From the NCBI GenBank assembly GCA_001464065.1, contig LNDN01000009.1, positions 1 through 64,000 of the forward strand: a DNA stretch of 64,000 nucleotides. Direction: 5' to 3'. This stretch comes from Acidobacteria bacterium Ga0077522. GTDB lineage: Bacteria; Acidobacteriota; Vicinamibacteria; Vicinamibacterales; Vicinamibacteraceae. The notes below the pieces were generated by a model. That model made no database searches. It was not told where the DNA came from and saw only the letters and a program-made list of their open reading frames with translations. Each line of letters begins with the position of its first letter. The stretch's first letter is position 1. A program made the translations under genes and the position numbers. Positions 1 to 64,000 of this stretch are shown one piece after another.

Positions 1-304
1 CGCCGGCGGTGGTCGTCAGCAGCACGAGGTCGCGGATGCCGCGGGCTTCGGCCTGCGTGATGACGTGCGTGACCAGGCGTGTGCCCAGCCCGCCGCCGGG
101 GGCGATCACGGCGACCGATCGCAGCAGCGCCGCCTCGCCGTGGACCTCGAGACCGGCCACGCCGCACACGCCCTCGGACGACTCGGCGACGACGAAGTCG
201 GCGAGGTGGTCGGCCGCGCCGTCCAGCGGGAGACCGTGGCGCTGGAGCACGGCGGCAATCGCCGGCCAGTCGTGCTCGACGGCAGGCCTGAGGCGTGCAG
301 GCAT
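1..304 (-). CDS. arsN2: Arsenic-resistance GNAT acetyltransferase, ArsN2-like (partial)
   Basis: The visible 101 codons encode the N-terminal part of a GCN5-type acetyltransferase; the gene runs off the left edge. The segment LRSVAVIAPGGGLGTRLV resembles the acetyl-CoA binding strand and loop (Q/R-x-x-G-x-G/A), and is followed by the RGIRDLVLLTTTA segment usual for ArsN proteins. ArsN-type enzymes are thought to acetylate arsenical compounds such as methylarsenical antibiotics. The start ATG overlaps the arsM stop by one base (TGATG), so the two are translationally coupled. The family name rests on this context and the motif; another small-molecule N-acetyltransferase is possible. Confidence 0.75.
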   Translation of the reverse strand, partial: MPARLRPAVEHDWPAIAAVLQRHGLPLDGAADHLADFVVAESSEGVCGVAGLEVHGEAALLRSVAVIAPGGGLGTRLVTHVITQAEARGIRDLVLLTTTAG

Positions 305-1116
305 CAGGCCGCCGCCCCTGGTCTGGTCGCTCGGACGAATCCGCTGAAGAAGCGCCCATCGGCCGCCGTCAGATCGCCGCACGACTGGCCGGCGTCGCGG
401 AAGTAAGCCTCGGCGTCCGCGGCGGCGTACTCGCGCCACGGTTCGATCTGCACCTGCTCGAAGCCCGCGGCCTCGAGGCCGGCCTGATACTCGTCATCAC
501 GCAGGGCGCCGGCGATGCAGCCCACCCACAGTTCCATGTTGCGGCGCACGTCGGCGGGCACCTCGCCGCGCACGAGGACGTCGGACACCGCCAGGCGACC
601 GCCCGGCTTCAGCACACGGAACGCCTCGCGCAGCACCTGCGGCTTGTCGGCGGAGAGGTTGATCACGCAGTTGGAGATGATGACGTCCACCGAGGCATCC
701 GGCAGCGGGATCTGCTCGATCGTGCCCTTCAGGAACTCGACGTTGGCCACCCCGGCGCGACGCTGGTTCTCGCGCGCCAGCGCCAGCATGTCGTCGGTCA
801 TGTCCAGGCCATAGGCCTTGCCGGTCGAACCGACGCGCCGGGCCGACAACAGCACGTCGATGCCGCCGCCAGACCCGAGGTCGAGGACGACCTGCCCGGG
901 CCTGAGATCGACGAGCGCCGTCGGGTTGCCGCAGCCGAGCGACGCCTGGACGGCTTCGGCCGGCAGCGCGCCAATCTCCTCGGGCGAGTACAGCCCGCTC
1001 GTGATCGGATCGTCGCACCCGCCGGACCCACAGCACGACGTCTTGCCCTGGCCCGCGGTCACCGAGGCCGCGAAGCTGCCGTACTTCTCCTGCACCACCG
1101 CTGTGATGTCGCTCAT
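304..1116 (-). CDS. arsM: Arsenite S-adenosylmethionine methyltransferase ArsM
   Basis: This 270-residue enzyme methylates As(III) with SAM, forming methylated and volatile arsenicals. The three conserved arsenic-binding cysteines of the family are present: C62 in LGCGNP, C150 in SNCVINL and C200 in WVGCIAGA. The SAM loop [10 protein letters not shown] lies at residues 79-88. An extra N-terminal cysteine cluster, CCGSGGC at 28-34, is also typical. The ATG at 1116 is chosen because an AGGAGA ribosome site lies about 8 bases upstream; the longer open frame reading through the arsR promoter is not a real extension. It faces arsR and is coupled to the downstream acetyltransferase. Confidence 0.95.
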
Positions 1117-1179
1117 GGTCGTTCTCCTCGATCCCTCGAGCCGCGGCCCCCCGCGGCTTTCCCTACTGCAAACGCATGA

Positions 1180-1230
1180 TGGACACCGTATCCGCGAAGG
1201 CGTATATTTGTCAACGCGAATACAGTTCGC
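1180..1230 (+). promoter_or_regulatory. arsR promoter with candidate ArsR operator; divergent arsM -35
   Basis: On the plus strand, TGGACA (1180-1185) and TATATT (1203-1208) are separated by 17 bases, matching a sigma-70 promoter at five of six positions each. The predicted start point, near 1215, falls at the inverted repeat GCGAA-5-TTCGC (1216-1230), a plausible ArsR operator. On the minus strand a perfect TTGACA (1214-1209) is placed to serve arsM, though its -10 is weak. The overlap implies that one ArsR-bound site could repress both directions. Confidence 0.6.
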
Positions 1231-1242
1231 ACGAAGAGACGT

Positions 1243-1662
1243 ATGCCACGAGCCCGACGTTCCACCACCGTCACCGACATCGCCACCGTCTGCGCCGCGC
1301 TGGCCGATCCGACGCGCCTGCGCATCCTCGCCCTGCTGGCCGGCGAGGAAGTGTGCGTGTGCCACATCCACGACAGCCTCGAGATTCCGCAGCCGACGGC
1401 CTCTCGGCACCTCGCCTACCTGCGGCGCACCGGCCTGGTGGACACGCGGCGCGAGGGGCTGTGGGTGCACTACCGCATCGCCGCCACGCTCGAACCGCAC
1501 GTGCGCCACGCCGTGGACGCCGTGCTCCACGCCGTGCGGCACTGTCCCGAGCCCGCGGCGGACCATCGTCAACTCGTGCGCACCACTGGGCGGGCGCCCA
1601 TCGTCAGCCTGCCCCTGGTGGCGGGCTGCTGCGGCGCCCCCACCTCAGGAGACCGTTCATGA
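1243..1662 (+). CDS. arsR: ArsR-family arsenite-responsive repressor
   Basis: A 139-residue winged-helix repressor of the ArsR/SmtB family. The metal-sensing motif EEVCVCHIHD, equivalent to the ELCVCDL motif with two close cysteines, sits at the start of the recognition helix-turn-helix, followed by PQPTASRHLAYLRRTGLV. As(III) binding to these cysteines would release it from DNA. The C-terminal tail carries another CC pair (VAGCCGAP), which may add a ligand. It is longer than the usual 100-120 residues because of this tail. The stop overlaps the arsD start in ATGA. Confidence 0.95.
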   Translation: MPRARRSTTVTDIATVCAALADPTRLRILALLAGEEVCVCHIHDSLEIPQPTASRHLAYLRRTGLVDTRREGLWVHYRIAATLEPHVRHAVDAVLHAVRHCPEPAADHRQLVRTTGRAPIVSLPLVAGCCGAPTSGDRS

Positions 1663-2045
1663 CTCGCATCGATGTCTTCGACCCACCGTTGTGTTGTTCG
1701 TCCGGTGTGTGTGGCCCTTCGGTGGACCCGCAGCTGGCGGCCTTCGCCGCCGACGTCCAGTGGCTGACGACACAGGGCGTCGAGGTGGTACGTCACAACC
1801 TCGCCCAGGTGCCCCAGGACTTCGTGACCAACGAGACGGTCCGCACCCTGCTGGCCGACCACGGGGACGGCTGTCTGCCCGTCGTGCTGGTCAATGGCGA
1901 GGTACGCCATCAGGGCGCGTATCCGAGGCGGGACGAGTTGGCCCGTGAGAGTGGGCTGGTGGTCGGCGTGTCGCCCACCAAGCCCCGCATCCGAGTCTCC
2001 GTGACGGGGACCGGTGGGTGCGCCCCAGGGTCAGGGTGCTGCTGA
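1659..2045 (+). CDS. arsD: Arsenite metallochaperone ArsD
   Basis: A 128-residue thioredoxin-fold chaperone that hands As(III) to the ArsA ATPase. The family metal site Cys12-Cys13-Cys18 is conserved at exactly these numbers (PPLCCSSGVCG). The C-terminus ends in GGCAPGSGCC, giving a second cysteine group as in longer ArsD proteins. The gene overlaps arsR by four bases at its start, and its stop overlaps the arsA start (TGATG), so arsR-arsD-arsA form one coupled operon. Confidence 0.95.
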   Translation: MTRIDVFDPPLCCSSGVCGPSVDPQLAAFAADVQWLTTQGVEVVRHNLAQVPQDFVTNETVRTLLADHGDGCLPVVLVNGEVRHQGAYPRRDELARESGLVVGVSPTKPRIRVSVTGTGGCAPGSGCC

Positions 2046-3832
2046 TGGACACGATCGCCGCCCTCGCCGCCAACGCCACGCGCGTGCTGTTCTTCACCGG
2101 CAAGGGCGGCGTCGGCAAGACGTCGCTCGCCTGCGCGACCGCCATCGCGCTGGCCGATCAGGGGCGACGTGTGCTGCTGGTCTCGACCGATCCGGCCTCC
2201 AACCTCGACGAGGTCCTGGGCGTGCGGCTCGGGTCGCAGCCGACGCCGGTCCCTGGGGTGTCGGGCCTCGACGCGCTCAACATCGATCCGGAAGCCGCCG
2301 CGCGCGCCTACCGTGAGCGCGTCGTCGGGCCGTACAGGGCGCTGTTGCCGGCCAGTGCCGTTGCCAGCATCGAGGAGCAGCTGTCTGGCGCGTGCACGGT
2401 GGAGATCGCCGCCTTCGACGAGTTCACGTCGATCCTCGCCGGCGCCCGCGACGGCAGCCCGCACGACCACGTGGTCTTCGACACGGCGCCCACGGGCCAC
2501 ACGTTGCGTCTGCTGGCCCTGCCCGCGGCCTGGACGGGCTTCATCGACACCAACACTTCGGGCACCTCCTGTCTCGGGCCGCTGGCCGGCCTGCAAGGCA
2601 AGGTGCAGACCTACCGCGAGAGCCTCGATGCCCTGCGCGATGGCGCGGTCACGACGGTGGTGCTGGTGACGCGGCCCGAGCGGGGACCACTCGCGGAGGC
2701 GGGCCGGACGAGTGAGGAACTGACGGCGCTCGGCATCACGCACCAACGCCTCATCGTCAATGGCCTCTTCCACGCGAGCGGTGTCGACGACCCGCTGGCG
2801 ACCGCGCTCGCCGAGCGTGGACGCCTGGCCCTCGACACGCTGCCCGCCGCGTTGCAGGTGCAGCCGCGCCTCGACGTCCCGCTGCGCGCGTGGGCGCCGA
2901 TGGGTGTCGACCGCCTGCGCTCCCTCGGCCAGGTCGGCGACGACCAGGTCCTGCCGCGCCACGATGCGGTCCCGGCGCCAGGCGCACCGCTCTCCGCCCT
3001 GATTGACGAGTGCGCGGCGACAGGGCGTGGCGTGATCCTCACCATGGGCAAGGGCGGCGTCGGCAAGACCACGATCGCCGCGGCCATCGCCGTCGATCTC
3101 GCCTCCCGCGGCCACGACGTGCTGCTGAGCACGACCGACCCCGCAGCCCATCTCGGGGCCACGCTCGAAGGCAGCGTGCCGCGATTGCGTGTGACCCGGA
3201 TCGATCCCGTCGAGGAGACGCGCGCCTACACGGCGGAGGTGATGGCCAGCGCGTCACCCGATCTCGACGACGCGGGCCGCGCGCTGCTCGAGGAAGACCT
3301 GCGATCGCCGTGTACGGAGGAGATCGCGGTGTTCCGGGCGTTTGCCCGCACGGTCGACGAGGGCGCCGCGGGCTTCGTGGTGCTCGACACCGCGCCGACC
3401 GGGCACACGCTGCTGCTGCTCGATGCCGCGCAGGCCTACCACCGGGAAGTGTCGCGCACCGGGGGGGCCGTGCCGGACGCCGTGCGTGCCCTGCTGCCGC
3501 GTCTGCGCGACGCGACGTACACGAAGGTGGTGCTGGTGACGCTGCCCGAAGCCACACCGGTCCACGAAGCGGCGCATCTGCAGGCCGACCTCGTGCGGGC
3601 GGGCATCACGCCCTGGGCGTGGGTGGTGAACCAGAGCGTGGCCGCTGCGGCGGGCGTGACCGACCCGCTGCTGCGTGATCGGGCCGCCCGCGAGCAACCC
3701 TTCATCGACGAGGTCCTGGCCCGTCATGCGACGCGCGTCGCGCAAGTCCCCGTGCTGCCGGACGCGCCGATCGGCCGCGAGAAGCTGCTGGCGCTGGCGC
3801 AAGGGGCGCGGGCGCCCATGCCGGTCGGCTGA
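2045..3832 (+). CDS. arsA: Arsenite-stimulated ATPase ArsA (two-domain)
   Basis: A 595-residue duplicated P-loop ATPase that normally energises the arsenite pump. Both halves carry GKGGVGKT (residues 19-26 and 335-342) and the ArsA signature DTAPTGHTL. The three As(III) ligands known from the E. coli enzyme (C113, C172, C422) have counterparts at C117, C176 and C423. The ATG overlapping the arsD stop is used in preference to an in-frame GTG at 2018 that would extend it by nine residues. No ArsB or Acr3 pump follows: the next gene is an unrelated protein on the opposite strand. Confidence 0.95.
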   Translation: MDTIAALAANATRVLFFTGKGGVGKTSLACATAIALADQGRRVLLVSTDPASNLDEVLGVRLGSQPTPVPGVSGLDALNIDPEAAARAYRERVVGPYRALLPASAVASIEEQLSGACTVEIAAFDEFTSILAGARDGSPHDHVVFDTAPTGHTLRLLALPAAWTGFIDTNTSGTSCLGPLAGLQGKVQTYRESLDALRDGAVTTVVLVTRPERGPLAEAGRTSEELTALGITHQRLIVNGLFHASGVDDPLATALAERGRLALDTLPAALQVQPRLDVPLRAWAPMGVDRLRSLGQVGDDQVLPRHDAVPAPGAPLSALIDECAATGRGVILTMGKGGVGKTTIAAAIAVDLASRGHDVLLSTTDPAAHLGATLEGSVPRLRVTRIDPVEETRAYTAEVMASASPDLDDAGRALLEEDLRSPCTEEIAVFRAFARTVDEGAAGFVVLDTAPTGHTLLLLDAAQAYHREVSRTGGAVPDAVRALLPRLRDATYTKVVLVTLPEATPVHEAAHLQADLVRAGITPWAWVVNQSVAAAAGVTDPLLRDRAAREQPFIDEVLARHATRVAQVPVLPDAPIGREKLLALAQGARAPMPVG

Positions 3833-3841
3833 CCGGCGGAC

Positions 3842-5023
3842 CTACGGCATCTCGATGTCGAGGTCGTGGTCCTGCACGCGCGCGGGGTCGGGGGGCACTT
3901 CGTTCACCCGGACGACGTCCTCCAGGCGCTCCGGGGGCGGCAGGTTGTCGGCAAAGGCCAGCCCGAACAGTTCCCACGACGTCTGGAACAGCGCGGCGAT
4001 GATCGGCCCGATGATGAAGCCGATGGCGCCGAAGACGAAGATGCCGCCCAGTGTCGAGAACAGGATCATCAGGTCGTGCATCTCGGTGTCGCGCCCGACC
4101 AGGCGCGGGCGCAGCACGTTGTCGATCGATCCCACCACGAGGCCGCAGAACAGCGCCAGGCCGACCGCCTTGACCCAGTAGCCCATCAGGCCGAGGACGA
4201 TGCACGCGGGCACCCACACGATGGCGCCACCGAGCATCGGGATCACCGACAGGACGACCATGATGGCGCCCCAGAACACGGCGTGGTCCACGCCCGCGAC
4301 CCAGAACCCGATGCCTGCCAGCGTGCCCTGGGCCACGCCGATGACCAGCGTGCCCTTCAGGGTCGCCCGGGTCACGGACACGAACTTGTCGAGCAGCAGG
4401 TCGCGCTCGCCTTCCCGCAACGGCAGGAAACGGCGCAGCGCGTGCAGGATCTCCGGCCCGTCCAGCAGGAAGAAGAACACCGTGTACGCGAGGATGAACA
4501 GGTTGAAGACGGCCTGTACCGTGCCCACGGTGGTGTTGGACAGCGACGAGACGATGACGCCGCCGAGGCCACTGACCCACTCGCCCGCCTTCTGGAGCAA
4601 CTGCTCGCGATAGGGCTCGAGGTAGTTGGCAAACGGCAGGCGCTCGAGCAGGGGCGCCAGCGAGGTCGGCTGCGCCGACACCCGCGCGACCCAGGGACGC
4701 GCGCTCTCGCTCAGGCGGATGGCCTCGACGGTGACCATGTACGCCACGGCGGCCAGCGGCGCCGCCAGCGCCACGAACCCGACGAGCAGCGTGGCCAGCG
4801 CCGCCAGCGGCCCCCGCCCGCGGAACGCGTCGACGAGGCGCACGAACAGCGGATACCCGAGGCCCGCGAAGATCGCCGCGAGCAGGATCGTCATCAGGAA
4901 GCTGCGAATCAGCCCCAGGAACAGGACCGAGATCGCCAGCACGAAGACCAGCAGGAAGACGCGGCGGAAGCGGTTCTCGCGGAACGGGAGCGGCTGCCCC
5001 AGGCTGTCGGACACGATCGGCAC
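3842..5023 (-). CDS. AI-2E family (PerM-like) membrane protein
   Basis: A 393-residue polytopic membrane protein of the AI-2E/PerM family, proposed exporters or permeases; members include Na+/H+ antiporters and the TqsA autoinducer-2 exporter. It has paired hydrophobic segments near the N-terminus, a soluble central region of about 80 residues, and C-terminal helices with the glycine-rich pattern GGIFVFGAIGFIIGP. The start is a GTG, because the nearby ATG is out of frame. It converges on arsA with a 9-base gap and probably has no part in arsenic export, although the absence of a recognised pump nearby leaves that open. The substrate cannot be told from sequence. Confidence 0.85.
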   Translation of the reverse strand: MPIVSDSLGQPLPFRENRFRRVFLLVFVLAISVLFLGLIRSFLMTILLAAIFAGLGYPLFVRLVDAFRGRGPLAALATLLVGFVALAAPLAAVAYMVTVEAIRLSESARPWVARVSAQPTSLAPLLERLPFANYLEPYREQLLQKAGEWVSGLGGVIVSSLSNTTVGTVQAVFNLFILAYTVFFFLLDGPEILHALRRFLPLREGERDLLLDKFVSVTRATLKGTLVIGVAQGTLAGIGFWVAGVDHAVFWGAIMVVLSVIPMLGGAIVWVPACIVLGLMGYWVKAVGLALFCGLVVGSIDNVLRPRLVGRDTEMHDLMILFSTLGGIFVFGAIGFIIGPIIAALFQTSWELFGLAFADNLPPPERLEDVVRVNEVPPDPARVQDHDLDIEMP

Positions 5024-5069
5024 GGTCCGACCATGCTACCAGTGGGTCGTCGCGATCGATACCGGCCCG

Positions 5070-6176
5070 TCAGCGCAGATCGCGCATCGCGGGCCACCCG
5101 TCGAGTCCGGTGGCCTGCTCCACCCCGCGACGGATCGCCTGGGCCGCCGCCTCGGCCGCAGCGGCGCCGAGCGCGGTCAGCGAGACGGACGGCGTGATGC
5201 GCGCGGTCGACAGCGTGATGACCTGATCGCCGTCGCCGTTGGTGTGGTACGGGTTGATGGCGCGGGCCGGGCCGGTGTTGGCCATCATCGCCAGCTTGGT
5301 CAGGCTGGTCTTGTCGAGCGCGACGTTGGTCGCGATCACGGTCAGCGTGGTGGCGCGAAACGGCTGGTCGTCGAGGCGCCGATCGGCGCGTGGGCGTGTG
5401 GTGTCGAGATCACGCTGCAGCTGAGCCGCACTGTCGATGAAGGTGCGGCCATCCGCCCCGCGCGCGCCCGCCACGATGCGTCCAGTCTTCGCGTCCAGGA
5501 TGTCACCCGCGGCATTGACGACGCAGAGCGCCGCCACCACCACGTCGCCCGATCGGATGGCCACGGTGCCGACGCCGCCCTTCATCCCGCCGAACCCGCG
5601 CGATCGGAACATCTTCCCCACCGTCGCGCCGGCGCCGACCCCGACGCTCCCTTCGGCCACGGGGCGCGTGCTGGCGGTCTCGCAGGCGCGGATGGCCAGC
5701 GCGGCGTCTGGCCGGATGCGGCCGTCGCCGAGCCCGAGATCGTCGATCACGGCACCGACCACGATGGGGATGCGCACGTTCGGGATGCCCCAGTCGTAGC
5801 CGACGTTGTTGGCCTCCAGATGCCGGACCACGCCCGCCACGGCCTCGAGGCCCATGGGCCCGCCGCCGGTGAGCAGGAGGCCATGGATGTGCTGGAGCGG
5901 GCTCACGGGCTGCAGCATCACCCCGAGCATCTCGCCCGGGGCCGACCCGTCGTAGTCCACGCCCGCGGTCACCGGGCCGTCGAACAGGATGGCGGTACAG
6001 CCCGTGGGCCGACGCGGATCGACGGCGTGGCCGACGCGGATGCCCGGGACGTCGGTCAGGGACCCGGCCGAGGGCGTGACGGCGGCGCGGCTGGCCGCGG
6101 CGGCCGACCACGGCGCGAGCGCCGCACCGGCGAGGATCGACGAGCACTGCCTGGCGAAGTGACGACGACTGGCCAT
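5070..6176 (-). CDS. Secreted P1 (S58, DmpA-like) aminopeptidase
   Basis: A 368-residue member of the S58/P1 family (L-aminopeptidase/D-esterase, beta-peptidyl aminopeptidase). These Ntn-hydrolase-like enzymes are made as a precursor and cut themselves to expose a Ser or Thr nucleophile. The family opening LTDVPGIRVGHA and the segment GGMKGGVGTVAI are clear, and ATTLTVIATNVAL resembles the self-cleavage region with a threonine nucleophile. The N-terminus begins MASRRHFARQ, a near-consensus twin-arginine motif, followed by an alanine-rich hydrophobic stretch, so Tat export is likely. A TATAGT sits 8 bases before the ATG. Substrate unknown. Confidence 0.85.
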   Translation of the reverse strand: MASRRHFARQCSSILAGAALAPWSAAAASRAAVTPSAGSLTDVPGIRVGHAVDPRRPTGCTAILFDGPVTAGVDYDGSAPGEMLGVMLQPVSPLQHIHGLLLTGGGPMGLEAVAGVVRHLEANNVGYDWGIPNVRIPIVVGAVIDDLGLGDGRIRPDAALAIRACETASTRPVAEGSVGVGAGATVGKMFRSRGFGGMKGGVGTVAIRSGDVVVAALCVVNAAGDILDAKTGRIVAGARGADGRTFIDSAAQLQRDLDTTRPRADRRLDDQPFRATTLTVIATNVALDKTSLTKLAMMANTGPARAINPYHTNGDGDQVITLSTARITPSVSLTALGAAAAEAAAQAIRRGVEQATGLDGWPAMRDLR

Positions 6177-6184
6177 GGCGATGC

Positions 6185-6190
6185 ACTATA
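6185..6190 (-). promoter_or_regulatory. Candidate -10 of a leaderless transcript (P1 peptidase)
   Basis: On the minus strand TATAGT ends 8 bases before the ATG at 6176. No Shine-Dalgarno sequence lies in between, so transcription may begin at or next to the start codon. Confidence 0.5.
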
Positions 6191-6257
6191 CGCCGGCCCG
6201 TCCCGTAATCCAGATTTAACGCATGCGTCACGACGGGGAAACCACGGGTGCGTAACG

Positions 6258-6275
6258 TGACAGTGACCGCTGTCA
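6258..6275. promoter_or_regulatory. Inverted repeat TGACAG-6-CTGTCA upstream of the PhoB-like gene
   Basis: A perfect 6-base inverted repeat with a 6-base spacer lies about 45 bases before the regulator start. CTGTCA is the half-site of classical Pho boxes, but there the half-sites are direct repeats every 11 bases, so this could instead be the site of another dimeric regulator or of autoregulation. Confidence 0.35.
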
Positions 6276-6318
6276 TCACCGGCAGGGTCTCGGTCCACGA
6301 CTCCACAGGGAGCACTGC

Positions 6319-7071
6319 GTGACGCTGGCTCAACCGCACGGCACCACCCACTCGTCCTGGCCCGCCCAGGCCGCCTCCATCACACGCATCCTCGTCGTCG
6401 AGGACGAGCACGACATCGCCGGGCTCATCAAGCACACGCTCGAACGGGAGCCGGACACGCAGGTCGAAACCGTCGGCAGCGGCGACGCGGCCCTCAAGGC
6501 GGTGGTGGCCCAGGCCCCGCACCTGATCATCCTCGACCTCAACCTGCCCGTGCTGTCCGGCTTCGAGGTGTGTCGCATCCTCCGTGCCCGACCCGCGACC
6601 AAGCACGTGCCGATCATCATGCTGACGGCGCGGGCGACGGAGATCGATCGGGTCTCGGGCCTGGACCTCGGCGCCGACGACTACGTGACCAAGCCGTTCA
6701 GCCTGCGGGAACTGGCCGCGCGCGTGCGCGCCGTGCTGCGCCGGCCGCACATGATGCCGGAGGACGAGGCGCCGAGCCGCGTCTATCGGGGCAAGGTGCT
6801 GACGGCCGACTTCGAGGCGGTGGCCATCGAGGTGGAGGGGCAGCCGGTGCGACTGACCCGCCGCGAGTTCGAGTTGCTGCAGTGCCTGGTGGAGAACCGG
6901 AATCGCGTACTGTCACGTGACCGGTTGCTCGAGCGCGTGTGGGGCTACGACCGGCAGATCGAAACGCGGTCGGTGGACGTGCACGTCGGTCGCCTGCGCG
7001 CCAAGCTCGGGAGCGCCGGCGAACAGATCGAGACCGTGGTCGGACTCGGGTACAAGTTCGTGGAAGCCTGA
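6319..7071 (+). CDS. OmpR/PhoB-family response regulator
   Basis: A 250-residue two-domain regulator. The receiver domain (about residues 24-140) has the acidic pair in VVEDEHD, the phospho-acceptor aspartate in LIILDLNLPV, and the conserved lysine in DDYVTKPF. The C-terminal winged helix (about 155-248) has the PhoB-type LTRREFELLQ and VDVHVGRLRAKLG segments. The start is GTG with an AGGGAG ribosome site. It faces the peptidase gene and is followed by the phosphate permease on the other strand, so I infer PhoB-like control of phosphate genes. No histidine kinase is adjacent, so its partner is unknown; hence no gene symbol. Confidence 0.85.
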   Translation: MTLAQPHGTTHSSWPAQAASITRILVVEDEHDIAGLIKHTLEREPDTQVETVGSGDAALKAVVAQAPHLIILDLNLPVLSGFEVCRILRARPATKHVPIIMLTARATEIDRVSGLDLGADDYVTKPFSLRELAARVRAVLRRPHMMPEDEAPSRVYRGKVLTADFEAVAIEVEGQPVRLTRREFELLQCLVENRNRVLSRDRLLERVWGYDRQIETRSVDVHVGRLRAKLGSAGEQIETVVGLGYKFVEA

Positions 7072-7076
7072 GGGAG

Positions 7077-7180
7077 GCTCAGGGCTCAAGGCTCAGGGCT
7101 CAACACTCACGGCTTTGGGCTCGGGGCTCAGGGGCCGTTCGAAGGGCGAAGGCCGAAGGACGAAGGCCAAAGGGTAAAGA
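7077..7180. repeat. Low-complexity intergenic tract (GGCTCAGGGCTCAA and AAGGGCGAAGG-type units)
   Basis: Immature tandem units of the form AAGGCTCAGGGCTC repeat at 7080-7135 and grade into purine-rich units (GAAGGGCGAAGGCCGAAGG) to about 7180. Related purine tracts occur between other genes in this window. No reading frame here looks coding. Confidence 0.7.
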
Positions 7181-7186
7181 CGGACG

Positions 7187-7210
7187 CGCCGGCGCTACTT
7201 GGCGCCGGCG
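7187..7210 (-). terminator. Strong hairpin at the 3' end of the Pit gene
   Basis: CGCCGGCGC and GCGCCGGCG form a perfect 9-base stem with a 6-base loop spanning the pit stop codon. On the minus strand a short pyrimidine stretch with few Ts follows, so it may be a weak terminator or an mRNA-stabilising hairpin. Confidence 0.45.
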
Positions 7211-8196
7211 AGCGACAGCAGGAAGTACGTGCTGGCGCCGACGAAGGCCGCCGCGGGAATCGTCAGTACCCAGGCCCACACGATGCGCCCGGCCACGCCC
7301 CAGCGCACGGCCGACAGCCGGCGCGTGGCGCCGACGCCGACGATCGAGCCCGTGATGGTGTGCGTGGTGCTGATGCCCACGCCCATCAGGGTGGCGACGA
7401 GAATGGCCACCGCCGCACCGGTCTCGGCGGCGAACCCCCCGACCGGCGCCAGCTTGGTGATCTTGGTGCCCATCGTGCGCACGATGCGCCAGCCACCCGA
7501 CAGGGTGCCGAGCCCGATCGCCGCATGCGCCGTCAGCACGACCCAGAACGGCACGTCGAAGGTCGTGATGTAGCCAGCCGTGAACAGCACGCCGGTGATG
7601 ATGCCCATCGTCTTCTGCGCATCGTTGGCGCCGTGCATCAGGCTGAACAGCGCCGCCGACAGCAGCTGCAGGCGCCTGAACAGCATGTCGACGCGTGCCG
7701 GCGCGGTCTTGCGGAACAGCCAGAACGTCGCCGTCATCATCGCGAGCCCGACGCCGAGGCCGATCAGCGGCGCGACGACGATGAACACGAGCGTCTTGGT
7801 CCATCCGGACCAGAGGATGGCCGGCAGGCCGGCCTTGGCCACCGCCGCACCGCCGTACCCACCGAACAGCGCGTGGGACGAACTGGTCGGCAGGCCGTAG
7901 TACCAGGTGATCAGATTCCACACGATGGCGCCGGTGAGCCCGGCGCCGATCACCGCGAACGTGACGATGTTGAGGTCCACCATGCCGGCGCCGACGGTCT
8001 TGGCCACCGCGGTGCCGAAGGCGAACGCCGCCACGAAGTTGAAGAACGCGGCCCAGACGACGGCCTGCCCGGGCGTCAGCACGCGGGTGGAGACCACGGT
8101 GGCGATGGAGTTCGCCGCATCGTGGAACCCGTTGATGTAATCGAACGCCAGGGCGAGCAGGATCAGGACGATGACGACCAGCAGCGATGCATCCAT
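7195..8196 (-). CDS. Inorganic phosphate transporter, PiT family
   Basis: A 333-residue membrane permease with the PiT signature GFHDAANSIATVV near the N-terminus and its inverted duplicate GANDAQKTMGII in the second half. PiT carriers import phosphate, often as a metal-phosphate complex, driven by the proton or sodium gradient. It lies 15 bases after a PhoU-like DUF47 gene on the same strand, the standard bacterial Pit pairing, so the two are one operon. Together with the Pst system about 8 kb away it gives a low-affinity plus high-affinity pair. Confidence 0.95.
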   Translation of the reverse strand: MDASLLVVIVLILLALAFDYINGFHDAANSIATVVSTRVLTPGQAVVWAAFFNFVAAFAFGTAVAKTVGAGMVDLNIVTFAVIGAGLTGAIVWNLITWYYGLPTSSSHALFGGYGGAAVAKAGLPAILWSGWTKTLVFIVVAPLIGLGVGLAMMTATFWLFRKTAPARVDMLFRRLQLLSAALFSLMHGANDAQKTMGIITGVLFTAGYITTFDVPFWVVLTAHAAIGLGTLSGGWRIVRTMGTKITKLAPVGGFAAETGAAVAILVATLMGVGISTTHTITGSIVGVGATRRLSAVRWGVAGRIVWAWVLTIPAAAFVGASTYFLLSLAGAK

Positions 8197-8211
8197 GAGG
8201 TCAGGTCGAGC

Positions 8212-8832
8212 CTAGGCGTACTTGACCACGACGCCCTCGATCTCGTTGGCCACGTCCTCACACTCATCGGTGGCGCGCTCGAGCAGGTCGAGGATTTCCT
8301 TCCACTTCATCACCTCGATGGCGTTCTGCTCCTCGGAGAACAGGCGGCCGATCGCTTCGCGGTGAATCTGGTCGGCCTCGTTCTCGAGACGATTGATCTC
8401 GACCACGTGCTCCTCGAGTCCCTGACGCCGTTCGAGCTTCTGCGTGGCGAGCAGGATCTGCTGCGCGCATTGCTGGATGACCACGGCGAGTTCGCGGGCG
8501 CCGTACCTGAGCGTCTGGACACGGTACAGACGCACGCAGCCGCCGGCCGCGTCCATCATGTCCATCACGTTGTCCAGGTAGAGGATCAGGGTGTGGATGT
8601 CTTCGCGATCGAGCGGGGTGACGAACGTCTTGTTGAGGCGGTGCAGCGCGTCGTGCGCGACCTGGTCACACTGGTGTTCGAGCGCCTTCAGTTCGTCGGC
8701 AGCGGCCCAGCGGGGGCTGTCTCCGGACAACATGTCGACGAGGACGTCCGAGGCCTTGCGGATCTCCTGCGCAAGCAGGATGAAATCGTCGAAGAAGCGA
8801 CCATCTTTCGGGATCAGGCTGAATCGAGCCAC
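8212..8832 (-). CDS. DUF47 / PhoU-like partner of Pit
   Basis: A 206-residue all-helical protein of the DUF47 family, structurally like PhoU, commonly encoded beside Pit permeases and thought to regulate them. Metal-binding acidic positions occur in LENEADQIHRE and ERATDECEDVANE. The GTG start at 8832 is chosen because an AGGAGAG ribosome site precedes it and the protein then begins ARFSLIPKDGRFFDDF, the usual start of the family. It is first in a two-gene operon with the permease. Confidence 0.92.
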   Translation of the reverse strand: MARFSLIPKDGRFFDDFILLAQEIRKASDVLVDMLSGDSPRWAAADELKALEHQCDQVAHDALHRLNKTFVTPLDREDIHTLILYLDNVMDMMDAAGGCVRLYRVQTLRYGARELAVVIQQCAQQILLATQKLERRQGLEEHVVEINRLENEADQIHREAIGRLFSEEQNAIEVMKWKEILDLLERATDECEDVANEIEGVVVKYA

Positions 8833-8992
8833 ACTACTCTCCTGGACTGGCCGACGGCCGTCGTCCGTGTTGCGCACGATCCTGGGTGCTGGGGCCAACC
8901 GTGGGAGGCAGACGCATGGACGAGGACCGTCGCGCAGGGCCTTCGCGCCGAGCGAAGGGAGCGCCATCATATCCCTGAGGTGGAGGGGGTCC

Positions 8993-9010
8993 CTGTAAAT
9001 TCCACGTAAA
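8993..9010. promoter_or_regulatory. Candidate Pho-box-like direct repeat
   Basis: CTGTAAA and ACGTAAA are spaced exactly 11 bases apart, the geometry of a PhoB box (7-base half-site, 4-base spacer). The site lies in the 271-base gap between the DUF47/Pit operon and glgC, so it could serve either. The match to CTGTCAT half-sites is imperfect. Apart from a GGTGAGG ribosome site before glgC I see nothing else in this gap. Confidence 0.3.
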
Positions 9011-9103
9011 CAAACGCGCCCGCGTCCCCGTGCCCGCCGGCCCCCCGTGGCGCGTCCGCACCGGCTTGCCTTCCACGGGACACAGAACTAAGGTGAGGGC
9101 ACC

Positions 9104-10369
9104 ATGCATTCTGTGCTGACCCTGATTCTGGGTGGTGGCCGCGGGAACCGCCTCTTCCCGCTCACATGGACGCGTTCCAAGCCCGCCGTGCCGATCGGCG
9201 GCAAGTACCGCCTCATCGACGTGCCGGTCAGCAACTGCCTGCACGCCAACCTGCGCCGCATCTTCGTGCTGACGCAGTTCAACTCCGCCTCGCTCAATCG
9301 CCACGTCGCCCAGAGCTACCGGCTCGATCACTTCTCGCAGGGCTTCGTCGACATCCTGGCCGCCGAGCAGACCCCGGACAGCACGTCGTGGTTCCAGGGC
9401 ACGGCCGATGCCGTGCGGCAGGCCTGGCGCCACTTCCACTCGATGCAGGCCGACCACATCCTGATCCTGGCCGGCGACCACCTGTATCGGATGAACCTCG
9501 GCGAACTGATCACCGATCACATCGAGCAGGACGCCGACGTCACGATCGCCGCACAACCCTGCGACCCCGAGACCTCGACGCAGATGGGGATCTTCCTCTT
9601 CGACGGCAGCGGGCAGATCTCGGGCTTCGAGGAAAAGCCGAATCTCGAACGTCTGGGGCAAATCGGGCAGAGCGTGCCGAAGGACAGCCGCGTGGCGTCG
9701 TGGATCTCCCCCCAACGCCCCTTCATCGCGTCGATGGGCATCTACGTCTTCTCCAAGCAGGTCCTGCTCGACGCCCTCGAGCAATATGCCGACGCGGTGG
9801 ACTTCGGCAAGGAGATCATCCCGTCGGTCATCCAGACCCACCGCGTGCGGGCCTTCCTCTATCGCGGGTACTGGGAGGACGTCGGCACCATCGGGTCGTT
9901 CTTCGAGGCCAACCTGAAGCTCACCGACCCGACGCCGGCGTTCACGTTTCACGATCAGGCCGCCCCGGTCTACACGCGGCCGCGCTTCCTCGCCGGCTCG
10001 ACGTTGCAGGGATGCACGATCACGCGGGCCATGGTCGCCGAGGGCTGTGCGCTGGACTCCTGCCACGTCGACCGCGCCGTGGTCGGCATCCGCACGCAGG
10101 TGCGTCCGGGCGCACGGATCACCAACTCGGTCCTGCTCGGCGCCGACTACTACAGCCGCGACCAGGACGAGTCGAGCGTGCCGCTGGGCATCGGGCGCGA
10201 CGTCGTGCTGGACCGGGTGATCGTCGACAAGAATGCCCGCGTCGGCGATGGCGCGCGCCTGGTCAACAGCGCCGGGGTCCAGGAAGCGGATGGCAACGGG
10301 TACTTCATCCGCGAAGGCATCATCATCGTCCCCAAGGGGGCCACGGTCGCCCCCGGCACGATCGTCTAG
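9104..10369 (+). CDS. glgC: Glucose-1-phosphate adenylyltransferase (ADP-glucose pyrophosphorylase)
   Basis: A 421-residue enzyme making ADP-glucose from ATP and glucose-1-phosphate for glycogen synthesis. It has an N-terminal nucleotidyltransferase domain with GGKYRLIDVPVSNC and LAGDHLYRM and a C-terminal left-handed beta-helix (from about residue 300). It resembles cyanobacterial/plant enzymes more than enteric GlgC. The nucleotide loop reads GGGRGNRLFPLT, with Asn where Thr or Ser is usual. AAGGTGAGG provides a ribosome site. Its stop directly abuts the stop of the next gene on the opposite strand. No other glycogen gene is nearby. Confidence 0.92.
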   Translation: MHSVLTLILGGGRGNRLFPLTWTRSKPAVPIGGKYRLIDVPVSNCLHANLRRIFVLTQFNSASLNRHVAQSYRLDHFSQGFVDILAAEQTPDSTSWFQGTADAVRQAWRHFHSMQADHILILAGDHLYRMNLGELITDHIEQDADVTIAAQPCDPETSTQMGIFLFDGSGQISGFEEKPNLERLGQIGQSVPKDSRVASWISPQRPFIASMGIYVFSKQVLLDALEQYADAVDFGKEIIPSVIQTHRVRAFLYRGYWEDVGTIGSFFEANLKLTDPTPAFTFHDQAAPVYTRPRFLAGSTLQGCTITRAMVAEGCALDSCHVDRAVVGIRTQVRPGARITNSVLLGADYYSRDQDESSVPLGIGRDVVLDRVIVDKNARVGDGARLVNSAGVQEADGNGYFIREGIIIVPKGATVAPGTIV

Positions 10370-12631
10370 CTACGCGGGCCTGCGGACGGGCGGCTCGAGC
10401 GTCTGCGCCTCGGCGCCGGCATCCACGAACTGCCCCGCCGCGTGATCCCACACGGTGACCTTCGCCCGCTTGAGGTCGAAGAACCAGCCGTAGAGTCGCA
10501 GGGACCCGTCGGCGACGGCGCGCTGCACCGACGGATAGGTCTGCAGTCGCTCGACCTGCTCGACGACGTTGGTGCGAGCCAGCGAGTTGTGCGGCGACGT
10601 CGACTGCGGGTGGGCCGGGGCGGCCTCATGGCGCCGCAACGCCGACGTCCCGTGGGCCAGCCAGCGCCCGAGGGAGCCACCCAGGGCGTCGTGGTCGCCC
10701 AGCAACGCCTTCATCGCCCCGCACTCGGAGTGTCCGCAGACCACGATGCTGTGGACGTTCAGGACGTCCACGGCGAACTCGATGGCCGAGCCGACCGAGT
10801 CGTCGGCACCGGGATCGCCCGTCCAGGCCGGCACGATATTGCCGATGTTGCGCAGGACGAAGATGTCGCCCGGATCCGCGTTGACGAGGTCGGCCGGGAC
10901 GATGCGCGAATCGGCGCAGGTGATGAACAGGGCCTGCGGCGTCTGTCCGACGTCGGCGAGATGGCTCAGCAGCGGCTTGACGTCGCGCGACGTCGTGGCA
11001 TTGAAGGCCGCGGCACCCTGCAGCAGCGGCTCGGTGGTCAGCGCCGTGGTGGCCATCGACGTCTTCGCGCGGCTGCGCCGACGCAGCGCGCCCAGCAGCC
11101 CATCGATGCGCGACTTGGCGAAGTGCGGCGTGCCCTTGGCCGCGTTGGCATACCAGGCCTCGTGCAGTTCGTCGATGTCCACCGTGCCGCCGAGTCGTTC
11201 ATGGCTGACCCGCCAGTCGTGCAGGGCCTCGAACGCCGCGTGGTCCATGAAGTCGACCATCAGGTCGACGTCGACCTGCGTGCCCGGCGGAATGGCCTGC
11301 AGCGCCGCCGAGAGCTGCGGGATGCCGACGAAGGTCATCGAGCCGCCGATGCGCACGTGGTACTTGCCCTCGGTGCCCTCGACCTGCACGTTGGTGTACG
11401 AGAGCCGACGCAGCAGCAGCAGCACGGCGAGTGCCAGCCCGAGGCCGATCCCGGGCAGCAGGCCCAGCACGATGACGCCCCCGACGGTCACGAAGTACAC
11501 CAGCGCCTCGCCGAAGGTGAGCAGCCGGCGAATGTGGTGGGCGTTGACGAGCCGGATGCCGACGTGCACGAGCAGGCCCGCCAGGACGCACAGCGGGATG
11601 AGCTCGATGCCCCAGCCGAGGAACAGCACGAACAGCAGGATCCAGATGCTGTGCAGGATGGCGGAGAGCTGCGTCTGCCCGCCCGCCTGGATGTTGGCCG
11701 ACGACCGGACGATGACGCCGGTGACCGGCAGCCCGCCGAGCAGGCCCGACACGGTGTTGGCGAGGCCCTGCCCCACCAGTTCGCGATCGAGATTGGCGCG
11801 GGGCCCCGTGTGCAGCTTGTCGGTGGCCACCGCGCACAACAGCGATTCCACGCTCGCGACCGCGGCGATCGTGATGCCGCCCACCAGCACCGCGACCAGC
11901 AGGTCCGCCCCCGGCCACACCGCAAACTGAAATCCGGCCCCAAACCCGCCCTGAAGATTGATACGCTCGACATCGAGGCCCAGCAGGACGGACGCGCCGG
12001 TGGCCGTCATGACGGCCACCAGCGAGGCCGGCACCGCCGACAGCGGGCGCGGCACCCACTGCCAGGCCAGCAGCAGGGCGATGGTGGCCAGACCGAGGAA
12101 CGCGGCGGGCGCGTGCAAGTCGCCCAGCTGCGCCGGCAGGGCCAGCAGGTTCTTGAGGGCCTGACTTTCGGGGGCCCCGCCGAGGATGATGTGCAACTGT
12201 GCCAGCGCGATGGTGATGCCGATACCGGCCAGCATGCCGTGCACGACGGCCGGCGACACCGCGAGGCACAGGCGCGCGATCCGCGACAGGCCCAGGACGA
12301 CCTGGATGAGTCCCCCGATGACGACCGCCGCCGCGACGACGCGCCAGTCGCCGAATTGCTCGACCAGGCCGAAGACGATGGCCGTCAGGCCTGCGGCGGG
12401 CCCGGTGACCTGCAACGGAGCGCCGGCGATGAGTCCGGTCACGATGCCGCCGACGATGCCGGCGATGAGGCCGGCCATGATCGGCGCCCCGGACGCCAGG
12501 GCGATCCCGAGCGAGAGGGGGATGGCGATCAGGAACACCACGAGGGACGCGAGCACGTCCTGGCGCGGCGCCGAGAAGAGCCCCGGGCGAGCCGCCTGGG
12601 GAAAGGCGGGGGGAACGGTGGGGTTCGGCAT
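10370..12631 (-). CDS. SulP transporter - STAS - beta-carbonic anhydrase fusion
   Basis: A 753-residue three-part protein. Residues about 20-410 are a SulP anion transporter (PIMAGLIAGIVGGIV, LPVTGVIVRSSANI). Residues about 440-540 are a STAS domain. After a linker, residues about 560-750 are a complete beta-class carbonic anhydrase with zinc ligands C572, H634 and C637 and the D574-R dyad (CADSR, CGHSEC). The fusion suggests bicarbonate uptake coupled to CO2/bicarbonate exchange at the inner membrane face; such fusions are known but scarce. The ATG at 12631 is preferred over a longer frame that would overlap the divergent gene. Confidence 0.92.
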   Translation of the reverse strand: MPNPTVPPAFPQAARPGLFSAPRQDVLASLVVFLIAIPLSLGIALASGAPIMAGLIAGIVGGIVTGLIAGAPLQVTGPAAGLTAIVFGLVEQFGDWRVVAAAVVIGGLIQVVLGLSRIARLCLAVSPAVVHGMLAGIGITIALAQLHIILGGAPESQALKNLLALPAQLGDLHAPAAFLGLATIALLLAWQWVPRPLSAVPASLVAVMTATGASVLLGLDVERINLQGGFGAGFQFAVWPGADLLVAVLVGGITIAAVASVESLLCAVATDKLHTGPRANLDRELVGQGLANTVSGLLGGLPVTGVIVRSSANIQAGGQTQLSAILHSIWILLFVLFLGWGIELIPLCVLAGLLVHVGIRLVNAHHIRRLLTFGEALVYFVTVGGVIVLGLLPGIGLGLALAVLLLLRRLSYTNVQVEGTEGKYHVRIGGSMTFVGIPQLSAALQAIPPGTQVDVDLMVDFMDHAAFEALHDWRVSHERLGGTVDIDELHEAWYANAAKGTPHFAKSRIDGLLGALRRRSRAKTSMATTALTTEPLLQGAAAFNATTSRDVKPLLSHLADVGQTPQALFITCADSRIVPADLVNADPGDIFVLRNIGNIVPAWTGDPGADDSVGSAIEFAVDVLNVHSIVVCGHSECGAMKALLGDHDALGGSLGRWLAHGTSALRRHEAAPAHPQSTSPHNSLARTNVVEQVERLQTYPSVQRAVADGSLRLYGWFFDLKRAKVTVWDHAAGQFVDAGAEAQTLEPPVRRPA

Positions 12632-12702
12632 GAAGGTCCTACTATGAAACCCGTCCGCCCTCGAATCGGTGACGGAAGTGATCGGATTGATGTGATGTTT
12701 CA

Positions 12703-15006
12703 ATGATGAACGAGGAAGTCCTTTCTTTTCAGTTCGATGACGTCATCATCGACCTCAGGGCCGGACGCGTCCTGAAGGCCGGTACGCCTGTCGCGCTGGA
12801 GCCGAAGGCCTACGATCTGCTGGTCCTCCTGGCCTCGCGGAGTGGCGCGCTGGTCACCCGACAGGAGGTCCTCGACCGTGTCTGGGCCGGCGTCTACGTC
12901 ACCGACAACGCCGTCGCCAGGGTCATCGCCCAGGTCCGCCGCGTGCTCGGCGACTCGGCCCGCGACTCCCGCTACATCGAGACCGTGCCGACGCGCGGCT
13001 ATCGTCTGATCGTGCCGGTGACCCGGCAGACGGGCCCTGCCGACGCCGCCGAGTCGCCTCAGGGCCGCCCCTCCCCTGCGCCCACGCCGACCGACCCGCT
13101 CGCCGAGGCCGTGCCGATGATCGAGCGCGTGCGGCTCGACCCGACGGCCGAGACGCCCGTGCCCGCCGCCACCGCCCACCCCTTCTGGGCGGCCGGGCTC
13201 GCCGCGCTGGCCCTGGTGTCCATCTTCCTGGCGTGGCGCTCCCAGGCCACCTCACCCAGGCCCGCCGCCGCGCCGGTCGTCGGTGTCCGCACCCAGGTGA
13301 CCTCGTCACCGGCGCTCGACGCCTTCCCCGCGTGGTCGCCGGACGGGCGGGCCATCGCCTATGCCAGTGATCGCGGGGGCCGCTTCGAGATCTTCGTGCG
13401 CGACCTGGCCGCCGGCGGCGACCGCCTGGCGCTGACCAGTGACGGGCAGCACAACGTGCATCCGGCCTGGTCGCCGGATGGGTCACGCCTGGCCTACCAT
13501 TCGTCCGGCCGCGGCGGCATCTGGGTGATGGCGCGATCGGGCGGCCCGCCGTCCCAGATCAGCCGCTTCGGGTCGCGTCCCGCGTGGTCGCCCGATGGCA
13601 CCCGCATCGCCTTCCAGGGCGCGCCGTACACGGAGCCGAGCGCCACCGCGTTCGAGACCTTCGGCCCCTCGAGTCTGTGGGTCGTCGAGGCCGGTGGCGG
13701 CACGCCGCGCCGGGCCACGCAGGGCTGGCGCCCCGAAGGCAGTCACGTCAGGCCGACGTGGTTCCCGGACGGACGTCGGCTGTTCTTTGCGAGCCAGCGC
13801 CTGGACACGACGGTCTTCTGGAGCGTCGACCTGGACAGCGGCGCGTTGACGCAGGTGCTCGACGCCGGCGCGCGCGCCCTCGACGCGGTGATGGCGCCCG
13901 ATGGCCGCGCCGTCTACTACGTGCGGATGGACGACCACTTCGACTTGTGGACGTTACCCCTGACGTCTCGCGGGGCGGCGGCAGGCGCGCCGCAACTGCT
14001 CCTGCCACCGAGCGAACTCGACGTGCGCCACGTGGCCGTCCACCCGAGGGGCGACCAGGTGGCCTACGTCGCGATGGCGACGCTCGGCGGCCTGCGCAGC
14101 CTGCCCCTGCACCGCGATGGTGTGCCGTCCGGTCCGTCGATCAGCGTCGCGGCTGATGCCGTGCGCAGTGCCCGGCGCCCGTCGTTCAGCCCGGACGGGG
14201 CACGGGTGGCCTTCGAGCGGCAGACGGCGGGGGCTCCGCCGAGCGTCTGGCTGCTCGATCTCGCACGCGGCAGCCTGTCATCCCTGCTCAAGGGGCCACT
14301 GGACGCACGCGACCCTGCCTGGAGTCGTGACGGCCAGCACGTGTACTTCGAAACGGGCGAGGGCGAAGCCGTCGCCCTTCGCGCGCTGCGGATCGCCGAT
14401 GGCCAGGTCGAGGACGTCGCGCGCCTGGTCGATGGCGACCACACGCTGCTGCGCCCGCGCGTCTCTCCGGATCGGACCCGTTTGGCCTACACGCGCTCCG
14501 CGGAAGGACAGCTCGAGGTCTGGGTGCGGACGATCGCCGGTGGCCAGGACACCCGCGTCGCACGCCTCGGTGACGGCGCGGCGTTCCCCACCTGGTCGCC
14601 CGACGGGCGGCAGCTGGCCCTCGACGTCTGGAAGGATGGACACGCGCAGGTGTACGTGGCCGACCTGGCCAGCGGCACCCTGGCGCAGGTCTCTCGTGAC
14701 GTCGACCAGGCCTGGGTCCGGAGCTGGTCGCCCGATGGCACCCGGCTCGCGTTCGCCGGCGCCCGCGATGGACGCTGGAATGTGTGGTCGGTCGCGCGCG
14801 ACGGCGCAGACCTCCGGCAGTTGACGACGTATGGCGACGAGCACCACTACGTGCGCAATCCCGAGTGGTCGCCGCAGGGCGACCGCCTGGTCTACGAGTT
14901 CGCCAGCTTCTCGCGCGCGCCTCACGGCGTCCCCGCGAGGTCGCGCAGGATGCGCGGCGTCACGAACCAGTCGAGGCGCGCCGGCCCGCGCGTCCCGAGC
15001 CCCTGA
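12703..15006 (+). CDS. Winged-helix, membrane-anchored protein with WD40-like PD40 repeats
   Basis: A 767-residue protein of a layout common in Acidobacteria. Residues about 5-105 are an OmpR/CadC-type winged helix (VALEPKAYDLLVLLAS, ETVPTRGYRLIV); residues about 162-182 are one transmembrane segment; the rest holds ten or more TolB-like repeats with the core WSPDGxRIAF, forming one or two beta-propellers outside. It is probably a one-component sensor-regulator like CadC or ToxR. It diverges from the SulP fusion with a 71-base gap. The last 28 residues lack repeat character and overlap the 3' end of sixA by 85 bases, so the C-terminus may be extended by a lost stop. Confidence 0.85.
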   Translation: MMNEEVLSFQFDDVIIDLRAGRVLKAGTPVALEPKAYDLLVLLASRSGALVTRQEVLDRVWAGVYVTDNAVARVIAQVRRVLGDSARDSRYIETVPTRGYRLIVPVTRQTGPADAAESPQGRPSPAPTPTDPLAEAVPMIERVRLDPTAETPVPAATAHPFWAAGLAALALVSIFLAWRSQATSPRPAAAPVVGVRTQVTSSPALDAFPAWSPDGRAIAYASDRGGRFEIFVRDLAAGGDRLALTSDGQHNVHPAWSPDGSRLAYHSSGRGGIWVMARSGGPPSQISRFGSRPAWSPDGTRIAFQGAPYTEPSATAFETFGPSSLWVVEAGGGTPRRATQGWRPEGSHVRPTWFPDGRRLFFASQRLDTTVFWSVDLDSGALTQVLDAGARALDAVMAPDGRAVYYVRMDDHFDLWTLPLTSRGAAAGAPQLLLPPSELDVRHVAVHPRGDQVAYVAMATLGGLRSLPLHRDGVPSGPSISVAADAVRSARRPSFSPDGARVAFERQTAGAPPSVWLLDLARGSLSSLLKGPLDARDPAWSRDGQHVYFETGEGEAVALRALRIADGQVEDVARLVDGDHTLLRPRVSPDRTRLAYTRSAEGQLEVWVRTIAGGQDTRVARLGDGAAFPTWSPDGRQLALDVWKDGHAQVYVADLASGTLAQVSRDVDQAWVRSWSPDGTRLAFAGARDGRWNVWSVARDGADLRQLTTYGDEHHYVRNPEWSPQGDRLVYEFASFSRAPHGVPARSRRMRGVTNQSRRAGPRVPSP

Positions 15007-15434
15007 CTGGTGAGGCGCATGGCCGCGCCCTTGCGGAACTCGAGCGGCCCCTGCAGGTGCAACAGCAGGGCGGCCAGTTCCGCCAGCATGGGTTCATGGC
15101 CGACCAGGATCACCGTGCCCGTTGGCGCCAGCGCCCGCAGCGCCGTCACCGTGGCGCCTGGCCGCGTGTCGGGTCGCAACGCCGGGAACAACTGGACCCG
15201 GGGCGACGGCGACATCGCCTTGCCGAGGATCTCGGCCGTCTGAAACGCCCGCGTCAGTGGGCTGGACAGCAGCAAGTCGGCCGACGGCGCGAGGCGCGCC
15301 AGCCCGCGCGCCGACCGCTTCCACTTGCGCACGCCCTCACGACTCAACGGCCGCTCTGCATCGTCGGGCCAGGCCGCGCCGCGGTCCTCCGCGATCGCGT
15401 GACGTACCAGCAGGAGGGCGAACTCAGCGGGCAT
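14922..15434 (-). CDS. SixA-like phosphohistidine phosphatase
   Basis: A 170-residue histidine phosphatase of the SixA branch. The catalytic histidine lies in LLLVRHAIAED and the second histidine in ILVGHEPML, with the SPLTRAFQTAEI segment between. SixA removes phosphate from histidines in proteins such as phosphorelay or PTS components. Its start overlaps the 3' end of the upstream CHAD gene by 11 bases, so the two are co-translated. SixA-CHAD neighbours are widespread and point to polyphosphate or phosphate metabolism. Its 3' end overlaps the convergent PD40 gene. Confidence 0.88.
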   Translation of the reverse strand: MPAEFALLLVRHAIAEDRGAAWPDDAERPLSREGVRKWKRSARGLARLAPSADLLLSSPLTRAFQTAEILGKAMSPSPRVQLFPALRPDTRPGATVTALRALAPTGTVILVGHEPMLAELAALLLHLQGPLEFRKGAAMRLTSQGLGTRGPARLDWFVTPRILRDLAGTP

Positions 15435-16362
15435 GGTGCGCCTTCCGGCTTCGAGGGTGCGCGGGCGGCCGCACCCTCGGCACGAGCACGGCGAGGGTCG
15501 TGTCGATGACGCGCAGCAGGGCCTGACGCGAGCGGAGGTACTGCCCGTGCAGCGCCTGCGACTCGCGCTCCAGTTCGGCAATCGCCGCGGCGGCCGCGTG
15601 CTGCAGCGCCTCGCCCGGCGCGGCGCCAGGCACCGCCTGCAGCCGGGTCAGCAGCACGTCGAGATCGTGCAGGTGCCCGAGCGCGTCCTGCGCCTGCTTC
15701 AGCGTGCGCAAGGGGACGACCAGCCGCGCCAGCCCGGCTTCCGCGGTGATCTCGAGCGCGTAGCGGAGCTGCTTGGCGGCAATCCGCACCTCGTGCAGGG
15801 GGCCGGGCTGGTAGCGGATGCCGGTCCGCACGATGTGCGCGCGCAGGGTGCCGGCACGATCGGCGAGGCGGCGCGCCAGCGCGTCACGCCAGGTCTGATC
15901 GTCGGACGCCGACCGCACCGCCGCGAAGCGCTCGAGGTCGCGGACCAGGGTGCGGCGACGGTTGGCGGACAGGGCCGTGCGAAGCGCCCGGACGGGCTCG
16001 CGGCGCTGCCCGTCGAGATGTCGTTGCCAGGCGGTCCGCAGGCGCTGCGCGTCCGGCGTCTCGAGCGGCAGCGCCGCGACCATGCCCAGGGCGACGTCGA
16101 GTTCGCGGACGGGGCCGAGTGCCCGGGTCATGTCACGCAGGGCCCGGCGCAGCGGCTTGAGCGTGATGTCGTCCAGCCCCCGGCCCAGGACCGGGACCAC
16201 TTCCCGGAGGCGTCGGGAGGCCACGCGCGCCTGATGGACGGCCTCGACCGTGCCCTCGCGGGCGGGCCCGGCGTGCACGCGCAGGGCCTCGAGGCGGCGC
16301 TCGACGAGCGTCGCGAGATCGGACGCCGACCCGGCGCCGGCACGGCCGTGGGTTCCGCCCAT
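15424..16362 (-). CDS. CHAD domain protein
   Basis: A 312-residue helical protein with conserved basic and histidine positions (VHQARVASRRLRE in the first half, LHEVRIAAKQLRYALE in the second), the two-part pattern of CHAD. CHAD domains bind inorganic polyphosphate and can locate to polyphosphate granules. It lies back to back with the high-affinity phosphate import operon (80 bases to pstS) and is coupled to sixA. The ATG at 16362 is preferred over a GTG six codons upstream because TAGAGT lies 8 bases before it. No ppk or ppx gene is in the window. Confidence 0.9.
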   Translation of the reverse strand: MGGTHGRAGAGSASDLATLVERRLEALRVHAGPAREGTVEAVHQARVASRRLREVVPVLGRGLDDITLKPLRRALRDMTRALGPVRELDVALGMVAALPLETPDAQRLRTAWQRHLDGQRREPVRALRTALSANRRRTLVRDLERFAAVRSASDDQTWRDALARRLADRAGTLRAHIVRTGIRYQPGPLHEVRIAAKQLRYALEITAEAGLARLVVPLRTLKQAQDALGHLHDLDVLLTRLQAVPGAAPGEALQHAAAAAIAELERESQALHGQYLRSRQALLRVIDTTLAVLVPRVRPPAHPRSRKAHHAR

Positions 16363-16370
16363 GACTCGCC

Positions 16371-16376
16371 ACTCTA
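16371..16376 (-). promoter_or_regulatory. Candidate -10 of a leaderless transcript (CHAD-sixA)
   Basis: TAGAGT on the minus strand ends 8 bases before the ATG at 16362, with no ribosome site between. Confidence 0.4.
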
Positions 16377-16430
16377 GCACCAGCCCTGCGTCCCGGTTCG
16401 GCCCGAAACAGCCGTGAAACGCGGTGCGGG

Positions 16431-16436
16431 TAGTCT
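16431..16436 (+). promoter_or_regulatory. Candidate -10 of a leaderless transcript (pst operon)
   Basis: TAGTCT ends 6 bases before the pstS ATG at 16443, with no Shine-Dalgarno sequence. I found no clear 11-base Pho-box repeat in this 80-base divergent gap. Confidence 0.4.
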
Positions 16437-16442
16437 GGCGCG

Positions 16443-17456
16443 ATGCGCCGGTCTCGCCTCCTGCCTGCCTGTGGCCTGGTCGTGGTGTCGACCCTGGCGC
16501 TGGCGGCCTGCGGCGGCCCGCCGGCGCCCGTGCGCGCCGTGGTCACCATCGACGGCTCAAGCACCGTGTATCCCCTGACCGAGGCCATGGCCGAGGAGTA
16601 CCACCGCGCGGTGCCGGACACACGTGTGACGATCGGCGTCGCCGGGACGGGAGGGGGCTTCCGACGGCTGTGCCGTGGCAACCTCGACGTCGCGACGGCG
16701 TCACGCCCGATCGCGCCGGCCGAGGCGGCGGCGTGCCGGACGGCCGGTGTGGCGTTCGTCGAACTGCCGGTGGCCTACGACGGCATCACCGTGGCGGTGC
16801 ATCCGTCCAACACCTGGGTCGACGCCCTCGGCGTCGAGGAACTCAGGCGCCTGTGGCGTCACGAAGCCCAGGGGCGCCTCCTGCGGTGGTCACAGCTGCG
16901 CCCGGGCTTCCCGGATCGGGAGATCCATCTGTTCGGGGCCGGCGCCGACTCAGGCACGTTCGACTACTTCACCGGCGTGATCACCGGTGCCCCGCGGGAC
17001 AGTCGCGGCGACTACACCGCCAGCGAGGATGACAACACGCTGGTGCAGGGCGTGGCCGGCGACCCCGGCGCCCTCGGGTACTTCGGCTTCGCCTACTTCG
17101 AGGCCAACCAGGAGTACCTGCGCGCAGTGCCCATCCGGCTTCGTGAGGATGGCCCGGCCGTGCTGCCGACCCGCGACACGATCCGATCCGGGGAGTACCA
17201 GCCGCTGGCGCGTCCCGTCTTCGTGTACGTGAATGCGCGCTCGCTGGATCGCCCCGACGTCCGGGCGTTCGTGGAGTACTACGCGACGCACGTGGGCGAT
17301 GTCGCCAACGACCTCGGCTACGTCCCGCTGGACGATCGCGTGCATGCGGCCATTCGCGCGCGCCTGGCCGCGAGGCAGACCGGGTCGCTGTATGGCGTGG
17401 AGGCCGCCGCGCCGGCCCGGACGCTCGCCGCCCGCCTCGGTCTGGATCCGCCATGA
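16443..17456 (+). CDS. pstS: Phosphate ABC transporter substrate-binding lipoprotein PstS
   Basis: A 337-residue periplasmic phosphate-binding protein. The signal peptide ends in a lipobox (LALAAC) with the lipidation cysteine at residue 23. The phosphate-binding segment DGSSTVYPL and the ADSGTFDYF loop are conserved, as in the SphX/PstS branch. It is the first gene of pstSCAB-phoU; its stop overlaps the pstC start in ATGA. It delivers phosphate to the PstC-PstA channel. Confidence 0.94.
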
Positions 17457-18343
17457 CCGCACGGACGAGACGCGTCGTGGAGGGACTGATCGAGCGCACG
17501 CTCTGGGCCTGCGCCGCTGTGTCCGTGCTGGTCACCGTCGGCATCGTGCTGGTGCTGGTGTGGGAAGCGGCCGCGTTCTTCGGCGAGGTGTCGCCCGCCG
17601 CGTTCCTCGGCGGCCGCACCTGGACGCCCCTGTTCTACGACCCGCAGTTCGGCGTGCTCCCGCTCGTGACGGGCACGCTGCTGGTGGCGGTGATCGCGAT
17701 GCTGGTGGCCGTGCCTGCCGGGTTGCTGATCGCGGTGTACCTCAGCGAGTACGCGTCTACGCCGGTCCGGCGGTTCGGCAAGCCGGCGCTCGAGGTGCTC
17801 GCCGGCATCCCCACCGTCGTCTACGGCTACTTCGCGCTGCTGTTCGTGACGCCGTGGCTGCGCACGGTGATTCCGGGCCTGGCCGGCCTGAACGCGCTCG
17901 GGCCCGGGCTGGTGCTCGGGCTGATGATCCTGCCGCTGGTGTCCTCGCTGTGCGAAGACGCGCTGTCGGCCGTGCCACGGGGCCTGCGCGAGGGCGCCTT
18001 CGCCCTCGGCGCCACGCGCCTGCAGGCGGCCGTCGGCGTGGTGCTCCCGGCGGCGATGTCCGGCGTGTCGGCCGCCGTGATCCTGGCGATGTCGCGCGCG
18101 GTCGGCGAAACCATGATCGTGGCCATCGCCGCCGGGCAGCAGCCGCGGCTCACCGCCAATCCACTGGTGCCGATCGAGACGATGACCGCCTTCATCGTGC
18201 AGGTCAGCCTCGGCGACGTGCCGCGGGACACGACCGCGTACCGCGCCATCTTCGCCGTCGGGTTGCTGCTGTTCACCGGGACGCTCGGGCTCAACCTCGC
18301 GTCGGACTGGCTGCGGCGCCGCATGCCGGGGGCGGTGCGATGA
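17453..18343 (+). CDS. pstC: Phosphate ABC transporter permease PstC
   Basis: A 296-residue inner-membrane permease with about six hydrophobic segments. The binding-protein-dependent transport signature, where the ATPase docks, is [20 protein letters not shown]. It forms the channel with PstA. It overlaps both neighbours by four bases, which should fix the subunit ratio. Length is normal for the family. Confidence 0.95.
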
Positions 18344-19188
18344 TCGGGGCACGCCGACTCGATGGCCTGGTCCACGGGCTGGGCGCGAGCGTGCTCGTGC
18401 TGGCGCTGTCGGCGTTGGGGCTGCTGCTGTGGGATGTCGTGCATGACGGCGTCGGACGCGTGTCGTGGGCCTTCCTCACCGGCTATCCGTCGAGGCGCGC
18501 CGCCACGGCGGGCATCCTGCCGGCACTGGCCGGCAGCGTGTGGCTGGTCGTGATGGCGACCGCGATGGCGCTGCCGGTCGGCGTGGGCGGCGCGGTGGCG
18601 CTCGAGGAGTACGGCAGTCGCGGCCGCTGGGCCCGCCTGATCGAAATCAACATCGCCAACCTCGCCGGGGTGCCGTCGATCATCTATGGCCTGCTGGGCC
18701 TCGGGCTGTTCGTGCGGGCGCTGCGCCTCGAGCACTCGCTCGTGGCGGGTGCGGCGACGCTGGCGCTGCTCATGCTGCCGCTCGTGATCATCACGACGCG
18801 CGAAGCGCTGCGCAGCGTGCCGGTGTCGTTGCGCGAAGCCTCGCTGGCCCTCGGCGCCACCAAGTGGCAGACGACCTGGCATCAGGTCCTGCCCGATGCC
18901 CTGCCCCGCCTGCTCACCGGCCTCATCCTCGCGGTGTCGCGCATCGTCGGCGAAACGGCGCCGCTCATCGTGATCGGAGCGCTCGCCTACGTGCCGTTCG
19001 TGCCCGATGGGCCGTGGTCGTCGTTCACCGCCCTCCCCATCCAGATCTTCGCGTGGCTGGCGCGGCCGGGTACCGGCTTCCGGGAGAACGCCGCGGCCGG
19101 CATCCTGGTGCTGCTCGTGGTGCTGCTGATCACCAACAGCGTGGCCATCTGGCTGCGGGATCGATCGTCGCGACGGAGGGACGCCTGA
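18340..19188 (+). CDS. pstA: Phosphate ABC transporter permease PstA
   Basis: A 282-residue partner of PstC with about six membrane segments and the ATPase-docking loop [16 protein letters not shown]. The segment [15 protein letters not shown] is typical of PstA. The ATG at 18340 overlaps the pstC stop; a much longer frame in the same register is only an antisense-free extension inside pstC and is rejected. Its stop overlaps the pstB start (TGATG). Confidence 0.95.
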
Positions 19189-20000
19189 TGGGACCGCAGC
19201 ATCCCGGGCGGCCGGGTGGGCCACACGCCGCGGAGTCGGCCGAGGTCGGCCCGAAGATCGCCCTGCGGGCGTTGAGCGTGTCGTACGGCGACCGCCGGGC
19301 GCTGACGACGGTGACGCTGCCGATGCAGGCGCATCGGGTCACGGCGCTGATCGGCCCGTCGGGCTGCGGCAAGAGCACGCTGCTGCGCGCCATCAACCGG
19401 ATGAACGACATCATCCCCGGCACGCGGGTCGAGGGCGACATCCTGCTCGACGGGGAGTCGATTCATGCCGCCGGGACCGACGTGGTGGCGTTGCGGCGGC
19501 GCGTCGGCATGGTGTTCCAGAAGTCCAATCCGTTCCCGAAGTCGGTGTTCGAGAACGTCGCCTACGGACTGCGCATCACGGGGGTGCGGGACCGGCGTGA
19601 CATCGAGGAACGGGTCGAGGAGAGCCTGCGGGCTGCGGCCCTGTGGGAGGAGGTCCGCGATCGGCTGCACGCGCCGGCGCTGACGCTGGCGGGCGGGCAG
19701 CAGCAGCGCCTGTGCATCGCGCGCGCCCTGGCCGTGCAACCCGAGGTGCTGCTGATGGACGAGCCGGCCTCGGCGCTCGACCCGATGGCCACGCAGCGCA
19801 TCGAGGAGCTGATTCACGGCCTCAAGCGGACCTACACGATCGTCATCGTCACGCACAACATGCAGCAGGCGGCGCGCGTGTCGGATACGACCGCCTTCCT
19901 GTGGATGGGGCAACTGGTCGAGTACGGCCGCACCGAGGACGTGTTCACGGCGCCGCGCGAGCGGCTGACCGAGGACTACGTCACGGGTCGGTTCGGGTAG
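19188..20000 (+). CDS. pstB: Phosphate ABC transporter ATPase PstB
   Basis: A 270-residue ABC ATPase. Walker A is GPSGCGKST, the Q-loop follows [12 protein letters not shown], the ABC signature is LAGGQQQR (usual LSGGQQQR, with Ala for Ser), Walker B is [13 protein letters not shown] and the switch histidine is in IVTHNMQQA. The phrase [18 protein letters not shown] is diagnostic for PstB. An extra N-terminal segment of about 25 residues precedes the domain. The S-to-A change in the signature is tolerated in some ABC proteins, but is worth noting because that serine contacts ATP. Confidence 0.95.
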
Positions 20001-20009
20001 GGTGCAGAG

Positions 20010-20690
20010 ATGGAGCCGATGACGCGGATGGTCCCGCAGGTGCAGGAGCACCTCGACGCGCTGAAGGAACGGCTGCTCGTGATGGGCGGCATCGCCGAGG
20101 AGCAGGTGCGCCTCGTGACGGCGGCGCTGGTGAGGCGGGACCCGGAACTGGCGGCGCGCGTGCAGGCCAGCGACCCGCCACTCAACGATCTCCACATCGA
20201 GATCGACCAGCGCTGCGTGCGGGTGCTGGCCCTGCACCAGCCGGTGGCCATGGATCTGCGGGCGGTCCTCGCGGCCGTCAAGATCAACACCGACCTCGAA
20301 CGGGTGGGCGACCTCGCGGTCAACATCGCCGAGGCGGTGCAGCGCTACCTGCTGCACCCGCCGGTGTCGACGCCGGACCACATCCCGCTGATGGCCGACC
20401 TGGCCCAGCAGATGCTGCGTGACGCCCTCGATGCCTACGTCCGGCACGAGGTGCCGCTGGCCGAGCGCGTGCTCGACACCGACGACCAGGTGGACGCGCT
20501 GAAGGCCCAGGTCTCCGTGGACCTCGTGCCGGTGATGCAGGCGGTGCCGTCGACGATCGAACCGGCGCTCGACCTGATTCTGATCGCCCGGCACCTCGAG
20601 CGCATCGCCGACCATGCCACCAACGTCGCCGAGGACGTGATTTTCATGGTCTCGGGGCGCGACGTCCGGCACCACGGCGCCGCCAGCTAG
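20010..20690 (+). CDS. phoU: Phosphate signalling regulator PhoU
   Basis: A 226-residue protein made of two three-helix bundles, with the repeated metal-binding pattern DLERVGDLAVNIAE and HLERIADHATNVAEDV. PhoU connects the Pst transporter to the PhoR/PhoB signal and limits phosphate uptake. It lies 9 bases after pstB and ends the operon. Together with the DUF47 protein at 8.2 kb the organism has two PhoU-like proteins, one for each importer. Confidence 0.95.
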   Translation: MEPMTRMVPQVQEHLDALKERLLVMGGIAEEQVRLVTAALVRRDPELAARVQASDPPLNDLHIEIDQRCVRVLALHQPVAMDLRAVLAAVKINTDLERVGDLAVNIAEAVQRYLLHPPVSTPDHIPLMADLAQQMLRDALDAYVRHEVPLAERVLDTDDQVDALKAQVSVDLVPVMQAVPSTIEPALDLILIARHLERIADHATNVAEDVIFMVSGRDVRHHGAAS

Positions 20691-20785
20691 CGGGACACGC
20701 GGCGGCCTCGGCACCGAGGACGGGGCGCGGGCGTCCTACCGCGTGGTGGGGCCGTGACGACTGCGCGCCGAAGGCCGCGCACTGC

Positions 20786-20791
20786 TAGGAT
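20786..20791 (+). promoter_or_regulatory. Candidate -10 of a leaderless transcript (yacG)
   Basis: TAGGAT ends 6 bases before the GTG at 20798; no ribosome site is visible between them. Confidence 0.4.
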
Positions 20792-20797
20792 CGACCC

Positions 20798-20989
20798 GTG
20801 CCCGATGCGGACCTCTGTGTATACTGTCGCCTACAGCCAGTGGCCCCACGCTGGCAGCCGTTCTGCAGTGAGCGCTGCCAGATGCTGGATCTCTCCCACT
20901 GGCTCGACGGCGACTACCGCGTCGAGGGTCCGGCGGACGATGAGCCGCCAGACCTGAATCCGGACGACCCCGAGGCGACCGACCAGTAG
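20798..20989 (+). CDS. yacG: DNA gyrase inhibitor YacG family zinc-ribbon protein
   Basis: A 63-residue protein with the four-cysteine zinc site CVYC...FCSERC followed by the family motif MLDLSHWLDGDYRV. YacG of E. coli binds GyrB and inhibits gyrase. The C-terminus is acidic (PEATDQ), as usual. The GTG start is supported by the TAGGAT six bases before it. The gene ends 26 bases before gltA, so the two may share a transcript. Confidence 0.88.
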   Translation: MPDADLCVYCRLQPVAPRWQPFCSERCQMLDLSHWLDGDYRVEGPADDEPPDLNPDDPEATDQ

Positions 20990-21015
20990 GCGCCTCCGCC
21001 CCCTGATGCGACGCG

Positions 21016-22308
<1,293 letters not shown>

Positions 22309-22310
22309 AA

Positions 22311-22508
22311 GGGCAAAAAGGGCGAACAGGGCAAAAAGACACAACCGAAGATCAAAGATAGAAGACTTCAAGATCCCGGAAGGACAAAGGGGCGGCACTC
22401 GCGAGTCGAGGTGCCGCCCCTTTTGTCTTCGTCCTTCCGAAGCTCGTCGAGCTTCTTCACCCTTCGATCTTCGGTGGTGTCGTTTTGCCCTGTTTGCCCT
22501 TTTGGCCC
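22311..22508. repeat. Long imperfect inverted repeat between convergent genes
   Basis: The arm 22311-22357 and the reverse complement of 22462-22508 match at about 42 of 47 positions without a gap, and inner segments (GGAAGGAC/GTCCTTCC) also pair. The two arms flank the terminator hairpin almost symmetrically, so the whole 198 bases could fold into one extended structure or cruciform. The left arm is purine-rich (GGGCAAAAAGGGCGAACAGG), unlike surrounding genes. Confidence 0.85.
22383..22427. terminator. Bidirectional intrinsic terminator after gltA
   Basis: GACAAAGGGGCGGCAC and GTGCCGCCCCTTTTGTC form a stem of about 16 base pairs with one bulge and a 12-base loop, with a T run on the plus side and A-rich DNA on the other. 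It can end gltA and the convergent small-gene transcript. Confidence 0.85.
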
Positions 22509-22526
22509 TTCTGACCTTTGCCAGCG

Positions 22527-22850
22527 TCAGTCGTCGAGCACGCCGCCCGACGATCCCTCGCCCGCCTCATCGCGGCTGCCCGCGCGGCCGCCGACCCACA
22601 CCGCGGCGGAGGCGAGGACGAACACCACCACCGCCCACCGTGTCGCCTCCTTCGCGCCATCGCGGATGGTGTCGCGCATGCGCGCCGGGAGTGAGGCCTC
22701 GGGCCCCAACCGCAATTCGTACCGTGCCTGGTCGAGCAGGTACTGCTTCTCGCCGCGGCTGACGAGCAGGCCGAAGATGCCGTTCCAGACGAGGAACGCG
22801 GTGAAGAGGCACAGGGCGTGCGCCAGCCACCGCGTGCGCCGCGCGCTCAC
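22527..22850 (-). CDS. Small membrane protein of unknown function
   Basis: A 107-residue protein with two hydrophobic segments (ALCLFTAFLVWNGIFGLLV near residues 12-30, and WAVVVFVLASAAVWV near 71-85) separated by a charged, arginine-rich loop. I do not recognise the family. Its GTG start overlaps the stop of the zinc-ribbon gene (GTGA), so the two are coupled and may act together. The C-terminus is glycine- and acid-rich. Confidence 0.7.
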   Translation of the reverse strand: MSARRTRWLAHALCLFTAFLVWNGIFGLLVSRGEKQYLLDQARYELRLGPEASLPARMRDTIRDGAKEATRWAVVVFVLASAAVWVGGRAGSRDEAGEGSSGGVLDD

Positions 22851-23140
22851 TTGCGGATGCTCCCGCCGCGCCGACGGCGCTGCAGCAGACGCCAGGCGAG
22901 CACGACGGCGGCAAGGGAGATGACGGTGTAGCGCACCCACTCGGGGACGGTGTTGGTCTGCACCTGGCCCAGGAAGACGGCCGACAGGATCAGGATGATC
23001 ATCGCGACCACCAGGATCAGCTGCCGTCCACGCGCCGGGGGCGCCGCTGGCGCCCGCTTCGCCTCGAAGGTCGCCTTGCCGCAGCGATAGCAAATCAGCG
23101 CCTTGTCGGCGATTTCGGTGCCACAGTTCGAGCAAATCAT
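22847..23140 (-). CDS. Zinc-ribbon membrane protein
   Basis: A 97-residue protein. The N-terminus is a zinc ribbon with two CxxC knuckles (MICSNCGTEIAD, ALICYRCG), followed by a basic linker and two hydrophobic segments (LILVVAMIILILSAVFLG and YTVISLAAVVLAW), ending in a poly-arginine tail. The function is unknown; such ribbons are often adaptor modules. It is coupled to the next small membrane protein and diverges from the rhomboid gene across 72 bases. Confidence 0.75.
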   Translation of the reverse strand: MICSNCGTEIADKALICYRCGKATFEAKRAPAAPPARGRQLILVVAMIILILSAVFLGQVQTNTVPEWVRYTVISLAAVVLAWRLLQRRRRGGSIRK

Positions 23141-23200
23141 GGAGCGGAGTCGGGAAAGGACGTCGGAGAGCAGCCGGATGCCACGCCCGACCCCCGAGTC

Positions 23201-23206
23201 TACAAT
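23201..23206 (+). promoter_or_regulatory. Candidate -10 of a leaderless transcript (rhomboid)
   Basis: TACAAT ends exactly 6 bases before the GTG at 23213, without a Shine-Dalgarno sequence. This spacing favours GTG 23213 over the adjacent TTG at 23210. Confidence 0.5.
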
Positions 23207-23212
23207 GACTTG

Positions 23213-23878
23213 GTGATCCCCATCCGCGACGTGATCCCGTCCCGGACCACCCCGTTCGTCACGATCGCCCTGATCGTCACCAATGTGCTGGTGTTCCTGT
23301 GGATGCCAGCGACCGACAGCGTGGACTTCGATCGCCTCATCCGCGCGTGGGGCGTGACGCCCGCCGGCTTCACCCTGTCGTCGGTGGCCACGGCGCTGTT
23401 CATCCACGCCGGCCTCGGCCACCTGTGCAGCAACATGCTCTTCCTCTGGATCTTCGGCGACAACGTCGAGGATCGGATGGGGCACGGCCGCTACCTGCTG
23501 TTCTACCTCGTCTGCGGACTGGCGGCCGCCCTGCTGCAAGTGGCCGTGGACCCGGATTCGCTGGTGCCGATGGTCGGCGCGAGCGGCGCGATTGCCGGTG
23601 TGCTCGGGGCCTACCTCGTGCTGTTTCCGCAGTCACGGGTGCTGACGCTGGTCTTCATCGTGCTCGTGGAGGTGCCGGCGGTGCTGCTGCTCGGGGTGTG
23701 GTTCGCCACGCAGTTGCTGAGTGGCCTCGGCGCGCTGGCGGTGGTGCGCCCCGAGGACATGGGCGGCGTCGCGTTCTGGGCGCATGCGGGCGGCTTCGCC
23801 GCTGGCGCGGCGCTGGTCCTGCTGTTCCGCCGGCCCGAGCGCATGCGCGTGGAGTGGTGGGACCAGGCCGCCGGCTGA
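23213..23878 (+). CDS. Rhomboid-family intramembrane serine protease
   Basis: A 221-residue polytopic protease that cuts substrates within the membrane. The catalytic serine is S124 in GASGAIAG and the partner histidine H191 in WAHAGGFAAG, with the HAGLGHLCSNMLFLW segment of the L1 loop and helix upstream. The opening IPIRDVIPSRTTP is typical of a large bacterial rhomboid group. The substrate is unknown. It converges on the sulfatase gene with a 13-base gap. Confidence 0.93.
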   Translation: MIPIRDVIPSRTTPFVTIALIVTNVLVFLWMPATDSVDFDRLIRAWGVTPAGFTLSSVATALFIHAGLGHLCSNMLFLWIFGDNVEDRMGHGRYLLFYLVCGLAAALLQVAVDPDSLVPMVGASGAIAGVLGAYLVLFPQSRVLTLVFIVLVEVPAVLLLGVWFATQLLSGLGALAVVRPEDMGGVAFWAHAGGFAAGAALVLLFRRPERMRVEWWDQAAG

Positions 23879-23891
23879 GCCTGGCCCGTCG

Positions 23892-25784
23892 TCAGGGACT
23901 GGTCGCCAGCGTCTTGGTCAGGCGCGGCACGTACTCGCGTTCGCGCGAGGGTGCGTCGCGTTCGGGTGCGGGCACCGCCGCCGCGCGGGCACGCACCGGG
24001 CTGGCCCCCGGGCCCAGCGCGACGAGAACATCGAGCGCCAGCATGGCGGCGTGATGGCCGTCCCGCCGGTAGTCGGCCAGTGCGAGCAGGGTGGCCAACG
24101 CCCGATCGCGCTGCGCCTCGTCACCGTGGCGGGCCAGGGCATCGGCCGCCGCGACGCGTGGGGCCGGCGCGCTGTCTTCGAGCACCCGCACCAGATCGGT
24201 GGCGCTGCCGCGGACCGCTTCCTGGCCATGCAGGCGCAGGCCCAGCGCACTCCAGTACCGGACCGCCGCATCGTCGTCGACGAGACCGGCGCGCAGGGTC
24301 GGCGTGTCGGCTGCCGAGCCCCGCGTGGCGCGATCGGCGGCGTCGAGGATGCGTTCCAGCGGCACCGCGGTGCGGTCCAGCCCCAGCGCGTACGGCGACG
24401 GAGTGCCGCCCCGTCGACGCATGTCGGGCTCGGGCAGGAATCCGAGGTCGCGCGTGCGCAGCAGGTGCGCGCGCAAGGCGGCGCGACAGCGGGCGAGCGT
24501 CGTCGCCTGCGCGGGCTCGGTCGCGAGGTTGCGCACGGCGTCCGGGTCAGCGGCGAGATCGTAGAGCTCTTCGGGGGCCTTCTCGCGCCAGAAGGCCTCC
24601 TGCACGGCGTCGAGGCGTCCGGCATCGTGCCGGGCCTTCCACACCTGGGTGGTCGGCGTCTCGAACATGTACGCGAGGAACTCGCCCTGGGCGCGCTCGG
24701 GGTGGTAGTTCCGGATGTAGAGGAACCGATCGTCGCGGATGGCCCTCGACAGGTCGAGCCGCTCGTCCATCCGATCACGTCCGGCCTCGAGCCAGGCCCG
24801 CGGCTCGCCGCGCCAGGCGCCCATGAACGCGCGTCCCTGCATCCAGTCGGGGGGCCGGATTCCCGCCGCGCTCAACATCGACGGCCCGAGGTCGAGCAGG
24901 CTCACGAGCTGGTCGCTCGCCGCCCCGGCCGCGTAGCCGGCGGGGGCCAGCGCCCGAAAGCGCTCGGGCACGTACACGATCAGGGGCACGTCCAGCCCCG
25001 CCGGGTAGAGCCACCGCTTGCCACGCGGCAAGCCCACGCCGTGGTCGCCCCAGTAGACCACGATGGTGGAGGCGGCCAGGCCATCGGCGTCGAGTTGCGC
25101 GAGGAGCGCCGCCATCTCGCCATCCATCGCCGACAGCATGTCGTAGTACTGCGCCCAGTCCTGCCGCACCTCCGGGGTGTCGGGATGGAACGGCGGCACC
25201 CGCACGGCGGCGGGGTCGTGCACGGGGACGTGCGGGCGCTTGCGCACCTGGCTCTCGTGCGTCGTCACGCTGTTGAAGACGGCGAAGAATGGCTGGCCTG
25301 GCCGACGGTTGCGCCAGTGCGCGGTGCGCGAGGAGTCGTTCCACACATCCGGTGTCGTCGGATGGTTGTAGTCCTCCTTCACGTTGTTGGCGGTGTAGTA
25401 GCCGGCCTCGCGCAACAGCGCCGGGAACATGCGCACCGGGGCGCCGAGCGGCACCTGGCTGCGCATGTGCATGCCGCCGGTGGTCTGCGGCATCACGCCG
25501 GTGATGATGGCCGTGCGTGACGGTGCACAGACCGGCGCGGCGGCCCAGGCCCGCGTGAACCGCATGCCCCTGGCCGCCAGGCCGTCGAGCGCGGGTGTCG
25601 TGCTGAAGCGGTCGCCGTACGCACCGAGTTGCGGACCGTTGTCCTCGCTCGACAGCCAGAGGATGTTGGGCCGCTCCTGGGCGATGGCGAGACTGGTGGC
25701 CGCGACAGACAGGAGCGCCGCGCAGACGACGCGCGCCGCGAGCCTCCCCCACTCCCTGGCAGACCTCGACGTCAGCGCGTGCAC
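23892..25784 (-). CDS. Secreted sulfatase with C-terminal HEAT-like repeats
   Basis: A 630-residue alkaline-phosphatase-superfamily sulfatase with an N-terminal signal peptide (cut after AIAQ). The formylglycine site is C86 in CAPSR, so maturation needs a formylglycine-generating enzyme, not seen here. Metal ligands are in NILWLSSEDN and YWGDHGVG. Residues about 490-600 form alanine-rich helical repeats resembling HEAT. It resembles heparan N-sulfatase-like enzymes, but the substrate is unknown. It starts with GTG 7 bases after the caspase-like gene and is last in the MoxR/VWA operon, an unusual place for a sulfatase. Confidence 0.88.
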   Translation of the reverse strand: MHALTSRSAREWGRLAARVVCAALLSVAATSLAIAQERPNILWLSSEDNGPQLGAYGDRFSTTPALDGLAARGMRFTRAWAAAPVCAPSRTAIITGVMPQTTGGMHMRSQVPLGAPVRMFPALLREAGYYTANNVKEDYNHPTTPDVWNDSSRTAHWRNRRPGQPFFAVFNSVTTHESQVRKRPHVPVHDPAAVRVPPFHPDTPEVRQDWAQYYDMLSAMDGEMAALLAQLDADGLAASTIVVYWGDHGVGLPRGKRWLYPAGLDVPLIVYVPERFRALAPAGYAAGAASDQLVSLLDLGPSMLSAAGIRPPDWMQGRAFMGAWRGEPRAWLEAGRDRMDERLDLSRAIRDDRFLYIRNYHPERAQGEFLAYMFETPTTQVWKARHDAGRLDAVQEAFWREKAPEELYDLAADPDAVRNLATEPAQATTLARCRAALRAHLLRTRDLGFLPEPDMRRRGGTPSPYALGLDRTAVPLERILDAADRATRGSAADTPTLRAGLVDDDAAVRYWSALGLRLHGQEAVRGSATDLVRVLEDSAPAPRVAAADALARHGDEAQRDRALATLLALADYRRDGHHAAMLALDVLVALGPGASPVRARAAAVPAPERDAPSREREYVPRLTKTLATSP

Positions 25785-25791
25785 GGGATGG

Positions 25792-26799
25792 TCAGCTCCT
25801 GATGCGGCGACGGATGTCCCTCGACACCCGCGCGATCTCGACGATGACGCGCTCGAGTTCGCGCGCGTAGTCGTCTTCGGGCATGAAGCCCTTCTTGCGG
25901 CGGAGTTCGTCGAGCTCGGTCTCGAGCGTGTTGCGGCGCCCGATGAGCAACGTCACGCTGGGATCGCCTGACGCCGTCGCCGGGTCCGGGTCGAGGAACA
26001 GCCGGCTCGCGAGCAGCCCATCGTCGCCCGCCTTGGCCAGGTCGCGCCCGATGCCGTCGCCGGAGTCGTCGAGCAGGGCCCGCTCGACCGAGAGCTGGCC
26101 TCGCTGCTGGTAGTACCGCTTGGACGCGTCGGCGGCGTGAGCGAAGGCTTCCCACATCGAGATGCGGCCGTCCTTGTCGAGGTCGGCCTCCGCGGCGTCG
26201 GGCGTGAAGGCCGCGACGAAGTGCTCGCCGAACACGGTGTCGTACTTCTGCTGCGGCGAGTCGGTCGCGGTGATGACGACACGATTGGGCGCGGCCAGCG
26301 CCGCAAGGAAGGGAAAGCTGGCGCTCGCCGTCTGCACGAAGACGAGGCGGCCGGGCATGCCCGTCAGCGCCTCACGCCACTCGTACGAGGTGAGGTCGGG
26401 CCCGACGAGGTTGAACTTGGCATCCACGCCATCGAAGGTGCCGTGGCCGAACAACACGACGAGCAGCGTGTCGGCCGTGCCCTGCGAGGCGCGAATGGTG
26501 GCGAGGGCCTGCCGCAGATTGACGGCCGTGGCGGCCTGCAGGCCGTCGCCGGCCTGCTCGGCGAGCACCACGATCCGCGCTGCGGGTACCGCAAAGCGGG
26601 TGCTGAGCTGCGTGGCGAGCGTCTCACGCCATTTCTTCTGACGAGCGGCGTACTCCTCGCTGCCGGCCGCGCCCGAGACGATGAGCACGCGCGTCTGCGG
26701 CGGTGCCGGGGGCGGCGCAGGCGGCTGCGCACGCACGCCAGCGGCGCTCAGCAACACGCCGAGCAGGAGCGGTGCGGTTGTCCAGACCCGAGGGCTCAT
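25792..26799 (-). CDS. Caspase-like (clan CD) protein, catalytic cysteine absent
   Basis: A 335-residue protein with a signal peptide (through VRAQ), a proline-rich linker, and a fold resembling C13/C14 peptidases. The His-Gly dyad is conserved (VLFGHGTFDG, H119-G120). Where the catalytic cysteine should follow the next strand the sequence is FVQTASASFPF (T157 to S161), with no cysteine. An EF-hand-like loop (DLDKDGRISMWEAF) and a C-terminal coiled-coil (about 285-330) follow. It is probably a non-catalytic binding or scaffold protein in the periplasm, though a serine nucleophile cannot be excluded. It is coupled to the VWA gene by an ATGA overlap. Confidence 0.7.
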   Translation of the reverse strand: MSPRVWTTAPLLLGVLLSAAGVRAQPPAPPPAPPQTRVLIVSGAAGSEEYAARQKKWRETLATQLSTRFAVPAARIVVLAEQAGDGLQAATAVNLRQALATIRASQGTADTLLVVLFGHGTFDGVDAKFNLVGPDLTSYEWREALTGMPGRLVFVQTASASFPFLAALAAPNRVVITATDSPQQKYDTVFGEHFVAAFTPDAAEADLDKDGRISMWEAFAHAADASKRYYQQRGQLSVERALLDDSGDGIGRDLAKAGDDGLLASRLFLDPDPATASGDPSVTLLIGRRNTLETELDELRRKKGFMPEDDYARELERVIVEIARVSRDIRRRIRS

Positions 26800-29012
26800 C
26801 GCAGTCCCCATCGCCGACGGAGCGCCCACTCGGTGCCGAGCAGCGCGCAGATGATCACGAAGCTCCATCCATTGTGCCAGACGTCGCGTTCGACGAGCCG
26901 TGCCGTCGGCGAGGCCGCGGCGGTGCGGATGCGCTGGGGCAATCCGTCGAGCCCGTCGGCCCGCAACAGCGCACCACCGGTGGACTCGGCGACGCGTCGC
27001 AGCACGGCGTCGTTGCGACGCGGATCGATGAACTCCGGGTCGCTCCCCCCGGCAAACACCTGCAGGCTCGTGCGGCCGAGCGAGGTGCCGGCTCTCGTGG
27101 CGTCGACATCGAGGCGATGCACGCCGGAGGCGAGGGTCAACAGGCTGGCCCGATAGAGTCCGGGCTCGGCCGGGTCGAGCGCGGCCGTGATCGTGCGGCT
27201 GGTGCCGCCAGGCTCTTCGACGCGGACCTGTACGCCCGCATCGCTGATCGGCTCGAAGGTCGGCGACACGACCCGCACCGAGACCGGCACGGTCACGCCG
27301 AGCGCGGGCGGATCGAGTTCGACGGCCACCGGTGGCGGGGCCTGGACGGCAATCCAGCGCAGGGCCTGACGCCAGAACGTCTCGTAGGCGAGGTTGTTCG
27401 ACGGCAGCCCCATCCGCCACCGCCACGCGCCCTCACCGGTGAACACGAGCGTGCGTCCGCGGCCCGCGCGCTGCACGGCGACCAGGGGCTGTGGCTCGCC
27501 CGCCGGTCCAGAGACCATCGCGAGGATCTCGGCGCCGGGCCGGGTACGGCCGACGGCCGCAGCGGCTGCCAGCGACGGCAGCGTGCTCCAGGGAGAACCG
27601 GAGGCCTCCGGTCCGGCGTCCAGCTGCATCACCGGGTGCTGTTGCCCGATGCCGGTCACGTCGATGCGCGTGCCCTGGCGCGAACTGGCCGCCGCGGCGG
27701 CGTTGATGGCGCCGGCGCCGCGCGCCTCGACGCCGAGCACGCGTCCGAGGTCGGTGCCGATCACGCCACGTTCACCGAACGACCGCGCGCCGATGATCGC
27801 CAGGCCACCGCCGCGCTGCTCGACGAACGCCAGCAGCATCGCGATCTGATCGCGCGACAGCACGTCGGCTTCGACGTTGCCGAGCACGACCGCGGCATAA
27901 CGAAACAACTCCTCGCGGGTTCGCGGAAAGCCATTCACCAGCGCGGCCGTCCGCGAGGCGGCCCCCTGGACGTAGAAGGTCGGCTCGCCGCGATCGCTCC
28001 GCCCCTTGCGCACGATGACGTCGACGTCGAGGCCCGTGTCGTTCTTCAAGGTGCGCGTCAGGAAGCTGTGCTCGAAACCGGGCGCCCCCTCGAGGATCAG
28101 GATCGGATGCGGCCGGCCCGGCGCCGGCACGAACACCGTGCCGCGGTTGTTGACGGGGGTGAGCTCGCCGGAGGCCTCCGTGATCTCGACCGTGTAGACG
28201 GTGGCGGCCGTCCGCGCCGGTGCCACGCGAAAGCGTTCGCGCACGGGTTGGCTGTTGCCCGGTAGCCGCACCTGGCGGACCTCGATGGGACGCCCGTTCT
28301 CCAGCAGGCGGACGTCGGCGACATCGCGTGCGCCATGCGAGACGAGATGCGCCGTCACCTCCGCGAGCGAGTCGACCACCGACACGTCGCTCACCGAGAC
28401 GTCGCGCACTTCGCGATCGACAGCCGTGCCGGACACGCCGACGCCGATGGCGAACACCGGCAGCGTCCCGAGCGCGGCCGGCAGGGGCGTCGACGTCGCC
28501 CCGTCGCTGATGAGCACCATCCCGACGAACTCGCCCGCCGCCGCCCGCTCGGTCATCGCCGTCACGGCCCCGCCCAGGTCGGACCCGCGTCCGTTGCCGG
28601 TGAGCGCGTCTTCGGAGGGCACTTCCCGGATGGTGTCCGACATCGCGAACACCCGAAGGTCGAAATCCCCCTGCAGCAAGGGGCGAAGGCGCCCCCCCAC
28701 GAGCTGCCGCGCCCGCTGCAACCGCGACTCGACGCCCTGCGCGTCCGGCAGCTGCATGCTCCGCGAATCGTCGACGACGATCGCCACCGCACGCCCCGTG
28801 GCTGCCGTCGCGGGTTCCATCCGGACGGGACGAAGCAGGATCAGCGCGACAACGGCCAGCGCGAGTGCGCGCAGCGCCACCAGCAGCGCCCAGCGCGGCG
28901 GCGACAGACGGCCCCGCGCGTGCCGATAGGCCGCGACGGCGAGCAGCAGGATGGCGATCCCGCCGAGCGCCCAGGCCCAGGCAGGTGGGGCGTATGCGAA
29001 ACGGATGTCCAA
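26796..29012 (-). CDS. Membrane von Willebrand factor A protein with glutamine-amidotransferase-like domain
   Basis: A 738-residue protein with two N-terminal membrane helices (about 12-30 and 42-62), a VWA domain whose MIDAS motif is D81-x-S83-x-S85, a CARDB-like beta region, a GATase1-like domain (about 330-520, LLAFVEQRGGGLAIIGARSFG), and a C-terminal membrane helix. Such proteins accompany MoxR ATPases and may assemble or remodel envelope complexes. The start is a TTG two bases after the DUF4175 stop, the weakest point of this model. It is coupled to the caspase-like gene. Confidence 0.85.
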   Translation of the reverse strand: MDIRFAYAPPAWAWALGGIAILLLAVAAYRHARGRLSPPRWALLVALRALALAVVALILLRPVRMEPATAATGRAVAIVVDDSRSMQLPDAQGVESRLQRARQLVGGRLRPLLQGDFDLRVFAMSDTIREVPSEDALTGNGRGSDLGGAVTAMTERAAAGEFVGMVLISDGATSTPLPAALGTLPVFAIGVGVSGTAVDREVRDVSVSDVSVVDSLAEVTAHLVSHGARDVADVRLLENGRPIEVRQVRLPGNSQPVRERFRVAPARTAATVYTVEITEASGELTPVNNRGTVFVPAPGRPHPILILEGAPGFEHSFLTRTLKNDTGLDVDVIVRKGRSDRGEPTFYVQGAASRTAALVNGFPRTREELFRYAAVVLGNVEADVLSRDQIAMLLAFVEQRGGGLAIIGARSFGERGVIGTDLGRVLGVEARGAGAINAAAAASSRQGTRIDVTGIGQQHPVMQLDAGPEASGSPWSTLPSLAAAAAVGRTRPGAEILAMVSGPAGEPQPLVAVQRAGRGRTLVFTGEGAWRWRMGLPSNNLAYETFWRQALRWIAVQAPPPVAVELDPPALGVTVPVSVRVVSPTFEPISDAGVQVRVEEPGGTSRTITAALDPAEPGLYRASLLTLASGVHRLDVDATRAGTSLGRTSLQVFAGGSDPEFIDPRRNDAVLRRVAESTGGALLRADGLDGLPQRIRTAAASPTARLVERDVWHNGWSFVIICALLGTEWALRRRWGLR

Positions 29013-29014
29013 TG

Positions 29015-32000
29015 TCAGCGCGACTCCGGCCGGCGACTCAACGACTCGTAGTAGCGGACGACGGATTCCGTGTAGCGATCGGGCACCTTGTCGCGCAGCG
29101 GCGCCTGCACGCGTTCGGCGGCTTCGCGCTCGGCGAGGCGCTGGGCGATCGAGGCTTCGTAGCGATCCATGGCGTTGGCGATGCCCTTGCGCAACGCATC
29201 CCAGCGCGCGAAGTCCTGCTTGAACGCTTCGGTTCCCGGCGCCGACCGACTCAACGCCTGCCCCTCCGGCGTAGCCATCCGCCCGCCGCGATCCGCCCCG
29301 CCGGCGTTGCTGCCCTGCACCATGCGGGAGGCCTCCTGCAGTTCCCGGGCGTACTCCTGCTGCAACTGACGCAACTCGTCGATGGCGCCGCCGCGGCCCT
29401 CTCCGGTGCCCTGGCCCTGCGCCGACCCGTCACTGCCCGACTGGGACGCCCGCTGCGTGCCGGCCTGTCCGGCCTGGCGAGCCGACGACGGGCCCTGCTG
29501 GCCGTCGGTCCCGGACGCCTTGCCCTGCGCCCCCTGCGATCCGGTGGCCGCACGTGCCTCACGCTCGACCTGCTGGGCCAGCGCTGCGATGCGGTCCTCG
29601 AGGGACTTCAGGCGATCGCGCAGGTCGCGCGTGCCCGACAGCCGCTCCGACAGCGCCTGCGTCTCGCCGGTCCCCCGACCGCTGGCCTGGCTGGCGAGCG
29701 AGGCGACGCGGTCGAGCACGCGGGCGGCGTCTCGCTGCTGACGCGCGATATCGGTGCCCTGCGGCGTCCCGCCCTCGCGGAGCTGGCGCGCCGCCTGCTG
29801 CAACTGATCGGCGGTCTTGCCGCGCTGCAGTTCGCGCGCCGCCTGCCCCAGCGCATCCCTCGCCGGGTCCGTGCCACGCGCGAGTTCGCGGACCTGCCGT
29901 TCGAGCGAGGCCACCCGATCGGCCAGGCGCCCCTGCTCACCCGCCAGCTGTCGGCGCCGCTCGTTGGCCGACGCGCCGCTCTGCGGCTGCCCCAGCTCGC
30001 CGGCCTGGGCCGCCAACTGCCGCTGCGCCTCGGCGAGCTCACGCGCCTCGAGCTGCACGTCACCGGCCGCGCGCTGTCGCTCGCCTGGTGTGCCCGCCTG
30101 CAGGGCACGCTCGGCATCGCGCAGGGCCTGCGCGGACCGCGTCCCACGCTGTGCGGCCTGGTCGGGCGACTGCTGCTGCAACTGGGACGTCGCCTCCCCC
30201 ATCTGCTGCGCGGCTTCGCGCAGGCGATCGCGCGACGCCGACGAGGCCGCCCCCTGCGACTGCCCGCCACCGGACGCCTGCTGGCCCTGCTGGCCCTGCT
30301 GGCCCTGCTGGCCTTGCTGGCCTTGCTGGCCTTGCTGCCCCTGCTGCGGCTCGCCCTGCTGGCCCTGCTGCGACTGACGGCTCTGCTGCTGACCGTTCTG
30401 CGGCATCTGCTGGGCCAGCTGCTGCGCTTCTTGCTGCAGCCGCTGCTGTTCCCGGGTCAGCCTGTCCAGCCGGCGCTTCGCTTCCTCGGCGCTCAGCTGC
30501 GACCGCTCGCGCGCCAACTGCTGCTGCTCGCGCGCCAGGTCGTCCTGCCGGCGCGCCAGGTCGCGGATCTTGTCCAGCGCCGACTCGCCCGTGGTCGCTT
30601 CCTGGCGCGACTCGACGCTGTTCTGCTGCTGGTAGTTGGTCTGCTGCCGCATCAGCTCCTGATCGAACAGCGCCGACAGGTCCTCGTTGCCGCTGCGCCC
30701 GCGGCCGCCGCCCTGTCCCTGCTGCTGCCGCGCCAGCTGGCGACGCCGGATCTCCGCTTCCGCCTTCAGTAGCTGATTCAGCGCCTCCATCTCGTGGGTG
30801 ATCGCGCTGCGCGTGTCGAGCTTGTCGAGCTGCGTCACGGCGCGCTGCATCGCCTCACCGGCCATCTGCAGCGGCACCGGCGGGGCCTCCGGCTCCGCCG
30901 CGGGCTCGATGCCCCGTCGGCGACGGGGCTGTGGCGGCTGGGGAGCGCTGCCACCCGCGGCCTGCTGGCGGAGCTTGTCTCGCACTTCCGCCTGCGCGCG
31001 ACCGACCGCCCTGATGTCCGAGGCCGAACGGCCGCCCGCCGATCGGCGTTCGAGCTTCCACGTGGCCGACACGATGTCCTTCTGCGCCGCGACGAGATCG
31101 TCCATCTCCCCGCCGCCACCACCACCGGCCATCGCGCTGCTCTGCGCGGCCGTGAACTCCTGCGCGGTCGGCTTGATCTCGAGGAAGAAGATGTCGCTGC
31201 GGGCCTCGGTCGATCGCTTGCCGCGGCCGATGTCGCGGGCGCGAGCGTAGTAGCTGACGAAGTCTCCCGGGGACACGTCGAGATCCTCGAGGTACACCGT
31301 GTGCTTGCCGCTGACCGACGTCGACTGCCCATTGCCGCCGAGCGGCACCACCTTCTCGGGGCCGCCGCGCACGGCATAGACCAGTTCGAGCGCCTGCACG
31401 CCGTAGTCGTCCTCGGCACGGGCCTCGAGCGTCACCTCCTCGAGCCGCGTCGCGCCACGATCACCGGCCGGCCGGATGATCCGCACGTCGGGGGGACGGT
31501 CGTCCATCACGCGCACGAAGTACTCGGTCTCTTCGCCGTTGTCGATGGCGTCGGTGTCGGTGAGGGCGATGCGGTACGCGCCATCGCGCGCCACCGTGAA
31601 CGTCACCGCGCCCTGCTTCTCGCCGACGACGGCGAGGGGCAGCGCCCGCGCGCCCTCGCCATCGGTGGCGCGCAGTTCGGCGGCGCGCAACGCCTTGGAG
31701 GCGCGCACCGTCACGGTGACGGCGGTGCCCGCCGGCGCGTAGATGTCGCCGGTGTCGGTCTCGCGCCGCGGCGCCAGGCCAGAGAACGACGGATAGACGT
31801 ACGCCAGATCGATCCCTTCGATGCGCGGGCGGTCGAGGGCCTCGACGCGGTACTCCGACGATCGCAGCGCACCGGCCCGCACGCGGTAGCGGAAGCTGCG
31901 ATCGACCGACGGAATGCTGACCGCGTAGGTGCCGTCCGGGCGCTTGGTCAACGCCCCCACGGCGCGGGCGCCCTCGCCCTCGACGACCAGTTGCGGTGCG

Positions 32001-32644
32001 ACCACGTCGAGGTCGGCCGGCGCGCCGTCGACCACGGCGGCAATCGACAGCGGCGTCCCCTTGACGATGCGCTGATCGCCGGGGGTGACGCGCAAGGACA
32101 GTGACGGCGGCGCCACGACGAAGCGTGCCGTCCGCGCCGCGCGCACCGCGGTTGGCGCGGCAAGGCCGGCGGCGACGAGCACCGCCGCCAGGGCGCCTCC
32201 CGCCCACAACCATGCGCGACGCCGATCGTCGGGATCCACGATGCGCGCCTCGTCGAGCCGGGCCAGCGCCTCGGCCGCGTCCGCCTGGACGATCGCGCCG
32301 AGGGGGCTGCGCTCGACGGCCGGATCGAGCGCGCTGCGCAACGTCGCCTCGAGTTCGGGGCACTGCTCTTCCACGAGCCGCGCCATCCGATCGATCGGCG
32401 GGTGCGCCCCGGCGCGTCGCTGCACCCACCAGGCGGCGGCCGCCACGACCACCGCGACCGCGGCGCCCGAGATCAGCAACGGCCAGCGGCCCAGCGGACG
32501 CAGGCGATCGATGAGCGCCCACGCCAGCAGGACCCCGGCCACGCCGGCCGCCGTGCGCGCCAGCACACGCGTCCAGCGCACGCGCCACCAGGCGCGCGAG
32601 AGATCATCGAGCGACTGCCGGACCGGATCGAGCACAGGACTCAC
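29015..32644 (-). CDS. DUF4175 family membrane protein with glutamine-rich tract
   Basis: A 1209-residue protein with two N-terminal membrane helices (about 30-80), a beta-rich outer region (about 180-520), and a very long helical, coiled-coil part rich in Gln, Arg and Ala to the C-terminus. Residues about 640-800 are low complexity, including a QQG tandem repeat (about 765-789). DUF4175 proteins recur in MoxR/DUF58/VWA operons but their role is unknown. The GTG start overlaps the BatA-like stop in GTGA. Confidence 0.85.
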   Translation of the reverse strand: MSPVLDPVRQSLDDLSRAWWRVRWTRVLARTAAGVAGVLLAWALIDRLRPLGRWPLLISGAAVAVVVAAAAWWVQRRAGAHPPIDRMARLVEEQCPELEATLRSALDPAVERSPLGAIVQADAAEALARLDEARIVDPDDRRRAWLWAGGALAAVLVAAGLAAPTAVRAARTARFVVAPPSLSLRVTPGDQRIVKGTPLSIAAVVDGAPADLDVVAPQLVVEGEGARAVGALTKRPDGTYAVSIPSVDRSFRYRVRAGALRSSEYRVEALDRPRIEGIDLAYVYPSFSGLAPRRETDTGDIYAPAGTAVTVTVRASKALRAAELRATDGEGARALPLAVVGEKQGAVTFTVARDGAYRIALTDTDAIDNGEETEYFVRVMDDRPPDVRIIRPAGDRGATRLEEVTLEARAEDDYGVQALELVYAVRGGPEKVVPLGGNGQSTSVSGKHTVYLEDLDVSPGDFVSYYARARDIGRGKRSTEARSDIFFLEIKPTAQEFTAAQSSAMAGGGGGGEMDDLVAAQKDIVSATWKLERRSAGGRSASDIRAVGRAQAEVRDKLRQQAAGGSAPQPPQPRRRRGIEPAAEPEAPPVPLQMAGEAMQRAVTQLDKLDTRSAITHEMEALNQLLKAEAEIRRRQLARQQQGQGGGRGRSGNEDLSALFDQELMRQQTNYQQQNSVESRQEATTGESALDKIRDLARRQDDLAREQQQLARERSQLSAEEAKRRLDRLTREQQRLQQEAQQLAQQMPQNGQQQSRQSQQGQQGEPQQGQQGQQGQQGQQGQQGQQGQQASGGGQSQGAASSASRDRLREAAQQMGEATSQLQQQSPDQAAQRGTRSAQALRDAERALQAGTPGERQRAAGDVQLEARELAEAQRQLAAQAGELGQPQSGASANERRRQLAGEQGRLADRVASLERQVRELARGTDPARDALGQAARELQRGKTADQLQQAARQLREGGTPQGTDIARQQRDAARVLDRVASLASQASGRGTGETQALSERLSGTRDLRDRLKSLEDRIAALAQQVEREARAATGSQGAQGKASGTDGQQGPSSARQAGQAGTQRASQSGSDGSAQGQGTGEGRGGAIDELRQLQQEYARELQEASRMVQGSNAGGADRGGRMATPEGQALSRSAPGTEAFKQDFARWDALRKGIANAMDRYEASIAQRLAEREAAERVQAPLRDKVPDRYTESVVRYYESLSRRPESR
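30278..30349. repeat. Coding 9-base minisatellite, eight CTGCTGGCC units
   Basis: Eight units of CTGCTGGCC with a few changes (later units begin TTG; the last two diverge) lie within the DUF4175 gene. On the coding strand each unit reads Gly-Gln-Gln. The near-identity of the units suggests recent copy-number change without frameshift. Confidence 0.9.
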
Positions 32645-34515
32645 GACACCACCTCCGCGGCACGTCGGCGCCGCGCAATCAGGCTCTCCGCCACGAGCGT
32701 CAGCCCGAGCAGCGCCATGCCGTAGCGCCACCACCCCTGATCCTGCTCGAGCCGCACCGCTTCGATGCGCGCGACCCGGGCTTCATCGGCTGGCGGCCTG
32801 GCCAGCGCCTGCTGGAACTCGTCGACCGACACCACCGCCTGGTCCGACTCGGACGGGTCCACGTTGACGGCCGCGAGCTGGCCGCGCGGGCCCACCGGCC
32901 ACACGCCTGGTCGCTGGTACCGGGCGTCCTCGACATTCGCCAGCGCCACCCGCGCCCCGGCGCCGTCGCCGAGCATGTGCCGCGCCAGTTCACCGACCAG
33001 CGGCACGAAGGCCGCCTGTACCGGCAGGTTGTTCCACTGCCGACCCAGGTCGGTCGCCAGCACGACGAGGTGCCCGGTGCCCACGCGCACTTCCGCCAGG
33101 GCCGGACGGCCATCGCCAAACCGGCTGATCGTCGTCGCTCCCGGCGCGACGCCCATGTCGCAGGCCTGCGCCACCGTCGTGCGGGCGAGATCGAGACGGG
33201 CTTCGCCCAGCGCCGCGAGCAACGGATGCCGCGGGTCCTGCGCCACCAGCCCCCCGGGCGCCGCCGCCCCGGGATCGCCACCAGCCAGCGTGATGCCGAG
33301 CGGCCGGGTGACGACGTCGGCCACGCGCGGGTCGAGTGCCGGTCCACAGGCCACCACGAGGCGGCCCCCATCCCGCACGAACGGCTCCAGCGTCGCCACG
33401 ACCCGCCGATCGATCCCGGTGGCCGACAACCAGAACACCAGGTCGGCCTGCCGGAGGGCCTCGGCCGTCAACGCGTCCGCGCCGGTCCCGACCGTCACGG
33501 CGTAGGACGTGGTCGGCTCCGTGCCGAGGGCACCGAAGGCCCGCTCGACGAAGAGGGCCAGCGATCGCTCGACCTCGTCGCCGATGAGCACACGCACGGT
33601 GGTCGCCGCCTGATCACGCAGCAAGGCGTAGCGTTCGTCGTCGGCCGGGAAGCCGCCGACGTGGGCCACGCGCGCCACATACGGACCACCGGCGTGCGGC
33701 CCCGGAAACACCAGCTCGCGACTCACGCCCCCATCGAGCGACACCGACTGCGTCGTCATCGCGGCGTCTGGGCGGCCGAACTGCACGGTCACCGTCGCGG
33801 GCACCTGTCCGGCATTGCTCACGACCGCACGCGCCTGATCGCGCGTCACCAGGAGGTCGCGCACGAGCACGTTGTCGACGCGCGCCCCCACGCCCACCAC
33901 GTCGAGGCGGACATTGTCGGGCAGGCTGGTCGTGCCGCGGGCCCACCCCCGGGACTGCAGGTCGGTGACCAGCACGATGCGCCCCTCGCGCCCCTCGAGC
34001 AGGCTGCGTGCGGCTTCGAGCGGGCCGGCATAGCGCGTCGCGCCGTGACCGGCCGTCAGCGCCGTCAGTTGCGCGCGAATCGCGCCGTGATCCGTGGTCG
34101 GCTCTGCGACGACCATGGCGCGGTCGGCAAAGCTGATGAGCCCGACGGGGACGTCGCCGCCGACCTCGTCGAGCGCCGCGGTCGCGGCCGTGCGCGCGGC
34201 GTCGAGTCGGCCGGGCGCGCCCATGCTGTAGGACACGTCGACCGCGAGGACGACCGGCGGCCGCGACGTGGCGTCGGCCTGCAGGTAGGGACGGGCGAAG
34301 GCGAGCGCCAGCAGCGCCAGGGCGGCCACACGCAAGAGGAGCAGCCAGGGGTCCTGGATGCGACGGCGCTCCTGCTGCTCGATGGTCCGCTTCTGCAGGA
34401 AGCGGACCGCGGTGAAGGCCACCGGCGGCGCCACTTCGCGCCGGAACAGGTGCAGCAGGATGGGCACGGCGACGGCCGCCAGACCGACGAGGAACGCGGG
34501 CGCCAGGAAGCCCAT
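32641..34515 (-). CDS. BatA-type VWA membrane protein
   Basis: A 624-residue protein starting with the BatA double-transmembrane module (FLAPAFLVGLAAVAVPIL and LLLLRVAALALLALAFARP), then a VWA domain with MIDAS D93-S95-S97, a GATase1-like region (VRDGGRLVVACG near 360) and a final membrane helix near 600. BatA proteins work with MoxR ATPases in envelope homeostasis. The ATG at 34515, two bases after the DUF58 stop, fits the family start. Confidence 0.88.
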   Translation of the reverse strand: MGFLAPAFLVGLAAVAVPILLHLFRREVAPPVAFTAVRFLQKRTIEQQERRRIQDPWLLLLRVAALALLALAFARPYLQADATSRPPVVLAVDVSYSMGAPGRLDAARTAATAALDEVGGDVPVGLISFADRAMVVAEPTTDHGAIRAQLTALTAGHGATRYAGPLEAARSLLEGREGRIVLVTDLQSRGWARGTTSLPDNVRLDVVGVGARVDNVLVRDLLVTRDQARAVVSNAGQVPATVTVQFGRPDAAMTTQSVSLDGGVSRELVFPGPHAGGPYVARVAHVGGFPADDERYALLRDQAATTVRVLIGDEVERSLALFVERAFGALGTEPTTSYAVTVGTGADALTAEALRQADLVFWLSATGIDRRVVATLEPFVRDGGRLVVACGPALDPRVADVVTRPLGITLAGGDPGAAAPGGLVAQDPRHPLLAALGEARLDLARTTVAQACDMGVAPGATTISRFGDGRPALAEVRVGTGHLVVLATDLGRQWNNLPVQAAFVPLVGELARHMLGDGAGARVALANVEDARYQRPGVWPVGPRGQLAAVNVDPSESDQAVVSVDEFQQALARPPADEARVARIEAVRLEQDQGWWRYGMALLGLTLVAESLIARRRRAAEVVS

Positions 34516-34517
34516 GC

Positions 34518-35426
34518 CTACAGCGTCCTTCCGCGCGCGCCCAGCCACCCCAGCAGCGACAAGTCGAGCGGCGCGCTCGTCCGGGCGAGCTGGTAGTCGA
34601 TGCCGGCCCCGCGCAGGGCCGTGACGTACGTCTCGCGCCAGGCGCCGACGGCCTCGAGGTAGGCCTCGCGGGCCGACGCCCCATGCGTCAGGACTTCCTC
34701 ACCCGTTTCGACGTCGCGGAACGTGCCGGCGGCCTCGAAGGGAAACGTCAGCTCCGCCTCGTCGAGGATATGGAAGACGACCACTTCCATGCCGCGCGCC
34801 CGCAGCAACTGGAGGCCTTCGATGACCCGCGGCTGGTCGTCGAGCAAGTCGGAGCAGACGACGATGAGGCCGCGGCGGCGCAGGCGGTCGGTGACCTGCT
34901 TGAGCGCGGCGGCGGTGTCGGACGTCGCCCCCGGACGCGCGTGATCGAGGGCAATGAGCAGCCGCGTCAGCTGGCCGGCCTTGACGGCCGACGGCACGTA
35001 GTCGCGCAGGCGATCGTCGTACAGCGCCAGGCCGACGGCATCACGCTGGCCGGTCAGCAGGTAGGCCAGCGCCGCGGTCAGGCACTGCGCGTACTGCAGC
35101 TTGGTCATGCCCGTGCCGCTGCGGTATCCCATCGATGCACTGGTGTCGACCAGCAGCTGCACCTGGACGTTGGTGTCGTGCTCGAACTTCTTGACGTAGT
35201 GGCGATCGCTGCGGGCGTAGACCTTCCAGTCGACCGTGCTCGGGTCGTCGCCGGGCATGTACTGGCGATACTCGGCGAACTCGACGCTCGAACCCCGGAA
35301 CGGGCTGCGATGCAGCCCGAGCAACAGGCCTTCGACGATGGTCCGCGCCTTGAGCTCGAGCGTACCGAGGCCCGCCACGATCTCTGGCGACAGGAACCGC
35401 GACGGGCCCGGCGCGGCGGCGTGCAC
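34518..35426 (-). CDS. DUF58 domain protein
   Basis: A 302-residue soluble protein of the DUF58 family, VWA-like, with D94-T-S96-A-S98 as a full MIDAS motif and the hallmark GSSVEFAEYRQYMPGDDP just before it. DUF58 proteins are near-constant partners of MoxR ATPases, the gene of which lies one base away (stop at 35428). The start is GTG. It most likely receives or reports the action of the MoxR ring. Confidence 0.92.
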   Translation of the reverse strand: MHAAAPGPSRFLSPEIVAGLGTLELKARTIVEGLLLGLHRSPFRGSSVEFAEYRQYMPGDDPSTVDWKVYARSDRHYVKKFEHDTNVQVQLLVDTSASMGYRSGTGMTKLQYAQCLTAALAYLLTGQRDAVGLALYDDRLRDYVPSAVKAGQLTRLLIALDHARPGATSDTAAALKQVTDRLRRRGLIVVCSDLLDDQPRVIEGLQLLRARGMEVVVFHILDEAELTFPFEAAGTFRDVETGEEVLTHGASAREAYLEAVGAWRETYVTALRGAGIDYQLARTSAPLDLSLLGWLGARGRTL

Positions 35427-35427
35427 G

Positions 35428-36465
<1,038 letters not shown>

Positions 36466-36500
36466 TCGATCTCCGTATCTCGGCCTGCGCGTGTCTCGAT

Positions 36501-36607
36501 GGGTAGGGCCGCTCTCCGAGCGGGCCGTCTCCACCCGACTGGGGTCGCTGACGGCCGGCTCCGCCTTCGCCCGCTTCGGCGGACGAGTCGGAGAGCCGGC
36601 TTTACCC
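36501..36607. repeat. REPIN-like element (copy A, interrupted right hairpin)
   Basis: The left end is GGGTAGGG followed by the hairpin CCGCTC-TCC-GAGCGG; the right end carries GCCGGCTC...GAGCCGGC and then TTTACCC. Compared with copy B at 45369 the right hairpin holds about 28 extra bases in its loop. The GTAG at the foot of the hairpin is the hallmark of REP sequences mobilised by TnpA-REP (RAYT) transposases. It lies inside the operon, between DUF4159 and MoxR. Confidence 0.8.
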
Positions 36608-36615
36608 GAAGTCGG

Positions 36616-37425
36616 TCAGTGGGTCAGCGTGTAGATGACCTCGTTGATCATCATGCGGTACGCCTGCGCCGTGTGTTGTATGTACCCCGGATACTGTTCG
36701 GCGTTGGACCACTCCCACCCGTCGCCCATGTCCGTGTTCCAGTTCATCAGCACCATGGCGCGGCCGTTGTCGTCCTCGATGGCCTTGAGCTCCGCCGTGA
36801 TGCCGCCCTTCTCCCACGTGCGGCCGGCGAAGAACGACCCCAGCCCGGGCACCTGCGGATAGCCGTCGATCTGGTAGAAGCACGAAAAAATCGGATGCGT
36901 CGGCGGCAGCGAGATGATCGACCGCTCGGGGAACACCCGCTTCATCTCCGTGGCGACGTTCTCCAGCTCGAGATCGCCGTGGAAGTCGTCCATGACCGCC
37001 GTGCCGCCGCGCAGCAGGAACTCGCGCAGAATCGGCACCTCGGCGTCCTTCAGGCGGAGCGTGCCGGGCTCGACGAAGTAGACCCACGGGTGATTGAAGA
37101 GCTCAGGGTCCTCGATCCGCACCACGGTCGGCTCGCCCACGTCGATGGCCGTCACCGACCGCAGCCGGCGCGACAGGTTCTGCTCCGCGGCCGGGCCATC
37201 GATGGCCCAGGAGTCGCTCCAGTACCGGGCGCGGAAGGAGGCGGCATTGTGCGCGTCGTAGCGGATCCGCGTGAACTGCCAACGCAGTCCGGCAAAGCGC
37301 GGATCCGTGTCCTCTGCGAGTTGCGCCCACAACAGCGGCAGGCCCGCCGTGGCCAGCAAGCCGAGGGCCACCAGGCCGGCCACCATCACCACGCGCCACC
37401 GCGCTCGCTGTGTCTGCTCGCTCAT
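36616..37425 (-). CDS. DUF4159 family protein
   Basis: A 269-residue protein with one N-terminal membrane helix or signal anchor (VVMVAGLVALGLLATAGLPLLWAQ) and a GATase1-like alpha/beta domain (REFLLRGGTAVMDDFHGD, HPIFSCFYQIDG). DUF4159 proteins regularly accompany MoxR/DUF58/VWA gene sets, possibly binding a sugar or amide; the function is unproven. The ATG overlaps the stop of the upstream TPR gene (ATGA). Confidence 0.9.
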   Translation of the reverse strand: MSEQTQRARWRVVMVAGLVALGLLATAGLPLLWAQLAEDTDPRFAGLRWQFTRIRYDAHNAASFRARYWSDSWAIDGPAAEQNLSRRLRSVTAIDVGEPTVVRIEDPELFNHPWVYFVEPGTLRLKDAEVPILREFLLRGGTAVMDDFHGDLELENVATEMKRVFPERSIISLPPTHPIFSCFYQIDGYPQVPGLGSFFAGRTWEKGGITAELKAIEDDNGRAMVLMNWNTDMGDGWEWSNAEQYPGYIQHTAQAYRMMINEVIYTLTH

Positions 37426-40064
37426 CGCGGCTGTCCCTCGGGCGTGCGGCCGTCGATGATCGCCAGCAGGAGGTCCTGCGCGCGCTCGTGCCGCGGCGTC
37501 GTCTCGAGCGCCTTGATCAAGTGCCGCTTCGCCTGGTCGCGCTGCCCGGTCTTCATCGTGGCCTCGGCCAGCGAGGTGAGCGCCTCGGCGGGATTGGGCG
37601 GCCCCGCATCGACGGCCGCCTGCAACTCGCGCAGCGCGACGGGGATGTCCTGTCGGGCCAGCGCCAGGTCGCCGAGCGCGGTGTGGGCCGCGGCATCGAA
37701 CGGATCGATCTCGATGAGACGCTCGGCCGCCCGCTGCCGCACCGCCGCATCGTCGGCACCGCGCGCCTGGGCGACGAGCTGCCGCAGCGGCTGCGCCGCG
37801 GTGTGGTCGTTCTCGAGGACCTTCTCCATGAACCGGCGCGCGTCGTCTGGTCGCTCCTGCCGCAGGGCGACGGTGACCAGCAGCCGCCAGGGGCTCGCCT
37901 CGCCGGTCGCGAAGGGCACGAGCGCTGCCGCCCGTTCGAGCACCGCGCGCGCGGCGTCGAGTTCGCCGAGCCGGATCAGCGGCGTGGCCGACACCATCTG
38001 GATGCGGAAGTTGCCGGCGTGCGCGTCGGCGTGGGCGCGCCACTCGGCAGCGGTCGCCGTCCGCCCCGGCGGGGCCACGTCCACCTCGGTCAACGCGGGA
38101 ATGGTCGCGTCGTACGTCTGCTTGACGTGGGCGTCGAACGCCGGCTGCAGGGTGGCCCACGTCAGGCCGTACGCGCGCGTCAGCGCCGACTCGTCGTCCA
38201 GGCCTTCACCGAAGCTGCGGATGAAGGCGCGGAGCTTCTCCTCGCCGTGCGTCTCCACGAGGTAGGCCACCAGCACGGCGGCCTGCTGATAGGCGAGGTT
38301 GATGGTCTCGACCTTGGCGAAGCCGCTGTTGAGGTCGGCCAGCGGCAGCAGACGGCCCGCGGCATGCGCCTGCGCGAACAGCAACTCCGACTCGCGGCCC
38401 CAGCCCGCGCGCGCCCGCGTCTCCTCGAACGTCGAGATGCCCTCGCTGAGCCACCGCGGCAGACGGTTGCCCGACATCTGCAGCGTGATCACATGCGCCA
38501 GTTCGTGCCACAACACCGCGGCCCAGTTGAACGTCCCTGGCGGTCTCGCCTTTGGCGAGTCCATCGTGACGACGCGCCCGAAGCAGGCGCCGAGGGCGCC
38601 CATCATGCCCGGCAGCCCCATGGTGCGCACGGCGAAGTCGTCGTGCCGGGGAAACACCTCGACGAGGATCGGCCCCTGCGGCGTGAACTGGTAGCGCGCC
38701 GAGAGCGCAGCCAGGGCCTCCTCTGCCAGCGGCACGAGGTACGGCTGCAGCACCGCCACCTCCTGCTCGTGCATCCGGATCGTCAGGTTCTTCGCCTCGA
38801 CGGTCACGAACTTGTCGAGCGTGTCCATCAGGCTGAGCAGGTTGTAGGTGACCGTGTCGAAGGAATCCTTCGAGAAGGCCGCATCGAGGGCCTTGCGCGC
38901 CTCGGTCTCGTCACCGGTCCGCAGCAGGTGCAGGCCGAGCGACGCCTGGGCACGGCTGTTCTCCGGATCGAGCGTCACGGCCTCGCGCAGGAATCGCACG
39001 GCCTCGTCGAACCGGTACATGCGGGCGACACGCTCGCCGATGACGCGCGGGACGTCGGCGTTGCGCGGGTTGATCGCCAGGGCCTGCTGCGTGAACCGCG
39101 TCACGTCGGCCGTCCGATCCTCGATCTGGGCCAGCGCTGCCGACAGCGCCAGCGCCTCGACATGGCGCGGGTTGACGGTCAGCAGCTTCTCGAGGGCCGC
39201 GCGGGCATCCGGGCGTCGGCTGGCATCCATGGCCTCGGAGGCCAGCAGCACCCACGCATCCGGCTGATCCGGATCGATCGCCAGGGCCTGCCGCGCCGCC
39301 GCCTCGGCCGCCGTCGCGTTGGTATCGGCCAGGGACCGCGCCAGGCCGATCATGGCCGGCACGTACTGCGCGTCGGCCTTCAACGCCGTCTCGTACGACG
39401 ACCGGGCCTCGGCCTGGTTGTACTTCTCGAGGAACAGGTCGCCCCAGCGGGTGTGCACCTCCGGATCGTCGGGCGAGAGATTGGCGGCGGTCTGGAAGTA
39501 CGAGTTCGACAGCCGCACCTGTCCGAGCGCCTGCGCCGCACGGGCGGCACGGCTCATCGCGCCGCCGGTCCGCTGCGCCTGTCCCGCGCGCACGATGGCC
39601 TGCCACAGCACGGACGCCTCGTCGGCGCGCCCCAGTCGCGTCAGCAACTCGGCGAGCGCCACGGCGGGCTCCCCCGTCGGCTGGTCGGCGAGCGCCTGCC
39701 GGTACGCTCGCTCGGCGTCGTCGTAGCGCCCCACGCGTTCGGAGGCGCGACCTTCGATGTACGCCCGAGCCCACGGCGCGTCCGCGGCCCGCGCGAGCGC
39801 CTCGTCGAACTTGCCGGCGACGAGGGGGGCCTGCCAGGGGGGCGTGACCTCGGGAGGAGGCTCCGGCGGCGCAGCCTGGACCATCGTCCCGACCGGCGGA
39901 ATGATGCGCGGCACCGTGAAGGTGGGGGTCTGGGCCAGCAGCGCCGGCCCGGACAGGCACACCCCTGCAAGGAGGACTCCGATACGGCCCAGGGGCCGTA
40001 TCGCGTGGCGGGCTGAGGATGCGCCCGTGGCGCGCCACCGCGACATCTTCGCCTGTGCTCGCAT
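37422..40064 (-). CDS. Secreted TPR protein with peptidase MA-like metalloprotease domain
   Basis: An 880-residue protein with a signal peptide (through ALLAQ), TPR repeats from about residue 80 to 420, a gluzincin domain, then more TPRs (about 680-870). The zinc site is H520-E-L-A-H524, with the third ligand E541 in WLSEGISTFEE, the pattern of peptidase MA-like proteins. It is first in the nine-gene leftward operon and is coupled to DUF4159. The ATG at 40064 overlaps a perfect TATAAT, so a start at 40046, giving a cleaner signal peptide, is a real alternative. The target peptide is unknown. Confidence 0.88.
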   Translation of the reverse strand: MRAQAKMSRWRATGASSARHAIRPLGRIGVLLAGVCLSGPALLAQTPTFTVPRIIPPVGTMVQAAPPEPPPEVTPPWQAPLVAGKFDEALARAADAPWARAYIEGRASERVGRYDDAERAYRQALADQPTGEPAVALAELLTRLGRADEASVLWQAIVRAGQAQRTGGAMSRAARAAQALGQVRLSNSYFQTAANLSPDDPEVHTRWGDLFLEKYNQAEARSSYETALKADAQYVPAMIGLARSLADTNATAAEAAARQALAIDPDQPDAWVLLASEAMDASRRPDARAALEKLLTVNPRHVEALALSAALAQIEDRTADVTRFTQQALAINPRNADVPRVIGERVARMYRFDEAVRFLREAVTLDPENSRAQASLGLHLLRTGDETEARKALDAAFSKDSFDTVTYNLLSLMDTLDKFVTVEAKNLTIRMHEQEVAVLQPYLVPLAEEALAALSARYQFTPQGPILVEVFPRHDDFAVRTMGLPGMMGALGACFGRVVTMDSPKARPPGTFNWAAVLWHELAHVITLQMSGNRLPRWLSEGISTFEETRARAGWGRESELLFAQAHAAGRLLPLADLNSGFAKVETINLAYQQAAVLVAYLVETHGEEKLRAFIRSFGEGLDDESALTRAYGLTWATLQPAFDAHVKQTYDATIPALTEVDVAPPGRTATAAEWRAHADAHAGNFRIQMVSATPLIRLGELDAARAVLERAAALVPFATGEASPWRLLVTVALRQERPDDARRFMEKVLENDHTAAQPLRQLVAQARGADDAAVRQRAAERLIEIDPFDAAAHTALGDLALARQDIPVALRELQAAVDAGPPNPAEALTSLAEATMKTGQRDQAKRHLIKALETTPRHERAQDLLLAIIDGRTPEGQPR

Positions 40065-40172
40065 TATATGCACACGTCCTGACCCGATCCTGGGACCGGC
40101 GATGGGGCCATGCGCGCGGAAGGCATGGTCAGTTGGACGTGGCTGGCGGGCGTTCGGATGGCGCCATGACGT

Positions 40173-41642
40173 TCAGAACACCTGGCGCCATGTGAAGTGC
40201 ATGACGGCCAGGGCGACCTGGAGTCCGAATGCCGCGACCAGCACCTGCGGCAGCGCCGTGGCGCGGACCCGCCAGCCGAGGTAGATGAACACCGGAAACA
40301 GGGTCGAGGTGACCCGCCCCATCGACAGGAACCCGCCCATGAACAAGGGCGGCAGCACCGTGACGAGCAGGAAGGCACTCCACGCCCAGCCCATGCGCCG
40401 ACCGACGGGCCAGCACACCCCGAGCACGAGGAAGGTGGCCGCCATGTTCAGGATCTCGATGGCGTTGACGACGGTGTAGCCGTACAGCCCGAGGCCCTGC
40501 AGCTCCCGCCAGCGCTGGTGCGCCAGGACGTGCACCCCGCTGAACTGGCGGCCCCAGGCCCCGTGGGCCTTCATCCAGAGGAACCACTCGCCCGTCTGCA
40601 GGTGCAGCCACGCGGTGAAGGCCAGCATGCCGAGGCCCGCGCACGCCGCCGTGGGCAGCGCCGCAGCCAGGGTCTGCCAGCGATAGTCGTCGCGGCGCCA
40701 CGCGTCGAGCGCCAGGATACCGAGCGGCACACTCAACAGACACCCGTTGGGGCGCGTCAGTCCGGCGATCAGTCCGGCCACGGCGGCCCAGGCCCACTGC
40801 CGGCGCTGGAAGTGGTACGCCGCGGCTGTCGCACAGAGCAGGAACAGCCCTTCGGTGTAGACGGCGCCGTAGAAGAACGCGAACGGATACGTGGCCGCCA
40901 GGGCCACCGCGGCCGTCGCCGCCTCCTCCGAGTCCGTCAGATCGCGAGCCAGGCGGAACAGATAGACCAGCGCCCATGTGAAGGCGACCACCGACACCAG
41001 CCATCCGGACTGCAGCAGGCGGACATGCCGGCGCTCGGTGAACGCCTGGAACGAGTCGGCCGGATCGTCGGGTGACCCCCACCGCGCCCCGAGCAACGCC
41101 GCCGTGGTCCGAACGGCGAACGGATACGCCGGGAAGAACGCCACGTTGGTCTGCGTGTTCTGGTTCCCCCAGTAGTTGTAGCCGCTCTCGGCAATGGTGA
41201 CGTACCACCCCGCGTCCCACCGTCCCAGCAGGTTGTGGAACTCGTTGGCCGACGTGCGGAATGGCGGACCGCCCTCCGGATAGCCGATGACGATGACGCC
41301 GACGTAGGAGGCGTACAGGACCACCAGCCGCGCAGTCAGGACCCAGGGCAGGGCCCGCCGCAGTCCGCGGTCGGTGACGATGGCGCGGATCCGGGCGGCC
41401 GCCACCTCCCACCACGACTGGCGGCGCCAGGCGAACGTCCGGGCCGCGAGCAACGCGCCGGCCACGAGGCCGAGACGCCAGGGCGACTCGGCCGTCACGC
41501 GCACATCGTCGAAGCGCACGCGCAGCCCGCCGGTGACGACCGCCGCGATCAGCAGGACGAGGCTGATCGTGATGGCGACGTCGAGGACGCGGACCCAGGC
41601 CGGTCGAGCCACCGGTGGCAACGGGAGCAGCGAATCCGTCAT
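40173..41642 (-). CDS. PIG-V-like polyprenyl-phosphate mannosyltransferase family protein
   Basis: A 489-residue integral membrane protein with about ten hydrophobic segments. The motif RWDAGWYVTIAESGYNY after the first loop, and VAFFPAYPFAVR, are typical of the PIG-V/GT-C mannosyltransferases that use a lipid-linked sugar donor outside the membrane. It is last in a four-gene coupled operon (ATGA overlap with the ICMT-like gene). The acceptor may be a lipid made by the upstream ketosynthase and reductase; that is inference. Donor sugar not determinable. Confidence 0.8.
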   Translation of the reverse strand: MTDSLLPLPPVARPAWVRVLDVAITISLVLLIAAVVTGGLRVRFDDVRVTAESPWRLGLVAGALLAARTFAWRRQSWWEVAAARIRAIVTDRGLRRALPWVLTARLVVLYASYVGVIVIGYPEGGPPFRTSANEFHNLLGRWDAGWYVTIAESGYNYWGNQNTQTNVAFFPAYPFAVRTTAALLGARWGSPDDPADSFQAFTERRHVRLLQSGWLVSVVAFTWALVYLFRLARDLTDSEEAATAAVALAATYPFAFFYGAVYTEGLFLLCATAAAYHFQRRQWAWAAVAGLIAGLTRPNGCLLSVPLGILALDAWRRDDYRWQTLAAALPTAACAGLGMLAFTAWLHLQTGEWFLWMKAHGAWGRQFSGVHVLAHQRWRELQGLGLYGYTVVNAIEILNMAATFLVLGVCWPVGRRMGWAWSAFLLVTVLPPLFMGGFLSMGRVTSTLFPVFIYLGWRVRATALPQVLVAAFGLQVALAVMHFTWRQVF

Positions 41643-42166
41643 GCGCGAGGCGCGAGGCCGAGCGCACGTTCTTCGATACGAATGCGCCAGAGGAGGATCA
41701 GGCCGAACATCACGCCGAAAAGGGTACCGGTGTTCGGGGCCCGCATCCACAGGGCGATGCCGATCACCTCGCCAGCGACGCCGACGTAGTTGGGATGGCG
41801 GATGAGTCGGTAGATCCCCCGCGTGACCAGCGGCGCGCCCGGCAGCACGAGCACGCGAAAGCTCCAGCGCACGCCGAGGGTGAGGATGGCGGCGTACTTG
41901 ATGGCCTTGCCGAGCAGGAAGATGGCCACCCCGAGCGCCCCGACCGTGTCCCACGGTGCCCCCCGCCACCAGCCTTCGAGACACACGCCGAGGAAGCCTG
42001 CCGGATAGGCGACCTGCATCCAGGGGTAGCTGGCATCGGGCACGACGCGCGCGCCCTGGTCGAGGAGGCGGCGCTCGTTGGCCGCCGACCGCAGCGCCTC
42101 GAGCCCCATGGTCCCGAACACGACGAGCAACGCGAGCAGGGGTTGCAGCGATCCCGGCTCGGTCAT
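41639..42166 (-). CDS. Isoprenylcysteine carboxyl methyltransferase-like membrane protein
   Basis: A 175-residue polytopic methyltransferase of the ICMT/PEMT fold. The SAM-binding C-terminal signature GIYRLIRHPNYVGVAGEV and IRIEERAL is complete. Bacterial homologues methylate small lipids or unknown acceptors rather than prenylated proteins. It overlaps both neighbours by four bases, which ties it to the same pathway as the flavoprotein and mannosyltransferase. A second, distinct ICMT-like gene lies on the other side of the ketosynthase. Confidence 0.85.
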   Translation of the reverse strand: MTEPGSLQPLLALLVVFGTMGLEALRSAANERRLLDQGARVVPDASYPWMQVAYPAGFLGVCLEGWWRGAPWDTVGALGVAIFLLGKAIKYAAILTLGVRWSFRVLVLPGAPLVTRGIYRLIRHPNYVGVAGEVIGIALWMRAPNTGTLFGVMFGLILLWRIRIEERALGLAPRA

Positions 42167-43317
42167 GCGGCCGACGCTCCGGGCGTCGAGTGCGTGACGT
42201 CGCCCGCGGTGGCAATCAGGTGCCGCAGAAGCGAGGGCGCCACCGCCGCCCCGACGGCGCCGAGTCGGACGCCCATCGGCCAGCTGACGAGGGAGCGCAG
42301 GGCGCGGTTGAAGCGCAGCTTGGCCCCGAAGGCCGCCCGGCGATCGAGGCGCAGTCGCGTGAGGAGGTCAGCGTCCTCGCGGAGCGACGTGTCGAGCAGC
42401 GCGGCTGCCGCCAGGCCGCCACCACGCAAGGCGATGTGCAAGCCGTCGCCCGTCATGGGATCGACGAAGCCCGCGGCGTCGCCAGCCAGCAGGAGCCCGG
42501 GAACGCCGACCGCGTGGGCGTCCACGGCCAGCGGACCGAGCGTGATCACCGGCGCCACCTGTCGGGCGCGTGCGACGCGTCCGCGAAGCAGCGGGTCGTC
42601 ACGCAGGGCGCGCCAGAGCCGCGCCGCAGGGTCGCCCATCTGGTCGCGGCTCGCCGTCACGAGGCACACGTTGGCGAGGCCTGCCTCGCCGGGCGCGACG
42701 CCGATGTAGTGCCCGGCGCGCACGTGCATCTCGCCGAACCGCCCGAGCCCCTCCACCCCTTCCGCGTAGGTGCCGATCGCCCAGCGGCGCGGCCGGGCCG
42801 GATGGGCGATGAGGCCGAGCGCGAGCGCCAGCGTCGATCGACGCCCGTCGGCGGCAATCGTCCAGCGCGCCGAGACCACCTCGGTCGCCCCGGACGCCTG
42901 GCGCACGCGGACGCCCGTCACGCGGCCGTCCCGATCGACGGCAGGTGCCTGGGCGCGCACGCCGGTGCGGACGTCCACGCCGGCCTGCGCGGCGGCCTCC
43001 ACCAGGTGCAGATCGAGATGGTGCCGGCTCCAGGCACGCCCCACCAGGCCGTCGCCGTAGGTGCCGCGAATCGAAACGCCGGACGTCCCGGTGACGAGCA
43101 TGCCGTCGAGCGCCAGGCCGTGGCGCTCGACCGGCCCGGCGAGACCCACAGTGCGCAGCAGCGCGACCCCGCCCGGATTCAGCGTGTCGCCGCACAGCTT
43201 GGGGCGAGGGAAGGCATCACGATCGAGCAGCACGACCCGGGCCCCGCCGCGCGCCAGCATGGTCGCGGCAAACGCCCCCGCCGGCCCGCCACCGACGACG
43301 ACCACGTCGGTGGTCAA
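42163..43317 (-). CDS. FAD-dependent oxidoreductase, geranylgeranyl-reductase-like
   Basis: A 384-residue flavoprotein. The N-terminal FAD site is DVVVVGGGPAGAFAATMLARG, with the substrate/FAD loop PRPKLCGDTLNPG and the second FAD motif LLLAGDAAGFVDPMTGDGL. This combination marks the geranylgeranyl reductase/halogenase-like group that acts on polyprenyl chains or aromatic substrates. The start is a TTG overlapping the ketosynthase stop (TTGA); no other start precedes the FAD motif, so translation is coupled. Reductase versus hydroxylase activity cannot be decided. Confidence 0.85.
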   Translation of the reverse strand: MTTDVVVVGGGPAGAFAATMLARGGARVVLLDRDAFPRPKLCGDTLNPGGVALLRTVGLAGPVERHGLALDGMLVTGTSGVSIRGTYGDGLVGRAWSRHHLDLHLVEAAAQAGVDVRTGVRAQAPAVDRDGRVTGVRVRQASGATEVVSARWTIAADGRRSTLALALGLIAHPARPRRWAIGTYAEGVEGLGRFGEMHVRAGHYIGVAPGEAGLANVCLVTASRDQMGDPAARLWRALRDDPLLRGRVARARQVAPVITLGPLAVDAHAVGVPGLLLAGDAAGFVDPMTGDGLHIALRGGGLAAAALLDTSLREDADLLTRLRLDRRAAFGAKLRFNRALRSLVSWPMGVRLGAVGAAVAPSLLRHLIATAGDVTHSTPGASAA

Positions 43318-44606
43318 TGGGCCCGTCCCAGCACGACCGCGCTGTTCTTCGAGCCGAACCCGAGGCAGTTGCACAGTGCCGCCTCCACCTCCACCGCGCG
43401 TCCCGTATTGGGGAGCACGTCCATGTCACACGCCGGGTCGAGCTGCGTCACGTTGATCGTCGGGGCCAGGAAGGCCCGGTCCAGCCCCAACGCCGTCGTC
43501 ACGATGCCGCAGGCACCACTGGCCCCCTGGGGATGCCCGACCATCGACTTGGTCGACGAGCCACACATCCGATCGGCCTGCGCCCCGAAGACGGCGCGCA
43601 CGCTGCGAATCTCGATGGCGTCGTTGAGCTGCGTGGACGTCCCGTGGAAGTTGACGTAGCCGATCTCCTCGGGTGCGCGCCCGGCACGGTCGAGGGCCAT
43701 GCGCATGGCGCGGATGATCTGCTGACCCTCGGGGTCCATCTGCACACGATGATAGGCGTCGCAGGTCGAGCCGTAGCCGTCGATGGTCGCGTACACATGC
43801 GCGCCGCGAGCGCGGGCGCGATCCTCCCGCTCGAGCACGTACATCCAGGCGCCCTCCCCCAGGACGAACCCGTCCCGCGTCGAGTCGAACGGACGCGACG
43901 CCGTGGCAGGAGTGTCGTTGAACGCGGTGGAGACGACGCGCATGCGCGAGAAGCCGTAGATCATGCCCGGCGTCACGCACGCGTCGACGCCGCCGCACAG
44001 CAGCACGTCGGCCTCGCCGCTGCGCAGCAGGCCGAGCGCGTACCCGGTGGCATCGGTGGAACTCGTGCAGCCGGTGGACAACACGTGGCTGATGCCGTGC
44101 AACTGCAGGGCGATCGAGATCTCGCTCGACAGCATGCCGCAGATGGAGATGGGGATGGCGTAGGGCGTGACCCGCTTCAGGCCATCGGTGAAGAACTCGC
44201 GGTACTGCTTCTCGCCGAGTTCGATGCCCCCACCACCGGTGCCGATGATCACGCCCGCGCCGGGCTCGCCGCGGCGCAGGCCGGCGTCGTGCCACGCCTC
44301 GCGCGCCGCGATGACCCCGGCCAGCGACGCGCGCGAATACCGCTTCGCGTCCGCGCGTTCACGCAGGATGTCGTCCCCGTCCTGGCTGTCGAGCGAGGGG
44401 TGGGCGTCGAGCCGCGGCGCCTGGGCGATCGACAACGGGGGCAGCGGTGCGGCGACCTGACACGCATACGGCGCCGGATCGAAGTCGTCGATCCGCCGTG
44501 TGGCGCTGCGGCCCTGTCGCACATGCTCCCAGAAGCATTCGCGTCCGACGCCGTACGGCGACGCCACGCCGATGCCCGAGATGGCAATGCGGGAAGAAGA
44601 CCGCAT
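43314..44606 (-). CDS. Beta-ketoacyl-ACP synthase (KAS II type)
   Basis: A 430-residue decarboxylating condensing enzyme with the catalytic triad C180 (STGCTSSTDA), H321 (NFHGTSTQLND) and H358 (MVGHPQGASGA). It is FabF-like in length, but several insertions near residues 50-90 and the absence of any acyl carrier protein or fatty acid gene beside it suggest a specialised role. It leads a four-gene operon with start-stop overlaps throughout. TATAGT ends 7 bases before the ATG, implying a leaderless message. Product unknown; could be a polyketide or special lipid chain. Confidence 0.9.
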   Translation of the reverse strand: MRSSSRIAISGIGVASPYGVGRECFWEHVRQGRSATRRIDDFDPAPYACQVAAPLPPLSIAQAPRLDAHPSLDSQDGDDILRERADAKRYSRASLAGVIAAREAWHDAGLRRGEPGAGVIIGTGGGGIELGEKQYREFFTDGLKRVTPYAIPISICGMLSSEISIALQLHGISHVLSTGCTSSTDATGYALGLLRSGEADVLLCGGVDACVTPGMIYGFSRMRVVSTAFNDTPATASRPFDSTRDGFVLGEGAWMYVLEREDRARARGAHVYATIDGYGSTCDAYHRVQMDPEGQQIIRAMRMALDRAGRAPEEIGYVNFHGTSTQLNDAIEIRSVRAVFGAQADRMCGSSTKSMVGHPQGASGACGIVTTALGLDRAFLAPTINVTQLDPACDMDVLPNTGRAVEVEAALCNCLGFGSKNSAVVLGRAH

Positions 44607-44613
44607 GGGCGGC

Positions 44614-44623
44614 ACTATACTAT
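44614..44623. promoter_or_regulatory. Overlapping divergent -10 elements between KAS and the ICMT-like gene
   Basis: ACTATACTAT serves both strands. On the minus strand TATAGT (44619-44614) ends 7 bases before the KAS ATG. On the plus strand TATACT and TACTAT lie at 44616-44623. The gap between the two ATGs is only 15 bases, so both transcripts must start at or inside the coding regions. The plus gene may thus use TTG 44631 or GTG 44643. Confidence 0.45.
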
Positions 44624-45368
44624 GCGCCCGTTGACCCGACTCGTGGCTCCGCTTCATGGCACTTCGACGCTCGTGCGCGCCCTGCAGGTCGTGGGTGCGG
44701 TGCTGTTCGTGGTCTCGCTGGCCACCGGTGGCAAGGCGTACTTCCAGGCCTTCGACGCGACCGCGCCGGCCGGCTCGCCCCTCTGGGCCCCGCTGGCCAT
44801 CGACGTCGCCCTCTTCTCCGCCTTCGCCCTGCATCACAGCGTGCTGGCTCGGACGCGCCTGAAGCAGTGGATCCATCAGCGCGTCGGCATCGACGCCGAG
44901 CGGGCGCTCTACGTCATCCTCGCCAGCACGCTGTTCCTGGCGTGCACACAGCTCTGGCAGCCGCTGCCGGGCACGTGGTACGCCCTGACCGGCGTGTGGT
45001 GGTGGGTGGGGGCGGCGGTGCAGGCCGCAGGCGTGCTCGTCACCCTGCTCGCGGCGCGCACGCTCAGCTTGCGCGAACTGATGGGGCTGGATCCCTCGAG
45101 GCAGGCGGCGCCGCAGCACGAGCCTCCCACGCTCGAGACGCGGGGGCTGTACACGGTGGTGCGACACCCGATCTACTTCGGGTGGGTGCTCTTCGTCGCC
45201 GGCGCGCCCCTGATGACGCACACCCGCCTGCTCTTCGCCGCGGTCAGCGTGGCCTACCTCGTGATCGCGATTCCTCTCGAGGAGCGCAGTCTGATGGCCA
45301 ATTTCGGCGACCCCTACCTGGCGTATCGGCGACGCGTGCGCTGGCGGATGGTTCCCGGGATCTATTGA
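44622..45368 (+). CDS. ICMT/NnrU-like membrane methyltransferase family protein
   Basis: A 248-residue polytopic protein with a C-terminal ICMT-type SAM signature (GLYTVVRHPIYFGWVL, EERSLMANFGDPYLAYR) and an N-terminal FALHHSVLART segment resembling NnrU. Five or six hydrophobic segments are apparent. It diverges from the ketosynthase operon across 15 bases, so a link with that pathway is plausible. The start is uncertain (ATG 44622, TTG 44631 or GTG 44643). Its stop lies immediately before a REPIN. Confidence 0.8.
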   Translation: MRPLTRLVAPLHGTSTLVRALQVVGAVLFVVSLATGGKAYFQAFDATAPAGSPLWAPLAIDVALFSAFALHHSVLARTRLKQWIHQRVGIDAERALYVILASTLFLACTQLWQPLPGTWYALTGVWWWVGAAVQAAGVLVTLLAARTLSLRELMGLDPSRQAAPQHEPPTLETRGLYTVVRHPIYFGWVLFVAGAPLMTHTRLLFAAVSVAYLVIAIPLEERSLMANFGDPYLAYRRRVRWRMVPGIY

Positions 45369-45445
45369 GGGTAGGGACCGCTCTCCGAGCGGTCGGTCAC
45401 CACCCGGGCGTCGGCGACGGCCGGCTCGGAGAGCCGGCCCTACCC
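45369..45445. repeat. REPIN element (copy B, intact)
   Basis: Outer GGGTAGGG and CCCTACCC enclose two opposed hairpins: GACCGCTC-TCC-GAGCGGTC (45376-45394) and GGCCGGCTC-GGA-GAGCCGGCC (45419-45439). Each has GTAG at its foot, as in REP sequences moved by TnpA-REP transposases; two inverted REPs make a REPIN. It fills the whole gap between two convergent genes, and its terminal GTAG supplies the TAG stop of the DinB gene. The hairpins could also act as a terminator. Confidence 0.85.
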
Positions 45446-45955
45446 ATGGATCGTGCGGAGGGCGTCCAGGTGGTGCTGCGCGTGCCCGGCCACCATCCAC
45501 GCCAACGCCCGCACCGTCATGCGCTGGCCGTTGGCCACGCCGCTGCGATCGGCCACGTCGTCGGGCAGCGACGTGACCAGCGCGAGGCTCGCGGCGCGTA
45601 CGGCGGCCAGCTCGTCGAGGACCGCCGACAGCGTCGGCGGTGTGCGACTCGCGTCACGCACCCACGCATCCTGGTCGAATCCGGGCAACGGTGACGACTC
45701 ACCGCGCGCGAACCACAGCAGGCGAAACGCGAAGACGCGCTCGGTATCGACCACGTGCGCCAGCATCTCGACGACCGACCACTTGCCCGCCGCCATCGGC
45801 AGCGCCGCGGCGCCATCGTCCATCGCGGAAAGCGCGGCACGGTACTCCGACGGTTGGGCCTGCAAGCGTGCGAGCAGGGCCCCATCGGGCACGCGCCTGA
45901 TGTAGCCCGCATAGTAGGCACCGTACTCATCTGCCCCGGGACGCATGGCCAGCAT
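45440..45955 (-). CDS. DinB superfamily protein
   Basis: A 171-residue four-helix-bundle protein of the DinB/YfiT type, which binds a metal through three histidines; here these are in MLAHVVDTE and in WMVAGHAQHHLDALR. Family members include thiol-dependent transferases and hydrolases; the reaction here is unknown. The stop codon TAG is the GTAG terminus of the REPIN, so the original C-terminus may have been shortened or replaced. The ATG at 45955 has TATCAT 6 bases before it. Confidence 0.85.
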   Translation of the reverse strand: MLAMRPGADEYGAYYAGYIRRVPDGALLARLQAQPSEYRAALSAMDDGAAALPMAAGKWSVVEMLAHVVDTERVFAFRLLWFARGESSPLPGFDQDAWVRDASRTPPTLSAVLDELAAVRAASLALVTSLPDDVADRSGVANGQRMTVRALAWMVAGHAQHHLDALRTIHG

Positions 45956-45961
45956 CGGCCG

Positions 45962-45967
45962 ATGATA
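45962..45967 (-). promoter_or_regulatory. Candidate -10 of a leaderless transcript (DinB)
   Basis: TATCAT on the minus strand ends 6 bases before the ATG at 45955. The rest of the 208-base gap to lon shows only a GGAGAAG ribosome site before lon; I found no CIRCE or similar heat-shock operator. Confidence 0.45.
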
Positions 45968-46163
45968 GCGCGGTGCCCGCGTGCCCCGGCTGATAGACTG
46001 CCATTCGGGACGGCAGGGATCGAATCGCGCCCGGCGCGGTCCCGTCGTCGCGCGCCCCGGGTGAATGCCCGGGCACCGTCGGACAGACGCACCCGCCCGT
46101 GCGTCAAACGATTCGGGCACCTGGCACTCGGGCCAACGCCCCGCACTCTGGAGAAGACGATTC

Positions 46164-48845
<2,682 letters not shown>

Positions 48846-48847
48846 CC

Positions 48848-49945
48848 GTGGCGATCGCGTTCTGCATTTCCGGACACGGGTTCGGACACGCCAGCCGGCA
48901 GGTCGAGGTCATCAACGCGTTCGGCGCGCTGCGGCCCGATCAGCCGATCCACGTCTTCACGCGCGCGTCGCGCTGGCTCCTGGACCGGACGCTCCGGGTG
49001 CCCGTGACGATCGTCGAGCAACCGGTCGACTCGGGTGCGATCCAGCGCGACAGCCTGATGCTCGACATCCCGGCGACGCTCGACGCCGCGGCCCGATTCG
49101 AGGCGCAGGCCGACCACGCGGCCGCAGTGCTGGCCGAGGAGTTCCGGCAGCGGCACGTCGAGGTCGTTGTGTGCGACGTCCCTCCCATGCCCTGCACGGC
49201 GGCGCATCTCGCAGGCGTGCCAGCCGTGGCCCTGGCCAACTTCACGTGGGACTGGATCTACGAAGACTTCACGGCGGATCACCCCGGCTTCGAGGATCTC
49301 CCGGCCCGGCTCGGGGCCCGCTATGCGCAGGCCGCCGCGGCGTGGCGCCTGCCGATGCACGGCGGATTCGGCACGTTCCACACGGTGCTGGACTTTCCGT
49401 GGATCGCGCGTCGTGCGCAGCGAGACCCCGCGGAGGTCCGACGCCAGATCGGCGCCACCGACGATCGGCCGCTGGTGCTGATCTCCTTTGGCGGGTATGG
49501 AGTGGCCGGCCTGGCGCTGACGCATCACACCGGGGCCCCCTACCGTCTCGTGCTGTCGGCCGGCGCCGACCAGGGCCCCATCGCCCTGCCGCCTGATACG
49601 CTTCACCTCGATCGCGACAGCCTGACGGCTGCTGGCCTCCGCTACGAGGACATCGTCGCCGCCTGCGACGTCGTGGTCTCGAAACCCGGCTACGGCATCG
49701 TCTCGGAGTGCGTCGCCAACAACACGGCCTTGCTCTACACCGACCGCGGACGGTTCCGCGAGTATCCGGTGATGGTGGAGGCGATGCCGGCGGTGCTGCG
49801 CTGCCGCTTTCTGGCCAACGAGGCGTTGACCACGGCGCGGTGGGATGACGATGTCGCCGCGCTGCTCGCGCAGCCGCAGCCAGACGCGCGCCCGTTGGTG
49901 AATGGGGCGGACGTCGCCGCGGGCATGCTCAGCGCGATGACGTGA
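48848..49945 (+). CDS. Glycosyltransferase-like protein (MurG/GT28 fold)
   Basis: A 365-residue protein with a GT-B fold outline. The N-terminus has the nucleotide-sugar-type glycine loop FCISGHGFGHASRQ, and the C-terminal half has the donor-binding pattern DVVVSKPGYGIVSECVANN. Close relatives occur beside or fused to sugar kinases such as L-arabinokinase, where the exact reaction is unclear. It starts at GTG two bases after the lon stop, so it is in the lon transcript. Donor and acceptor unknown. Confidence 0.75.
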   Translation: MAIAFCISGHGFGHASRQVEVINAFGALRPDQPIHVFTRASRWLLDRTLRVPVTIVEQPVDSGAIQRDSLMLDIPATLDAAARFEAQADHAAAVLAEEFRQRHVEVVVCDVPPMPCTAAHLAGVPAVALANFTWDWIYEDFTADHPGFEDLPARLGARYAQAAAAWRLPMHGGFGTFHTVLDFPWIARRAQRDPAEVRRQIGATDDRPLVLISFGGYGVAGLALTHHTGAPYRLVLSAGADQGPIALPPDTLHLDRDSLTAAGLRYEDIVAACDVVVSKPGYGIVSECVANNTALLYTDRGRFREYPVMVEAMPAVLRCRFLANEALTTARWDDDVAALLAQPQPDARPLVNGADVAAGMLSAMT

Positions 49946-50043
49946 CGCAGGCGGCCCCGTCATCGCGAATGCGGCGATGCCGGGAATGCCGCGATGCCGG
50001 AAGGGCGAAGAGGCTGAAGGACTGAATCACGAAGGCCGAAACG

Positions 50044-50075
50044 CGACGGGCGCTGTTATGAGGCGCCCTTCGTCG
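50044..50075. terminator. Hairpin between convergent genes
   Basis: GGGCGC (50048-50053) and GCGCCC (50063-50068) pair around a 9-base loop, with extra outer pairing CGACG/CGTCG. It lies just after a purine-rich tract (49990-50040, GGAAGGGCGAAGAGGCTGAAGG) and before the stop of the minus-strand methyltransferase, so it may end both transcripts. The poly-T tail is weak. Confidence 0.5.
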
Positions 50076-50777
50076 TCAGTCCTTGACGCAGGTCACCAGG
50101 GACCAGATGCGCGGGATGTTGACCTTCTCGATCGAGACGGGGTGCAGATTGGCCTGGGCGAGGAACGCCGGCAGGTCGAGGTCCGACTTGAAGCCGATGT
50201 GGACGGTGAGCGGCGAGATCATCCGCTCGGCCTTCGACAACAGCTTGTTGGGGCTGAGGAAGTGGTTCAGGAAGATGATGCGGCCGCCGGGCTTGCAGAC
50301 GCGGCGCATCTCGCGCGCGACCTTGACCGGATCGGGGACGACGCTGATCAGGTACGGGGCGTACACGATGTCGAACGTGTTGTCCTCGAACTTGAGGTCC
50401 TGCGCGTCCATCTGGAGCAGACGGACGTTCTTCGTCTCCTTGCGGGCGACGCGCTCACGCGCCTTCTCGAGCATCCCGGCCGAGAAATCGATCCCGGTGA
50501 TCTCGGTATTGCTGGGATACATCGAGCAGTTGATGCCCGTGCCGACGCCGACTTCGAGGATCTTGTCGCCGGGGTGGATCTGCATGCGCTGGAGCGCCTG
50601 CACGCGACCGGGGTGGAGCGTCGGTCCGAACGTGAGGTCGTAGACGCTGGCGAGCTTCTCGTAGACGCCCTCGACGAAGTCGTTCTCGACGGCGGTGACC
50701 GACAGGGCGCGAGTGGCCGCATCGCCCTGCAGCAGCTCGTCTTCGGTCCGCGACCGATCTTCTCCGAACAATGCCAT
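50076..50777 (-). CDS. SAM-dependent methyltransferase, UbiE/PmtA-like
   Basis: A 233-residue class I methyltransferase. The SAM loop is ILEVGVGTGINCSMYP, motif II is TGIDFSAGMLEKAR, and the post-motif RRVCKPGGRIIFLNHF is of the UbiE/PmtA type. PmtA makes phosphatidylcholine by methylating phosphatidylethanolamine, and the segment YDLTFGPTLHPGRVQAL matches that group best, but quinone or other lipid methylation is possible. The ATG at 50777 is preferred over two upstream TTGs because GGGAG precedes it. It is a single gene. Confidence 0.8.
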   Translation of the reverse strand: MALFGEDRSRTEDELLQGDAATRALSVTAVENDFVEGVYEKLASVYDLTFGPTLHPGRVQALQRMQIHPGDKILEVGVGTGINCSMYPSNTEITGIDFSAGMLEKARERVARKETKNVRLLQMDAQDLKFEDNTFDIVYAPYLISVVPDPVKVAREMRRVCKPGGRIIFLNHFLSPNKLLSKAERMISPLTVHIGFKSDLDLPAFLAQANLHPVSIEKVNIPRIWSLVTCVKD

Positions 50778-50819
50778 CAACAAGCTCCCCTGCGGCTAGA
50801 GATGCTGAAGTCTACCACG

Positions 50820-52721
50820 TCACCGCACCCCAACCGGGGGCGCGGCCACGTCGGTCGGCCGGCCGCCGGAGCCCGCCTCGACGGGAGCCGCGAGGGCTCC
50901 GAGGATGTCCAGTGCGTGGCTGACCTTGCCGCCCACGCCGGCCACGATGATGCCGGCGACCAGCGGTCGAATGGCCACGACCAGCTCTCGCGCGATGGCG
51001 AGCGCCTCGTCGGCGGCACGCCCGGCCCGGTCGGCCTCGGCCATGCGCAGCACCAATGACTCCGGTACGTTGACGCCGGGCTCTTCGTTCGCGAGCTGCT
51101 CGGCCTGGCGGGCACTGTCGAAGGCGCGCACGATGGCGAGCACCGGCACCCGCTGCGCCGTCGTCTCGGTCAGGAACTGCCGGAGCGCGTCGACGTCGTA
51201 GATCGGCCCCATCACGACGAACTCGGCCCCGGCCTCGACCTTGTACCGATAGCGCGACAGCTCGCGGTCGGGCATCACCGCCGTCGGGTTGGCCGCAACG
51301 CCGATGTGGAAGGCCGTCGGCTGCCCGATGGCCTGGCCGCCGACGTCCTCGCCGCGGTTGAAGCGCGCCGCGACGTTGGTCAGCCCGATGGAGTCGACAT
51401 CGAACACGGCCGTGGCGTCGGGATACTCGGTGCGCCGCAGCGGACGGCCGGTCACCAGCAGCAGGTTGCGCAGGCCCAGGGCGTGCGCGCCGAGCAGGTC
51501 CGCCTGCATGGCGTGCAGGCTGTGGTCGCGGCAGCAGTACTGCAGGATGGTCTCGACCCCGGCGCCCTGCTCCACGGTCACGGCACTGGCCAGGGCGCTC
51601 ATGCGGGCGCGGCTGCCGGAGCCGTCGCTCACGAGCACGACGTCGAGCCCGTGGATGCGGGCCTCGCGGGCCTGGGCCGTCATGTTGTGGCCGAACCCGG
51701 CCGGCGGCGTCAGCTCGATGCCGGTGACGAAACGGCCGCGGCGCAAGGCGTTGGCCAGCGGCGACCTGGCCTCGACGGGGACCGGCGTCACGGCGGGCGG
51801 CGCGTCGGGCGCGACGTCGGCGACCGCGCCTGCCGCCGGCACCGGCGCCAGCGCATGCACGGCGAGGGCGATTTGCTTGACATGGTCGGGCGTCGTGCCG
51901 CAACAGCCCCCGATCAGGCGGACCCCGGCGCCGACGAACCGGCGCGCATACGACGCCATGTAGTCGGGGGAACAGAGGTACAGGTTCCGCCCGTCGACGT
52001 CGCGCGGCTTCCCGGCGTTGGGCATGGCGGCCAGCAGGGCCCCGGGTACCGCACGGGCCAGCCGCTCGACCGTGTCCAGCATCGCCGCCGGCCCGACACT
52101 GCAGTTGACTCCGAGCACGTCGGCGCCGAACTCGACCAGCTGCGGGCCGAACTGCTCGACCGGCGTGCCATCCAGCGTGTTGCCATCCTCGGCCGTGGTG
52201 AGCATGGCGACGATGGCGGCCTGGCTGACGCTGCGGATCGCCCGAATCGCCGCGCCGATCTCGTTGACGTCGCGGAAGGTCTCGAGGATGAACAGGTCCA
52301 CCCCGCCCTCGGCGAGCCCGGCGGCCTGCTCGGCGAAGATCGCTTCGGCCTCGTCGAGGCCGGTCTTGCCCCACGGCTCGACGCGCACGCCGAGCGGCCC
52401 GATCGATCCGGCCACCCAGGCGGCGTCACGCGCGGCATGCTTCGCGATGCGGGCGCCCGCCAGATTGATGGCGTGCACCTTCTCCGCCAGCCCGAAGCTC
52501 GCGAGTTTGAGCCGGTTGGCGCCGAAGGTGTTGGTCTCGATGATCTCGGCGCCGGCCCGGAGATAGGCCTGATGGACGCCGACCACGAGGTCGGCCTCCG
52601 TCAGGTTCAGGTCCTCGAACGCACGATTGAGGAAGACCCCCCGCGCATAGAGCTGGGTGCCCATGGCGCCATCGCCGATGAGCACCCGGTCGCGCAGGGC
52701 GTCGAGGAAGGACTGGTTCAC
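50820..52721 (-). CDS. Bifunctional homocysteine S-methyltransferase / methylenetetrahydrofolate reductase
   Basis: A 633-residue fusion. Residues about 5-300 are a homocysteine methyltransferase barrel (DGAMGTQLYARG) with zinc cysteines in GVNCSVG and GGCCGTTPDH. Residues about 340-630 are a MetF-type reductase (FVTGIELTPPAG, RYRYKVEAGAEFVVMGP). The order matches B. subtilis YitJ. It links one-carbon folate reduction with methionine synthesis or recycling. The GTG start at 52721 lies 8 bases after the nuoI stop, so the two share a transcript. No cobalamin domain is attached. Confidence 0.93.
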   Translation of the reverse strand: MNQSFLDALRDRVLIGDGAMGTQLYARGVFLNRAFEDLNLTEADLVVGVHQAYLRAGAEIIETNTFGANRLKLASFGLAEKVHAINLAGARIAKHAARDAAWVAGSIGPLGVRVEPWGKTGLDEAEAIFAEQAAGLAEGGVDLFILETFRDVNEIGAAIRAIRSVSQAAIVAMLTTAEDGNTLDGTPVEQFGPQLVEFGADVLGVNCSVGPAAMLDTVERLARAVPGALLAAMPNAGKPRDVDGRNLYLCSPDYMASYARRFVGAGVRLIGGCCGTTPDHVKQIALAVHALAPVPAAGAVADVAPDAPPAVTPVPVEARSPLANALRRGRFVTGIELTPPAGFGHNMTAQAREARIHGLDVVLVSDGSGSRARMSALASAVTVEQGAGVETILQYCCRDHSLHAMQADLLGAHALGLRNLLLVTGRPLRRTEYPDATAVFDVDSIGLTNVAARFNRGEDVGGQAIGQPTAFHIGVAANPTAVMPDRELSRYRYKVEAGAEFVVMGPIYDVDALRQFLTETTAQRVPVLAIVRAFDSARQAEQLANEEPGVNVPESLVLRMAEADRAGRAADEALAIARELVVAIRPLVAGIIVAGVGGKVSHALDILGALAAPVEAGSGGRPTDVAAPPVGVR

Positions 52722-52729
52722 GTCAGGCG

Positions 52730-53176
52730 TTACTTGCGCGCCGGCGGCGTCTGCGCCTGGCCCGGCAGCGGAACGAGGAGGTCGTCCTTGTCCCACACGA
52801 AGTCATCCTTGCTGAACACGGCCAGCTCGTAGTCCTTGCCCATGAAGATGGCAGACACGGGGCAGGCCTCTTCGCAGTACCCGCAGAAGATGCAGCGGGT
52901 CTTGTGAATCTGGTACGTCCGGGCATAGCGCGGCCCGGCCATCACGCTGCCGTCGTTCTCGGCAGGTTCGAGGTAGATCGCGTCGGCCGGGCACGCCACC
53001 GCGCAGAGCCCGCACGCCACGCACTTCTCCAGCCCGTTTTCGTCGCGCATCAAGACCTGCTTGCCGCGCCACTTCGGGAACATCGGAACCTTCTCGTCGG
53101 GGTAGTTGACCGTGATGGGCTTCTTGAACATGTGCCCGAACGTGGTCTTGAACCCGACGAACCAGGGACGAATCAT
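52730..53176 (-). CDS. nuoI: NuoI-type 2x[4Fe-4S] ferredoxin subunit, isolated
   Basis: A 148-residue protein with two complete 4Fe-4S motifs, CVACGLCAVACP and CIFCGYCEEACP, separated by the spacing of NADH dehydrogenase subunit I (TYKY). The flanking PMFPKWRGKQVLMRDENGLEKC and GKDYELAVFS confirm NuoI rather than a small ferredoxin. No other nuo gene is near; instead it precedes the methionine-folate fusion on the same transcript. It may still serve complex I, or donate electrons to the reductase. GGAGG lies 9 bases upstream of the ATG. Confidence 0.9.
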   Translation of the reverse strand: MIRPWFVGFKTTFGHMFKKPITVNYPDEKVPMFPKWRGKQVLMRDENGLEKCVACGLCAVACPADAIYLEPAENDGSVMAGPRYARTYQIHKTRCIFCGYCEEACPVSAIFMGKDYELAVFSKDDFVWDKDDLLVPLPGQAQTPPARK

Positions 53177-53377
53177 CTGTCTATGCCTCCGGGGGCCCCT
53201 GTCGCCTGTCGGCGGCGCAGGGCCAACGCGTAGTGTAACAACATCTTCGGCTTCGCGGCCGACCTTCGCCGGCGGAGTCGGGGTCCGGCACTGGGCCCTG
53301 CCTCTTGGGCCTTGCCTCTTGGACGCCCTGGCCTCGCCCGGCGCCCGACGGCCGCATGGCGACGGCCGGCCCGGGTT

Positions 53378-53383
53378 TACACT
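53378..53383 (+). promoter_or_regulatory. Candidate -10 of a leaderless transcript (LytS-like kinase)
   Basis: TACACT ends 7 bases before the GTG at 53391, without a ribosome site. The rest of the 214-base gap from nuoI holds pyrimidine-rich repeats (TGGGCCTTGCCTCTTGG-type) but no clear gene. Confidence 0.45.
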
Positions 53384-53390
53384 CCCCCTT

Positions 53391-54713
53391 GTGCTCCACG
53401 AGCCACGGTTCCTCTCCGCGGAGCAGTACCTGCTCGTCACCCTCATCGTGCAGCTGGCGGGCATCGCCGCGCTGGCGACGATGCTGGTGCGGTTCCGGCG
53501 CTTCCGGACCCTGCTGCTGACCGAGCGGCGCGACTGGCCGGAGCGGCTCAAGTTCATGGGGGCGCTCGGCGTGCCGCTGGCGGCAGGCGTGGCCAGCCGC
53601 CTCCTGCTGGGGTACGCCGCCGCCGACGTCTCCCTCGGCGGGGCCTACCTGGCCGGTCTGGTCGCCGGCCCCTACGCCGGCGCCATCATGGGCGCCATGA
53701 TGGGCCTCACCGCGCTGGCCGGCGGTGAGTGGATCGCCGTGCCCCTGTTCGTCGGCTGCGGCTTCGCGGGCGGCGGTCTGCGCGAGATCTGCCCCAAGGA
53801 CGCCATCTGGCACTTCTCGCCCTTCGTGCTGACCGGCCTGTTCCGCTACCTCTGGAAGCTCGTGCGCCGCTTCGAGGTGGACTGGCAGATGCTGCTCATC
53901 GCCGCGCCGATCGCCCTCGAGGTCCTGCGACAGGCCCTCGGTCATCGCTACGGCATGGACCGCCTGTTCTACTTCCCGGCCACCTCGCCAGGCATGCTGG
54001 TGCTGACCCTGCTGGCCACCACGCTGACGGTGGCCATCCCGATCAAGATCTGGAACTCGGCCCGTATCGAGCACAAGCTGCAGGAACAGGAAGCGCTCCT
54101 GCTCGAAGCGCGCATCGAGGCCCTGACCAGCCAGATCAACCCGCACTTCCTCTTCAACACCCTGACGTCGATCTCGTCGCTGATTCGCACCCGGCCCGAC
54201 ACGGCGCGGATGCTCATCAACCGGCTCTCCGGTCTGCTGCGTCGCCGCCTGCGCGCCCACGACCACTTCGTGTCGCTGCGCGACGAACTGTCGGCGGTCG
54301 ACGAGTACCTGGACATCGAGTGCGTCCGGTTCGGCCCGTCCCTCCGGGTCGTCAAGGACCTCGACCCCTCCACGCTGGACCAGGTGGTGCCGAGCATGAT
54401 CCTCCAGCCGCTCGTCGAGAATTCCATCAAGCACGGCCTGGCCGACACGCTCGGCGAGCGCCTGATCACCTTGCGCTCCCAGCGCGAGGGCACCCTGACC
54501 ATCCTCGAGGTCATCGACAACGGCACCGGAATCGTCGAGGATCGGCCGGGCCGGTCGGTCGGCAGCGGGATCGGCCTGGCCAATGTCTCCGAGCGCCTCC
54601 GGGTCATCTACGGCGCGCAGGGACGCCTGGCGATCACCAGCGCACCGGGCCAGGGTACGCAGGTCCGCCTCGAGATCCCAGACCTGCTGCTGCCGGAACG
54701 GCGGTCGGCGTAA
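53391..54713 (+). CDS. LytS-type sensor histidine kinase
   Basis: A 440-residue membrane kinase. The N-terminal part (about 10-220) is a 5TM-type LytS receptor with glycine-rich helices (YLAGLVAGPYAGAIMGAMMG). The His_kinase motif QINPHFLFNTL carries the phosphorylated histidine, and the C-terminal ATPase has LQPLVENSIKHG and DNGTG. LytS/YehU-type kinases answer envelope or metabolite signals. It overlaps nothing but lies one base before its LytTR partner. GTG start supported by TACACT. Confidence 0.92.
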   Translation: MLHEPRFLSAEQYLLVTLIVQLAGIAALATMLVRFRRFRTLLLTERRDWPERLKFMGALGVPLAAGVASRLLLGYAAADVSLGGAYLAGLVAGPYAGAIMGAMMGLTALAGGEWIAVPLFVGCGFAGGGLREICPKDAIWHFSPFVLTGLFRYLWKLVRRFEVDWQMLLIAAPIALEVLRQALGHRYGMDRLFYFPATSPGMLVLTLLATTLTVAIPIKIWNSARIEHKLQEQEALLLEARIEALTSQINPHFLFNTLTSISSLIRTRPDTARMLINRLSGLLRRRLRAHDHFVSLRDELSAVDEYLDIECVRFGPSLRVVKDLDPSTLDQVVPSMILQPLVENSIKHGLADTLGERLITLRSQREGTLTILEVIDNGTGIVEDRPGRSVGSGIGLANVSERLRVIYGAQGRLAITSAPGQGTQVRLEIPDLLLPERRSA

Positions 54714-54714
54714 C

Positions 54715-55491
54715 ATGAAGCTCAGCGCCCTGGTGGTGGACGACGAACAGCCGGCGCGGGAGGAGCTCTGCTACCTCCTGTCGCAGGCAGGGCAGGTCGA
54801 AGTGATCGGGCAGGCCGACAATGGCATCTCGGCCCTGGGCCTGCTCGAAGACCTCGAACCGGATTTGGTGTTCCTGGACGTCCAGATGCCCGGGCTGACG
54901 GGATTCGAAGTCGCGCGCCAGGCCGCCTCGCGGCCGGCGCCGCCGCACATCGTGTTCGTGACGGCCTTCGACCAGTACGCCCTGGACGCCTTCCAGGTCA
55001 ACGCGGTGGACTACCTGCTCAAGCCGGTGGACCCCAGCCGACTGGAACAGGCCCTCGGGCGCGCGCGGCGGCGGCTGGAGACCTCGCGGGCGCAGGCCGT
55101 CTCCCCCGAGGCGCTGGCGCAGATTGTGGAAGCGGTGACCGCCCGACAGAGCCGGCGGTCTCCGCTGGTCGTCAAGGTCGACGACCGGATTTTGCTGGTG
55201 CAGGCCGAGGACCTCATCTACGCCTCCTTGAACGAGGACGAGGTCACGGTCGTAGCCAGTCAGGTGACGGGGACGTCCAATCACCGGACGCTCGATGAGC
55301 TGCATGCGCATCTGGACCCGGCGGTCTACTGGCGCGTGCACCGGTCGTATCTCGTCAACATCAACAAGATCAAGGAGATAGTCCCCTGGTTCAGCCGGAA
55401 TTTCATCCTGAGGATGCGGGACGCGAAGTCGACGGAGATCCCGGTCAGTCGCAGCCAGACGAAGCGGCTGCGCGAGTACCTGCAGCTGTGA
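54715..55491 (+). CDS. LytTR-family response regulator
   Basis: A 258-residue regulator. The receiver domain (about 1-120) has the acidic pair in VVDDEQPA, the acceptor aspartate in LVFLDVQMPG and the lysine in VDYLLKPVD. A LytTR DNA-binding domain follows (about 150-255: YWRVHRSYLVNINKIKEI, LRMRDAKSTEIPVSRSQ). It is one base from the kinase gene and its stop overlaps the lepB start, so kinase, regulator and signal peptidase form one operon. Confidence 0.95.
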   Translation: MKLSALVVDDEQPAREELCYLLSQAGQVEVIGQADNGISALGLLEDLEPDLVFLDVQMPGLTGFEVARQAASRPAPPHIVFVTAFDQYALDAFQVNAVDYLLKPVDPSRLEQALGRARRRLETSRAQAVSPEALAQIVEAVTARQSRRSPLVVKVDDRILLVQAEDLIYASLNEDEVTVVASQVTGTSNHRTLDELHAHLDPAVYWRVHRSYLVNINKIKEIVPWFSRNFILRMRDAKSTEIPVSRSQTKRLREYLQL

Positions 55492-56159
55492 GCCTCGAGG
55501 CCGCCCCTGCCGAGTTCGCCGCGGTCGTCGGCCCGAACCCGCCCTCCGGCTTCACGCCCGTCGTCGCTCCCGTCACCGCGCAGGCCGCCGACGAGGCCCT
55601 GCGCGCCGCCACGGCTGAGGTGCGTCGCCCCTCCATCTGGGTGCGCGCCGGCGAGGAACTGTTCACCTGGTTCAAGACGCTCGCGTCCGCTGCCGTCTAC
55701 GCGACGCTGATCGTGACCTTCGGCTTCCAGGTGGCGCGCGTCGAGGGCCAGAGCATGGCGCCCACGCTGGCCGACCAGGACCGCCTGATCGTCAACAAGG
55801 CGATCTACAAGCTCGGGGATCCGCACCGCGGCGACATCGTGATGCTGTGGTACCCGGTGGACCCCGACAAGTCGTTCGTCAAGCGCGTCATCGCCGAAGA
55901 GGGCGATCGCGTGCGCATCGTCGACGGCCGCGTGTTCGTCAACGACGTGCAGCTGGAAGACGCCTATGTGCCCAGCGAGTATCGCGGGCACGACGACTGG
56001 GGACCGCAGGAGATCCCGGAGGGCTACTACTTCGTGATGGGCGACCATCGGAACAACAGTTCCGACAGCCGCCACTGGGGTTCGGTGCCCAAGAAGTACA
56101 TCATCGGCAAGGTCCAGCTGCGCTGGTGGCCCCTGCCCAAGGCGCAGATCTTCGAGTAG
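55488..56159 (+). CDS. lepB: Signal peptidase I
   Basis: A 223-residue type I signal peptidase that removes leader peptides of secreted proteins. The Ser-Lys dyad is S89 (EGQSMAPTL) and K132 (SFVKRVI), with box E MGDHRNNSSDSRHWG. An N-terminal extension of about 50 residues precedes the single membrane helix (VYATLIVTFGFQVAR). The GTG start overlaps the LytTR stop (GTGA). Coupling of an essential secretion enzyme to a LytSR-type pair is unusual and may indicate envelope-stress control. Confidence 0.95.
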   Translation: MSLEAAPAEFAAVVGPNPPSGFTPVVAPVTAQAADEALRAATAEVRRPSIWVRAGEELFTWFKTLASAAVYATLIVTFGFQVARVEGQSMAPTLADQDRLIVNKAIYKLGDPHRGDIVMLWYPVDPDKSFVKRVIAEEGDRVRIVDGRVFVNDVQLEDAYVPSEYRGHDDWGPQEIPEGYYFVMGDHRNNSSDSRHWGSVPKKYIIGKVQLRWWPLPKAQIFE

Positions 56160-56176
56160 CGCGACGCGGCGTCGCG

Positions 56177-56701
56177 CTAGCTGGCCTCGCCCGCCTCGCC
56201 GGTGCTGCTGCCGCCGCCGGCCCGCGCGCCGAGTTCGCGATCGATCTCGAGCAGGGCCCGCGTGTCGGTGCCCGCCATCTCCAGCCGGGCGATGATGTCG
56301 CGCGCCGACTTCTCCTCCTCCACCTGCTCGGTGACGAACCACTGGAGCTCGACGACGGCCGCGAACTCCTTCTGCTGCATGGCCACGTCGTAGAGCGCAT
56401 CGATCTGGGCGCTGACGCGCTCCTCCTGGGCCAGCGAGGCGCGGAACACGTCGAGCAACGTCGCCCCCTGCGCCCCCTCGAAGGGAATCGCGCGCAGCGT
56501 CACGCCGTGGTTGCGGGCGTGGATGAAGTCGAACAACCGCAGGGCGTGCCCGCGCTCTTCCTCGCTCTGCACACGGAACCAGTGGGCGGCGCCGGGGAAA
56601 TTGAGCTCCTCGCAGACGCCCGACATCGCCAGGTAGCTGTGCGACGCCGCCAGTTCGTTGTTGACCTGCTCGTTGATCGCCTCGTAGACCTTCGCACTCA
56701 T
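56177..56701 (-). CDS. Ferritin (FtnA-like)
   Basis: A 174-residue non-haem ferritin that stores iron in 24-mer cages. Ferroxidase ligands are in NNELAASHSYLAM, EEERGHALRLFDF and LQWFVTEQVEEEKSA. The C-terminus has a glycine/serine-rich tail. An AGGAGAG ribosome site precedes the ATG. It converges with lepB (17-base gap) and lies after the acyl-CoA synthetase on the same strand, probably independent of it. Confidence 0.95.
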   Translation of the reverse strand: MSAKVYEAINEQVNNELAASHSYLAMSGVCEELNFPGAAHWFRVQSEEERGHALRLFDFIHARNHGVTLRAIPFEGAQGATLLDVFRASLAQEERVSAQIDALYDVAMQQKEFAAVVELQWFVTEQVEEEKSARDIIARLEMAGTDTRALLEIDRELGARAGGGSSTGEAGEAS

Positions 56702-56756
56702 CGCTATCTCTCCTGCATGCCCCGGGCGCCGCTCACGCGGCCGTCCGGGCGATGCC

Positions 56757-58628
56757 TCATACGCCTTCGTACATGCGATCGACCACCGCCTGCCATCGAT
56801 CGAGGACCACCTTGCGCCGCAGCTTCATCGTCGGCGTCAGTTCGCCGGTGGCGATGCTGAACTCCACCGGCAGCAGGGCCACCTTCTTGAGACGCTCGAA
56901 CTGCGCCAGGTCGCGATTGAGCGGCTCGACCACCTCGTGGTAGAGCGACACCACGTCCTCGCGGGCCACGAGGGCCTCGCGGGACCCCGTTTCCATCCCC
57001 AGCACCTTCAGGCGATGCTCGAGGACCGTGAAATTGGGCACGATCAGCACCGCGGGAAACTTGCGGCCCTCGCCGACGATCATGGCCTCGGCCACGAGCG
57101 GATGCCGCTTGAGCAGCGCCTCGATGGGGGCCGGGGCAATCTTCTTGCCGCCCGACGTGACGAGCAACTCCTTCTTCCGATCGGTGATCGTCAGGTAGCC
57201 GTCGTCGCTCAGGGTGCCGATGTCGCCGGTGTGGAACCAGCCATCGGGCTGCAGCACCGTGGCGGTGTCTTCGGGCTTGTTCCAGTAGCCCTTCATCACG
57301 TGCGGCCCGCGCGTCATGATCTCACCGTCGTCGGCGATCGCGACCTCGACGCCGTCGATCGCGCACCCGACGCTGCCGAAGCGCGGCGTGGTGCGTGGAT
57401 TGACGGTGATGACCGGCGACGTCTCGGTGAGGCCGTAGCCCTCGATGAGCGGCACGCCGACCGCGTGGAAGAAGGTGGCGATGTGCGCCGGCAGCGGCGC
57501 GCTGCCCGAGACCGCCAGTTTCAGGCGACCGCCGACACGCTCGCGGATCTTGGCGGCCACCAGACCGTCGGCCACGGTTTCCTGCATCCTGAGGAACGGC
57601 GACAGCGTCCGTCCGGCGCGACGGACGGCGGAGGCCTCGGTGCCCACGCGCACGGCCCAGTCGAAGATCCGCCGGCGAAACGCCGGCGCGGTCGCGACCA
57701 CGTCGAGGATGCGGCCGTGCAGTTTCTCGTAGACGCGCGGCACGCCGGTCATCACGGTCGGCCGGGCCAGCTGGAGGTCGCGGGCCAGGGTGTCGAGCGA
57801 CTCGGCGTGACAGACGCTGAGCCCCTCGTGCAGATACAGGTACGTCACCATCCGCTCGAACACGTGACTGAGCGGCAGGTAGCTGAGCGCCACGTCCTGC
57901 GGCTGCAGGTCCAGCACGGGGACGACGGCGCGCAGGTTCGACAGCACGTTCTCGTGCGTCAGCATCACCCCCTTGGGCTCACCGGTCGTGCCCGACGTGT
58001 AGATGAGGGTCAGGAGGTCGTCGGGCTCGACGGCGTCGATGCCCGCCTCGTAGCGGGCGACGGCCGCGGGGTCCCCTGCCAGGGCACGCCCGCGTTCGAT
58101 CACGCCCTCGAGGCGCAGCACGGTGTGGCTGCCGCGGACGGCCGACGGCGGCACCTCGTCGGTGAAGACGACGATGAACTCGAGGTCGGGCAGCAGGTGC
58201 CGGACCGTGAGGATCTTCTCGGCCTGCACGGCGTCCGAGACGAACAGGCCACGCGCCCCGGAGTCCTCGAGGATGTAGCGGGCCTGCGGGCCGGAGAGCG
58301 TCGGATAGACCGGCACGGTCACCAGCCGGGCGGTGACGAGGCCCATGTCGGCGAGCACCCACTCCTGGCGGGTTTCGGACATGATGGCGACGCGGTCGCC
58401 CGGTGCCATCCCCATGTCCTCGAGGGCAAGCCCGATGGCGCGCACGCGCTCGACGAAGGCCGCCGTCGAACTCGGCTTGAGTCCATCCGCCGTGCACTGC
58501 TGCAGGAGGTCGGGGCGCGGGTGCTGCCGCAACAGATCCGAGGGCAGTTGGGCAAGGGATCGGATCCGCGGCGGGGCGGACGGCGGGAATCGGAACGCAC
58601 GTTGGTGCGATGAGGCAGCGACGGCCAT
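56757..58628 (-). CDS. Long-chain acyl-CoA synthetase (AMP-forming)
   Basis: A 623-residue AMP-binding enzyme that activates fatty acids to acyl-CoA. The nucleotide motif is LIYTSGTTGEPKGVMLTHEN, followed by YGLTETSPV and DGWFHTGDIG, and the C-terminal lysine region TDRKKELLVTSGGKKIAP. It resembles FAA1/FadD15-type enzymes acting on long chains. It lies 8 bases after moaC on the same strand, downstream of rex, suggesting redox-linked control of lipid use. Confidence 0.92.
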   Translation of the reverse strand: MAVAASSHQRAFRFPPSAPPRIRSLAQLPSDLLRQHPRPDLLQQCTADGLKPSSTAAFVERVRAIGLALEDMGMAPGDRVAIMSETRQEWVLADMGLVTARLVTVPVYPTLSGPQARYILEDSGARGLFVSDAVQAEKILTVRHLLPDLEFIVVFTDEVPPSAVRGSHTVLRLEGVIERGRALAGDPAAVARYEAGIDAVEPDDLLTLIYTSGTTGEPKGVMLTHENVLSNLRAVVPVLDLQPQDVALSYLPLSHVFERMVTYLYLHEGLSVCHAESLDTLARDLQLARPTVMTGVPRVYEKLHGRILDVVATAPAFRRRIFDWAVRVGTEASAVRRAGRTLSPFLRMQETVADGLVAAKIRERVGGRLKLAVSGSAPLPAHIATFFHAVGVPLIEGYGLTETSPVITVNPRTTPRFGSVGCAIDGVEVAIADDGEIMTRGPHVMKGYWNKPEDTATVLQPDGWFHTGDIGTLSDDGYLTITDRKKELLVTSGGKKIAPAPIEALLKRHPLVAEAMIVGEGRKFPAVLIVPNFTVLEHRLKVLGMETGSREALVAREDVVSLYHEVVEPLNRDLAQFERLKKVALLPVEFSIATGELTPTMKLRRKVVLDRWQAVVDRMYEGV

Positions 58629-58636
58629 GGGAACCC

Positions 58637-59152
58637 TCACGCGTGAGTCGGGCGGACGACGTCGCGCTTGCCGCCACGCTTCTCCACCAGCAGGATGTGT
58701 TCGATGACCATGGCGGTGTCCACGGCCTTCAGCATGTCGTAGACGGTCAGCCCCGCCACCGCCACCGCGGTGAGGGCTTCCATCTCCACGCCCGTCTGTC
58801 CCGAGGTTCTGACGGTCGCTTCGATGGCGATGCCGCCGCGCGCCAGTTCCACGTCCACCTGCACGGCGGTCAGCGGCAACGGGTGGCACAACGGAATCAG
58901 GTGGGCGGTCTGCTTGGCCGCCATGATCCCGGCCAGCCTTGCCGCCTGCAGCGGATCGCCCTTCTTGACGGCCCCGGTGCGCACCAGCCGACGGGCCGCC
59001 GCGGAGACCCGCACGAAGCCGCGAGCGACGGCCACGCGGTCGGTGACGGCCTTGCCCGAGACGTCGACCATTCGCACCCGCCCCTCGGCGTCGGCATGCG
59101 TGAGGACGGCCGGGCGGGGCGCCTCCCGAACAGCGTCGACGGGCTTACGCAT
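58637..59152 (-). CDS. moaC: Cyclic pyranopterin monophosphate synthase MoaC
   Basis: A 171-residue enzyme of molybdenum cofactor synthesis, acting with MoaA to convert GTP to cyclic pyranopterin monophosphate. Motifs are [27 protein letters not shown] and [15 protein letters not shown]. The ATG at 59152 overlaps the rex stop by 8 bases; an ATG four codons earlier is also possible. It is the second gene of rex-moaC-acyl-CoA synthetase. No other Mo-cofactor gene is in the window. Confidence 0.93.
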
Positions 59153-59810
59153 CGATGTGGCCATTGGCGAGGAAGAAGGACAGGCTCTCGAAGGTGATGG
59201 TCAGGTCCATGCTCTTCAGCTTGACGTGCGGCGGCACACGCAGGCTGCCGGGCGAGAAATTGAGGATGGCCCGGATGCCGGCGGCGACCGCCGCATCCAC
59301 CGTCTCCTGCGCCGCGTCGGCCGGGACGCTCAGGACCGCGATGTCGACCTTCTCGCGTTCCACGAGCCACTCGAGTTCCTTCGCGTGGCGGATGGGCACT
59401 CCGCTGCGCGAGTACTGCCCCACCTTGTCCCGCGCCGTATCGAGCAGGGCGACGACGTCGAAGCCATCCTGACGGAAGCCGGCATAGTCGGCCAGCGCGA
59501 GCCCGAGGTTGCCGGCGCCGATGATCACGACCTTGATGCTGCGGTCGAGCCCGAGGATCTGTCGCAGGTGACGCTTGAGGTCCTTGACGTAGTAGCCCAC
59601 GCCGCGGATGCCGAACTCGCCGAAGTGTGCCAGGTCCTTGCGAATCTGCGCGGCGTTGAGCGCGAACTGCTGCGCCAGCCCTTGCGAGGACACGGTGTTG
59701 ACGCCGCTGGCGTCCAGCGACTCGAGGCAGCGCAGATACACGGACAGCCGGGCCGTCGTGAGTTCCGAGACCTGGTCACCGCCAGCCCGGACCCGTTCCA
59801 TGTCGGACAC
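59145..59810 (-). CDS. rex: Redox-sensing repressor Rex
   Basis: A 221-residue NADH/NAD+-sensing repressor. A winged helix (about 20-80: [20 protein letters not shown]) is followed by a Rossmann domain with [12 protein letters not shown], and a C-terminal swapped helix. High NADH releases Rex from DNA. I choose GTG 59810 rather than ATG 59801 because TATCAT ends 7 bases before it, giving a protein starting MSDMERV. It leads the moaC/acyl-CoA synthetase operon and faces the OPT gene. No TTGTGAA-type Rex site is visible upstream. Confidence 0.93.
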
Positions 59811-59817
59811 AGGGGAA

Positions 59818-59823
59818 ATGATA
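59818..59823 (-). promoter_or_regulatory. Candidate -10 of a leaderless transcript (rex)
   Basis: TATCAT on the minus strand ends 7 bases before GTG 59810 and decides the rex start. Confidence 0.5.
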
Positions 59824-59833
59824 GAGCACGGAG

Positions 59834-59979
59834 TCAAGGGAGGAGGGACAAGGGGACGAGTCACAAGGGCGGCAAGGGACAAGGGACGAGGACCGACGTG
59901 ACCAGGGACGTGTCCCTCGCCAACCTGCCCCTTCTCCCTTGGCGCCCTCTCCCTTGTTCTCGTGTCCCCTGTCCCCTGA
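59834..59979. repeat. Inverted purine/pyrimidine repeat in the rex-OPT gap
   Basis: The left arm (59834-59891) is built of AAGGGACAAGGG-type purine units; the right arm (59922-59979) is their reverse complement (CCCTTGTTCTCG, CCCCTTCTCCCTTGG). The inner parts align closely: AAGGGCGGCAAGGGACAAGG on one side, GAGGGCGCCAAGGGAGAAGG on the other. Between them AGGGAC-GT-GTCCCT (59904-59917) is a perfect short hairpin. The layout is like the 22311-22508 element. It lies between divergent promoters. Confidence 0.75.
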
Positions 59980-59999
59980 TTTGGGGTATACGTCCCCTC

Positions 60000-61940
60000 A
60001 TGGCTCAGCCGACGTTCTCCCCGTATGTGCCCCCGGACCAGGCGCCGCCCGAGTTCACGGCCAAGGCCGTGCTGCTCGGCGCGCTGTTCGGCCTGCTGTT
60101 CGGGGCCTCGACCGTGTACCTCGGACTGCGCGCCGGGCTGACCGTCAGCGCGTCCATCCCGATTGCGGTCCTCGCCATCTCGGTGCTCAAGCGCTTCGGG
60201 GGCTCCACCATCCTCGAGAACAACATCGTCCAGACGATCGGGTCGGCGGGCGAATCGGTCGCCGCCGGTGTGGTGTTCACCATTCCCGCGCTGATCTTCC
60301 TGACGCCCTACGGGCCGGCCTACTTCAACTACTTCCAGATCACGATGCTGGCCTTCGCGGGCGGCATCCTCGGTGTGCTGCTGATGGTGCCGCTGCGCCG
60401 CGCCCTGATCGTCAAGGAACACGGGGTGCTGCCGTATCCGGAAGGGGCGGCGTGCGCCGACGTACTGATTGCCGGCGAGCGCGGCGGGCAGCTGGCCACG
60501 CTGGTGTTCCAGGGGCTGGGCATCGGCGCGCTGTTCAAGGCGCTGCCCTGGATCTTCCAGCTGGTACGGACCGAGGTCGGCTACACCACCCCGAAGACCA
60601 GCGCGTTCCCCAATGCCACGGTCAACATCGACATCTCGCCCGAGTACATGGGCGTCGGCTACGTCATCGGCCCGCGGATCGCCGGCGAGATGGTCGCCGG
60701 CGGCGTGTTGTCGTGGATGGTGCTGCTCCCCCTGCTGACGATTCTCGGCGCCTACATGCCGATGCCCTTCCCGCCCGCGCCCCCCGACGGTCTCCGCATC
60801 GTGGACATGGCGCCGGGCCAGATCTGGAGCCAGTACATCCGCTACATCGGCGCCGGCGCCGTGCTCGCCGCCGGCCTCATCACGCTGGCCCGCACCATCC
60901 CGACGATCATCGGGTCGTTCCGCGACAGCGTGAAGGACTTCCGGGCCGAGCACGCCGGGCGGACGCAACTGCGGACGGAGCGTGACCTGCCGGTGGGGAT
61001 CGTGCTGGGCGGCACGTTGCTGCTGGCGGTGTTCCTGGCGGTGGCCCCCGGCATGCCGACGCAGGGCAATCCCCTCGCGGCCCTGCTCGTGGTCGTCTTC
61101 GGCTTCTTCTTCGTGACGGTCGCCTCCCGCATCGTCGGGCTGATCGGGAGCTCGTCGAGCCCCGTCTCCGGCATGACGATCGCCACGCTGATCCTGACCT
61201 GCACGATCTTCGTGAGCATCGGCTGGACGGGCGACCTCTATGCCCCGATTGCCCTGACGGTCGGCGCCGTGGTGTGCATCGCCGCGGCCAATGCCGGCGC
61301 AACGTCGCAGGATCTGAAGACCGGCTTTCTCGTCGGCGCCACCCCGCGGGCGCAGCAGATCGGCCTGGTCATCGGCGTCGTGGTGTCGGCGCTGATCATC
61401 GGCGTCACCACACTGTACCTGCACAAGGTGATGGTCATCGGGTCCAATGCGCTCCCCGCGCCGCAGGCCACGCTGATGTCCACCATCATCCGGGGACTTC
61501 TCAGCCAGAACCTGCCCTGGGGCCTGGTCCTGACCGGCGTCTTCATCGCGGTGACCATGGAGTTGTGCGGCGTGCGGTCGTTGTCGTTCGCCGTCGGCGC
61601 CTACCTGCCGATCGCGACCACTGCCCCGATCTTCGTCGGTGGCCTGGTGCGGTGGCTCGTCGAGCGATCCACGGGGACGCACGACGAGTCCGAGGTCAGC
61701 GCCGGCACCCTGTTCAGTTCGGGCCTGATTGCCGGCGGGTCCATCGCCGGGATCGCCTATGCGGTGCTGTACGGGTCGCGCGACTACATGCCGACGGTGC
61801 TCCGGGTGGAGGACGCCCAGGAGAGTCTGGGACGCCTGCCGTTCCTGCACGAGGGCGTCACCGGGCACGTCGTCGGCCTGGCGTTGTTCCTGACCCTCGG
61901 GCTCATCCTGGCCCGCGTGGGGCGGCGGCGCGTCAACTGA
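60000..61940 (+). CDS. OPT family oligopeptide transporter
   Basis: A 646-residue transporter with about 15 hydrophobic segments. Family features are [20 protein letters not shown] near the start, [15 protein letters not shown], and [24 protein letters not shown] proteins take up small peptides or metal chelates with protons; this bacterial branch is mostly uncharacterised. TATACG lies 7 bases before the ATG, a weaker form of the leaderless promoter pattern. It is followed by a secreted protein of unknown role on the same strand. Confidence 0.93.
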
Positions 61941-61969
61941 GACGCCTCGGCCGGCGTCGTTACACACAT

Positions 61970-63118
61970 ATGGCGGTCCGCTTCCTGCTCGTCTCGCTGC
62001 TCGGCCTCGTGCTCGGCGTTGTGCCGGCGGGGGCACAGATTCGTCCCGAGCTGTCGTCGGCGCGGCGCGCGACGACTCTCGACGCGCTCGCGGCGTTTCC
62101 CGGCTTCTACCACCTGCAGGCGGTCCGCGTCCGTGCCCGGCTGGTCACCGATCAGGTCGGTACGGCGCTGCTCAGCGGACAGACGCGCGTGCTGACGGTC
62201 GGGGACGCGGCGGTGGCGCAGATGGAGGGCGACGTCGAGGTCACCGGCACGTTCATCGACATCGGACGGCTGACCCAGGACGACCAGCGAGTCGCCACCT
62301 ACGGCCTCGTGGCGCTGACGCAGAAGGTGCTGCAGCGGGACTGGCCGTCGCAGGGCGAACTGCCGATCCTGGTCGTAAGCGAGGTGAACGTGGCCGAACC
62401 GCTCACCGCGCCGTCGGTGCGTGCCCTTGCGCTCGATCCGGCCCGCTACGACGGCCAGACCGTGACCGTCAGCGGCCGCTTCCGCGGCCGCAACCTGTTC
62501 GGCGACCAGCCAGCCGCCCCGGCGCGCAGCAAGTTCGACTTCGTCATCCAGTTGGCAGACTCGAGCGTGTGGGTCGTCGGGCGACGCCCGCGCGGCCCGA
62601 ACCTCGACCTCAACGTCGAGGCGCGCGTCGACACGGGACGATGGCTCGAGGTGCAGGGCGACGTCCGCACGAGCAAGGGCCTCGTATGGATCGAGGCCAC
62701 CGCGATCACCGCCACCAAACCGGTGACCGACACGGCTCCGACCGAAACGGTCACCGAGGCCGTCGCGGCCGCACCGCCGCCACAGGTGATTTTCTCCACG
62801 CCGACGGCGGGCGAAGTCGACGTGGCGCAGGACGCCAGGATTCGACTGCAGTTCTCGCGCGACATGACGGCCGAGTCGTTCAAGGGCAACGTCACGGTGG
62901 CCTACGACACGGCCGAAACCGCGGAGCGGGGGGTGCCGCCGGTGGCGACGCCGCCGTTCGTCGCCAGCTACGATCAGGGCCGACGGACGCTGGAGCTGAA
63001 GTTCTCGGGGCCGTTCGACCGGTTCCGCACGGTGATCGTCCGGCTGACGCCAGGCATCACGGCGTTCGACGCCCAGCCGCTCGTGCCTTTCGAACTGCGC
63101 TTCACGGTCGGCGGGTGA
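61970..63118 (+). CDS. Secreted protein with C-terminal Ig-like (Big_5) domain
   Basis: A 382-residue protein with a signal peptide (MAVRFLLVSLLGLVLGVVPAGAQ shortened: cut after GAQ near residue 23). Residues about 120-240 form an OB-like, beta-rich region (YDGQTVTVSGRFRGRNLF, WLEVQGDVRTSKGLVWIEA). After a threonine-rich linker, residues about 265-382 resemble an SbsA/Big_5 Ig-like domain (STPTAGEVDVAQDARIRLQF). I do not recognise a full-length family. It lies 29 bases after the OPT gene and is likely co-transcribed. It may act at the cell surface or in the periplasm. Confidence 0.8.
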   Translation: MAVRFLLVSLLGLVLGVVPAGAQIRPELSSARRATTLDALAAFPGFYHLQAVRVRARLVTDQVGTALLSGQTRVLTVGDAAVAQMEGDVEVTGTFIDIGRLTQDDQRVATYGLVALTQKVLQRDWPSQGELPILVVSEVNVAEPLTAPSVRALALDPARYDGQTVTVSGRFRGRNLFGDQPAAPARSKFDFVIQLADSSVWVVGRRPRGPNLDLNVEARVDTGRWLEVQGDVRTSKGLVWIEATAITATKPVTDTAPTETVTEAVAAAPPPQVIFSTPTAGEVDVAQDARIRLQFSRDMTAESFKGNVTVAYDTAETAERGVPPVATPPFVASYDQGRRTLELKFSGPFDRFRTVIVRLTPGITAFDAQPLVPFELRFTVGG

Positions 63119-63137
63119 GACCGCCGAGGCCACGCGA

Positions 63138-63926
63138 CTAGCGAGGTGAGGCCGCCCCGGACCGCCTGTCGGTCTGGGCCTCCCGATCGGCGGCCTCGGC
63201 CTCGACCAGCAGCCGCGCCACTTCGTCGCGGACGCGCTCGGTGAGGGCGTCGCGCTCGCCAATCTGCAGGCCGGCCGTCTCGATCGGTGGTCCGAAGTGC
63301 ACCCGCACCGTCGTCGGCCAGATGAGCGGGCTGCCGGGGCGCATGGCGCGGGCGGCGCCGAAGATGGCCGCAGGCACGACCGGGGCCTGGGCCTTGATGG
63401 CGAGCACGAAGGCCCCCTTCTTGAACGGCAGCAGCGCGCCGGTGCGGCTGCGCGTCCCTTCCGGAAACATCAGCAGGGAGTTGCCCGACTGGACGCTCCT
63501 GGCTGCCCGATCGATGGCTTGCGTGGCGCGCTCGCGGTGCTCGCGTTCGATCGGCACGAAGCCGACGAGATCGAAGCCTCGGCCCAGGATGGGCAACTTC
63601 CTGAGCACGGCCTTGTAGACGACCTTCAACCGCGGCGTGAGTTCGCGCAGCACGGCGAAGATGATCGGCGGCTCGACGTTGCTCGCGTGATTGACGGTGT
63701 AGAGGGCGGCCCGATGTCGCTGGATGTGCTCGCGGCCAGCGACCTCGGCGCGAATGCCCAGGATGGCCATGGCCATGCGCACGCAGGCGATGCCGAGCAC
63801 GAGCAGGTGGCGATGGGTGTTGGTGGCGAGGGCGAGGAGCACGGCCGGCGTGCCGATGATCACCACGTAGGCGATCACGAACACATAGGCGAGCACGCTG
63901 CGAATGGCGGTGATGACGGTGAGCAC
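63138..63926 (-). CDS. 1-acyl-sn-glycerol-3-phosphate acyltransferase (PlsC-like)
   Basis: A 262-residue membrane acyltransferase of phospholipid synthesis. The catalytic box reads NHASNVEPP, so the usual H-x4-D is H-x4-E. The substrate box is FPEGTRSRTG and the third box VPIERE. One or two N-terminal membrane helices precede (VLAYVFVIAYVVIIGTPAVLL). The start is uncertain: GTG 63926 gives the usual family N-terminus (LTVITAIRS), whereas a TTG at 63968 overlaps TATAGT, which looks like the promoter -10. Confidence 0.88.
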   Translation of the reverse strand: MLTVITAIRSVLAYVFVIAYVVIIGTPAVLLALATNTHRHLLVLGIACVRMAMAILGIRAEVAGREHIQRHRAALYTVNHASNVEPPIIFAVLRELTPRLKVVYKAVLRKLPILGRGFDLVGFVPIEREHRERATQAIDRAARSVQSGNSLLMFPEGTRSRTGALLPFKKGAFVLAIKAQAPVVPAAIFGAARAMRPGSPLIWPTTVRVHFGPPIETAGLQIGERDALTERVRDEVARLLVEAEAADREAQTDRRSGAASPR

Positions 63927-63959
63927 GGGAGCCAGGGGCGGCGGGGATACCGCCTCGGC

Positions 63960-63965
63960 ACTATA
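63960..63965 (-). promoter_or_regulatory. Candidate -10 for the PlsC-like gene
   Basis: TATAGT on the minus strand lies 33 bases before the GTG 63926. It would exclude the upstream TTG 63968 as a start, since that codon overlaps the hexamer. Confidence 0.35.
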
Positions 63966-64000
63966 CAACGCGAAAGAGCCCGGTGACCTCTCGGTCGCCG

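Follow-up and report, generated by a model that had tools for sequence, protein, structure and literature searches.

What a short run of overlapping genes for a ketosynthase, a flavoprotein, a small membrane methyltransferase and a glycosyltransferase might produce together is the question raised by this locus. The window, i.e. the whole stretch of 64,000 nucleotides that was analysed, comes from a Luteitalea-like Vicinamibacterales genome, and contains the following features.

44606–43314, minus strand: cassette ketosynthase (KAS), FabF-like, putative chain former; 430 aa; PF00109/PF02801
43317–42163, minus strand: FAD-dependent oxidoreductase (FAD protein), GGR/halogenase superfamily; 384 aa, TTG start; PF01494
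42166–41639, minus strand: ICMT1, small ICMT-family membrane methyltransferase; 175 aa; PF04140, E 1.9e-20
41642–40173, minus strand: PIG-V-like (GT-C) glycosyltransferase, optional same-direction neighbour; 489 aa; PF04188
44622–45368, plus strand: ICMT2, divergent ICMT/PEMT-like membrane methyltransferase; PF04191/PF04140
37422–40073, minus strand: TPR/peptidase MA protein, flank and syntenic boundary marker; named from the Pfam match of the G059 homologue
46065–48845, plus strand: Lon protease, flank and syntenic boundary marker

Organization and conservation of the cassette

The four minus-strand genes are real, with families that were all confirmed by Pfam. Each junction is a four-base overlap: TTGA between KAS and FAD (43314–43317), and ATGA both between FAD and ICMT1 (42163–42166) and between ICMT1 and the glycosyltransferase (41639–41642). 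On the plus strand, the start of ICMT2 (44622) lies 15 bp from that of KAS. As had also been anticipated, no dedicated acyl carrier protein (ACP) gene was found near the cassette, and the carrier-protein matches in the genome fall on other contigs (C34, which bears the fab operon, C19, C24 and C227). The window's own genome gave no match to PF02797 of the type III polyketide synthases (T3PKS); the chain former here is KAS.

We fetched 20 order-level neighbourhoods of 14–20 kb each from relatives within the order. The order KAS-FAD-ICMT1 was kept in all 20, and a divergent ICMT2 adjoined KAS in 18, with start-to-start gaps of 15–132 bp at the 19 loci measured, including one on a short MAG contig (L036). 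The original prediction placed the four proteins in one pathway, and was to be given up if the order was absent from every relative; the neighbourhood search found it conserved, bearing out the KAS-FAD-ICMT1 part and the inclusion of the second, divergent ICMT-like gene. Since the gene order is kept across the order and, partly, across the phylum, the cassette genes appear to act together. The KAS/FAD overlap is not kept, the two closest relatives having gaps of 157 bp and 28 bp at this junction. Within the genus, the overlaps of ICMT1 with FAD and with the glycosyltransferase are retained. The TPR/peptidase MA gene lies 3′ of the cassette in the window and in all 20 fetched loci, and is probably not a pathway gene. 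The Lon gene, which is outside the pathway, flanks the cassette in the window and in 14 of the 20 loci, and also occupies the matching flank in G403, G374, G377 and G003. The cassette core is KAS-FAD-ICMT1 together with the divergent ICMT2, and the glycosyltransferase is an optional neighbour.

The ketosynthase is distinct from housekeeping FabF

The cassette KAS resembles FabF (KAS II) in its fold, as its PDB fold matches are FabFs (KAS I/II fold), and in its Cys-His-His-Lys active site (Cys180, His321, Lys353 and His358), the catalytic residues of which are invariant in 22/22 orthologues. It differs from FabF in lying outside the fab operon, in carrying its own signature motifs (TGCTSSTDA, GHPQGASG and GFGSKN), in bearing Gly/Ala at the position of FabF Ile108, and in forming a single clade beside FabF, apart from the housekeeping enzymes, in the tree. 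The genome's housekeeping FabF is a separate gene in the fab operon on contig C34, with 37% identity to the cassette KAS. Against the FabF equivalog model TIGR03150, the enzyme scored 402.7 bits, under the cut-off of 493.75, and against the broader subfamily model PRK07314 it scored 392.3, above the cut-off of 387. The bit scores of the cassette-KAS profile split into two groups, 488–815 and at most 370. A KAS-only scan of genome contigs matched two close relatives, and a plasmid search with KAS returned only ordinary FabF/type II PKS-like matches of at most 40% identity.

The oxidoreductase and methyltransferases resemble those of type III PKS clusters

In the AlphaFold model, the closest PDB folds to the FAD protein are FasV, PltA, Mpy16 and CndH. 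The protein is thus predicted to share the fold and FAD domain of flavin-dependent halogenases, to which its identity is 20–26%. Its superfamily spans reductases, hydroxylases and halogenases, and no close homologue with a characterised function was found. A role as geranylgeranyl reductase (GGR) was rejected, as the score against GG-red-SF (141.2 bits) is under the cut-off of 158.8; the position of the GGR W-x-F-P motif reads YIGVAP.

A profile built solely from FAD proteins partnered with T3PKS gave 272 bits for the window protein and 239–331 bits for the KAS-partnered FADs, as compared to 299 bits for the FAD of a planctomycete T3PKS operon and just 155–179 bits for GGR, aryl-polyene-type and NRPS FADs. 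On these scores, the window FAD belongs to the same subfamily as the FADs of type III PKS clusters. In the FAD tree, KAS- and T3PKS-partnered proteins interleave, and well-supported branches force at least four changes of the KAS label.

A relative of the FAD protein in Azospirillum adjoins an aryl-polyene-like ketosynthase/chain-length-factor set. Membership of the locus in the aryl polyenes was rejected, since it has no ACP, dehydratase, ketoreductase or second ketosynthase, and is further disfavoured by the lower score of the Azospirillum FAD on the T3PKS-FAD profile.

ICMT1 contains RHPNYVG and EE, corresponding to the ICMT domain motifs RHPxYxG and EE, and has a short C-terminus in an alignment of 20 orthologues. 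Isoprenylcysteine carboxyl methylation of proteins was rejected as its role, given a score of 32.3 bits against the protein methyltransferase equivalog NF040696 (cut-off 160). ICMT2 fell below the cut-off of the MddA-like model. The ICMT1 profile also detects the ICMT adjoining T3PKS.

Exchange of KAS and type III PKS in Acidobacteriota

The srsABC genes of Streptomyces griseus encode a T3PKS, an ICMT and a monooxygenase for alkylresorcinols (PMC6669644). Matched on published gene functions alone, they share with the cassette a three-gene set of chain former, ICMT-family methyltransferase and monooxygenase, and differ in using a type III PKS instead of a FabF-type KAS and in the second ICMT found here. 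Alkylresorcinols are likewise formed by a methyltransferase, an oxidoreductase and a T3PKS in the hidABC operon for the hierridins of picocyanobacteria (PMC10896814) and in planctomycete operons (PMC8086630). The hidABC and planctomycete operons resemble the cassette in having an FAD protein of the same subfamily, a methyltransferase and a chain former; the operon around the planctomycete FAD gene that scored 299 bits is annotated as methyltransferase-FAD-type III PKS. Both have a type III PKS where the cassette has KAS, and a soluble methyltransferase where this order has an ICMT. The window has two features of srs/hid-type cassettes, the subfamily FAD and a methyltransferase in the operon (ICMT1 overlaps FAD by four bases), whereas the type III PKS chain former is absent. 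This parallel, missed by the original prediction, gives the cluster a concrete meaning.

We surveyed KAS and T3PKS in the order (149 genomes) and in the phylum Acidobacteriota (297 genomes). Elsewhere in the phylum, the cassette KAS occurs in KAS-FAD-ICMT or KAS-methyltransferase-FAD clusters, and T3PKS genes are arranged likewise, next to FAD and methyltransferase genes homologous to those of the KAS clusters. The KAS-FAD-ICMT architecture was seen in the window, L037–L056, L100, L101 and L104; KAS-methyltransferase-FAD in L110, L113 and L134–L137; T3PKS with methyltransferase and FAD in L098, L099, L118, L120–L123, L125 and L127–L129; and T3PKS-ICMT in L124, L133, L183 and L184. These cassette counts leave out T3PKS genes without an FAD or clear methyltransferase nearby (L119, near a contig end, L126 and L130–L132). 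Outside the order, a listed FAD lay within 3.5 kb of just 24 of the 47 cassette-type KAS genes. The methyltransferases are ICMT1/ICMT2 at the order-level KAS loci and soluble in most T3PKS loci.

The two chain formers rarely coincide. In the order, 68 genomes have the cassette KAS, 37 have T3PKS and one has both, and in the phylum the numbers are 63, 93 and one, where expectations that ignore shared ancestry among genomes are 16.9 and 19.7, respectively; the two genomes with both are G335 and G110. In G403, a MAG of 82% completeness, a T3PKS-type ICMT, a T3PKS, ICMT2 and a divergent FAD lie beside Lon and KAS is absent, while the orthologous FAD and ICMT2 share 59–60% identity with those of the KAS-bearing congener G374. 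KAS and T3PKS have thus been exchanged repeatedly beside homologous FAD and methyltransferase genes, once at the same locus, and their functional interchange is well supported.

Proposed pathway and alternatives

These comparisons lead us to favour, with some confidence, a compact lipid-polyketide pathway that relies on a FabF-type ketosynthase where srs/hid-type operons have a type III PKS. KAS would take a long fatty acyl chain, presumably from the housekeeping ACP, and extend it with malonyl-ACP while the usual full reduction is omitted. The result would be a beta-keto or poly-beta-keto chain, with possible cyclisation to a head of the resorcinol or pyrone type. The FAD protein would then oxidise this head by hydroxylation or dehydrogenation, and methylation of the head by ICMT1 and ICMT2 would complete a methoxylated lipid that resides in the membrane. 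We infer all of these enzyme activities, as well as the product, its ring chemistry and any mannosylation. More tentatively, the cassette KAS might define a new lipid-polyketide synthase class: a member of the FabF family, evolved as a stand-in for T3PKS and repeatedly exchanged with it in Acidobacteriota, that extends fatty acyl-ACP iteratively without reduction and closes the ring.

FabF enzymes normally extend a chain by one C2 unit, and to our knowledge no characterised FabF-type enzyme makes resorcinols or pyrones, so that the product of KAS may differ chemically. The ring-forming PpyS and DarB are KAS III family enzymes, as opposed to the KAS I/II family of the cassette. They resemble the cassette enzyme as thiolase-fold ketosynthases outside a PKS assembly line with a ring lipid as product, a putative one here, and are head-to-head pyrone/resorcinol synthases (PMC4578411).

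A chemically different lipid filling the physiological role of the T3PKS product, so that genomes need either one, is thus conceivable, though we consider it rather unlikely; examples are an oxidised methylated beta-keto fatty acid, a methyl ester or a furan/tetronate type lipid. The single-unit chemistry of FabF, sister clade to the cassette KAS, and the contrast between ICMT1/ICMT2 at the order's KAS loci and soluble enzymes at most T3PKS loci are consistent with such a lipid. However, the FAD and methyltransferase partners are homologous in both versions and have been swapped between them, pointing to an intermediate that is shared or very similar. That the exclusion of KAS and T3PKS is a functionally meaningless by-product of lineage sorting would agree with families of a single type (f8 and f11 with T3PKS, f15 with KAS), but switches inside single genera (g1, g20, g37 and g209) and the same-locus exchange in G403 make this improbable. 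It is very improbable that KAS is just another FabF, for housekeeping or chain lengthening, kept beside unrelated neighbours by chance. Its fold and 37% identity to FabF would fit, yet the genome has its separate FabF in the fab operon, the motifs differ and the profile scores fall into two groups; the tree and the gene order, kept across families and partly across classes, largely refute this explanation.

The original prediction of a methylated, mannosylated lipid or polyketide would make the glycosyltransferase an integral step. This agrees with the four-base overlap conserved in the genus and with the presence of the gene in 11 of the 20 cassette loci; in G038 it forms one open reading frame with ICMT1, so a link to the cassette is possible. 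On the other hand, the gene is missing from the other 9 loci, and the congener G003 keeps it at the matching position (78% identity) after losing KAS, FAD and both ICMTs. An integral mannosylation is accordingly unlikely: a methylated lipid or polyketide is still the likely product, the mannosyl part is weakened, and the glycosyltransferase contributes at most an optional later step.

Literature searches yielded nothing relevant on a KAS, GGR and ICMT set, on FabF with alkylresorcinols or on Luteitalea polyketides. If the lipid-polyketide pathway proposed here is correct, a phylum that is abundant in soil but poorly characterised would make alkylresorcinol-like or related redox-active membrane lipids, by a route that was probably missed so far because a FabF-like gene on its own resembles fatty-acid housekeeping. 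Two unlike chain formers, one an ACP-dependent KAS and the other a type III PKS, would moreover have been swapped beside the same tailoring enzymes within genera. Congeners with either version would then be expected to hold the same or very similar lipids, which is directly testable since the swap occurs inside single genera.

Conservation of the ketosynthase cassette

The positions of the four genes and the start-stop overlaps between them (TTGA, ATGA and ATGA) were confirmed in the sequence as originally predicted, and their Pfam families are a ketosynthase (KAS), a PF01494-type flavoprotein (FAD), an ICMT membrane methyltransferase (ICMT1) and a PIG-V-like glycosyltransferase. The predicted second methyltransferase gene, ICMT2, is ICMT/PEMT-like and starts 15 bp upstream on the opposite strand. 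As had also been claimed, the cassette contains no carrier protein, and the carrier-protein matches of the genome all lie on other contigs.

By the original prediction, a gene order conserved in no relative would count against a joint pathway. The order and direction of KAS, FAD and ICMT1 are kept in all 20 neighbourhoods (14–20 kb) from the Vicinamibacterales, and ICMT2 lies divergently next to KAS in 18 of them. A scan of genome contigs, which also found the locus in records titled Acidobacteria and Vicinamibacteria, added loci L035, from a contig already represented among the 20, and L036, containing ICMT2, KAS and FAD. The window's genome is a 5.4 Mb assembly, and the genus also includes 7.48 Mb single-contig and 6.47 Mb genomes. 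KAS is the most conserved member (60–87% identity to the window protein); the values are 46–74% for FAD, 40–75% for ICMT1 and 40–78% for ICMT2.

The start codons of KAS and ICMT2 are separated by 15 bp in the window (44607–44621) and by 15–132 bp across the 19 loci measured, the gap being short in most relatives. With so little room, either the promoters overlap or each is very short; this may be a bidirectional promoter of unusual compactness, or the transcripts may be leaderless.

The cassette KAS forms a distinct clade

The possibility that the cassette KAS is the housekeeping FabF was rejected, as FabF resides in the fab operon on another contig and shares 37% identity with it. In the twelve genomes searched, cassette KASs scored 488–815 bits against the cassette profile, while all other KASs scored at most 370. 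A tree of 58 KASs places the cassette members in a single clade, adjacent to that of the housekeeping FabFs; both clades have 100% SH-aLRT support by a quick method. The cassette KASs show no variation at the catalytic Cys, the two His or the Lys. The gate residue, Ile108 in FabF, is replaced by Gly or Ala, and most cassette KASs bear TGCTSSTDA, GHPQGA[SC]G and GFGSKN instead of the FabF forms of these motifs. The AlphaFold model matches FabF and also the actinorhodin KS-alpha.

Exchange between KAS and type III polyketide synthase

Outside the order, the KAS clade occurs as KAS-FAD-ICMT (L100, L101 and L104) or KAS-methyltransferase-FAD (L110, L113 and L134–L137), and at 24 of the 47 KAS matches there, a listed FAD lies no more than 3.5 kb away. 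In the same genomes, a type III polyketide synthase (T3PKS) accompanies a methyltransferase and FAD at eleven of the T3PKS loci in a first set; others have FAD without the methyltransferase, or an ICMT partner, with further cases in a second set. This gene content is that of srsABC, encoding a T3PKS, an ICMT and a monooxygenase (PMC6669644), and of hidABC and planctomycete operons (PMC10896814, PMC8086630). On a planctomycete plasmid, a methyltransferase-FAD-T3PKS operon is annotated, and the FAD of this operon matches that of the window.

The two chain formers rarely coexist. Among 149 genomes of the order, 68 have the cassette KAS, 37 have T3PKS and one has both, versus 16.9 expected (Fisher 8e-11, genomes treated without ancestry correction); among 297 of the phylum, 63 have the cassette KAS, 93 have T3PKS and one has both, versus 19.7 expected, likewise uncorrected. 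The survey covered Acidobacteriota, and many of the relatives are draft assemblies. In one exception, G335, no FAD or methyltransferase was found near the T3PKS; in the other, G110, the T3PKS is paired with an ICMT.

In four genera (g1, g20, g37 and g209), the KAS and T3PKS types occur in different species. In G003, from the window's genus, KAS, FAD, ICMT1 and ICMT2 are absent between the Lon and TPR genes, and a T3PKS-FAD-methyltransferase cassette lies on another contig. In G403, the cassette locus itself has undergone the exchange: next to Lon are an ICMT of the T3PKS type and a T3PKS of the chalcone-synthase family, together with ICMT2 and a divergent FAD. Its FAD and ICMT2 are 59–60% identical to those of the congener G374, which has KAS in the usual place.

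Two further loci carry additional genes. In L102, outside the order (4543–11381, G084), FAD, a B12-binding radical SAM protein, an ICMT and a YceI lipid-binding protein adjoin the cassette KAS; the Saltatorellus ferox T3PKS is also reported to adjoin a lipid/isoprenoid-binding protein (PMC10896814). In L128 (7504–11932, G279), a T3PKS-methyltransferase-FAD cassette is followed by another KAS-like gene, which scores 234 bits and does not belong to the cassette clade.

The FAD protein and the proposed pathway

In the FAD tree, KAS-partnered and T3PKS-partnered proteins interleave, and its well-supported branches require the KAS label to have changed four or more times. A profile built from T3PKS-partnered FADs alone gave 239–331 bits for the KAS-partnered proteins, separating them from GGR, aryl-polyene-type and NRPS FADs (155–179 bits). 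The closest fold matches of the FAD protein are flavin-dependent halogenases, a group in which several members use carrier-bound substrates, so hydroxylation, dehydrogenation and halogenation are all possible reactions for the modelled protein.

Most likely, KAS would load a long acyl chain and extend it using malonyl-ACP drawn from the general pool; the product, perhaps cyclised, would be oxidised by the FAD protein and then methylated in the membrane by ICMT1 and ICMT2. We infer these reactions from the protein families and the T3PKS parallel, the genomic statements alone being direct observations.

In two f10 genomes, a strongly diverged FAD lies between a glycosyltransferase and the TPR gene (L063, 7289–8377, G059; L205, 7133–8206, G015), and neither KAS nor ICMT was found beside it. 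This lone FAD may have taken on a new function, or the gene may be in decay.

The glycosyltransferase and flanking genes

The glycosyltransferase, originally predicted to be a pathway member, is present in 11 of the 20 order neighbourhoods. Its overlap is conserved within the genus, and in G038 (L043, 10290–12248) ICMT1 and the glycosyltransferase form a single 652-aa open frame, either a natural fusion or an assembly error. On the other hand, it is missing from nearly half of the cassettes and is retained in G003, where the cassette genes have gone from the locus. The evidence being mixed, we treat it as an optional neighbour.

The syntenic flanks in the order comprise MetH, a methyltransferase, a glycosyltransferase and Lon on one side, and TPR/peptidase MA, DUF4159-like, MoxR and DUF58 genes on the other, named partly by inspection and, for the TPR protein, by Pfam. 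The latter four (35428–40073 in the window) follow the cassette in most order relatives, with no obvious functional reason for the linkage.

Elsewhere in the window's genome, on contig C24 (6–7309, L064), two KAS-like genes surround a carrier-protein match and an SDR, together with a polysaccharide-deacetylase-domain ORF; this set, cut by the contig end, is possibly another lipid or polyketide cluster.
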